Shown: positions 1 to 32,976 of the stretch, piece after piece
Numbering within the stretch: the stretch's first letter is position 1
Layout: the number at the start of each line of letters is the position of its first letter
Notes under the pieces: generated by a model
The model's input: the letters and a program-made list of their open reading frames with translations, nothing else
The model's database searches: none
Told to the model about the DNA's origin: nothing
Assembly: GCA_015232455.1 (NCBI GenBank)
Contig: JADFZQ010000034.1
Coordinates: 1 to 32,976 of the forward strand
DNA: 32,976 bases
Source of the DNA: Desulfamplus sp.
GTDB taxonomy: Bacteria > Desulfobacterota > Desulfobacteria > Desulfobacterales > Desulfobacteraceae
Direction: 5' to 3'
Translations under genes and position numbers: made by a program

Positions 1-68
1 AGTAGGACGCTGCCGGATTATTTATATCTTATCTTCATATTTATAAACTTATAAATTTGTGAATTTGT

Positions 69-116
69 AAAAAAGCCTATACATTATGTTTAATTACATA
101 ATGTATAGGCTTTTTT
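69..116. terminator. Bidirectional intrinsic terminator
   Basis: A perfect 20-bp stem (69-88 with 97-116) surrounds an 8-nt loop. One arm begins with six A and the other ends with six T, so it can terminate transcription from either side. It lies just beyond the 3' end of the minus-strand gene ending at 182. Confidence 0.85.
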
Positions 117-181
117 GGTTTATTTGATTGTCTATTAGATTGATTGTACATTAAGATATGCTTGGAACATAAATACGAAAT

Positions 182-625
182 TTAAAACGCATTCAATTGG
201 CAATATTTTATCTTTATCCCCAATTTTTCACATACAGAACCTACATCTAAACGTTCTATTCCAAATTTTGATGCGATCTCCCAACATTTAATACAGGTTA
301 TTCTACTATCTTTTGTAATATTCTGAATTGCACAATTTAGTTCTTCTGAGATTTCGACATCTATATTAAAATTTTTCCCATTAGGTTCATGTCCAAAAAG
401 TCCAAGTTGGCACTCTTTAATCCTCAATTTCATAAGATCAGCCTGAATGCCAACATCTTTAGGTTCAACTCTTAGATTTTGTGCAATCTCATGTATTTTT
501 TGACAACTAACTGTTTTGTTAGCGTTTTTTATCACAACCTCCTTTTCAAGAGTTGATGCAATTATAGGATCAACTGTTCTATTTAGATGTTTCATTGAGT
601 ATTGGTCAGAATTTTTAACTCCCAT
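182..625 (-). CDS. Small protein with duplicated C-x-VG-x-CQL motif
   Basis: This is a 147-residue soluble protein with no signal peptide or membrane segment. It contains two tandem copies of a ~40-residue unit. The first copy (about residues 40-78) has a Cys, then IAQNL, DVG, then IKECQLGLFG. The second (about 108-147) has a Cys, then IASKF, DVG, then IKYCQLNAF. Each unit places one Cys about 30 residues before a CQL tripeptide, and the spacing of IA, VG and IK is the same in both. The pattern suggests a small helical fold, perhaps HTH-like or metal-binding, but I do not recognise the family. A GAGG-type ribosome site precedes the ATG. The next minus-strand gene upstream ends at 670, so the two may be co-transcribed. 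Coding status is well supported by the duplication; function is unknown. Confidence 0.75.
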   Translation of the reverse strand: MGVKNSDQYSMKHLNRTVDPIIASTLEKEVVIKNANKTVSCQKIHEIAQNLRVEPKDVGIQADLMKLRIKECQLGLFGHEPNGKNFNIDVEISEELNCAIQNITKDSRITCIKCWEIASKFGIERLDVGSVCEKLGIKIKYCQLNAF

Positions 626-669
626 ATTTTATCCTCACTATATCCTCATTATAAATTCAAAATTTCATC

Positions 670-2091
670 TCATGGCTGTATCATTATAGTTGGGTAAAGC
701 CCTTTATTTTTCCCCTCTGGATATGGTTGTAAGGTGTTAAACGAAATAAACTGGTTTTTCTGGGCATGTCCTTTTTTTTCACTGCCGTTAAAAAAAGCAC
801 CATTTGCTTCTAAAATATGGTGTATTCTATCCCTAAATGCACCTATGAAGCTGCCACCATTACCCTCAAAAAACATGCTGCCCATCGTAAAGCTCGAGTT
901 TATTTTAGAGAATTCTTCAATCGAAATACTATTTTTATCAAGGTCATCTTTACACTTTATCATACCCCAAACAAGATGTCCCTCTGGAATATTTAAAGGA
1001 ACACGAATATCAATAATCGTGTGTGGCATAATAATTGAGTCTTTTCCAATTGTAAGACCCTTTCCAGCAGCACCTCTTAAAAAACTGTTAAATCCAACAA
1101 AGACATTTGTCCCAAGTTCTGCTCCAATTATCTTAGCACCGTGGGCAGTAACATTATTTCCTTCAAGACGTGAATTTATGATATAACAGTTCTCTTGAGC
1201 ATTTGCTCCTTTACCGAGCCAAGCATTTTGTAAATATGCTCGTTGGGCAACCAGAACGTTTTCTCCTATGTGTGTAGGCGGCTTGTTTACTGCGTAGCGA
1301 TCTAAGGATGCACTGCTTGGGACAGGTGTTGAGTGTTCAATGTTCATAACATCAAATACCCTTTGAAATGCCTCTTTTCTATCTTCAACAAAATCAATAA
1401 AGATGCCTCTTGGCGGAACTCCAGCTTTAAAATAGATATAATCGTCAAGTGCATCAACAGGGTGCTGATAAATGAAATTAAACTCTTCAGGATTTCTTAC
1501 CCATACAGTTCCAGCAGGAACATTTAGGTGAGATATTTCTCCTGATTGAACATAAGAAAAATTGCCAATAACACAATCTCTCATTGTTGTAAGGTCAACT
1601 GTGGCAAACGCTCCTAAGAAAGAACCGTCAGATGGAGAGCCGTGAATATTGGCGTAATTTGCAGCTACGGTATTTCTTATGAAAAACTCCTCAAGAGTTT
1701 CTGGATCATGGGAGTAGTTATGGACAAGAGTTTTTATTAGCATACTGTCTTTAATATAAATTTCCTCGTCTCTGCTCACAGGGATTTCAAAATTTTGATA
1801 CTGAAAAATATCTCCCTTTTTCTTCAACTCATCGCCTCTTATATCACTTTTATATAAAAGCGAATTTGTAATTTTACATTGCCCTAAAAAATAGCTGCCT
1901 GCTAAATTAGAGTGTTTAAATTGAAAATTTAGTGGGTGGTGAGGCGATATACCAAAGAAAGCATAAAATTTAACCATATGCTCAAATGGAATAATATCTT
2001 TAACGTAAGGATTTACATCAAATTCAAGCTCTCTTAAGTTAATATTTGCCCGCTGGATTATTCTGTCGTAAAGTCTTTGTAGCTCTTGCAT
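670..2091 (-). CDS. Left-handed beta-helix (hexapeptide-repeat) protein
   Basis: This is a 473-residue cytosolic protein. Roughly residues 274-360 form a run of hexapeptide-like turns (HIGENV, WLGKGA, RLEGNN, IIGAEL, LTIGKD), the signature of left-handed beta-helix acyltransferases and nucleotidyltransferase C-domains. Shorter turns occur earlier (SFLGAF, VIGNFS, residues ~155-190). The N-terminal ~130 residues and the C-terminal ~90 residues are not obviously part of the helix. Such proteins usually trimerise and act on sugar-nucleotides or acyl donors, but no catalytic His or cofactor motif is clear, so the substrate is not assigned. An AAGG-type ribosome site lies about 10 nt before the ATG. 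The gene is transcribed away from the CBS/SLC13 genes across a divergent control region. Confidence 0.8.
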   Translation of the reverse strand: MQELQRLYDRIIQRANINLRELEFDVNPYVKDIIPFEHMVKFYAFFGISPHHPLNFQFKHSNLAGSYFLGQCKITNSLLYKSDIRGDELKKKGDIFQYQNFEIPVSRDEEIYIKDSMLIKTLVHNYSHDPETLEEFFIRNTVAANYANIHGSPSDGSFLGAFATVDLTTMRDCVIGNFSYVQSGEISHLNVPAGTVWVRNPEEFNFIYQHPVDALDDYIYFKAGVPPRGIFIDFVEDRKEAFQRVFDVMNIEHSTPVPSSASLDRYAVNKPPTHIGENVLVAQRAYLQNAWLGKGANAQENCYIINSRLEGNNVTAHGAKIIGAELGTNVFVGFNSFLRGAAGKGLTIGKDSIIMPHTIIDIRVPLNIPEGHLVWGMIKCKDDLDKNSISIEEFSKINSSFTMGSMFFEGNGGSFIGAFRDRIHHILEANGAFFNGSEKKGHAQKNQFISFNTLQPYPEGKNKGLYPTIMIQP

Positions 2092-2472
2092 CGTCTATAT
2101 ACCTTAAATATTTAGAAGGTTATCGTAATAGTTATGCTAAATGTTATTTTACTAATTTATGCTTTTTTTCTTTACCATGTATATTTGTTTATATCAAGAT
2201 ATAGGAAAAGCCAATGGCTGCGAATATACTGACTGACTCGTCAGTATATTCATGCGAATTAACTGTAAATACAGTTAATTCAAATAATTATCTTAAACTC
2301 TATCTTGACCTCTAAATTGCTTTGTGATAGGCGTATGCAGTTTTTTTTAAGTAATAGTTGAATCAAATTAAAATGGAATTGAAACTTTGAACTACATCAA
2401 TGCAATTATAAATAATTCAAGGAGTTTAAAGTGCCGTAATGCACTTAATGTATAAATAAAAGGAGAGAGAAA
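2092..2472. other. Divergent intergenic control region
   Basis: This 381-bp AT-rich gap separates the minus-strand beta-helix gene from the plus-strand CBS gene. It contains two strong inverted repeats (annotated separately), an AT-rich stretch with TTGAAC (2387-2392) and TATAAA (2407-2412) at a shorter than ideal 14-bp spacing, and a small hairpin at 2429-2446. A six-codon reading frame (2439-2459, MHLMYK then stop) ends just before the ribosome site of the CBS gene. I see no larger gene here. Confidence 0.6.
2223..2281. promoter_or_regulatory. Two adjacent inverted repeats, operator candidates
   Basis: The first pairs AATATACTGA (2223-2232) with TCAGTATATT (2241-2250) around CTGACTCG. The second pairs GAATTAACTGT (2256-2266) with ACAGTTAATTC (2271-2281) around AAAT. 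Both arms are perfect and the two palindromes lie only 5 bp apart between divergent genes. The first resembles the TGACT...GTCAGT-type palindromes bound by some TetR-family repressors, but no such regulator is in the window. Neither has a T-tract, so termination is unlikely. Confidence 0.55.
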
Positions 2473-3042
2473 TTGAAAAGTTATAAAGTAAAAGAATTAA
2501 TGGTATCGCTGTCAAAATATGCGACAGTAGATGAAAAAGCAACGCTGTTTGAAGCTGTTTTAGCCCTTGAAAAGGCACAGGCTGCTTACCAAGGAACAAA
2601 GTATCCACACAGGGCGATACTTGTTCTTGATGCAAATGGACAGGTTTCAGGTAAGGTGAGCCAAATGGACGTGCTTCGTGCCCTTGAACCTAAGTATTCA
2701 GAGATGCAGGAGACTTCAAATCTTGCAATGTATGGTTTTTCCAGCAAATTTATAAAATCTCTTGTCAACTATTACAACCTTTGGGATTCACCACTCACTG
2801 ATCTTTGTAAAAAAGCAGGAGAGATACCAGTTATAAAATTTATGAGAAAGCCTATGGAAGGTGAATACATTGATGAAAGTGCATCGTTAGATGAGGCGAT
2901 TCATCAGTTGGTTTGTGGGCATCACCAATCTTTGCTTGTAACTAAAGATGATAAAATTACTGGAATTCTAAGACTTACCGATGTTTTTGACTCTATCTGC
3001 ACAGCAATGAAAACATGCGGTCTTGATAGTAATAATAGTTAG
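2473..3042 (+). CDS. Tandem CBS-domain protein
   Basis: This 189-residue soluble protein has two CBS domains (about residues 7-75 and 122-178), each ending in the typical V/I-x-D pattern (VSQMDVLRAL and ILRLTDVFDS). CBS pairs bind adenine nucleotides and often gate transporters or enzymes. The start is a TTG at 2473: AGGAGAGAG lies 7-8 nt upstream and no in-frame ATG occurs until Met10. The SLC13-type permease starts 68 bp downstream on the same strand with no terminator between them, so co-transcription and a regulatory partnership with the permease are likely. The linker between the domains (~80-118) is longer than usual and helix-rich. The ligand (AMP, ATP or other) cannot be read from sequence. 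Confidence 0.85.
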   Translation: MKSYKVKELMVSLSKYATVDEKATLFEAVLALEKAQAAYQGTKYPHRAILVLDANGQVSGKVSQMDVLRALEPKYSEMQETSNLAMYGFSSKFIKSLVNYYNLWDSPLTDLCKKAGEIPVIKFMRKPMEGEYIDESASLDEAIHQLVCGHHQSLLVTKDDKITGILRLTDVFDSICTAMKTCGLDSNNS

Positions 3043-3110
3043 GCGAAAACTTATAAACTACGTTTTAATTAGAAGTCTAATAAGCAATTAAACTTGGAGG
3101 AAATCAAATA

Positions 3111-4589
3111 ATGAATGTAGCAGTAGAGCAAACAAATAAAGTAAACTGGACTAAATATATCTGGCTTTCTGTTGGTGTAGTACTATTTCTGATCGTGTTC
3201 TATTCTCCAATGTGGCCAGACGCAGTTGATCCTATGGGAAAGCATTTTGCGTTAAGCCCTCAAGGCAAAGGTGCAATCGCACTATTTCTCCTTGCTGGCA
3301 CATGGTGGGTATTTGAAGTTGTTCCAATTGGTGTTACAAGTCTTGCAATCGGTGTCTTGCAGGCTTTGTTCATGATAAGAACTGCTGATGAAGCATTTAA
3401 GGATTTTATGGATCCTTCTGTAATGTTCATATTTGGTTCTATAGTAATCGGACTTGTATTCACAAAGACTGGTCTTACTAAACGTATGGCATACAAGATG
3501 TTGTCGATTGTGGGTGAGAAAACAAGCCTAATTTATCTCGGATGTTTTATGGTAATTGCATTTTTGACTCTGTTTATGGCTCATACTGCTGTTGCCGCAA
3601 CAATATATCCATTGCTTATAGCGATATACTCACTCTATGGAGAAAATGACAAACCAACTAAGTTCGGTAAAGGGCTTTTTATCGGAATGGCTTATGTGGC
3701 TGGAGCTGGTTCTGTTGTTACGCTGCTTGGTGCTGCCCGTGGTGCTGTTGCAATTGGTTTTTTTAAAGATATTGCAGGAAAGGAGATAAATTTTTTTGAA
3801 TTTACATATTATTTGTTGCCTGTAGGATGGCTTATGGTAGTTGCATTGTGGATATATTTCATGATTGTTCTAAAGCCTGAAAAAGCAACAATTCCCGGGC
3901 TTAAGGAAAGAGCAAAAAGACTTTATGAAGAGCTTGGCGGAGTTACAAAGAATGAAATTATAGCCGCACTCCTTGTTGGTGCTGTTATTGTATCGCTTGC
4001 CTCGTTTGCGATTTTAACTGCCTATGTCCCAGGTTTCAAAGCACCTAATAAAACCGCCGTAATGCTTATTTCAACTATTTTGTTTTTCATTACAGGTATT
4101 CTTGATATTGATGACCTTGAAGATATACCTTGGAACATAATTTTGCTTTTTGCTGGTGCAATGAGTATTGGTTTCTGTCTATGGAATACAGGTGCAGCCC
4201 AATGGATGGCTATTAACTGGCTTGCAATTTTTAAAGAATCTCACTGGTTTGTATTTGTAATGGGTATTGCTTTCTTTGTTCTTGTTATGACTAACTTTAT
4301 TATGAACGTAGCAGCAATTGCAATATCGTTGCCTGTAGCATTAGTAATTGCTCCATATCTTGGTGTCAGTGGGGAAGTTATTCTTTACGCTTCTCTTGTA
4401 ACTGCTGGTATGCCATTCTTGCTTCTTGTTGGTGCTGCACCTAACGCAATTGCCTATAACTCCAAGCAGTTTACACCGGGTGAATTTTTTATGTATGGAG
4501 TGCCTGCAAGTATTATTTTGATGGTTGTGTTAGGAATTGCCGTTTATATTATTTGGCCCATGATGGGTATGCCTATTCTTGTAAAGTAA
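3111..4589 (+). CDS. SLC13/DASS-type sodium:anion symporter family permease
   Basis: This 492-residue polytopic inner-membrane protein has about 12 hydrophobic segments and the two-fold architecture of the divalent anion:sodium symporters (di/tricarboxylates, sulfate). Family marks include GxWWxFEVVPIGVTSLA near residue 65, the re-entrant hairpin segments, and the late GAAPNAIAYNSKQFTPGEFF segment. The two hallmark Ser-Asn-Thr sites of the family, which coordinate sodium and substrate in VcINDY, are here Ala-His-Thr (157-159) and Met-Asn-Val (398-400), so ligand or coupling may differ. GGAGG precedes the ATG. It follows the CBS gene and is closed by a strong terminator. In a sulfate reducer, import of sulfate or a carboxylate is plausible; the substrate is inferred, not shown. 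Confidence 0.85.
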   Translation: MNVAVEQTNKVNWTKYIWLSVGVVLFLIVFYSPMWPDAVDPMGKHFALSPQGKGAIALFLLAGTWWVFEVVPIGVTSLAIGVLQALFMIRTADEAFKDFMDPSVMFIFGSIVIGLVFTKTGLTKRMAYKMLSIVGEKTSLIYLGCFMVIAFLTLFMAHTAVAATIYPLLIAIYSLYGENDKPTKFGKGLFIGMAYVAGAGSVVTLLGAARGAVAIGFFKDIAGKEINFFEFTYYLLPVGWLMVVALWIYFMIVLKPEKATIPGLKERAKRLYEELGGVTKNEIIAALLVGAVIVSLASFAILTAYVPGFKAPNKTAVMLISTILFFITGILDIDDLEDIPWNIILLFAGAMSIGFCLWNTGAAQWMAINWLAIFKESHWFVFVMGIAFFVLVMTNFIMNVAAIAISLPVALVIAPYLGVSGEVILYASLVTAGMPFLLLVGAAPNAIAYNSKQFTPGEFFMYGVPASIILMVVLGIAVYIIWPMMGMPILVK

Positions 4590-4610
4590 GTTTTTCTATA
4601 TCTTCTATTT

Positions 4611-4657
4611 TAAAACAGGGGAAATATGCCTCACTGAGGAATATTTCCCCTGTTTTA
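4611..4657 (+). terminator. Intrinsic terminator of CBS-SLC13 unit
   Basis: A perfect 17-bp stem (4611-4627 with 4641-4657) encloses a 13-nt loop, with GGGG/CCCC in the centre and an A-tract/T-tract at the outer ends. It lies 22 bp after the permease stop codon and separates this unit from the sigma-54-driven kinase unit. Confidence 0.8.
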
Positions 4658-4803
4658 CTTTCTGAAATTCACTCAATTTAACCCCATTTAATCGAATTAT
4701 CTAATGTTTATCCCTCACTTTTGAGATACTAATAGTATATTAATATAACATTATCACCATTATTAGATTATTATCTCCCCTCATTTTCTTTGATTCAGCC
4801 TAC

Positions 4804-4819
4804 TGGCACGCATGTTGCT
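4804..4819 (+). promoter_or_regulatory. Sigma-54 (-24/-12) promoter
   Basis: TGGCACGCATGTTGCT matches the RpoN consensus TGGCAC-N5-TTGCW at every defined position: the GG of the -24 element at 4805-4806, the GC of the -12 element at 4817-4818, and a preceding C as in strong promoters. Transcription should start near 4830, about 50 bp before the kinase ATG. No bacterial enhancer-binding protein is encoded in the window, so the activator must be elsewhere. Confidence 0.85.
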
Positions 4820-4882
4820 CTATCAATTATCAAACAAATTAAATTGACTTCATAAAACTAAACACTGATTAGGCGGTGGATT

Positions 4883-6670
4883 ATGGAAAACACTTCAAAT
4901 AAAAAGTTCTCTAATTCAAATAAAGAGCGGACAATAATAGATAAAAATGAATCAAAAAAAGATAAATACTATTATCGTTCACTTTCCAGAAACATCATGT
5001 TTACTGTAATTATAGTCTCATTTATGCCTCTTATCTTTGTTGCTGGAGTTCTTTTTATACAGTTTACTACAACATACACAGCAAAAACAACTGCCCATCT
5101 TGATACTCTTGTGAAAAAACATCGCCAAAATATAGATGTATTTTTAAATGAAAGGCAGAATAACATCAATCAGTTAGCATCAATGTCAACATTTGAAAAT
5201 TTAAGCGATCATGCTTTTTTAGAACGACAACTTGCCATACTTCAGCGTGAATATGGAGAGGTTTTCACCGATCTTGCTGTTCTAAACGATCAAGGAGAGC
5301 AGGTTGCTTATGCTGGACCTTTTGGTCTTGAAGGGGCACATTACAAAGATGCCCAATGGTTTAAAGTAGCTATTAAACAGCCTCACTATATAAGTGATGT
5401 ATTTCTTGGAATGAGAGGATTTCCACACTTTACGGTAACAACACGCCAATTTAAAGATGGAAAACCTTGGATACTTAGAACTTCGGTTCACTTTCAGGCA
5501 TTTACCGATCTTGTCCAAAACATAAGAATTGGAAAAACTGGAGTTGCATTTATACTTAATCAAAACGGGGAGTTTCAAACGCATACATCTTTAAAGATTG
5601 AAAACCCTAAAGAGTTATACCAAAAGATGCTTCCTGAAAAAATATCGGAAACAGCTAATAATTTTGATACAAACACAATGAAAAAAGAGCTTATAAGCCA
5701 GCCTATAATTGAACACAGACATATTGGAAATACACTTTATGTAGCAACAATGCTTCAAAACAAAGATTGGGTTTTAATATTTCAACAAGATGCAGATGAT
5801 GCTTTTGCAGATTTAAACAAAATTCGGCTCATCGCATTAATAGCATTTACAGCAGGCGGTATCGCCATCATCACTATGGCAATTATTCTGTCTCAGCGTA
5901 TGGTTGCAAGAATTGTGAAGTCAGAGGGAGAAAAAGAGATGATGAATCAGCAGGTAATTGAACACGGAAGACTTGCAGCACTTGGGGAAATGGCAGCAGG
6001 TATTGCACACGAAATTAACAACCCAGTGGCAATTATGGTTGAAGAGGCAGGTTGGATAAAAGACCTTCTTGCAGAAGAGGAGTTTCAGAAAAGTGAAAAC
6101 CTTGAAGAGTTCACCCGTGCATTGGATCAGATACGAAAACAGGGCTTACGTTGTCGAGATATAACCCATAAACTCTTAAGTTTTGCAAGACCTGCTGAGA
6201 GCGGAAACCATATAATCAATATTAACGATATGATAACAGAGACTGTAAATCTATTCAGCCATGAGGCAAAATTTAGCAACATTACCTTTGAGCAGCATTT
6301 TAAGCAGAACAATCTCCAATTCATGGCTTCTCAAACTGAGATTCAGCAGATTCTATTTAATCTTATCAATAATGCAATGGACGCAATGAAAGATATTGGT
6401 GGGAAAATTTTAATCTCAACTTCAAAAGAAGACAAAATGGTAAAAATAAATGTGGAAGATAATGGTTCTGGTATTTCACAAGAGCATATCGCAAGGATAT
6501 TTGACCCATTTTTCACAACAAAACCTGTAGGAAAAGGAACGGGTCTTGGGCTTTATATCTGCTACGGAATTATCAACAAATTAGGCGGCAATATCACTGT
6601 AAAAAGTGCATTAAATCAAGGAACTGTATTTACCATATCAGTTCCAGCAATTGAAGACGAAGATGCTTGA
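4883..6670 (+). CDS. Membrane sensor histidine kinase with periplasmic Cache-like domain
   Basis: This 595-residue inner-membrane kinase is built as follows: cytosolic N-tail; TM1 (~38-61); periplasmic sensor region (~62-313) with the YAGPFGLEGAHYKDAQWF and FTVTTRQF patterns of double-Cache ligand sensors; TM2 (~315-339); dimerisation domain with the phospho-accepting His376 in GEMAAGIAHEINNP; and an HATPase domain with the N-box around N496-N497, DNGSG (526-530), FDPFFTTK (540-547) and GTGLGL (552-557). No PAS or receiver domain is attached. It belongs to the NtrB/DctB-like class often paired with sigma-54 activators, yet its neighbours are three receiver-only proteins. A GGCGGTGG ribosome site precedes the ATG. 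Cache domains of this type often bind small organic or inorganic anions. Confidence 0.92.
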   Translation: MENTSNKKFSNSNKERTIIDKNESKKDKYYYRSLSRNIMFTVIIVSFMPLIFVAGVLFIQFTTTYTAKTTAHLDTLVKKHRQNIDVFLNERQNNINQLASMSTFENLSDHAFLERQLAILQREYGEVFTDLAVLNDQGEQVAYAGPFGLEGAHYKDAQWFKVAIKQPHYISDVFLGMRGFPHFTVTTRQFKDGKPWILRTSVHFQAFTDLVQNIRIGKTGVAFILNQNGEFQTHTSLKIENPKELYQKMLPEKISETANNFDTNTMKKELISQPIIEHRHIGNTLYVATMLQNKDWVLIFQQDADDAFADLNKIRLIALIAFTAGGIAIITMAIILSQRMVARIVKSEGEKEMMNQQVIEHGRLAALGEMAAGIAHEINNPVAIMVEEAGWIKDLLAEEEFQKSENLEEFTRALDQIRKQGLRCRDITHKLLSFARPAESGNHIININDMITETVNLFSHEAKFSNITFEQHFKQNNLQFMASQTEIQQILFNLINNAMDAMKDIGGKILISTSKEDKMVKINVEDNGSGISQEHIARIFDPFFTTKPVGKGTGLGLYICYGIINKLGGNITVKSALNQGTVFTISVPAIEDEDA

Positions 6671-6787
6671 TAGCCAAAGCTCAAATCCAATACAAAAGTA
6701 GGTTGTAGGGAATAAGTGGAAAAAATATTTAAAATTTAAGCAATAGCAAAATCATAAAACAACACAATAAATTTAAGGAGGAAAACT

Positions 6788-7222
6788 ATGAATGAACCAA
6801 GATTAATGCTTGTAGATGATGAGGCTGCCTTTATCGAAGCAATAAGCAAAAGGCTGAAAAAACGTAATTTCAATGTTGAGATGGCTAACAGCGGCATAGA
6901 GGCATTAGAAAAACTTAACCAGGGCAGCTTTGATCCTGAAGTTATAATTTTAGATGTTAAAATGCCGGGAATGGATGGAATTGAGACTCTTGAAGAGATC
7001 AAACGTAAGTATCCACTTATTGAGGTGATTATGCTTACAGGTCATGCAACAGTTCCATCTGCAATTGATGGAATGAAAAAAGGTGCTTATGACTATCTTA
7101 TGAAGCCTTGCGATATGGAAGTTTTAGTAACAAAAGTGGGCGAAGCTGTGGAGAAAAAGAGGGCACAAGAGAACAAGATAATTGAAGCTCGTATGAAAGA
7201 TATTATGCGTAGAAAAGGCTAA
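6788..7222 (+). CDS. Stand-alone receiver (REC) protein 1
   Basis: This 144-residue protein is a CheY-like receiver with no output domain. The acidic pair is D10-D11, the phospho-accepting Asp is D56 in VIILDVKMPGMDG, the Thr is T84 in MLTGHA, and the Lys is K106 in MKP. The C-terminal ~25 residues form a charged helix rich in Lys, Arg and Glu. AAGGAGG precedes the ATG. It lies 117 bp after the kinase gene and is the first of three receivers in a row. All catalytic residues are intact, so it should be phosphorylated, most simply by the adjacent kinase. Confidence 0.92.
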   Translation: MNEPRLMLVDDEAAFIEAISKRLKKRNFNVEMANSGIEALEKLNQGSFDPEVIILDVKMPGMDGIETLEEIKRKYPLIEVIMLTGHATVPSAIDGMKKGAYDYLMKPCDMEVLVTKVGEAVEKKRAQENKIIEARMKDIMRRKG

Positions 7223-7262
7223 ATACTTACTCCCACACATCAGGGATAGGAGACAAAAGCTC

Positions 7263-7667
7263 ATGGAAAAAGATCATAAAACTCAACCTGAACTAATTGA
7301 ACTTCTTTTAGTAGATGATGAAGAGGGATTTGTTCAGGTTCTTTCAAAACGACTTAGCAAAAGAAACATCAATGTTACTACTTCGTTGAGCGGTGATGGA
7401 GCAATCCAGCAGTGTAAGCGTAAAAAATTTGATATTATGCTGCTTGATTTAAAGATGGAGTTCATGGACGGCATTGAAGTTTTAAAAGCATTGAAAGAGA
7501 TTGGAATTAATATGCCTGTTATTATGATCACAGGGCATGGCTCACTTGAAGATGCTAAAAAAGGGTTAGATTCTGGTGCTGTTGCCTGTCTTCCTAAGCC
7601 CTATGACTTTGAGGAGTTGGTAAAAAAGATCAGGGAAATTCATCAAGAGAGGAGGATTAATCAATGA
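7263..7667 (+). CDS. Stand-alone receiver (REC) protein 2
   Basis: This 134-residue receiver-only protein has D18-D19, phospho-accepting D62 in MLLDLKMEFMDG, T90 in MITGHG and K112 in PKP. The usual MPGMDG loop after the Asp is changed to MEFMDG, losing the conserved Pro-Gly next to the active site. The helix-4 region (SLEDAKKGLDSGAVACLPKP) also differs from the AYDYLMKP form shared by receivers 1 and 3. It therefore probably has a distinct partner surface or phosphate lifetime. AGGAG lies upstream. Its stop codon overlaps the start of receiver 3 (ATGA), indicating translational coupling. Confidence 0.9.
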   Translation: MEKDHKTQPELIELLLVDDEEGFVQVLSKRLSKRNINVTTSLSGDGAIQQCKRKKFDIMLLDLKMEFMDGIEVLKALKEIGINMPVIMITGHGSLEDAKKGLDSGAVACLPKPYDFEELVKKIREIHQERRINQ

Positions 7668-8059
7668 GCGAATTCAATGTATTGCTGGTTGATGACGAGG
7701 AAGACTTTTTAATGCCTCTCGGAAAACGGCTAAAAAAACGGCAGCTTAATATCCTGATGGCTTCTAATGGTCAAGATGCTCTCTCCATAATAAAAGAATC
7801 TCCTGTTGATGTTGTTGTGCTTGATATGAAGATGCCCGGGATAAATGGGCTTGAAACACTTAAAGAGATAAAAAAGATAAATGGGTTAATAGAGGTGATA
7901 ATGCTCACAGGTCATGCCAATATTGAAGTTGCAGTTCAAGGAATGGATTGTGGTGCTTATGACTATCTTATGAAACCCATGAATATTGATGAGCTTTACT
8001 ACAAGCTGCAAGATGCTTACGCAAATAAGGTTATTAAAGAGGGTAAAGCAAAAAGATGA
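7664..8059 (+). CDS. Stand-alone receiver (REC) protein 3
   Basis: This 131-residue receiver-only protein has D10-D11, phospho-accepting D54 in VVLDMKMPGING, T82 in MLTGHA and K104 in LMKP, so all catalytic residues are kept. It is closer to receiver 1 than to receiver 2: both share IEVIMLTGHA and AYDYLMKP. The start overlaps the receiver 2 stop by 4 bp, with GAGAGGAGG just upstream inside receiver 2. No output domain is present, so signalling must go through protein-protein contact or phosphotransfer. A cluster of palindromic repeats follows directly. Confidence 0.92.
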   Translation: MSEFNVLLVDDEEDFLMPLGKRLKKRQLNILMASNGQDALSIIKESPVDVVVLDMKMPGINGLETLKEIKKINGLIEVIMLTGHANIEVAVQGMDCGAYDYLMKPMNIDELYYKLQDAYANKVIKEGKAKR

Positions 8060-8060
8060 T

Positions 8061-8210
8061 GTAGTAGGGAACAATGGGTGTAGGGAACAACGATCGTTGT
8101 TCCCTACGGATTAAAAAATCAGGAATGATGATCGTTGTTCTCTACGGGTTAAAAAAAAATCAATAACAATGATCGTTGTTCCCTACAGGTTGAAAAATAA
8201 TGGAACTTTC
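8061..8210. repeat. Cluster of palindromic repeats (28-bp family)
   Basis: A perfect 28-bp palindrome lies at 8080-8107, consisting of GTAGGGAACAACGA followed by its reverse complement. A left half copy lies at 8061-8077. Three head-to-tail units of about 40 bp starting GATCGTTGTTC at 8092, 8130 and 8171 each carry the right arm plus an A-rich tail. The cluster fills the gap between receiver 3 and the TSUP permease. The palindrome can fold into a strong hairpin in mRNA. Other copies lie at 13241-13268 and 15001-15030. Confidence 0.85.
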
Positions 8211-8263
8211 AGGAGATATATCCTGATTAAATGACAACAATAAAAAAGAGGAAATGTAATCAA

Positions 8264-9541
8264 ATGAAATTTTTTAAAGAGTTTGGACAGTTTATGATGA
8301 TGGGTGCAAAAGCCCATGCAAAGTGGGAGATGGACGTATCCAACACCATTCTTAAAGACAAAAGAAGATTGATGATCCTTCTTATGCTCTGTATCCCAAT
8401 TGCTATTCTTGGAGTTGCATTTGCTGATCAAGTAGGTGATGCAATGCCTCACATGCTGGGTGGTAAAACTGCTTACAGTCCTGCATTTTTCACCCCTTTT
8501 ATCTTTGTTGCATCTATTCTTATCGGTGTCTGTGCGGGTCTTATTACAGGCTGCATTGGTGCTGGCGGCGGATTTATCATTGCTCCTGCTTTAATGAGTG
8601 CAGGAATTAAAGGTATTCTTGCTGTTGGAACTGACCTATTTCACATTTTTGCAAAAGCTATCATGGGTAGTGTTATTCACAGAAAACTTGGAAACGTCTC
8701 TGTTGGATTAGCACTTATCTTCTTGATTGGTGCAATTGTTGGTGCAACAGTTGGCGGTATGCTCAACCGTATTCTTTATGAGATTAACCCTGTTTTAAGC
8801 GATGCCTTTATCACAACCGTTTATTCACTGATGCTTGGAATGCTTGGTGCTTATTCAATGCTTGACTTTCTTAAAGCAAGAAAAGCAGGAGATACAAGCA
8901 GCGGACATGGCGGTAAAGCAGAGGGAGCTGAACTTGGAAATCTTCCTAAAAAACTTCAGGCAATCAATATTCCTCCAATGATTACATTTGATGAGGGTGT
9001 AGTTCCGGGTGGAAGAAAAATCTCTTGTGTATTCCTTATTCTAAGTGGTGCGTTGGTTGGTCTTACTGCATCAATTATGGGTGTTGGTGGTGGATTTCTA
9101 ACTTTCCCGATTTTTGTATATGTTCTTGGTGTCTCTTCAATGACAACCGTTGGAACAGATATTTTACAGATTGTTTTTACTGCTGGTTATGCTGCAATTA
9201 CCCAATATGCAATTTATGGTTTTATCTTCTACACAATGGCAATGGGAATGCTTCTTGGCTCACTTATCGGCATTCAGATTGGTGCTTTGGTAACTAAAGT
9301 TGTTACTGGAATCACAATTCGTGGATTCTATGCAATGGCAGTTTTAGCGGGTTTTGTAAACCGAATATTTGCTCTGCCAGCAAAGCTCAACTCTTTAGAT
9401 ATTATATCAATCACCCCAAAAACAATTGCTGTTCTTGATGGTATTGGAATCTACTCATTCTTTATAGTAATAGGCGGGTTTGCTGTATGGGTAATTGGTA
9501 CATTTTTAATGAACATCAAAGTACTTAAAGGAGGCAGATAA
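8264..9541 (+). CDS. TauE/SafE (TSUP) family permease
   Basis: This 425-residue polytopic membrane protein belongs to the 4-toluene sulfonate uptake permease family (TauE/SafE, DUF81). The two halves each carry the family glycine motif: IGAGGGFIIAP (~98-108) and MGVGGGFLTFP (~273-283), each followed by GTDxxxI. There are about 8-9 hydrophobic segments, plus a cytosolic N-tail of ~35 residues and a hydrophilic loop around 215-255. I chose the ATG at 8264 because AAGAGG lies 12 nt upstream; an in-frame ATG at 8231 would add 11 residues but has a badly spaced ribosome site. TSUP members move sulfite, sulfonates, sulfoacetate or similar anions. The next gene overlaps the stop codon. Confidence 0.88.
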   Translation: MKFFKEFGQFMMMGAKAHAKWEMDVSNTILKDKRRLMILLMLCIPIAILGVAFADQVGDAMPHMLGGKTAYSPAFFTPFIFVASILIGVCAGLITGCIGAGGGFIIAPALMSAGIKGILAVGTDLFHIFAKAIMGSVIHRKLGNVSVGLALIFLIGAIVGATVGGMLNRILYEINPVLSDAFITTVYSLMLGMLGAYSMLDFLKARKAGDTSSGHGGKAEGAELGNLPKKLQAINIPPMITFDEGVVPGGRKISCVFLILSGALVGLTASIMGVGGGFLTFPIFVYVLGVSSMTTVGTDILQIVFTAGYAAITQYAIYGFIFYTMAMGMLLGSLIGIQIGALVTKVVTGITIRGFYAMAVLAGFVNRIFALPAKLNSLDIISITPKTIAVLDGIGIYSFFIVIGGFAVWVIGTFLMNIKVLKGGR

Positions 9542-10239
9542 TGATTGCTCACAAAAATATATTCGCTAAAGGTGCGATTCTGATGGCTGGATTTCTGATT
9601 GTCCTTTTTATGATGTTCATGCCAATCTTTAACGGACATCATGCTATCAATATGATGGATAATCTCTATAACTCTATATCTAAAGGATCAGCCTACTATA
9701 TTGACGGGCTTATTAAAGACGCTGAAAAATATAAAGATACAGAGATAAAAGTTGATTTTAAATTGAAATCAACTGAGATGGCAGCAGAAGCTATGCAGAT
9801 TCTTACATCATCTGGTGCAAAGGTTGTACAAGATGGAGAGAAACTTGAAGTTGAAGGAAATCTTGGTGCAATTTTGCAAAATGCACTTGCAGATTCTGAC
9901 ATGATGTTTGCAAATGATGGAAAGAAACTTAAAGAAAAATATACATATAATGAATCTTATGATGAGAAAAAGGTGCTTTATAACTGGTGGAATGCTCTTA
10001 AAGGAACAAGTAAGTCTCTGACAAAACAGGAAAAATTTCCAGAAGCCAAATTTATAAACAACGTAATGACAAGAGCCGTAGAGTGTTCATACAACTACTA
10101 TAAGGTTCAGGCAGAAAATATAAAAGATAAAGCTGGTGTTGTAATATTTTCATTGGTTTTCTATGTAATTTACACAATATGGTTTGGTTTTGCTATCATG
10201 TATCTGTTTGAAGGCTGGGGTATGCAGCTTAGCCATTGA
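9541..10239 (+). CDS. Two-helix membrane protein coupled to TSUP permease
   Basis: This 232-residue protein has a TM helix at ~9-30, a soluble region at ~31-197 and a second TM helix at ~198-222. By charge pattern the soluble part probably faces the periplasm. The soluble domain begins with an acidic/Lys alternating stretch (IKVDFKLKSTEMAAEAMQIL), includes a GAKVVQDGEKLEVEG beta-like segment, and ends with a Tyr-rich helix. I do not recognise the family. Its ATG overlaps the TSUP stop (TAATG), and AAGGAGG sits inside the end of the permease gene, so the two are translationally coupled. This makes it a good candidate for a dedicated accessory or anion-binding subunit of the permease. Confidence 0.82.
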   Translation: MIAHKNIFAKGAILMAGFLIVLFMMFMPIFNGHHAINMMDNLYNSISKGSAYYIDGLIKDAEKYKDTEIKVDFKLKSTEMAAEAMQILTSSGAKVVQDGEKLEVEGNLGAILQNALADSDMMFANDGKKLKEKYTYNESYDEKKVLYNWWNALKGTSKSLTKQEKFPEAKFINNVMTRAVECSYNYYKVQAENIKDKAGVVIFSLVFYVIYTIWFGFAIMYLFEGWGMQLSH

Positions 10240-10348
10240 TCTTATCTTAATTGATCTTAATTAATCTTTTAGGAAAATTTAAATCCGTTATATATCAGGT
10301 GGGTCCTGCATGTTCGCCCATGATTGCCCGCTTGATATGTTCAGGTTG

Positions 10349-10381
10349 TGGGGTAGAGCTAAAATTTTAAGTTCTGCCCCA
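10349..10381. terminator. Hairpin after TSUP operon, possible terminator
   Basis: TGGGGTAGAGCT (10349-10360) pairs with AGTTCTGCCCCA (10370-10381) over 12 positions, two of them G-U in RNA. The tail is ATACTTTTAT, so the U-tract is weak. It lies between the convergent TSUP unit and the HigA-type gene. Function as a terminator is inferred from position. Confidence 0.4.
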
Positions 10382-10495
10382 TACTTTTATAAATTAGAGT
10401 TTGCATTTAACCTCCTGTAAAACCCATTTTCTATCAAGTAAACTCAAGGGGTCAATTCAAGTTTTGCAGGAACTCTATTAGACGAAACAAAAAAA

Positions 10496-10771
10496 TCATG
10501 CAATGGCAAAACGAATGGTTTTACCAACAGCTTGAGCGTAATTTATCAATGTTGATAGGCTAATATTTTCAGTATGGTTTTCAATTCTGGAGATAGCGGA
10601 TTTACGAGTCTTTAAAACTGCTGCTACTTGCTCTTGAGTTAAGCCTGCTTCAAGTCGTGCCTGTTTAAGGAGAACACCAATTTTGAACTGTTCGTATCCT
10701 TCGTCAAAATTATTTGCAAATTTAGAACTCATGTTTTTTCGGTTTTCAATATATTTATCAAGATCATCCAT
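10496..10771 (-). CDS. higA: HigA-type HTH antitoxin
   Basis: This 91-residue protein has an Xre/Cro-type helix-turn-helix at ~35-90 ([20 protein letters not shown], then [10 protein letters not shown], then [13 protein letters not shown]). The N-terminal ~30 residues are hydrophilic, as in HigA2-like antitoxins that clamp the toxin with one end. The gene follows and overlaps the toxin gene by 8 bp, the toxin-first order typical of higBA. It should repress its own promoter upstream of the toxin gene. Symbol given by family resemblance. Confidence 0.85.
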
Positions 10772-11120
10772 TTGGTTTTCTCCTGTTTAGGTATTCTTTT
10801 TTACGTTGTTCGGCTATATTTATCTCCTTTATAGGAGTTTTGCGGCTCTTTTTTTGAAAAAAATTGGTTAAGATGATCAATTCGTTATCACAGAAAAAGC
10901 AAAGAATGCGAAAAGTATCTTTGCCAATATCAATTATAACTTCCCAAATACCATCTGTATTAACTAACTTTTTGAGGTAATTACTTGGAACATAGTCAAG
11001 CTCACGAATAAGTTTTAATACCCATGCCACTTTTTGAGCTTGGGTATCTGTAAGATTATCAAAATAATCTTTAACAGGGCATCTCCCTGACTCCGTTTTA
11101 TAAAATAAGATAGTTTTCAT
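10764..11120 (-). CDS. higB: HigB/RelE-type toxin (phage Gp49-like)
   Basis: This 118-residue protein resembles the Gp49-like HigB branch of RelE-fold ribosome-dependent mRNA interferases. Family marks include [10 protein letters not shown] near the N-terminus, [28 protein letters not shown] in the core, and [28 protein letters not shown] at the C-terminus. The frame is open to 11225, but the family N-terminus begins at the ATG at 11120 ([12 protein letters not shown]); an ATG at 11135 is the alternative. No strong ribosome site is visible. A TTGACA lies upstream on the minus strand without a good -10. The divergent PEP-synthase-like gene starts 88 bp away. Confidence 0.8.
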
Positions 11121-11208
11121 TTTTAATGAGTACATAAATGTTTGAATTTTGTCAATATTCAAAACTTTACATAAAAGAAGACAACCTTGTGGATTTAAGG
11201 AAAATAAT

Positions 11209-14154
11209 ATGGGCTGGATTGACACGCTTAGACAATGGTTAAATATAAAAGAACCTGAAGCTACTCCAGAAGAGATACAGAAGACAGAGGAGCTTAGGAA
11301 TGAGTTTAAAGAACGATACCATCACTTTAAAGTGCTTCTTGCTGCAAATCAAAAATCTCTTGAGGGAATGGCAGATATTGAACAGGCTCTTGCTGGTTCT
11401 ACTCCATTCTCAATGACCTTTATCCGTTCAAGATGCACTGACGTTGCTGTCAATGTGCTGAAAATGATAAGAGATTTAGAACATCTTGCCCCTGAAAAAT
11501 ATGAGCTTCTATCACCCATCTTCTTTCAAATCCGCAAATCAGTTGATGATATTCTAACTGAAAAACGCCCTATTTTACCAAGAGAGATTGTCGTTCCGCT
11601 TGCTCCACCCCCTTCCCCCTCCCCAATAGAGAGGGGGAATAATCATTCCCTACCCTTAGGGAGGAGGGGCGGGGAGGGGCAAAATAATTATCTGGAAAAC
11701 TATATAAGTAGCCAAGAGAGCATAATTTTACCACCTGATTTAGTTGGAAGTAAGATGGCATCACTTGCAGAGATTGGACGCTGCTGCAATGTCAATATTC
11801 CGCGTGGTTTTGTTATTACCTCTTATGCTTACGAACTTTTTGTTCATGCAGGAGAAGGTGGGATTAAAACTGAAAATGCCGATATAAAAACTTATGCGGG
11901 CGGACTTCAAACTGAAATTGATAGATTGATTCAAAGCTGTGATTCTGACGATATTGAGGCAATGCACGCTCTAAGCGGCAAAATTCGTCAAATGATTATT
12001 AAGGCAGCTATACCTGAGCAAGTTGTTCAGGCAATTGAAAGTGCATGGGAAAACCTTGAATCAGAATATGATAGTCAATCAATACGCAACATATCTTCGC
12101 CATCTCATGGCAATCCTAGCCATAATAAGCATAATAGTTCATTGAGAGTAGCATTAAGAAGCAGTGCATTAGGTGAAGATTCACAAAATAGCTCTTTTGC
12201 TGGGCAGTATCATTCAGAATTAAATGTCAGCAAAGAGTCGGTTTTTGAAGCATACAAGAGTGTCGTAGCAAGTAAATACACACTCCATGCCATGATGTAT
12301 CGGATAAACAAAGGTTTCAGGGATGAAGATGTACCAATGGCTGTTGGCTGCATCCAGATGGTTGATGCTGTATCAGGTGGAGTTATCTATTCAGGAAATC
12401 CAGTTGACAGCAGTGATAACTCAATATTTATAAGCGCTGTTTTTGGTCTTCCAAAGGCGGTTGTTGATGGTGCTGTTCCAAGCGACTTATTTGTTGTATC
12501 CAGATCTGGTTTGCAAACTGGCTTGCGTATTATCAGAGAAGAGATAGCAATCAAAGATAAAAAATTTGTCTGCTACCCTGAAGAGGGTGTATGTCGAATG
12601 GAAATATCAACTCAAGAAAGTAGAAAACCCGCGATTTCGCCAGAACAGGTTATTGAACTTGCAAAGATAGCCTTAAAACTTGAATCCTATTTTGGCACAC
12701 CTCAAGATATTGAGTGGGCAATTGATAATAATGGCGAATTTCTTATTCTTCAGAGCCGACCACTTCAACAGAACAAAGGAGCTGATTTACCTAAAATTGA
12801 AACTAAAAGTGATGTTGTTAATGAAACCAAAAATGGTGTTGTTAATGATATATTAACTGAAAATTTGATTGCACAAGGCGGCATATCTGCTTCACAGGGT
12901 ATTGCTTCAGGCGAGGCTTTTGTTGCTTTAAAGAATGTTGATATTTTAAGATTTCCGTCAGGTGGTGTTCTTATTATTCGCCAAGCTCTTCCTGAATGGG
13001 CAACGGTTGCTGCAAGGGCATCAGCAATTTTATCGGAACAGGGCAGTGCAGCAAGTCATCTTGCAAGTGTTGCAAGGGAGTTTAAAGTTCCTGCTATTTT
13101 TGGACTTAAAGGGATTACATCAAAAATAAAATCTGGTGAGAAAATCACTGTAAATGCTGATTCTCAAATGGTATTACAATATAGGGAACAAGAATTATTA
13201 CAAGATAGAGAACAAGAATATTGTAGAGAACAGGAATATTGTAGGGAACAACGATCGTTGTTCCCTACTACTTTTAAGGGGGTAGAAAAAATAAATCCCA
13301 TGAAAGGAAGTCCTGTTTATAATCTTCTTCAAAGATGCTCTCGCCATATAGTTCCTCTAAATCTTCTTGACCCTGATTCATACGATTTCAAACCACAAAA
13401 TTGCAAAACATTCCATGACATCACAAGATTTATCCATGAGAAATCTGTATCAGAGATGTTCAGCTTTGGGAAAAATCACGATTTCCCTGAAAAGAGCAGC
13501 AAGCAGCTTCACTATAAAGTGCCGATGCAGTGGTATATTCTTGATTTAGATGACGGATTTTCTGTTCCGATAAAAGGCAAATATGTAAAACTTGAAGAGA
13601 TAGCCTCAATTCCAATGCTTGCATTTTGGGACGGTTTTGTAGCAATCCCTTGGGACGGGCCGCCAGCAATGGACGGAAGAGGCATGATGTCTGTGATGTT
13701 CCAATCAACTGCAAACACAGCTTTGACTACTGGAATACAATCAGCTTATGCCCAGCATAACTATTTTATGATCTCAAAAAACTATTGCAGTCTCAACTCA
13801 AGGCTTGGATACCACTTTTCAACTATGGAGGCGTTAGTTAGCGAGCGAATTTCTGAAAATTATATCACGTTTCAATTTAAAGGCGGTGCAGCAGACAAAC
13901 AGCGGCGTTTAAATAGAGTTCATTTTATAGGAAATATTCTTGAAGATTATGGTTTTAGAGCAATAATTCGTGAAGATCATCTGACAGCACGTATTCAAGG
14001 TTATGACCAAATGTTTATGAAAAGTCGACTAAAAATACTTGGACATCTCACACTTCATACAAGACAACTTGATATGATTATGACCAATCCTGCTCAAGTA
14101 GCCTTTTATGGTAATAAACTTAGAAAAGAGATTGATTCGTTTGAACTTAGCTAA
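11209..14154 (+). CDS. PEP synthase/PPDK-like phosphotransferase with unusual C-terminus
   Basis: This 981-residue protein starts at the ATG at 11209 (AAGG 8 nt upstream); the frame is open 20 codons further but without a ribosome site. Domains: N-terminal helical region (~1-125); repeat-derived insert (~131-160); PEP/pyruvate-binding ATP-grasp domain (~175-520) with DLVGSKMASLAEI, ALRSSALGEDSQNSSFAGQY and IEWAID...LQSRP; mobile phospho-His domain (~560-655) with the catalytic His617 in GSAASHLASVAREFKVPAIFG; second repeat-derived insert (~658-687); and a ~295-residue C-terminal region (PLNLLDPDSYDF, FHDITRFIHEKSVSEMF) in place of the PEP-binding TIM barrel. The enzyme can probably phosphorylate its His from ATP, but the final acceptor is unknown. 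It is cytosolic, possibly regulatory. Confidence 0.85.
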   Translation: MGWIDTLRQWLNIKEPEATPEEIQKTEELRNEFKERYHHFKVLLAANQKSLEGMADIEQALAGSTPFSMTFIRSRCTDVAVNVLKMIRDLEHLAPEKYELLSPIFFQIRKSVDDILTEKRPILPREIVVPLAPPPSPSPIERGNNHSLPLGRRGGEGQNNYLENYISSQESIILPPDLVGSKMASLAEIGRCCNVNIPRGFVITSYAYELFVHAGEGGIKTENADIKTYAGGLQTEIDRLIQSCDSDDIEAMHALSGKIRQMIIKAAIPEQVVQAIESAWENLESEYDSQSIRNISSPSHGNPSHNKHNSSLRVALRSSALGEDSQNSSFAGQYHSELNVSKESVFEAYKSVVASKYTLHAMMYRINKGFRDEDVPMAVGCIQMVDAVSGGVIYSGNPVDSSDNSIFISAVFGLPKAVVDGAVPSDLFVVSRSGLQTGLRIIREEIAIKDKKFVCYPEEGVCRMEISTQESRKPAISPEQVIELAKIALKLESYFGTPQDIEWAIDNNGEFLILQSRPLQQNKGADLPKIETKSDVVNETKNGVVNDILTENLIAQGGISASQGIASGEAFVALKNVDILRFPSGGVLIIRQALPEWATVAARASAILSEQGSAASHLASVAREFKVPAIFGLKGITSKIKSGEKITVNADSQMVLQYREQELLQDREQEYCREQEYCREQRSLFPTTFKGVEKINPMKGSPVYNLLQRCSRHIVPLNLLDPDSYDFKPQNCKTFHDITRFIHEKSVSEMFSFGKNHDFPEKSSKQLHYKVPMQWYILDLDDGFSVPIKGKYVKLEEIASIPMLAFWDGFVAIPWDGPPAMDGRGMMSVMFQSTANTALTTGIQSAYAQHNYFMISKNYCSLNSRLGYHFSTMEALVSERISENYITFQFKGGAADKQRRLNRVHFIGNILEDYGFRAIIREDHLTARIQGYDQMFMKSRLKILGHLTLHTRQLDMIMTNPAQVAFYGNKLRKEIDSFELS
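11600..11682. repeat. G/C-rich palindromic element inserted in coding sequence
   Basis: This 83-bp stretch is strikingly G/C-rich in an AT-rich gene. Its ends are imperfectly complementary (TTGCTCCACCCCC against GGGGAGGGGCAA), and inner blocks CCCCCTCCCC and GAGGGGGAA also pair. It is read in frame as a Pro/Ser then Gly/Arg-rich linker (about residues 131-160 of the PEP-synthase-like protein) between two domains. It looks like a REP/MITE-like palindromic element captured by the gene. Confidence 0.75.
13180..13268. repeat. 28-bp palindrome plus tandem half-units inside a gene
   Basis: A perfect 28-bp copy (13241-13268) is identical to the intergenic copy at 8080-8107. It is preceded by three degenerate left-arm units (around 13180-13194, 13195-13218 and 13219-13236), each containing AGRGAACARGAA. 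All are read in frame as repeated REQE tetrapeptides (~658-687 of the PEP-synthase-like protein), between the phospho-His domain and the C-terminal region. Confidence 0.85.
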
Positions 14155-14197
14155 ATAACAATCTGCTTTAGCTAACTTATTATATTTTACCTAAAAT

Positions 14198-14896
14198 TTA
14201 TTTTAATTCCATAATCTCATAGGAGTTAGACATTAAATCCGCAATAAATAGCTTATTTCTTAATAAGTTCCCTCTGTTTAAAAGAAGTTTAATAACTTCT
14301 GATGCTTGAAGAGAGGCAACAAACATGGCACAAAACGAGAGATTGCCAACTCTTGTTTCAATACCTTTTAGATTTTTTTCGTAATTTTTACCATAAATTA
14401 GCTCAAAGCCTTTATCTTGGGGAAATATTGTTGTAACTTGACCAGAAGTTCCAGCAATAGCCCCTGATACCAATGGAATTGAAGATTTACGAGCAGCTTC
14501 TTGAATCATAAATCTATCATCAATTGAGTCAAGACAATCAACTACAACATTTACCATATCAAATATCTCTCCACAATTTCTGTGCGTTAGAAATCTTCTA
14601 AAACTTTTGGCATGAATGTTTGAGTTTATCTCTTTTACCCTCTGAGCTGCTGCATCTGCTTTGTGAGTTCCAATTATTTTTTCTGTGCATAAAATCTGTC
14701 TATTAAGGTTAGTTGTTGAAAAGACATCACCATCAACAAGATAGAGATAACCAACACCAATTCTGGCAAGCATCTCAGTTACATTACCACCAAGCCCACC
14801 AAGACCTGCAACACACACTCTTGAATTTGCCAAAACCAACTGCTCTTCGCTGTTTAGTGCATTAGAATTGCGAATATAACGCTCAATGATCTTCAT
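14198..14896 (-). CDS. ThiF/MoeB/HesA-family E1-like adenylyltransferase
   Basis: This 232-residue protein has a Rossmann-type ATP-binding core: GLGGLGGN (31-38), VDGD with D55, NLNRQ with N63 and R66, K79, and VVDCLDSIDDR (118-128). These match E1-like enzymes that adenylate the C-terminus of a ubiquitin-like sulfur carrier (ThiS, MoaD). It is short and lacks the paired CxxC zinc motifs of ThiF/MoeB, and the C-terminal segment (TRVGNLSFCAMFVASLQASE) has one Cys in place of the usual catalytic-loop arrangement. AAGGAGG lies upstream. No carrier protein or thiamine/molybdopterin gene is adjacent, so its pathway is not determined. Confidence 0.85.
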   Translation of the reverse strand: MKIIERYIRNSNALNSEEQLVLANSRVCVAGLGGLGGNVTEMLARIGVGYLYLVDGDVFSTTNLNRQILCTEKIIGTHKADAAAQRVKEINSNIHAKSFRRFLTHRNCGEIFDMVNVVVDCLDSIDDRFMIQEAARKSSIPLVSGAIAGTSGQVTTIFPQDKGFELIYGKNYEKNLKGIETRVGNLSFCAMFVASLQASEVIKLLLNRGNLLRNKLFIADLMSNSYEIMELK

Positions 14897-15000
14897 TTGC
14901 TTTCGCCTCCTTAAAAAAGTTTGAACATTTTCCCAAACATTCCAAATCCAGCTGAGGAATCAAAATTTAATAATGCCTAAATTATACACAGCAAGGTCAT

Positions 15001-15030
15001 AGTAAAGAACAACTATCGTTGTTCCTTACT
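15001..15030. repeat. Diverged copy of the 28-bp palindrome
   Basis: AGTAAAGAACAAC pairs with GTTGTTCCTTACT around TATC with a single mismatch. Its arms match the GTAGGGAACAACGA arm of the perfect copies at 8080 and 13241 with a few substitutions. It lies in the gap between the ThiF-like gene and the surface-protein gene. Confidence 0.75.
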
Positions 15031-15375
15031 ACTGGTGTTATTAAATTTCCATTCCTAAAGTCATAGTATAACCTCCAAAAAGAGATTGTAGTTTAATTAC
15101 TATATTATTAATGATAAATAATGAATATGGAAAGGTCAATTATAATCCTTAAAATTTATATTAACTGTATAGACAAAAGTGGTTCAAAATAGCCACTTTG
15201 GGAGATATGCCATCACTTAGCAGCTTCTAAGCCCATAACAATATTAGATTTTAAGATATTATAAACGATGGTATGCAATTTGCTTTAAGTTCAGCCATCA
15301 TGGAACTGAAATTTTTTATTGACATAAACGATACAGTATGTTTTTTAGGAATCTATTTTTAAAGATATTTAAAAA

Positions 15376-15382
15376 AGGAGGT
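15376..15382 (+). promoter_or_regulatory. Orphan ribosome-binding-like site in leader
   Basis: AGGAGGT preceded by six A is a near-ideal anti-SD match, yet no ATG, GTG or TTG follows within 15 nt. It lies about 100 nt before the surface-protein start. It might act as a ribosome standby site or a GGA-type regulator site, or be chance. Confidence 0.3.
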
Positions 15383-15475
15383 AGATTCTTTTAGAAAAAA
15401 GTATTTATTTATTTTGTTAGTGGTGTAACTAAAAATTTTTTTAAACTTACAACATTTATTTAGGAGAGAATTAAG

Positions 15476-18400
15476 ATGGCAATTCAAGGATTTGATACAA
15501 ATTATTTTATAGACGCTTTATTTGCTTATGCTAAAGAAGAATATAGCGAATGGGCAACAGGAAAAACTACAGACGATCTAAAAGAGCTTTTGGGAAATTT
15601 TTATCCAGATGCAGAAGATGTTGATGCTGCTGCAGAGCAGTTTTACACAGAGTATGGTGCAGCATGGGGACTTGCTCCTAACGCTTATTTTAACGCTGCT
15701 GAATACAGACTTGCTTATGCAGAAAAACAGGTTGCAGAGAATAAAGCATTTACAGTAGATGCTGCCCTTAAAGCTTATGATGCAGAATTAGCAGATGAAG
15801 AGGGAGAGTATCATGGCGATGCTTATGCACATTACCTTGCAGTTGGTGCTGCAATGGGCGTGAACCCATCTAATGCTTTTGACGAGTCAGATTATCTACA
15901 GTCTATTATTGATGGAACAGATAGTGAAATGACAGTTGACGAACTTCGTCAGGCTGCTATTGACGCTGGACTTACTCCAGTTGATTTCTATGTTGATTAT
16001 CCAGAGTATCAGACAGAATATCCTGCAATTCCAGTTACAGGTGATGAACTTGTAAATGTTACTCCTGTTATGACAAGTTTTACACTTACTAACGGGTCAG
16101 ATACTGCTACTGCAAACATTTTTAACGCTCCTCAAGTTTATACTCCTGGTGGAGATGACAGAATCAACTCTCTGCAAGATGAAGATAGACTCACAGGCAC
16201 AGGCACAAATCCAACATTAACAGCGGATCTTGGTAATGCAAATGATAATGGAGCAAGAGTTATTACTCCAGAATTAAATAACATTGAGACTCTTAATGTT
16301 GCTTTCACAGGATCTGATGCTGCTTTTGCTGTTACTACACTTGATCTTCAGGATGAAACAGGACTCAATGCTTTAAATGTTACTCGTATTTCTCAGGCAG
16401 TCAATGGTGCTGAAGTTGCCAATATTATGACAGCACTGACTGATATTTCTATAGCTAACACAAATGCTAACCAAACCGGTGTTGCCGAAGTCTCCTTCAC
16501 TGCTGGCGTTCTTGCTGGTGACAACAGTGCTAACCTGACGATCTCTAATGTTAATGTGAATAACCTTAATATTGGTATGAATACATCTGGTGTTGGAGCT
16601 GTAGTTGCTGGGGCATGGGTACCAGCTTTTGGAGTTGGCACACAAGGGTACGAAAATCTAACTATCAAAAGCAGCGGTGCAGCCAATACTATCGGTGCTT
16701 TGAACGTTCCCATGGACACTGACACTGACAACGTTCTAAAAATCACTGGTGATAAAGATTTAACTCTTGCCCAGACAATCAATGTTGTTAGTCCTACAGG
16801 TGTAATAGAGTCTCAGAATCATACTGGCGGTGTTCAGATGGCAAACGGTCGTTTAGCTGCAATAGATGCTTCTGAATTTACTGGTAACCTGACTTTGAAT
16901 ATTGCAAATGGAAACCTTACAACAAATAAAGCTGGCACATCCGGTGTTGTCCAGAATGTAAGCATAACAGGTGGTACTGGTAACGATACTTTCTACCTTG
17001 CAGATGTTATTCAAGCAGGTGATAGCATAACTGGTGGTGATGGTACTGACACCATGGTTATAGTAAATGGTGGTTCAGTTGGTACTACATCTTCAGTTGT
17101 TGGTTCTGTAGAGACATTAAAGATTGAGCTTAACGCTACCAATGGTCTTGCGGTTGGAACCGCTGCTGCTAACCAGACAGCAACTGTTGATTTTGACAAG
17201 CTTGCCAGCGTAACCAGCATAAGTTTACGTAATGTTTCTAATAGTAATGTTGCTTTCCCTGGTCCTGCTGCTCCTTTTGCAGGTGCTATTGACACATATA
17301 CTCTCAATAATCTTACTGCTGCACAGGCTGCTGCAATATCTATAATGCATTCAGACTCATTGAACAACAACATTCTGAATAACATTATTAATGCCAACCT
17401 TAAGACGGCTACCGGAACTTCAGATACAGTTGCTGTAACAATTTCAGAGGGCGTTAATAACGATCCACGTTTCAACTTTATCCTCAATGCAGCTTCTGTA
17501 GAGAATATTACTCTGGTTGATGCAGATTCTGAGTCAAATACAGTTGCTCTTGGAAACTTTGGTAATCATACAGGTACTCTTACTATTGGCACAACAGCAG
17601 GTACAGGTGTAGCTGGTTCATTCCTAAACCTTGATACTACAGCTACTGGTACTAATGGTGGTGTATATCAGTATTCAACAACAGGTCTTGCTGTTGCAGG
17701 TGCTGCTGATGCTGCAGGTTTCGCTGCAGCCAATGGTCAGATTATTGATCTTAGTGCAGTTGTCAACCCCAACCAGGTAAAAATTGCTGCTGCAACAATC
17801 AATGCATCTGCTGAACTTGGTAATGTTATTGTACGTGTAAGCTCCAATGCTGCTTCTGCAGTAGGTGCTCAGGCAATTACAATGGGTGCAGGTAATGATA
17901 CTGTTATCTTTGATAATGCTGCTGATAACCGTGCAGGTCTCACAATTTCTGATACAGTAGCCGGTGGTGCAGGTACTGGTGACGTTCTGATGATTGATGG
18001 TAACCTTACTGTTGCAGGGCAGATTGCTCTTGGTGCTTCTGAATGGACAAACGTAACTGGCTTTGAGACAATCCGTCTTGTTAATCCAGGACCAGCAGGA
18101 AGTTCATATGCACTTACGCTTACTGACAGTCTTATCACAAACAACAATAACAACGGATCACTTGCAATTGTAAACGATCATGATCCTATAAACGATACTG
18201 GTCGTACAGTTGCTGCTGCTCTTGCATTTAATGTCGCTGCTGTTGGTGCTGGTACGCCTGTTCGTAATAATGCATATAATGCTGCTGGTCAGACTGAAGC
18301 TCCAGTTACTATTGATGCTCGTTCGCTTTCTGCTTCTGCAAAATTCAGTTATAATGGCGAAGAGGGTTCTGATATCGTTAATGTAGCAACTGATACTGCA

Positions 18401-20983
18401 GGCTCATCAACGATAGATCGTATAATCTTCTCTGATGTAAATATTAACGGTAACGCAGTGGTCGATGGTGGAGCTCTTGATAATATCACTGATAACAGAG
18501 GTATTGGTGCTACAACAGCAGGTGTTTTCCCTGGTAATGCTACAATAGCTAATAAAGGTAATGCCGACACTATTGAAGTTCGTAATGCTGCTGTAGTTTC
18601 TCAAGGTGACCTTGCTAACATTAAAAATATTGGAACTCTCTCTTTCACCAATGATACTGCAGTAACTCAGGTAAGCACTCTTCAGCTTAATGATACTATT
18701 GTTGACGCGATGGTTGACAGCTATCAGGCATCTGCATCACGTGCGGCTGCTGCAACTGCATCAACACCTGGTGCTAATGTTGAAGTTCTCCAGATTAATG
18801 CTGTTGATAACATGAATGTTGCTGCCGCAACTGTTGGTATGACTATTGAGGCCGCTTCACTTACTGACAAATCAGATCTTGATATTACACTTGGCCGTGG
18901 TGCAAATAATGTTGCCACTGGTGCTGGTCAGGATCGTGTTGTTCTGCTTGGTAACTATCTTGCTGGTACATACGCAGCGGTTGAAAATGGTGTAAATATT
19001 AATACTCAGAGTACTACTACTGCTGTAGCACGTGCAGTAACCGATACCATTAATATGGGAGCTGGCACTGATACTCTTGTAACTTATGGTGCTATCAACC
19101 TTGCTGGAGCTACTTTAACAGGAATAGAAACTATTGTTGCTAACTCTGCATTGGTACTAACAGCTGCACAATATCGTGCACTGACTTCTCTGACATTTAC
19201 GGGGAACACGACTCATCAATTGCGTATTATCGGTGATGCTGGTGCTGCCCTGGACCTTAGCAAAATATCCCTTGGTACGGTAATGGGTGCTAACGGTAGT
19301 TTAACTATTTCTACACTTGATGCCAATAACGTTGCAATGGTTAATGCACCAACCGGAGCTATTGTTGATAACAGTAATACTGGTGATGTTGTAGTTGGTA
19401 CAGTTGATACAGCTCCAGTTAATAATTCAATTTTAACAAGTGCTACAGTAGCTTTAACAGCTGGTGGTACTTTCACTGGTACATCAGGAGTGAACGATAC
19501 ATTCACCGGTAATACAGCTAGTTTAGTTGGTACAACAGTAACTGGTACTGCTACTGATACTGAGTCGTTGACAATTACTGATGCAGCGGGTGCTGTTCCT
19601 GCAACTATAACAAATATTGACATTGTAAATCTGTTTAATGGCACAAATAACCTCTCATTTGCCGGAATTATTAATGGAGCTACCAATGTTGTAACTGTCA
19701 ATGGTGGAACAGGTGCTGATACTGTAACTTTGGGTGCGGTAGGTCTTACAGCAGGTCTAACAGGTGCTGCCAGCTCAGTTGCTCTTGGTGCCGGCAATGA
19801 TACCTTGTCGCTTCAGGGTACACGTACCGGTTCGCTCCTCGGTGGTGACGGTACTGACACCTTGACTCTAACGGCTGCTTCAGATCTTTCAGGTGCCACA
19901 CTTAGCAGCTTTGAAACACTTACAGGTAACTTTACGTTATCTGTGACTGCTGCTCAGTATGCTGGCTTCACAACCATGACAGATTCTGCAATCATAACTC
20001 TGACAACAGCCGGTAGTGTTACTACTCAGGCGGGTGCACCTTTGCTCACATTGGCAAACGGTACAAATACTGTAAATGCAAGTGCCGCCGCTTCTTATGG
20101 TCTTGTTGGTGGTACAGGGGCTGACACATTTGCATTTGGTGCTACACTGACTGCTGGTGATACAGTTACAGCTGGTACTGGAACTGATATAATCACTGTG
20201 ACAGGTGCTGCAACTGGTTCCAATAATATTACTGCTGTAGAGACCATCCAGGTAAATTACGCAACTGCAGCTACCTTTACAACTGGTGCTATAACTCCGG
20301 GCGTTGCATCTACTATTACTGCTGCCGGTTCAACAGCAGCGGCGACAATTGATGCTCGTGATTATGTGGTTGCCACAAGTCTGGGTATCACCGACGGTGC
20401 AGCTAATGATATTCTCTACGTTCCTACAACTGTGGCAGGTCGTGCACTTACGACTGTAACATTGTCAGGAGGTGGTTCGGATACCGTGTTCCTCAATGAT
20501 TTAGTACACCTTGCTGCAAGTTCAACCGGTGCTACAATCACCAACTTTACGACTGGTGTCGTAGCCGGAGCTGATGTTCTTGATCTCAACTTTGATGTAA
20601 CAGCCTCTACTGCTTCTTATAATGGTGGTTACAATGTTATTACTGCTGCTGCTGCCGCTGCTACTGTAGTTAATGACACTGCTGTTCTGACAGTATTTGA
20701 AGTAAATCAGGTTGCTGGAGCTACTACATCGCTGACCGATGTAGCAGACGGTGGTGCTGTTGAACAGGCATTAGCTGCCGCTTTTGGTACTGTAACAAAT
20801 GCAGGTAGTTTTGAAGCTGCTGTTATTCTTTATGGTGCTGGAGCAGCAGCTGGCAATGCAGGTATCTATTCAGTCACATTTACTGGCGCTGCAGATGCTA
20901 TAACTGGCAACATGACTGTTGAGCTGATTGGTGTTGTTAATAGTGTTACTGCGGATTCTTTCGTGTCCAGCAACATCGCTTAA
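15476..20983 (+). CDS. Giant S-layer/RTX-like surface protein
   Basis: This 1835-residue acidic protein is dominated by Ala, Thr, Gly, Asn, Val and Asp and has no cysteine. The first ~185 residues are helical, with Tyr/Ala-rich units (YFNAAEYRLAYAEKQ, HYLAVGAAMGVNPSNAFDESDY) like those at the N-terminus of many RTX and S-layer proteins. The rest is a long beta-solenoid-like array with scattered calcium-binding RTX nonapeptides: GGTGNDTFYLADV (~500), MGAGNDTVIF (~802), NGGTGADTVTL (~1409), LGAGNDTLSLQ (~1437), GGDGTDTLTL (~1457) and GGTGADTFAF (~1545). There is no Sec signal peptide, so type I export by an uncleaved C-terminal signal is likely; no exporter genes are in the window. AGGAGAG precedes the ATG and a strong terminator follows, as expected for a highly expressed monocistronic gene. 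Confidence 0.88.
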   Translation: MAIQGFDTNYFIDALFAYAKEEYSEWATGKTTDDLKELLGNFYPDAEDVDAAAEQFYTEYGAAWGLAPNAYFNAAEYRLAYAEKQVAENKAFTVDAALKAYDAELADEEGEYHGDAYAHYLAVGAAMGVNPSNAFDESDYLQSIIDGTDSEMTVDELRQAAIDAGLTPVDFYVDYPEYQTEYPAIPVTGDELVNVTPVMTSFTLTNGSDTATANIFNAPQVYTPGGDDRINSLQDEDRLTGTGTNPTLTADLGNANDNGARVITPELNNIETLNVAFTGSDAAFAVTTLDLQDETGLNALNVTRISQAVNGAEVANIMTALTDISIANTNANQTGVAEVSFTAGVLAGDNSANLTISNVNVNNLNIGMNTSGVGAVVAGAWVPAFGVGTQGYENLTIKSSGAANTIGALNVPMDTDTDNVLKITGDKDLTLAQTINVVSPTGVIESQNHTGGVQMANGRLAAIDASEFTGNLTLNIANGNLTTNKAGTSGVVQNVSITGGTGNDTFYLADVIQAGDSITGGDGTDTMVIVNGGSVGTTSSVVGSVETLKIELNATNGLAVGTAAANQTATVDFDKLASVTSISLRNVSNSNVAFPGPAAPFAGAIDTYTLNNLTAAQAAAISIMHSDSLNNNILNNIINANLKTATGTSDTVAVTISEGVNNDPRFNFILNAASVENITLVDADSESNTVALGNFGNHTGTLTIGTTAGTGVAGSFLNLDTTATGTNGGVYQYSTTGLAVAGAADAAGFAAANGQIIDLSAVVNPNQVKIAAATINASAELGNVIVRVSSNAASAVGAQAITMGAGNDTVIFDNAADNRAGLTISDTVAGGAGTGDVLMIDGNLTVAGQIALGASEWTNVTGFETIRLVNPGPAGSSYALTLTDSLITNNNNNGSLAIVNDHDPINDTGRTVAAALAFNVAAVGAGTPVRNNAYNAAGQTEAPVTIDARSLSASAKFSYNGEEGSDIVNVATDTAGSSTIDRIIFSDVNINGNAVVDGGALDNITDNRGIGATTAGVFPGNATIANKGNADTIEVRNAAVVSQGDLANIKNIGTLSFTNDTAVTQVSTLQLNDTIVDAMVDSYQASASRAAAATASTPGANVEVLQINAVDNMNVAAATVGMTIEAASLTDKSDLDITLGRGANNVATGAGQDRVVLLGNYLAGTYAAVENGVNINTQSTTTAVARAVTDTINMGAGTDTLVTYGAINLAGATLTGIETIVANSALVLTAAQYRALTSLTFTGNTTHQLRIIGDAGAALDLSKISLGTVMGANGSLTISTLDANNVAMVNAPTGAIVDNSNTGDVVVGTVDTAPVNNSILTSATVALTAGGTFTGTSGVNDTFTGNTASLVGTTVTGTATDTESLTITDAAGAVPATITNIDIVNLFNGTNNLSFAGIINGATNVVTVNGGTGADTVTLGAVGLTAGLTGAASSVALGAGNDTLSLQGTRTGSLLGGDGTDTLTLTAASDLSGATLSSFETLTGNFTLSVTAAQYAGFTTMTDSAIITLTTAGSVTTQAGAPLLTLANGTNTVNASAAASYGLVGGTGADTFAFGATLTAGDTVTAGTGTDIITVTGAATGSNNITAVETIQVNYATAATFTTGAITPGVASTITAAGSTAAATIDARDYVVATSLGITDGAANDILYVPTTVAGRALTTVTLSGGGSDTVFLNDLVHLAASSTGATITNFTTGVVAGADVLDLNFDVTASTASYNGGYNVITAAAAAATVVNDTAVLTVFEVNQVAGATTSLTDVADGGAVEQALAAAFGTVTNAGSFEAAVILYGAGAAAGNAGIYSVTFTGAADAITGNMTVELIGVVNSVTADSFVSSNIA

Positions 20984-21061
20984 TAATATTAAAAAACCGA
21001 CTTCGTTTAGTCGCCAAAGGTCTTTATCCTTATAGTTTAACCAAGAAGGTCTAAAAACTTA

Positions 21062-21096
21062 AACCCCACTGCTCAAAAGGCAGTGGGGTTTTTTGT
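21062..21096 (+). terminator. Intrinsic terminator of surface-protein gene
   Basis: AACCCCACTGC (21062-21072) and GCAGTGGGGTT (21080-21090) form a perfect 11-bp stem with a 7-nt loop, followed by TTTTGTTG. It lies 79 bp after the stop codon of the surface protein. Confidence 0.9.
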
Positions 21097-21130
21097 TGTA
21101 TGAAGGGGGAATTGGGGACAGGTAGGTAAT

Positions 21131-21225
21131 TGTCTAAATCAGGATGGTCAGGATTAAAGGATAAAGCAGGATTGGGTTTATCTTGCTTTATCCTTTTTTT
21201 ATTTTGGGTAGCTTGATTTTGATTA
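21131..21225 (+). repeat. ~95-bp dispersed repeat, copy A
   Basis: This copy begins TGTCTAAATCAGGATGGTCA and ends TAGCTTGATTTTGATTA. The centre pairs AAAGGATAAAGCA with TGCTTTATCCTTT-like sequence, and the outer ATCAGGATGGTCA is partly complementary to the end, giving a long hairpin. The same sequence recurs at 22287, 23514 and 24254, always in this orientation. Copy A abuts the 3' end of the minus-strand nuclease-like gene. Confidence 0.85.
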
Positions 21226-21233
21226 TCTGGTGG

Positions 21234-22226
21234 TTATAACTTAATCTGCTTTTCAAGCTCTTTAAGCATGGCTTTTAGCTCTTCAATGCTCTTAGCTCTT
21301 AGCTCTTTTTTGGTTCCTGTTTTACATTTCAAGATTTTTTGCAATGCTGTTATGCTGCCGATTAGTTCGCCTTCTTGTCGTCCTTTCTGGAGTCCTTTTT
21401 CTTCACCTTTTTGTATTCCTTTTTGTATTCCTTTTTGTATTCCTTTTTGTATTCCTTTTTGTATTCCTTCTTGCAGTCCTTCTTCTCGTCCTTTGTCTTT
21501 TCCTAATATAAACTGTGCATGAAACTCAGGAGGAAAATGGTCTTTAAGAAACATCTCATGTGTGTATGGCATAATATTAACCCCCTCTAATGAATAGTGG
21601 TTATAAAGTTCATTCAGGTATGAACTGACCTTTTTAAGCAGCCAGCCGTCTTGTTTAAGTCTTGCAGTGCTTTTTGCTATCTGTTCTGTTTTATTTGAAA
21701 ATAATCCCAAAATCGGATGGTCAAAGTTATTTGTAACTATAAACCTGACTGGTGTAAGTATCTTAAAGTCATATATTCTGTTCTCTGAAATACACTCCAA
21801 GAACTCTGTATTTTTGTATCTGCTGAACAGCTTTTCTGGTAGATGATGAGTTACAGCATAGAGATTTATCTTTTCTGCTTTATCTTCAAGGTTTCTCATC
21901 TTTTTGTAGTTGGTAAAGTGTCCGTAAAACTCCTCAAGTGCTTCCATGTTAAACGATTCGTTAAATGACTTGAATGATATGAGGTTATGAACATTTAAAT
22001 TTTCAAACCCTTGGTAGTAATCAATATTAACATCATCAAAGTTTATAGGTTCATCTTCTAATTTGGTTACAACAACCATATCAAGCCGCTGGACTTTTAA
22101 GGAGAGGTCAACTTCAACTGTTACTTCGCACTTAAGCCTCTCAAAAAGCGGGGCAACCATCAAGCCCCAGAGGCGGTGCCAGTTTGTTTTGTTCTCTTTG
22201 TCTGTTTTTTCTCTATGCTTTTTCAT
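21234..22226 (-). CDS. PD-(D/E)XK-like (Rpn-type) protein with IQKG repeats
   Basis: This 330-residue soluble protein has an N-terminal PD-(D/E)XK-like core: HRLWGLMVAPLFE, then RLDMVVV with D49, then LISFKSFNESF with K86, though the usual acidic residue two before the Lys is Ser84. A central region contains NLYAVTHHLPEKLF and TPVRFIVTNN. The C-terminal ~90 residues carry the KGxxxG-type charged helix common in Rpn/recombination-promoting nuclease families, here with five exact IQKG repeats (255-274), followed by ELIGSITALQKIL. Activity is uncertain because of the Glu-to-Ser change. It is bracketed by repeat copies A and B, and a decayed duplicate lies at 23609-24190. Confidence 0.75.
   Translation of the reverse strand: MKKHREKTDKENKTNWHRLWGLMVAPLFERLKCEVTVEVDLSLKVQRLDMVVVTKLEDEPINFDDVNIDYYQGFENLNVHNLISFKSFNESFNMEALEEFYGHFTNYKKMRNLEDKAEKINLYAVTHHLPEKLFSRYKNTEFLECISENRIYDFKILTPVRFIVTNNFDHPILGLFSNKTEQIAKSTARLKQDGWLLKKVSSYLNELYNHYSLEGVNIMPYTHEMFLKDHFPPEFHAQFILGKDKGREEGLQEGIQKGIQKGIQKGIQKGIQKGEEKGLQKGRQEGELIGSITALQKILKCKTGTKKELRAKSIEELKAMLKELEKQIKL
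21405..21464. repeat. 12-bp tandem repeat encoding IQKG units
   Basis: Five consecutive 12-bp units (TTTTTGTATTCC on the plus strand) encode IQKG x5 on the minus strand. The unit is a multiple of three, so gain or loss changes protein length without shifting the frame. Degenerate units with CAGTCC or CTTCACC flank it. Confidence 0.85.
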
Positions 22227-22232
22227 GGTTGT

Positions 22233-22261
22233 AATTTAATCAGAGAGAGGGGATTTTGCAA
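22233..22261 (-). promoter_or_regulatory. Putative promoter abutting the nuclease-like start codon
   Basis: On the minus strand TTGCAA (22256-22261) and TAAATT (22233-22238) are 17 bp apart. The -10-like box lies only 6 nt before the ATG and no ribosome site is visible, so the transcript might be leaderless. The same arrangement is kept in the decayed copy near 24200-24240. Confidence 0.4.
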
Positions 22262-22286
22262 GGGGAAATTAGGAGGCGGTTTTTTT

Positions 22287-22380
22287 TGTCTGAATCAGGA
22301 TGGTCAGAATAAAAGGATAAAGCAGGATTCGGTTTATCTTGCTTTATCCTTTTTTACCTTGGGTAGCTTGATTCTGATTT
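22287..22380 (+). repeat. ~95-bp dispersed repeat, copy B
   Basis: Same element and orientation as copy A: it begins TGTCTGAATCAGGATGGTCA, has the AAAGGATAAAGCA/TGCTTTATCCTTT core and ends GCTTGATTCTGATT. It lies between the start of the minus-strand nuclease-like gene and the start of the plus-strand gene pair. Confidence 0.85.
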
Positions 22381-22422
22381 CATGTTGTCTTTCTGGTTGG
22401 TCGTGGTTATAATGAGATTATA

Positions 22423-22441
22423 CATTTAACCGATTAATTGG
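22423..22441 (+). repeat. Duplicated upstream block, first copy
   Basis: CATTTAACCGATTAATTGG here is identical to 22908-22926. In both places GGGT or AGGT and then TTATGGAA follow, so the two genes of this pair have paralogous 5' regions. It probably carries promoter or translation signals copied by duplication. Confidence 0.75.
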
Positions 22442-22450
22442 GGGTGGGTT

Positions 22451-22477
22451 ATGGAACAGGCATTAAGGAGGCTATAA
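22451..22477 (+). CDS. Eight-codon leader frame upstream of unknown gene
   Basis: ATG GAA CAG GCA TTA AGG AGG CTA TAA encodes MEQALRRL. It starts exactly where the DUF3782-like gene starts relative to its own copy of the 5' block, and it ends 3 nt before the next ATG. The AGGAGG that serves the downstream gene lies inside it. It may be a translated leader coupled to the next gene, or a remnant of a truncated paralogue. Confidence 0.35.
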   Translation: MEQALRRL

Positions 22478-22480
22478 ATT

Positions 22481-22897
22481 ATGATAATAGATGAAAAAAA
22501 AATCAAAATAATAAAAAGAGAGCATTTAGATTCGTTTTTGACTACCTCTAACTCCCATAACTTTTTTAATAAATATGGATTCATGGAAGGAGAGGATATC
22601 CTTGATTGTGAAAAAGAAATTTTGCAAGAATTGCTTAACAACATAGCTAAAAAAGCTCCTAAGTTTGGTCGTTTTTATCTTTCTGTATTTTCTACATCCC
22701 ATAACCCTTATTACATTACTTTCATTGATGAAGATAAGGAAAAAGAGAGTGAAGTTTCTTTAAAGCCTTTTTGTACAAGTCGTAGGCTTAATGATTTTAC
22801 AAAAATAGAACAGATTTATATAGAAAAAGAATTAGAACCTATTATAGAAGAAGAGATTCGGAAAATGAGAGAAAAATTGGGATATAAAATCAACTGA
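22481..22897 (+). CDS. Small hypothetical protein in repeat-bracketed pair
   Basis: This 138-residue, strongly charged soluble protein has no membrane segment. Visible features are a Lys/Ile-rich start, a central aromatic strand region (FGRFYLSVFSTSHNPYYITFIDEDKEKE) and a Glu/Lys-rich C-terminal helix (KELEPIIEEEIRKMREKLG). I do not recognise the family. AAGGAGG lies 10 nt before the ATG. It ends 38 bp before the DUF3782-like gene and shares a duplicated 5' block with it, so the two may form a small operon bracketed by repeat copies B and C. Confidence 0.65.
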   Translation: MIIDEKKIKIIKREHLDSFLTTSNSHNFFNKYGFMEGEDILDCEKEILQELLNNIAKKAPKFGRFYLSVFSTSHNPYYITFIDEDKEKESEVSLKPFCTSRRLNDFTKIEQIYIEKELEPIIEEEIRKMREKLGYKIN

Positions 22898-22907
22898 TAA
22901 ATTTCTG

Positions 22908-22926
22908 CATTTAACCGATTAATTGG
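22908..22926 (+). repeat. Duplicated upstream block, second copy
   Basis: CATTTAACCGATTAATTGG is identical to 22423-22441. Here the block ends in the ribosome site GGAGG, 6 nt before the ATG of the DUF3782-like gene. Confidence 0.75.
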
Positions 22927-22935
22927 AGGTTGCTT

Positions 22936-23511
22936 ATGGAAGAATCGTTAAAATTAGATGCGGTTGCTTTTTTTAAAGAAGTTAGAGATTTATATAAAGA
23001 GACGGACAGACAGTTTAGAGAGATGTCAAAAGAACTTAGAGAGATGTCAAAAGAGACAGACAGGAAATTTAAAGAAACGGATAAACAAACCGGGAAGCTG
23101 ACCAACCGTCTTGGTGAATTTATAGAGGAGATGGTTAGACCAGGGGCTGTCAGGTTATTCAGGGAGCGTGGAATCAATGTTCATGTGGTTTCAAGAAATG
23201 TTACTGCAGAACGTGATGGTGAAGCAGCCGAGATTGATTTACTTGTAGTCAATGACGGTGAGATGATAGTTGTTGAGTGCAAAAGTTCTCTTTCAATTGA
23301 TGATGTGAACGAACATCTTGAAAGGCTTGGCAAGGTAAAACGATTGTTTCCGCATTATCGTGATATGAAGGTAATGGGGGCGGTTGCGGCAATGGTGATT
23401 CCTGAAAATGTTGGAAAGTATGCTTATAAAAAAGGTTTTTTTGTGCTGTGCCAGAGCGGAGATAATATGGTTATTTTGAATGATGCGAAGTTTGAGCCAA
23501 AGGTGTGGTAG
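22936..23511 (+). CDS. DUF3782-like PD-(D/E)XK nuclease-fold protein
   Basis: This 191-residue protein has a coiled-coil N-terminal half (~11-60, heptads of KETDRQF, REMSKEL, KETDRKF) and a nuclease-fold C-terminal half with EIDLLVV (99-105; D101) and VVECKSS (112-118; E114, K116), matching the D...ExK arrangement. The ending PEGFQPKRW-like KFEPKVW is typical of the DUF3782 group. I start it at the ATG at 22936, 6 nt after GGAGG; an in-frame TTG at 22930 would overlap the ribosome site. Members are found scattered with repeats in many bacteria; the biological role is not known to me. It is followed 3 bp after its stop by repeat copy C. Confidence 0.82.
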   Translation: MEESLKLDAVAFFKEVRDLYKETDRQFREMSKELREMSKETDRKFKETDKQTGKLTNRLGEFIEEMVRPGAVRLFRERGINVHVVSRNVTAERDGEAAEIDLLVVNDGEMIVVECKSSLSIDDVNEHLERLGKVKRLFPHYRDMKVMGAVAAMVIPENVGKYAYKKGFFVLCQSGDNMVILNDAKFEPKVW

Positions 23512-23513
23512 TG

Positions 23514-23608
23514 TGTCTGAATCAGGATGGTCAGGATTAAAGGATAAAGCAGGGTTGGGTTTATGCTTGCTTTATCCTTTTTTATCTTGGGTGTCTTGAT
23601 TGTGATTA
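23514..23608 (+). repeat. ~95-bp dispersed repeat, copy C
   Basis: Same element and orientation as copies A and B, with an extra base in the TTATGCTTGC part and GTGTCTTGATTGTGATT at the end. It begins right after the stop of the DUF3782-like gene, and its far end is fused to the truncated nuclease-like pseudogene. Confidence 0.85.
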
Positions 23609-24190
23609 TTGTTTAAGTCTTTCAGTACTTTTTATTATCTGCTCTGTTTTATTTGAAAATAACCCCAAAATCGGGTGGTCAAAGTTATTTGTAACTATAA
23701 ATCAAACAGGCGTAAATACATTTAAATCATAAATCCTATTTTCTGTAATGCAATCAAAAAACTTTGTATTTTTGTATCTGTTGAATAGCTTTTCTGGAAA
23801 ATGGTGCGTTACGGCATAAAGATTTATCTTTTCTGGTTTATCTTCAAGATTTCTCATCTTTTTGTAATTTGTGAAATGCCCGTAAAATTCCTCAATTGCT
23901 GTTTGGTTAAATGATTCGTTGAAGGATTTGAACGATATGAGGTTATGCTCGTTCAGGTTCTCAAATCCTTGATAGTAATCAATATTAACATCATCAAAGT
24001 TTACAGGCTCATCTTCTAATTTAGTTACAACAACCATATCAAGCAGCTGTTATTTTAAGGAGAGGTCAAACTCAACTGTTACTTCGCACTTAAGTTTTTC
24101 AAAAAGATGTGCAACCATCAGTCCCCACAGGCGATGCCAGTTTGTTTTGTTCTCTTTGTCTGTGTTGTCTGTCTTTGTTGTATTTTTCAT
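23609..24190 (-). pseudogene. Decayed, truncated duplicate of the PD-(D/E)XK-like gene
   Basis: Reading from the ATG at 24190, the translation parallels residues 1 to ~193 of the intact gene at 21234-22226 (TNWHRLWGLMV, EFYGHFTNYKKMRNLED, NLYAVTHH). It has a stop after DLSLK (near 24054), another after FTPV (near 23702), and loss of everything after the EQIxKSTxRLKQ region, where the sequence runs straight into repeat copy C. The C-terminal IQKG region is gone. The 5' flank is also duplicated. An open stretch remains at 23702-24037, but the gene is broken. Confidence 0.85.
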
Positions 24191-24253
24191 GGGTATAATT
24201 AAATCAGAGATAGGGAATTTTGCAAGGGGAAATTGGGAGGCGGTTTTTTATGT

Positions 24254-24347
24254 TGTCTGAATCAGGATGGTCAGGATAAAAGAATAAAGCAGGATTGGGT
24301 TTATCATGCTTTATCCTTTTTTATCTTGGGTACCCTGATTCTGATTT
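24254..24347 (+). repeat. ~95-bp dispersed repeat, copy D
   Basis: Same element and orientation as the other copies, beginning TGTCTGAATCAGGATGGTCA, with small changes in the core (AGAATAAAGCA, TCATGCTTTATCC) and the ending TACCCTGATTCTGATTT. The 5' flank, from the pseudogene start to this repeat, matches the flank between the intact gene and copy B. Confidence 0.85.
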
Positions 24348-24421
24348 TTGTTTGCTATTGAATGGCTTGGTGGGGTTGGTTATTTTGTGTGTTATGAATA
24401 ATCTTTTAGAGGAGATGACTT

Positions 24422-24514
24422 ATGAAATTTAGAATTGTTTTGAAACCTGACATTGAAGATGGTGGATATAATGTAAGCCGTCCTGCTTTACCCGGATGCC
24501 ATTCTCAAGGGGAT
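24422..24514 (+). pseudogene. hicB: 5' fragment of a HicB-type antitoxin gene
   Basis: An AGAGGAG ribosome site and ATG open a frame whose first 31 codons are a clear HicB start (MKFRIVLKPDIEDGGY, then ALPGCHSQGD). Right after the GD, the sequence becomes the antisense of the nuclease-like C-terminus, and the chimeric frame stops at 24589 after 55 codons. The HicB core and DNA-binding parts are missing, and no hicA is adjacent. Confidence 0.75.
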
Positions 24515-24605
24515 TTTAAGATTTTTTGCAGTGCTGTTATGCTGCCGATTAACTCGCCTTTTTGGATTCCTTTTTCGTCACCTTTTTGAATTCCTTCTTG
24601 AATTC
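24515..24605 (-). pseudogene. 3' fragment of a PD-(D/E)XK-like (Rpn-type) gene
   Basis: The minus strand reads IQEGIQKGDEKGIQKGELIGSITALQKILK, matching the C-terminal tail of the protein encoded at 21234-22226, including the IQKG units. It lacks the nuclease core and is joined head-on to the HicB fragment, a clear recombination scar. Confidence 0.75.
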
Positions 24606-24661
24606 GGAGATGCTTAAAAAATATGCTTATCCGACTTAAGACCGATGCGATTTTAAAAAAA

Positions 24662-24689
24662 ACATGTATAATACTGGTATGATACATGT
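24662..24689 (+). promoter_or_regulatory. 28-bp near-palindrome overlapping a TATAAT box
   Basis: ACATGTAT (24662-24669) and ATACATGT (24682-24689) are perfect arms, and inner ATAC/GTAT also match, giving 12 of 14 paired positions. A perfect TATAAT (24667-24672) lies inside; no good -35 box is seen at the usual distance. This looks like an operator that would block the promoter of the following two-component genes. Confidence 0.5.
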
Positions 24690-26151
24690 AAACAATATGA
24701 AAAATTTGCTCAAGCATTCTCCGGCTTTTATGAAGCGTTTATGGTGTCAGCTTGCCGTAAGCTACACACTGCTTACCTTCTGTGCGATGATGCTACTCGT
24801 TGTAATTCTATACGGGATAAACGATTACAGCGATTTTCATGCGACTCTTACACTGGATAATGTTGAAAAACGTGTAGCTGACGAAAAGCTCATTATCGCA
24901 CAGGCAATCCATGATGCTGATAACGCCGAATGGCTGAATAAAGTGCGAAATAACATACGTGAAAAATTGATAAACTTGGAGCATGGCAGTCGCACTTCAA
25001 CCTACCGCATTACCAATTCCAGCCGTCCTGAAATGTACATTCAGATTACCAGTAGAAACGGATATCTCCTGATGTCTGACCCTGCCAGTTTCCCCGAAAA
25101 AATAGCAACCCTGTTCACTGCACAAAAAAAGCTGACCACCGTAAGAACCAGTGTTACATGGCTGGCGGAAAATGGGACTATCTGGATAGATATGCCGATA
25201 ATGGATGACCATGATGGAAGGATTGGACACTTGCACGTGTTGTATATCGCTGAATTTGATTTCATGGTGCAGCTTAAAAGTGTTTTTGATTTTCTGTTCT
25301 TCACTTGGGGTAAAGTGTTTTTTCTTTCTCTGCCAATAGGCATAGCCTGCGGTTTTGTGGCGTCCCGTTATGTAACAAGGCAATTGCAGAAAATGAATGA
25401 AGTTACCGAAAGCTGGCGGCAAGGGGACTTTAAGGTGCGTATTGAGCTGCCGAGTGACGATGTATTTACCCGGCACAGCTGGTATCTCAATGAAATGGCA
25501 CAGGATTTGGAGATGTACCTGAATTTGAAACAAAGTCTTGCCGTAAGAGATGAACGCAATCGTATGGCACGGGAATTACACGATACGGTGAAACAGAAGC
25601 TTTTTGCACTGGGCTTGCAGCTGGCAATCGCCAAAGCCAAGCCTGTTGTGATGGAAGCCGCCAGCGAGCATATTCTTGAGGCGGAAGCTATTGCCCGTGA
25701 AGCACAGAAGGATATCAAGGAAATTATCACCCAACTGCGCCCCGCGGGAACCAATGACGGCTCGCTTTACGACCGTATCAGCATGATTGCCGATGATTTC
25801 AGGCGTCGTTTTGATTTAAATATAGAGTTAAAGCATTCAGAACCAGTTAAATGTAATGGTCACACAGAGCACCATGTATTGCGAATTGTGCAGGAATCGT
25901 TAATGAATGCGGTGTGCCATGGCAAGGCGTCTGAAATCGTTATCGCATGCAAAATCGACCAAGAGGTTGTTATTCTGATGATTTCAGATAACGGGAGAGG
26001 CTTTGATATTGACCAAAGTAAGGAGGAGGGAGGATTCGGCATTGTCTCCATGCACGACAGGGTGCGAGATTTGCCGCACGGAACCTTTGAAATTAAAAGC
26101 ACCGCAGGTGCCGGAACACATATTAGGATATCATGGAAGAACGAATTATGA
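24664..26151 (+). CDS. NarX/LiaS-type sensor histidine kinase (HisKA_3)
   Basis: This protein has up to 495 residues: TM1 (~29-51), a periplasmic sensor region (~52-208), TM2 (~212-235), a HAMP-like linker (~236-290), a HisKA_3 dimerisation domain with phospho-accepting His306 in MARELHDTVKQ, and an HATPase domain with N415, DNGRGF (442-447) and GGFGI (456-460). It partners the LuxR-type regulator that overlaps its stop. The first ATG (24664) lies inside the putative operator and lacks a ribosome site; ATGs at 24697 or 24730 may be the true start. Codon choice is visibly more G+C-rich than in genes to the left, suggesting a different origin. The ligand is unknown; no nitrate P-box-like motif is evident. 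Confidence 0.9.
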   Translation: MYNTGMIHVNNMKNLLKHSPAFMKRLWCQLAVSYTLLTFCAMMLLVVILYGINDYSDFHATLTLDNVEKRVADEKLIIAQAIHDADNAEWLNKVRNNIREKLINLEHGSRTSTYRITNSSRPEMYIQITSRNGYLLMSDPASFPEKIATLFTAQKKLTTVRTSVTWLAENGTIWIDMPIMDDHDGRIGHLHVLYIAEFDFMVQLKSVFDFLFFTWGKVFFLSLPIGIACGFVASRYVTRQLQKMNEVTESWRQGDFKVRIELPSDDVFTRHSWYLNEMAQDLEMYLNLKQSLAVRDERNRMARELHDTVKQKLFALGLQLAIAKAKPVVMEAASEHILEAEAIAREAQKDIKEIITQLRPAGTNDGSLYDRISMIADDFRRRFDLNIELKHSEPVKCNGHTEHHVLRIVQESLMNAVCHGKASEIVIACKIDQEVVILMISDNGRGFDIDQSKEEGGFGIVSMHDRVRDLPHGTFEIKSTAGAGTHIRISWKNEL

Positions 26152-26816
26152 CTGAAAAAATTACACTCATTCTTGCCGACGATCACCCAATGGTTCGCAA
26201 AGGGCTAAGTGCCTTCCTTACCACCGCCAAAGATATTGAAGTGATGGCTGTTGCGTCAGGAGGCATGGAGGTAGTGTCCGCCGCCAGAAAACATGTGCCG
26301 GACGTGGTGCTGCTTGACCTGCTTATGCCCGATCAGCCTGCACTTGAAACCGTGCGCCAGATTAAGAAAGTCAGTCCACGCAGCCAAATTATTATGCTTA
26401 CTTCTCATGAAGGTGATGAATATGTAGTGCCGCTGACGCAGGCAGGAGCAATCTCCTATATCCTTAAAGACATATCGCCAGAGGAACTTATCAATGCTGT
26501 GCGAAAAGCGGCGGTAGGAGAGAGTACGATAAGCCCGCGAGTCGCCAAGACTCTTGTGATGGTTGTCACGCAGGCACGGGTAACTAAAACGCGGGAAGAC
26601 CAACTCTACGAAGATTTAACCGAGCGTGAGATGGAAGTGCTGCATTGTATCGCGGAAGGATTGTCAAACATGGACATCGCGACACGGCTGAATATTTCGC
26701 AAAAAACCGTTAAATCGCATGTGAGCAATATTTTGAGCAAGCTTTATTTAACAGATCGCACACAGGCTGCCGTATATGCATGGCGCGAGGGAATTGTAAA
26801 AGTTCGGAAAACCTGA
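26148..26816 (+). CDS. NarL/FixJ-type response regulator
   Basis: This 222-residue protein has a receiver domain with D11-D12, phospho-accepting D57 in VVLLDLLMPD, T85 in IIMLTSHE and K107 in ILKDIS, and a LuxR-type HTH at ~158-222 (LTEREMEVLHCIAEGLSNMDIATRL, then TVKSHVSNILSKL). I use the ATG at 26148: GGAAGA lies 7 nt upstream and it overlaps the kinase stop as ATGA, which fits translational coupling. An in-frame ATG at 26133 would add five residues. As with its kinase partner, base composition is richer in G+C than the left half of the window. It probably controls transcription locally; the palindrome at 24662 is one candidate site. Confidence 0.93.
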   Translation: MTEKITLILADDHPMVRKGLSAFLTTAKDIEVMAVASGGMEVVSAARKHVPDVVLLDLLMPDQPALETVRQIKKVSPRSQIIMLTSHEGDEYVVPLTQAGAISYILKDISPEELINAVRKAAVGESTISPRVAKTLVMVVTQARVTKTREDQLYEDLTEREMEVLHCIAEGLSNMDIATRLNISQKTVKSHVSNILSKLYLTDRTQAAVYAWREGIVKVRKT

Positions 26817-26900
26817 CATCTTGAAATGTAGAGTGGAAAAGGCACAGAAAGGCAAAGGAATAAAGAGGCATTAATCACCAACGGAGAGGGATAAGCTGAC

Positions 26901-27767
26901 ATGAACGCAAATAACAAAAAAAATAAGGGGAATAGGGCATTACGTTTTTATAATCAGGTGTTAGGTTTGGATCGATTGCACTATGGACTGTGGGAGCATG
27001 ATGATGAATTTTCTATTGAGGGAGTTAAAAAGGCACAAGAGCGGTATGAAAAATATCTGCTTAATCTTATTCCTTCAGATGTTAAGACTATTTTAGATGT
27101 TGGTTGCGGTACAGGCATAATGGCAGAAAATCTCAAAAGGTCGGGGTACACTGTTGAAGGGTTATCGCCGGATATATTCCAAAAAGAATTAAGCACATAT
27201 TTGTTTCATTTATGCTGTTTTCAAGATTTTATGCCGAAAATTCGGTATGACTGCATCATTATGAGTGAGTCATCGCAATACATTCCATTGCCACATCTTT
27301 TTGATGTTGCAAAAAAGTCTATAAAAACAGATGGCTATCTGATAGTAAGTGATTATTTTTTGCTTGATCATGCGTCTGGTCCATTATCTAAAAGTGGACA
27401 TACGCTCAAGAAATTTCTGAACGTGGCAGGACAGTACGGTTTTAAAATAAATCACGACGAAGATATTACCGACAGAGTTACGAAAACTCTGGATGTCGCT
27501 ATGCATTTCGTAGAAAAATATGTTATACAATCAATTGATATAGCTACAGAGAAAATTAAAGAAAATAGACCGCATCTATTCTATTTTATATGTTGGTTAT
27601 TCAGAAAGAAGATAAACAGAATTAAGGAAGATATAAAGTTACTTGATTCTCATGAGTTTAAGAGAATCAAGAGATATAAGTTAATGCTTTTTCAATTAAG
27701 AGAAGAAGATGATTACCATAAGGATTCCCCATTTACTGCCTTACTGCCGCGTGAGCGGTTTACTTGA
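26901..27767 (+). CDS. Class I SAM-dependent methyltransferase
   Basis: This 288-residue protein has SAM-binding motif I at 64-72 (ILDVGCGTG), an acidic residue after strand 2 (VEGLSPD, D91), a motif near CIIMSESSQYIPL and a later YLIVSDYFLL strand. The N-terminal LHYGLWEHDD resembles the lid of small-molecule/lipid methyltransferases. The C-terminal ~80 residues form an amphipathic, basic helix region with one hydrophobic stretch (HLFYFICWLFRKK), which might associate with membrane. GGAGAGG lies ~12 nt before the ATG. It follows the NarL-type regulator by 84 bp on the same strand. The substrate is unknown. Confidence 0.82.
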   Translation: MNANNKKNKGNRALRFYNQVLGLDRLHYGLWEHDDEFSIEGVKKAQERYEKYLLNLIPSDVKTILDVGCGTGIMAENLKRSGYTVEGLSPDIFQKELSTYLFHLCCFQDFMPKIRYDCIIMSESSQYIPLPHLFDVAKKSIKTDGYLIVSDYFLLDHASGPLSKSGHTLKKFLNVAGQYGFKINHDEDITDRVTKTLDVAMHFVEKYVIQSIDIATEKIKENRPHLFYFICWLFRKKINRIKEDIKLLDSHEFKRIKRYKLMLFQLREEDDYHKDSPFTALLPRERFT

Positions 27768-27780
27768 ACTCGCCGTTCAC
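27751..27780 (+). other. Hairpin across the methyltransferase stop
   Basis: GTGAGCGG (27751-27758) pairs with CCGTTCAC (27773-27780), with one G-U pair, and the stop codon lies in the loop. A T-rich run comes only 17 nt later, so termination is possible but weak. Confidence 0.3.
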
Positions 27781-27820
27781 CTTGGCTTGATCTTATGTTT
27801 TTTCTCTGAAATAGGGTAGA

Positions 27821-27838
27821 TGTCGGAAATTTCCGGCA
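27821..27838 (+). promoter_or_regulatory. Palindrome upstream of outer-membrane protein gene
   Basis: TGTCGGAAATTTCCGGCA contains the perfect 12-bp palindrome CGGAAATTTCCG (27824-27835), with outer positions nearly symmetric. It lies about 36 bp before the ATG of the DUF2860-type gene, a reasonable place for an operator or activator site. Confidence 0.4.
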
Positions 27839-27873
27839 CAATTGTTTTTTCCATTGAAAGGAGAATTGAAAAA

Positions 27874-28830
27874 ATGAAACAAAAAGTATTACAATTAGTT
27901 GCGTGTTCCATATTCTTAATCATCACTTCATCTGTTCAGGCAGATGAGCCGCCAACTTCCGGTTTCTCAGGCATGATTCAAATAGGCGGGGTTATGACCC
28001 GCACAAACAGCCAGTTAGAGCCAGATGGCGATAACCGGACCATTCATTCATCTAATGAAGACGGAGATTCGTTTGAAAAGTATTACCCTGTTGCTTTATT
28101 TGATTTTCGATTGAATCTTGATTCTGGAACCGAGTTTTACTGCGACACACCATTTGAAGATGATATCGGGATTGCAGCGGGTATTTCCCAAAATTTCGAT
28201 TTAGGGAAATTGGATATTTACGGATTTTACGGACTGGAAGCTGAAGTATGGCAGGATCCTTATGCTACCAATATTCCAAGAGCCGAAACCGATATTTCGA
28301 CATACGGCAGCGGATTAAGACTTGATCGGATCATGGGAACGGAATTGGGTTTTGAATATAAGTTCAGGATAAAGGATGTGGATAAAGATATTATTGGCAA
28401 CAGGCTTCCTGATTTGAAAAGAGACGGCTCTTTGCACAAATTCGGATTAAAATACGGCTTTCAAATCGGAGACGGCATGATTATTCCGAATGTCGCTTAT
28501 ACTCTGGGAAATTTTGACGGAGATGCCAGTTCATATGACAACATATCAGGCGGGTTCTCGTATATGAAGATGACACGAAATTACATGATGAATATAGGAG
28601 TTGACTGCGAATTTGCAACATACGGTAAAAAGCACCCGATTTTTTTCAAAGACAGGGAAGATGTGGCTTACGGAGTTATGGGGATGTTCAGTTGGCTCAA
28701 TCCTTTTCATTTCAATAATTTTTCTGTAAATTTTCTGGCAGGAGCCAAAATTACGGAATCGAACATTGACTTTTATGACAAAGATGATATCTTTGTCGGA
28801 ACAACAATCGGTTACACTTTCGGAAGATAA
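27874..28830 (+). CDS. DUF2860-type outer-membrane beta-barrel protein
   Basis: This 318-residue protein has a Sec signal peptide (basic MKQK, hydrophobic core, likely cleavage after SSVQA near residue 23). The mature part has the features I associate with the DUF2860 family: GFSGMIQIGG at the start, DGDSFEKYYPVALFDFRLNLDSGTEFYCDTP, EVWQDPY, and DIIGNRLPDLKRDGS. Alternating hydrophobic strands and the ending VGTTIGYTFGR fit an outer-membrane barrel. I use the ATG at 27874, since AAAGGAGA is well spaced and the signal peptide begins there; the frame is open to 27820. The family has no established function that I know. Its position after the NarXL-like pair and methyltransferase suggests an envelope-related module. 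Confidence 0.85.
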   Translation: MKQKVLQLVACSIFLIITSSVQADEPPTSGFSGMIQIGGVMTRTNSQLEPDGDNRTIHSSNEDGDSFEKYYPVALFDFRLNLDSGTEFYCDTPFEDDIGIAAGISQNFDLGKLDIYGFYGLEAEVWQDPYATNIPRAETDISTYGSGLRLDRIMGTELGFEYKFRIKDVDKDIIGNRLPDLKRDGSLHKFGLKYGFQIGDGMIIPNVAYTLGNFDGDASSYDNISGGFSYMKMTRNYMMNIGVDCEFATYGKKHPIFFKDREDVAYGVMGMFSWLNPFHFNNFSVNFLAGAKITESNIDFYDKDDIFVGTTIGYTFGR

Positions 28831-28857
28831 ATATGGCTTTATATGTTGCAATATAGA

Positions 28858-28897
28858 GACTGAAAACAGATGAGCATACGGTTTTCAGTCAGTATGC
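28858..28897 (+). terminator. Hairpin with potential H-type pseudoknot after porin-like gene
   Basis: GACTGAAAAC (28858-28867) and GTTTTCAGTC (28881-28890) form a perfect 10-bp stem. Its loop contains GCATAC (28874-28879), which is complementary to GTATGC (28892-28897) just beyond the stem, so a compact pseudoknot could form. There is no U-tract. It lies 27 bp after the stop codon; a role in 3'-end stability or termination is inferred. Confidence 0.45.
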
Positions 28898-28921
28898 GGC
28901 AAAAACATAACCCGGCTGTCA

Positions 28922-28948
28922 AGCGGATTGCCCTAACGGGCAATCGCT
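28922..28948. other. Strong small hairpin, attC-half-like
   Basis: AGC-GATTGCCC (28922-28933, with one unpaired G at 28925) pairs with GGGCAATC-GCT (28938-28948) around a TAAC loop. The stem is near perfect. No gene is nearby and no T-tract follows. The single bulged G recalls the folded attC sites of integrons, but the outer core sites are missing. Confidence 0.4.
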
Positions 28949-29048
28949 GGCACTGCTACAAAGAATTATGATGTTGATAATAATTACCTGAAATAGAACA
29001 AAGAATAATACATTAAAAAAAAATATAAAACAATTTAATGTCGGTGCC

Positions 29049-29816
29049 ATGTATAAAGAATCTGCCAAATTAATAAAAGAGTCAAGACGAACTGTTGCCT
29101 TTACTGGTGCTGGAATATCAGTTGAAAGTGGTATTCCACCATTTCGTGGAGAAAATGGACTCTGGAATAAATATGATCCAGCAACATTTGAAATTAGTTA
29201 TTTTTTGAGAAACACCAAAGCATCTTGGGAAGTTATGAGAGATATATTTTATAATCTATTTGGTCAGGTAAAGCCAAACTATGCCCATACTGCCCTTGCT
29301 CAACTTGAGAGACAAAACCTTATTCATGCTATTATTACCCAAAATGTTGATAATCTTCACACAGATGCTGGCAGTAAGAATGTCTATGAATTTCACGGAA
29401 ATTTGAAAAAATTGGTCTGTTTAAGTTGTGGAGCAAAAATTGATGTTTCAGATATTAGCCTTACAAAAATTGACTCAGATTCCTTCCCCCCAAAATGCCA
29501 GAAAGTTCACGGATCATCAAAGTGTAATGGAGTACTAAAACCTAATGCTGTATTTTTTGGTGAATCAATACCAAGAGATGCCTACTCAAAATCATTTGAA
29601 GAGGCAAATAAAGCAGAACTTTTTATTTTAATCGGCACAACTGGAGAGGTTGCTCCAGCAAATATGATTCCAAGAGTGGCAAAGGGTAGGGGAGCAAAAA
29701 TAGTTGAAATCAATACAGAATCGTCATCATACACAGATTCAATTACTGATATTTTCCTTCAAGGCAAAGCAACAGAGATAATGAGAAATCTTATCTCTGA
29801 AATTAATAAGGTGTAA
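29049..29816 (+). CDS. Sirtuin (NAD-dependent protein deacylase)
   Basis: This 255-residue cytosolic enzyme removes acyl groups from lysine using NAD. It shows GAGIS (20-24), PPFRG (30-34), QNVDNLH (98-104), catalytic His116 in EFHGNL, and four zinc Cys (C124, C127, C150, C159), then KPNAVFFGE (164-172). The NAD-binding IGTTGEVAPAN replaces the common GTSLxVxPA, and the second Cys pair is spaced by eight residues with a SSKCNG insert, so it is a divergent branch. No strong ribosome site is seen before the ATG. It lies 64 bp upstream of the HIT gene on the same strand, so the two may be co-transcribed. Confidence 0.9.
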   Translation: MYKESAKLIKESRRTVAFTGAGISVESGIPPFRGENGLWNKYDPATFEISYFLRNTKASWEVMRDIFYNLFGQVKPNYAHTALAQLERQNLIHAIITQNVDNLHTDAGSKNVYEFHGNLKKLVCLSCGAKIDVSDISLTKIDSDSFPPKCQKVHGSSKCNGVLKPNAVFFGESIPRDAYSKSFEEANKAELFILIGTTGEVAPANMIPRVAKGRGAKIVEINTESSSYTDSITDIFLQGKATEIMRNLISEINKV

Positions 29817-29880
29817 AGAAAGAGAGAGATTAAAAAATAAATAATTGATAAAAAATTTAACAGATTAAGGAGTAAAAACA

Positions 29881-30213
29881 ATGGCTAATGATTGTATTTT
29901 TTGCAAAATAGTAGCTCGTGAAATTCCATCTAACTTTCTTTATGAAGATGATTATTTTATCGTGATTAAAGATATAAATCCTCATGCACCTATTCATCTT
30001 CTGATTATCCCTAAAATACACATAAGAAGCATAAACGATCTTAAAGAGCAAGATAAAGAGCTTGTTGGCAATATGTTTCTTGTTGCAAAAAAGATGGCAA
30101 AAGAGCAGGGTGTGAATGAATCTGGTTACAAAGTGGGATTTAATGTGGAGAAGGGTGGGGGACAGGAGATATTCCATCTTCACCTTCACCTACTTGGAGG
30201 ATGGAAAAAATAG
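29881..30213 (+). CDS. HIT-family (HinT-like) nucleotide hydrolase
   Basis: This 110-residue protein has the histidine triad at 99-103 (HLHLHLLGG), the N-terminal CIFCKIVAREIPS with C5 and C8, and the INPHAPIHLLIIPKIHI strand. HinT proteins hydrolyse adenosine phosphoramidates and related AMP conjugates. AAGGAG lies 8 nt before the ATG. It follows the sirtuin gene, whose product makes O-acyl-ADP-ribose and nicotinamide, so a link through adenylated products is possible but not shown. The length is normal for the family and all catalytic His are present. Confidence 0.92.
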   Translation: MANDCIFCKIVAREIPSNFLYEDDYFIVIKDINPHAPIHLLIIPKIHIRSINDLKEQDKELVGNMFLVAKKMAKEQGVNESGYKVGFNVEKGGGQEIFHLHLHLLGGWKK

Positions 30214-30216
30214 CTC

Positions 30217-30244
30217 CACCTAAGCTCTCTCAACAACTTAGGTG
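30217..30244. terminator. Hairpin between convergent genes
   Basis: CACCTAAG (30217-30224) pairs perfectly with CTTAGGTG (30237-30244) around a 12-nt loop, just after the HIT stop and before the end of the minus-strand gene. The following TATTGTTT is only moderately T-rich. Probable shared terminator. Confidence 0.5.
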
Positions 30245-30256
30245 TATTGTTTGCTG

Positions 30257-30679
30257 CTATTCTGCAAGAAATTGGGTTGTTATCTTATTTATGCAAAAGT
30301 AAATATCTTCATCACTGCCGTAAATCTCAATAACGTCCTTGTGGTTGATGAGCTTCTCTACAACAAAAGCGGTAAGGTAAAGTGAAACAATATTAGGATT
30401 TTGTACTATTGCCCTGAAAGGGGCAATTTGAAAGTCAATATCAAAGTCTTCAGCCTTGCAAAGGGTATCAATAGCTTTTGCAATCTGCTCTTGTATTGTA
30501 TTTTTACTTACAGTCTCAATAAGTCCATCTTCCACAAGTTTCATAGAAACTTTATTGCTAAACATATCCACATTATCTCTGACAACATGAATAGACCTGT
30601 ATCGTTCCCTCTCTTTTGATGATTCAATTTTCGACAACAGTGTTGCTTCTCTGTTTCCTACGTGAAATGTTTTGCCCAT
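30257..30679 (-). CDS. Hypothetical protein
   Basis: This 140-residue soluble protein has no signal peptide or membrane segment. It opens MGKTFHVGNREATLLSKIESS, has a charged central helix (KNTIQEQIAKAIDTLCKAEDFDI) and ends in ...IYFCINKITTQFLAE. The DFDIDFQIAPFRAIVQNPNIVSLYLTAFVVEKLINH stretch is consistent with an alpha/beta domain. I do not recognise it. AAGGA lies ~8 nt before the ATG. It is on the same strand as and downstream of recJ (150-bp gap). Confidence 0.7.
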   Translation of the reverse strand: MGKTFHVGNREATLLSKIESSKERERYRSIHVVRDNVDMFSNKVSMKLVEDGLIETVSKNTIQEQIAKAIDTLCKAEDFDIDFQIAPFRAIVQNPNIVSLYLTAFVVEKLINHKDVIEIYGSDEDIYFCINKITTQFLAE

Positions 30680-30829
30680 AAAATCTGTCCTTAAAAAAAT
30701 TAAAAAAACTTCAAATTCAAAAATATTAAGTCAAAAACAAGTTAAATTCAAATTAAACTCAATGTAGTTAAGTTAGGTTTGATTCATTAGGATTATAAGC
30801 GTAAACAAGGGGTTATTTCAAGATAAAAA

Positions 30830-32821
30830 TCATGTATGTTCAATAAATATCTGGGGGGTGTTTTTACCGCTAAACCTATTTAATTTAACCTTAAAAGCGA
30901 TTTTTTTAAAATATTCTGGATTTGCTGATGATTGTGGATTTGTCGATGATTGTAAAGTTTTTGAGATAGATATTAATTTATTATTAAAATTTTGACTCTC
31001 AACTGAGCCATTAACATTAAACTGCATTGCCTCAATTGTCTTGCTGCTTTTATTTATACTATGAGAAATATCTCTATTATCAGAATTTTGCTTTTCGATA
31101 GTTTGCTCTTCATATCTATATATCTTTTTATTGATCGGTTCTAAATTCATCTGCTCTAAAACCATTTTTCGATGTTTTGAGATAATCATAAAAGATGAGA
31201 CAACTTTAAGATCAGAGCAATAAAAAAGAGGCTCGGGATTCTCTGTGCCATAAGGTCTTAAACTCTCTATCTCATCAACTAACTTTTCAGTAATCTCATC
31301 AATATTAAGAGTTGCGTCAATTACAATTTCAGGAGTTAAATTTAGATTATTTGTGGCAATTATATTTAAAATCTCATTTTCAAAACGATCTGCAAATTTC
31401 TCAATATTTTCAGGTTTAATCGAAATTCCAGCAGCCATAAAATGACCACCAAAGTTTTCAAGCAAATCAGAACACTTTGATAACGCTTCATGGATATTAA
31501 TGTTTCCAACACTTCTGCATGAGCCAGTAGCATAGTTTGAAGTCGTGTTAGAATTGTTTGAGATTGGAGCTACAATAGAGGAATTGCTTAAATCGGTAGG
31601 TGCTGATAAATTTGAACTTGTAGTTGATGCTGCTGTTGATATGAGAACAACTGGACAGAGATATTTTTTTGCAATTTTTGACGCAACAATACCAAGAACC
31701 CCAACATTCCACGTTTTATCTTGCATCACAATAGAGGCTTTTTTTAAAATATTTGGATTTAAGGTAATTCGCCTTTCAATATCTTCCATAATCCATCTTT
31801 CAATATCTTGTCTCTTTTTATTAAGCTCTTCTAAAATAAATGCTGTCTGATCAGCTTTTGCACTTTTTTTTTCAGACAAAAGATCAACACAAATGCGAGA
31901 GTGAGATATTCTGCCAGCAGCGTTAATTCTTGGGGCAATCTTAAATGAAATATCGTCAGAATTGAGGCTTGGCTTATCAATACCGCTAATTTTGATTAAC
32001 GAATTTAACCCCGCCCGTTTGCCCTTCTTTATTAATGATATGCCAGCTTTTGATAAAATTCTGTTTTCAGCTTTAAGCGGCACCATATCTGCAATTGTCC
32101 CAATAGCAAAAAGGTCTGTATATTCAATAAGTTTTGGCTCACAAATCTCTTCCCAAAATTCTTTTTCTCTTAAATAACTTCGTAAAGCTGTTATCAAATA
32201 AAAGGCAACTCCAACACCAGCAAGATGTTCTAAACCAGAATCACAATCTGCTCTTTTGGGGTTAATAACTGCAAATGCTGGGGGTCTAAATCCTCTAATT
32301 TCATGGTGATCAGTGATAATAATATCAATATCTTCCCTTATCGCTCTTTTAACTGCATCATAACTATCTGAACCACAATCAACTGTGATAATAAGATCGC
32401 ATTTTTGCTTGACAGCCATCTCAATATGGTGAAGTTTCAGGCTATAACCCTCTTTAATTCTATGAGGAATATACCACGATACATCTGCTTCAACATAGTT
32501 TAAGAACTCATTTAGAATAACAGTTGCTGTTATGCCATCTGCATCAAAATCTCCAAAGATCAAAATTTTCTCTTTATTGCAGATTGCTGTGTAAATTCTC
32601 TCAACAGCTTTTTTCATATCTTTTAAGGCAAATGGGTCTGTAAGATGCTGAAAACTTGGATTTAAGAATGTAAATGCCTCTTCAGGAGTTGTGATTCCCC
32701 GATTTACAAGAATTTTTGCAACAATCTGGTTGCAACCAACTATTCTTGAAATCTTTTGAGTTTTTTCAGGGTCTGGATTTAAGAGCCGCCATTTTGTTTG
32801 GTTATTTGTTTTTAAATCCAT
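30830..32821 (-). CDS. recJ: Single-stranded-DNA-specific exonuclease RecJ
   Basis: This 663-residue DHH-family 5'-3' exonuclease acts on single-stranded DNA in recombination and mismatch repair. Motifs: DFDADGITAT (91-100), VDCGSDS (147-153), DHHE (171-174), AGVGVAFYL (201-209), GTIADMVPL (241-249), RINAAGRISHS (298-308), and DHHA1 GGHFMAAG (458-465), then LRPYGTENPEPLF (521-533). It is ~90 residues longer than usual because of two low-complexity segments: Ser/Thr/Asn-rich ~396-431, just before GSCRS, and ~559-636 in the C-terminal OB-like domain. The AGGA site lies 7 nt before the ATG. The catalytic residues are intact, so it should be active. Confidence 0.93.
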   Translation of the reverse strand: MDLKTNNQTKWRLLNPDPEKTQKISRIVGCNQIVAKILVNRGITTPEEAFTFLNPSFQHLTDPFALKDMKKAVERIYTAICNKEKILIFGDFDADGITATVILNEFLNYVEADVSWYIPHRIKEGYSLKLHHIEMAVKQKCDLIITVDCGSDSYDAVKRAIREDIDIIITDHHEIRGFRPPAFAVINPKRADCDSGLEHLAGVGVAFYLITALRSYLREKEFWEEICEPKLIEYTDLFAIGTIADMVPLKAENRILSKAGISLIKKGKRAGLNSLIKISGIDKPSLNSDDISFKIAPRINAAGRISHSRICVDLLSEKKSAKADQTAFILEELNKKRQDIERWIMEDIERRITLNPNILKKASIVMQDKTWNVGVLGIVASKIAKKYLCPVVLISTAASTTSSNLSAPTDLSNSSIVAPISNNSNTTSNYATGSCRSVGNINIHEALSKCSDLLENFGGHFMAAGISIKPENIEKFADRFENEILNIIATNNLNLTPEIVIDATLNIDEITEKLVDEIESLRPYGTENPEPLFYCSDLKVVSSFMIISKHRKMVLEQMNLEPINKKIYRYEEQTIEKQNSDNRDISHSINKSSKTIEAMQFNVNGSVESQNFNNKLISISKTLQSSTNPQSSANPEYFKKIAFKVKLNRFSGKNTPQIFIEHT

Positions 32822-32834
32822 ATAGAATTCCTAT

Positions 32835-32854
32835 TGCCCCACCCCCAAGGGGCA
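32835..32854. repeat. Short G/C-rich palindrome upstream of recJ
   Basis: TGCCCC (32835-32840) and GGGGCA (32849-32854) flank ACCCCCAA. The C-run/G-run composition resembles the larger element at 11600-11682, so this may be a remnant of that family. It lies in the short gap between recJ and the next minus-strand gene upstream. Confidence 0.45.
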
Positions 32855-32867
32855 GGGCTGTTAAGTT

Positions 32868-32976
32868 CTACACTAGTTTTTTTAAAAGCTCTTTGACATT
32901 ACTTGCAAAATAAATTGACGCTGCTTTGATGGAATCAAAGCCAATTTCACGACAGATGTTAATGGCTATGTTTTTG
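32868..32976 (-). CDS. C-terminal end of a minus-strand gene, perhaps a transposase
   Basis: The last 35 codons of a frame entering from the right edge read KNIAINICREIGFDSIKAAS, then IYFASNVKELLKKLV and a TAG stop at 32868-32870. This helical tail resembles the end of some IS4-like transposases (AINxCRxIGFxSIKxA), but the match is from memory and short. The rest of the gene is outside the window, so coding status and family both need the neighbouring sequence. Confidence 0.45.
   Translation of the reverse strand, partial: KNIAINICREIGFDSIKAASIYFASNVKELLKKLV

Follow-up and report, generated by a model that had tools for sequence, protein, structure and literature searches.

Gene Organization of the Block

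The window, the whole stretch of 32,976 nucleotides from Desulfamplus sp. that was analysed, carries on its plus strand a gene for a membrane sensor histidine kinase, HK (4883–6670; Pfam dCache_1, HisKA and HATPase_c). It is followed on the same strand by three single-domain receivers, R1 (6788–7222), R2 (7263–7667) and R3 (7664–8059, overlapping R2), in each of which Pfam finds Response_reg alone (7.5e-30, 4.8e-28 and 1.1e-30, respectively). Next come, again on the plus strand, a TSUP permease of the TauE/SafE family (8231–9541; Pfam TauE/PF01925, 9e-34) and P8 (9541–10239), a protein of 232 residues that matches no Pfam family and overlaps the permease gene by 1 nt. An earlier note on this DNA had described one kinase with three output-less receivers of intact active site, a TSUP permease and an overlapping small membrane protein, and the open reading frames and Pfam matches agree with it. 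The note was also right to place these genes at 4883–10239, but it missed a PEP-synthase-like protein, PPS (11209–14154, plus strand), which Pfam, alignment and position identify as the last gene of the conserved block. The listed reading frame of PPS opens at a TTG at 11149; the ATG at 11209 is favoured as the start.

A predicted sigma-54 (−24/−12) promoter, CTGGCACGCATGTTGCT, lies at 4803–4819 on the plus strand, 63 bp 5' of the HK start codon. It has no mismatch to the −24/−12 consensus and is the sole exact match in the window. Because the window holds 30 matches with up to three mismatches against 23.35 expected, only the exact match counts.

Some neighbours lie outside the conserved block. 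Between P8 and PPS, on the minus strand, is a toxin–antitoxin-like HTH_3 and Gp49 pair (10496–11225, from Pfam), presumably HigBA-like, which is missing from the short P8–PPS gap of the close relative L039 (L numbers denote loci). Upstream, on the plus strand, are a CBS-pair protein (2473–3042) and an SLC13/DASS permease (3111–4589; Pfam Na_sulph_symp/CitMHS), both common to the window and L039 and sporadic in other loci. The SLC13 permease noted earlier is thus present, but it is a loose neighbour and no conserved part of the block: among 80 named loci, many with short upstream sequence, DASS relatives above 400 bits occur in five only (L039, L061, L067, L103 and L116).

Kinase and Receivers

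HK has the HisKA and HATPase_c domains and the phospho-accepting histidine of a two-component kinase, and at least 90% of the 36 orthologues in the alignment keep its H-box, HEINN. The active sites of R1–R3 are intact, with the acidic pocket, Asp, Thr/Ser and Lys all present. Across 132 receivers (129 from relatives and three from the window, duplicate loci kept), the phosphoryl-acceptor Asp is found in 130, with Gly in the other two, and the Thr in 128, with Ser in three and Ala in one. The Lys is present in 132 of 132, and the acidic-pocket Asp in 127, the remaining five being gaps.

R1, R2 and R3 represent three separate, old lineages, and each keeps a position of its own. The receivers split into three position-true groups; R1 falls in a position-specific group, and the R2 clade, with a support of 0.999, includes the window's R2, in which the P at D+4 is replaced by E. 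Identity among R1, R2 and R3 of the same locus is 0.46–0.49 over alpha-1, the kinase-contact region, versus 0.14 to NtrC-type receivers, and 0.44–0.54 over the whole domain versus 0.31. The phosphorelay suggested earlier is not indicated in the strict sense (His-Asp-His-Asp), since Pfam detects no Hpt domain in the block; parallel phosphorylation is the simpler reading.

Conservation of the Layout

Conserved synteny, on which the earlier note had made its reading depend, was found: HK, R1, R2 and R3 lie ahead of TSUP in 30 of 87 non-identical loci with at least 5 kb upstream. Of the loci with an orthologous kinase, 38 of 43 contain R1, as against 2 of 44 without it; the corresponding figures are 42 of 43 and 2 of 44 for R2, and 35 of 43 and 8 of 44 for R3. 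A further 7 of the 87 loci have HK, R1 and R2 and no receiver above the R3 threshold. Gene order varies within the 30 loci, with R1 ahead of the kinase in L045 and L055. Another permease–kinase–receiver set stands between R2 and R3 in L065 and L107. For these layout counts ten duplicate loci were dropped (130 to 120), and the window, as L180, is counted in the 87 and 30 loci and in the 112 and 75 loci below. The scan of genome contigs covered the best 80 of at least 546 relatives, favouring close relatives, and L129–L168 were hand-picked, mostly one or two per family. Many sulfate-reducing bacteria thus keep these genes as one group. Their clustering exceeds chance by far, in tests that partly kept duplicate loci; the loci are related to one another, so that Fisher values overstate the evidence.

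TSUP Permease and P8

The permease matches PF01925 with 117.6 bits against a cut-off of 32.6, and its full-length relatives are 63–97% identical to it. P8 has two predicted membrane helices (5–26 and 194–225) flanking a soluble alpha/beta domain, and its AF2 model has a pLDDT of 93.7; its alignment comprised the window and 66 relatives, from 82 non-redundant candidates (95 before). It follows TSUP directly in 109 of 112 loci, a count biased towards P8 by L119–L168, which were mostly found or chosen through it, and in 70 of 72 loci found through the permease alone. The three misses (L084, L117 and L166) failed the position rule, the frame that holds P8 starting upstream (402–411 residues).

In the phylum sample, nearly all genomes that carry P8 have DsrA as well. 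P8 occurs in 97 of the 395 genomes, and 92 of these 97 also have DsrA at E ≤ 1e-100 (two listings matched by eye), a cut-off passed by 188 of the 395. The P8 genomes that miss this cut-off are G134, G150, G169 and G219 (62–80% complete) and G350 (100%). Phylogeny is a confounder of the association, which does not identify the substrate.

The PEP-Synthase-Like Protein

PPS consists of a helical N-region, an ATP-grasp PPDK_N domain, a phosphohistidine PEP-utilizers domain and a C-terminal domain. The ATP-grasp and phosphohistidine motifs are intact, and the two Pfam domains with the catalytic His place PPS among the ATP-grasp/phosphohistidine swivelling dikinases. In an alignment of 48 relatives and the window (from 55 non-redundant sequences, 58 before), His617 is kept in 48 of 48 readable rows. 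The C-terminal domain (about residues 700–981) matches no Pfam family and resembles no PDB sequence convincingly; ten of its polar residues are identical in all 49 rows. PPS falls short of the PEP synthase model TIGR01418, scoring 295.2 bits against a curated cut-off of 739.75, and its best stretch covers model positions 14–450 of 784, ending before the PEP/pyruvate barrel.

Of the 57 relatives that were found through the permease and have 4.5 kb of sequence downstream, 44 have a PPS gene on the same strand that begins no more than 1.7 kb after the permease ends, and 8 more have one elsewhere downstream. In most loci PPS comes after P8. Approached from the PPS side, 28 of 47 copies have a receiver within 2.5 kb and 27 of 47 a TSUP-family gene within 6 kb; without the ten copies above 1180 bits, the numbers are 18 of 37 and 21 of 37. 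Three of the copies near TSUP below 1180 bits (L186, L189 and L196) face the same TSUP-P8 block. As controls, ordinary PEP synthase has a receiver near in 2 of 7 cases and TSUP in 0 of 7, and 143 sliding positions in 13 arbitrary 20-kb blocks give 7.7% and 0%. The 40 PPS loci, 7 PEP synthase stretches and 13 arbitrary stretches were hand-picked, and the end of a stretch truncates some of the PPS copies. Elsewhere, PPS relatives are found close to receivers and to TSUP permeases of other kinds at rates well in excess of these small controls.

The window's genome holds a second such cluster, in which a different TSUP is joined by DUF4881, a receiver, PPS and a hybrid kinase; of the three PPS relatives in this genome, one (L179) has neither receiver nor TSUP near, as is also the case in L208, L209, L211–L213, L221, L222 and others. 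In L149, L150, L168, L187 and L188, an R3-like receiver is beside PPS with no TSUP between them, and the R3 model leads the next model by 11–18 bits. The receiver beside PPS is R1-like or undecided in L140, L156, L193 and L194.

Receivers near TSUP-P8 go with PPS. The 75 loci divide into 54 with receiver and PPS, 2 with a receiver only, 7 with PPS only and 12 with neither, e.g., L137 and L162–L164. Since TSUP-P8 occurs in these 12 loci without receivers or PPS nearby, the permease can do without them.

Proposed Mechanism and Alternatives

The anatomy and conservation of the block are demonstrated, and every step of the mechanism below is a proposal. We tentatively favor the view that the block is an anion permease module of dissimilatory sulfate/sulfite reducers, transcribed with sigma-54 and controlled by the kinase. 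Its receivers may act by contact, PPS being a likelier target than the permease. Judging from its family, the dCache domain of HK would read a periplasmic ligand. HK would then phosphorylate R1, R2 and R3 in parallel, as their linkage and shared alpha-1 face suggest. R1 and R2 would belong to the kinase unit, tuning or distributing the signal. Phosphorylated R3 would contact the output unit TSUP-P8-PPS, probably at PPS rather than the permease, given the co-occurrence described above. The intact motifs of PPS suggest that it charges a histidine with ATP, and the phosphoryl group may pass to an acceptor held by the C-terminal domain. These events could be coupled to anion movement through TSUP-P8, most likely of a sulfur compound in view of the permease family and the co-occurrence with DsrA.

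An ordinary transcription circuit is a somewhat unlikely alternative. Here, HK would feed a sigma-54 activator that switches the operon on, together with receivers that serve as phosphate sinks or intermediates, and the layout would merely hide a DNA-binding partner encoded nearby or elsewhere. The exact promoter before HK fits such a circuit, and the element is enriched in relatives, where it occurs with at most one mismatch upstream of 7 of 48 orthologous kinases versus 0 of 144 mononucleotide shuffles. In 32 of 68 loci, a gene for a sigma-54 activator response regulator lies no more than 9.5 kb away (duplicate loci kept in both counts), and a sigma-54-dependent operon of Desulfovibrio vulgaris contains the TSUP gene DVU2958 (PMC4641369 and PMC5840216). 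However, 32 of the 48 orthologous kinases have no upstream site with two or fewer mismatches, and the genes for the nearby activators frequently adjoin a different kinase gene. Three separately conserved receivers would exceed the needs of this circuit, and the association of receivers near TSUP-P8 with PPS also speaks against it. The earlier statement that the set has no DNA-binding output holds within the block; beyond it, the promoter and the nearby activators leave room for ordinary transcriptional output.

A gating role, in which phosphorylated R3 would dock on TSUP-P8 at its cytoplasmic face and control transport, with PPS as a metabolic neighbor, is unlikely. In its favor, many loci encode an R3-group receiver immediately before TSUP, the operon that holds the receivers also supplies TSUP-P8 as its membrane part, and the TSUP N-terminal segment and central loop (KLQ...PPM..FD) are conserved. 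Yet the loop and parts of the N-terminal segment are conserved in receiver-less lineages as well. In the absence of PPS, receivers are rare near TSUP-P8 (2 of 14), and the five loci with an R3-like receiver beside PPS rather than TSUP point the same way. The earlier suggestion that the receivers act directly on the transporters finds no support in these patterns.

Beyond the contact reading that we favor, it is conceivable, if quite improbable, that the phosphohistidine domain of PPS swaps phosphoryl groups with stand-alone receivers, as donor or acceptor, and so joins two phosphotransfer worlds. If true, permease activity would be set by a membrane kinase together with the cell's ATP/AMP state, and the PPS system would be a receiver-controlled analogue of the phosphotransferase system, serving several TSUP subfamilies in sulfate reducers.

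Chemotaxis typically uses single-domain receivers, but the capture of chemotaxis or motility receivers beside a permease is highly improbable here: the 25 best listed NCBIfam matches of each receiver are led by NtrC/AtoC/FixJ/NosR/PleD/GlrR-type models and include no CheY model, with CheB (for R1 and R3) the sole chemotaxis model among them, the 23 scanned window proteins have no Pfam match to the CheA, CheW or MCP families, the kinase is a membrane HisKA protein, and the receivers are linked to TSUP-P8-PPS.

Comparison with Known Systems

The block offers a conserved, testable case in sulfate reducers of receiver-only signaling that may be aimed at a permease/enzyme pair. It adds P8, an unnamed constant partner of the permease, and points to a widespread PEP-synthase-like family, with a strongly conserved C-terminal domain, beside receivers and TSUP permeases. 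Circuits built on single-domain response regulators are of the CheY, Spo0F and DivK type. The block shares their receiver-only outputs but has three old fixed-position paralogues that are associated with a permease and with a dikinase-like protein. SDRRs are also mentioned in the available part of PMC12471899.

Unlike PEP synthase, rifampin phosphotransferase and PPDK, PPS has a match that stops short of the PEP/pyruvate barrel, an extra helical N-region and the Pfam-less C-terminal domain. TSUP/TauE/SafE permeases, with a "CysZ/clade B" group, are abundant in sulfate reducers according to the accessible text of PMC5840216. The window's permease shares PF01925 with this family, and GGGF and VGTD in each of its two halves, but differs in having P8 as constant partner, receivers and PPS.

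The Desulfovibrio vulgaris operon DVU2957–DVU2964 (also given as DVU2957–DVU2967), which includes DVU2958, resembles the block in being sigma-54-dependent, in containing a TSUP gene and in belonging to a sulfate reducer; it likewise carries a regulatory gene, DVU2960. In the sections available of PMC4641369 and PMC5840216, DVU2956 binds upstream of DVU2957, and the operon is listed merely as "transmembrane transport", with no receiver or PPS role described there. DVU2956 reduces biofilm formation, as stated in the portion available of PMC8586430.

In transporter–kinase co-sensing (BceAB-BceS, DctA-DcuS and Pst-PhoR; PMC6978683, from the text available), kinase and transporter genes form a working unit, as in the block. 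These systems end in DNA-binding regulators and have the transporter upstream of the signal, whereas the block's receivers are output-less.

Gene Layout and Synteny

The membrane kinase HK (4883-6670; dCache_1, HisKA and HATPase_c by Pfam) is followed by three proteins with a single Response_reg domain each, R1 (6788-7222), R2 (7263-7667) and R3 (7664-8059), all of which carry the full set of active-site residues. The TauE/SafE-family permease TSUP (8231-9541) and P8 (9541-10239), a 232-residue membrane protein overlapping it by one base, come next. The earlier note had described this gene set from kinase to P8, and the same genes were recovered on checking. An HTH_3 and Gp49 (HigBA-like) toxin-antitoxin-type pair (10496-11225, reverse strand) splits P8 from PPS, the PEP-synthase-like protein that ends the conserved block (11209-14154, forward strand).

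Of 546 permease relatives on genome contigs with names, the best 80 were kept; the top match among them is locus L039, 97% identical, and the relatives put the window within Desulfamplus or beside it. The toxin-antitoxin-type pair sits inside an operon that is otherwise conserved, and L039, a close relative, lacks it at this place. The short P8-PPS gap of L039 contains a perfect hairpin with a T-rich stretch after it (12025-12059 of L039, spotted by eye), a possible attenuator ahead of PPS. Farther along the window, a forward ORF of 1835 aa (15476-20983) has zero Pfam matches at 1e-6. The HisKA_3 kinase and LuxR-type (GerE) response regulator encoded within 24664-26816 (forward), which precede genes for a methyltransferase and a DUF2860 protein, are an ordinary two-component pair separate from the HK block.

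For comparison, the loci of these 80 permease relatives were combined with the surroundings of P8 in further genomes of the phylum; identical permeases were removed and the window was included. P8 lies directly 3' of the permease in 109 of the 112 loci with enough sequence, and in 70/72 found by the permease alone. The set HK, R1, R2 and R3 ahead of TSUP, for whose synteny the earlier note had proposed a search in other genomes, is complete in 30 of the 87 loci with at least 5 kb upstream, a few of them with a different order (L045, L055, L065, L107); none of the four genes is present in 35.

Three Receiver Lineages and Their Kinase

Receivers as such are common in the window's genome, as 156 receiver-domain matches attest. 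A tree of 132 receivers sorts by gene position with few exceptions: the R2 sequences form one clade (support 0.999), R1 a group of 34 (0.636; 31 of these at 0.854) and R3 a group of 59 (0.877). The three are therefore old lineages rather than products of recent amplification. R2 occurs in 42/43 loci with an orthologous kinase versus 2/44 without, R1 in 38/43 versus 2/44, and R3 in 35/43 versus 8/44. On these counts, we read HK-R1-R2 as an input unit and R3 as more independent.

Helix alpha-1 of receivers is the kinase contact in solved complexes. Within one locus, R1, R2 and R3 are 46-49% identical in alpha-1 (14% when compared with the 46 NtrC-type receivers that the fetched loci encode) and 44-54% over the whole domain (31% to the NtrC type), while alpha-4 and alpha-5 diverge more (29-44%). 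This fits one kinase with different outputs, common ancestry contributing to the likeness.

Receivers and PPS

Around TSUP-P8, 54 of 75 loci have both single-domain receivers and PPS, 12 neither, two a receiver alone and seven PPS alone. The corresponding numbers are 33, 3, 1 and 3 for the 40 permease-found loci and 20, 9, 1 and 4 for the other 34, the window making 75. L168, scored as neither, carries HK-R1-R2-R3-PPS immediately downstream, beyond the distance limits. An R3-like receiver adjoins PPS without TSUP-P8 between them in L149, L150, L168, L187 and L188; in L140, L156, L193 and L194, by contrast, PPS has a receiver nearby that is R1-like or of undecided type. In L132, the PPS homologue adjoining TSUP-P8 is in two ORFs (6218-8119 and 8259-8789, reverse) with a Usp-domain protein between, and looks like a broken gene; HK-REC-REC-PPS lies nearby on the opposite strand.

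The 40 loci fetched for PPS relatives hold 47 copies; 28 have a receiver within 2.5 kb and 27 a TSUP-family gene within 6 kb (18/37 and 21/37 without the ten best-scoring copies), versus 2/7 and 0/7 for ordinary PEP synthases and 7.7% and 0% for 143 positions slid along 13 arbitrary blocks; as the loci are related and the controls small, these counts describe a pattern, not independent events. By length and neighbours, at least three TSUP types accompany PPS: 427 residues with P8, about 350 residues with DUF4881 adjoining (contig C22 of the window's genome), and 307-343 residues. This genome has three PPS with the C-terminal domain, two near a TSUP gene and receivers and one (L179) near neither. 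Its second cluster (C22:68000-87900) combines a PPS paralogue with a hybrid kinase that bears SBP_bac_3, receiver and Hpt domains, a 354-aa TSUP, DUF4881, an unknown protein of 285 aa and one single-domain receiver. PPS matches including the C-terminal domain occur in 25/27 P8-bearing genomes tested; some are far from P8, so PPS relatives range beyond the module.

Distribution and Substrate

P8 occurs in 97/395 genomes of the phylum. DsrA is matched at E <= 1e-100 in 92 of these 97, the window's genome included, and 188/395 genomes overall pass the DsrA cut-off; the five others are four genomes at 62-80% completeness and one complete genome. Carriers of the module are thus mainly dissimilatory sulfite reducers, an indication that the permease moves a sulfur anion; it may instead move carbon compounds.

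Mechanism and Transcription

We favor a kinase-controlled permease/enzyme module in which the receivers would act through protein contact. Contact had been proposed in the earlier note, perhaps directly on the transporters; the first part we retain, but a receiver dock on the permease is disfavored because its conserved loops are also kept in lineages without receivers. PPS would be the more likely client.

The main rival is a purely transcriptional circuit. Positions 4803-4819 match the sigma-54 promoter exactly, and imperfect matches across the window are no commoner than expected by chance. Upstream of 48 orthologous kinases, sites with at most one mismatch occur in 7 (0/144 shuffles), and 32 have none even at two mismatches. 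With at most one mismatch, no site precedes P8 (n = 128) or PPS (n = 73), and one precedes TSUP (1/116). A sigma-54 activator response regulator lies within 9.5 kb in 32/68 loci.

The individual parts of the module are of known kinds; searches of a collection of open-licence papers found neither their combination, nor P8, nor the C-terminal domain of PPS. Two reports on Desulfovibrio vulgaris (PMC4641369, PMC5840216) describe an operon with the TSUP gene DVU2958, controlled by the sigma-54 activator DVU2956. It shares a TSUP gene and, by prediction, sigma-54 control with the window's block.
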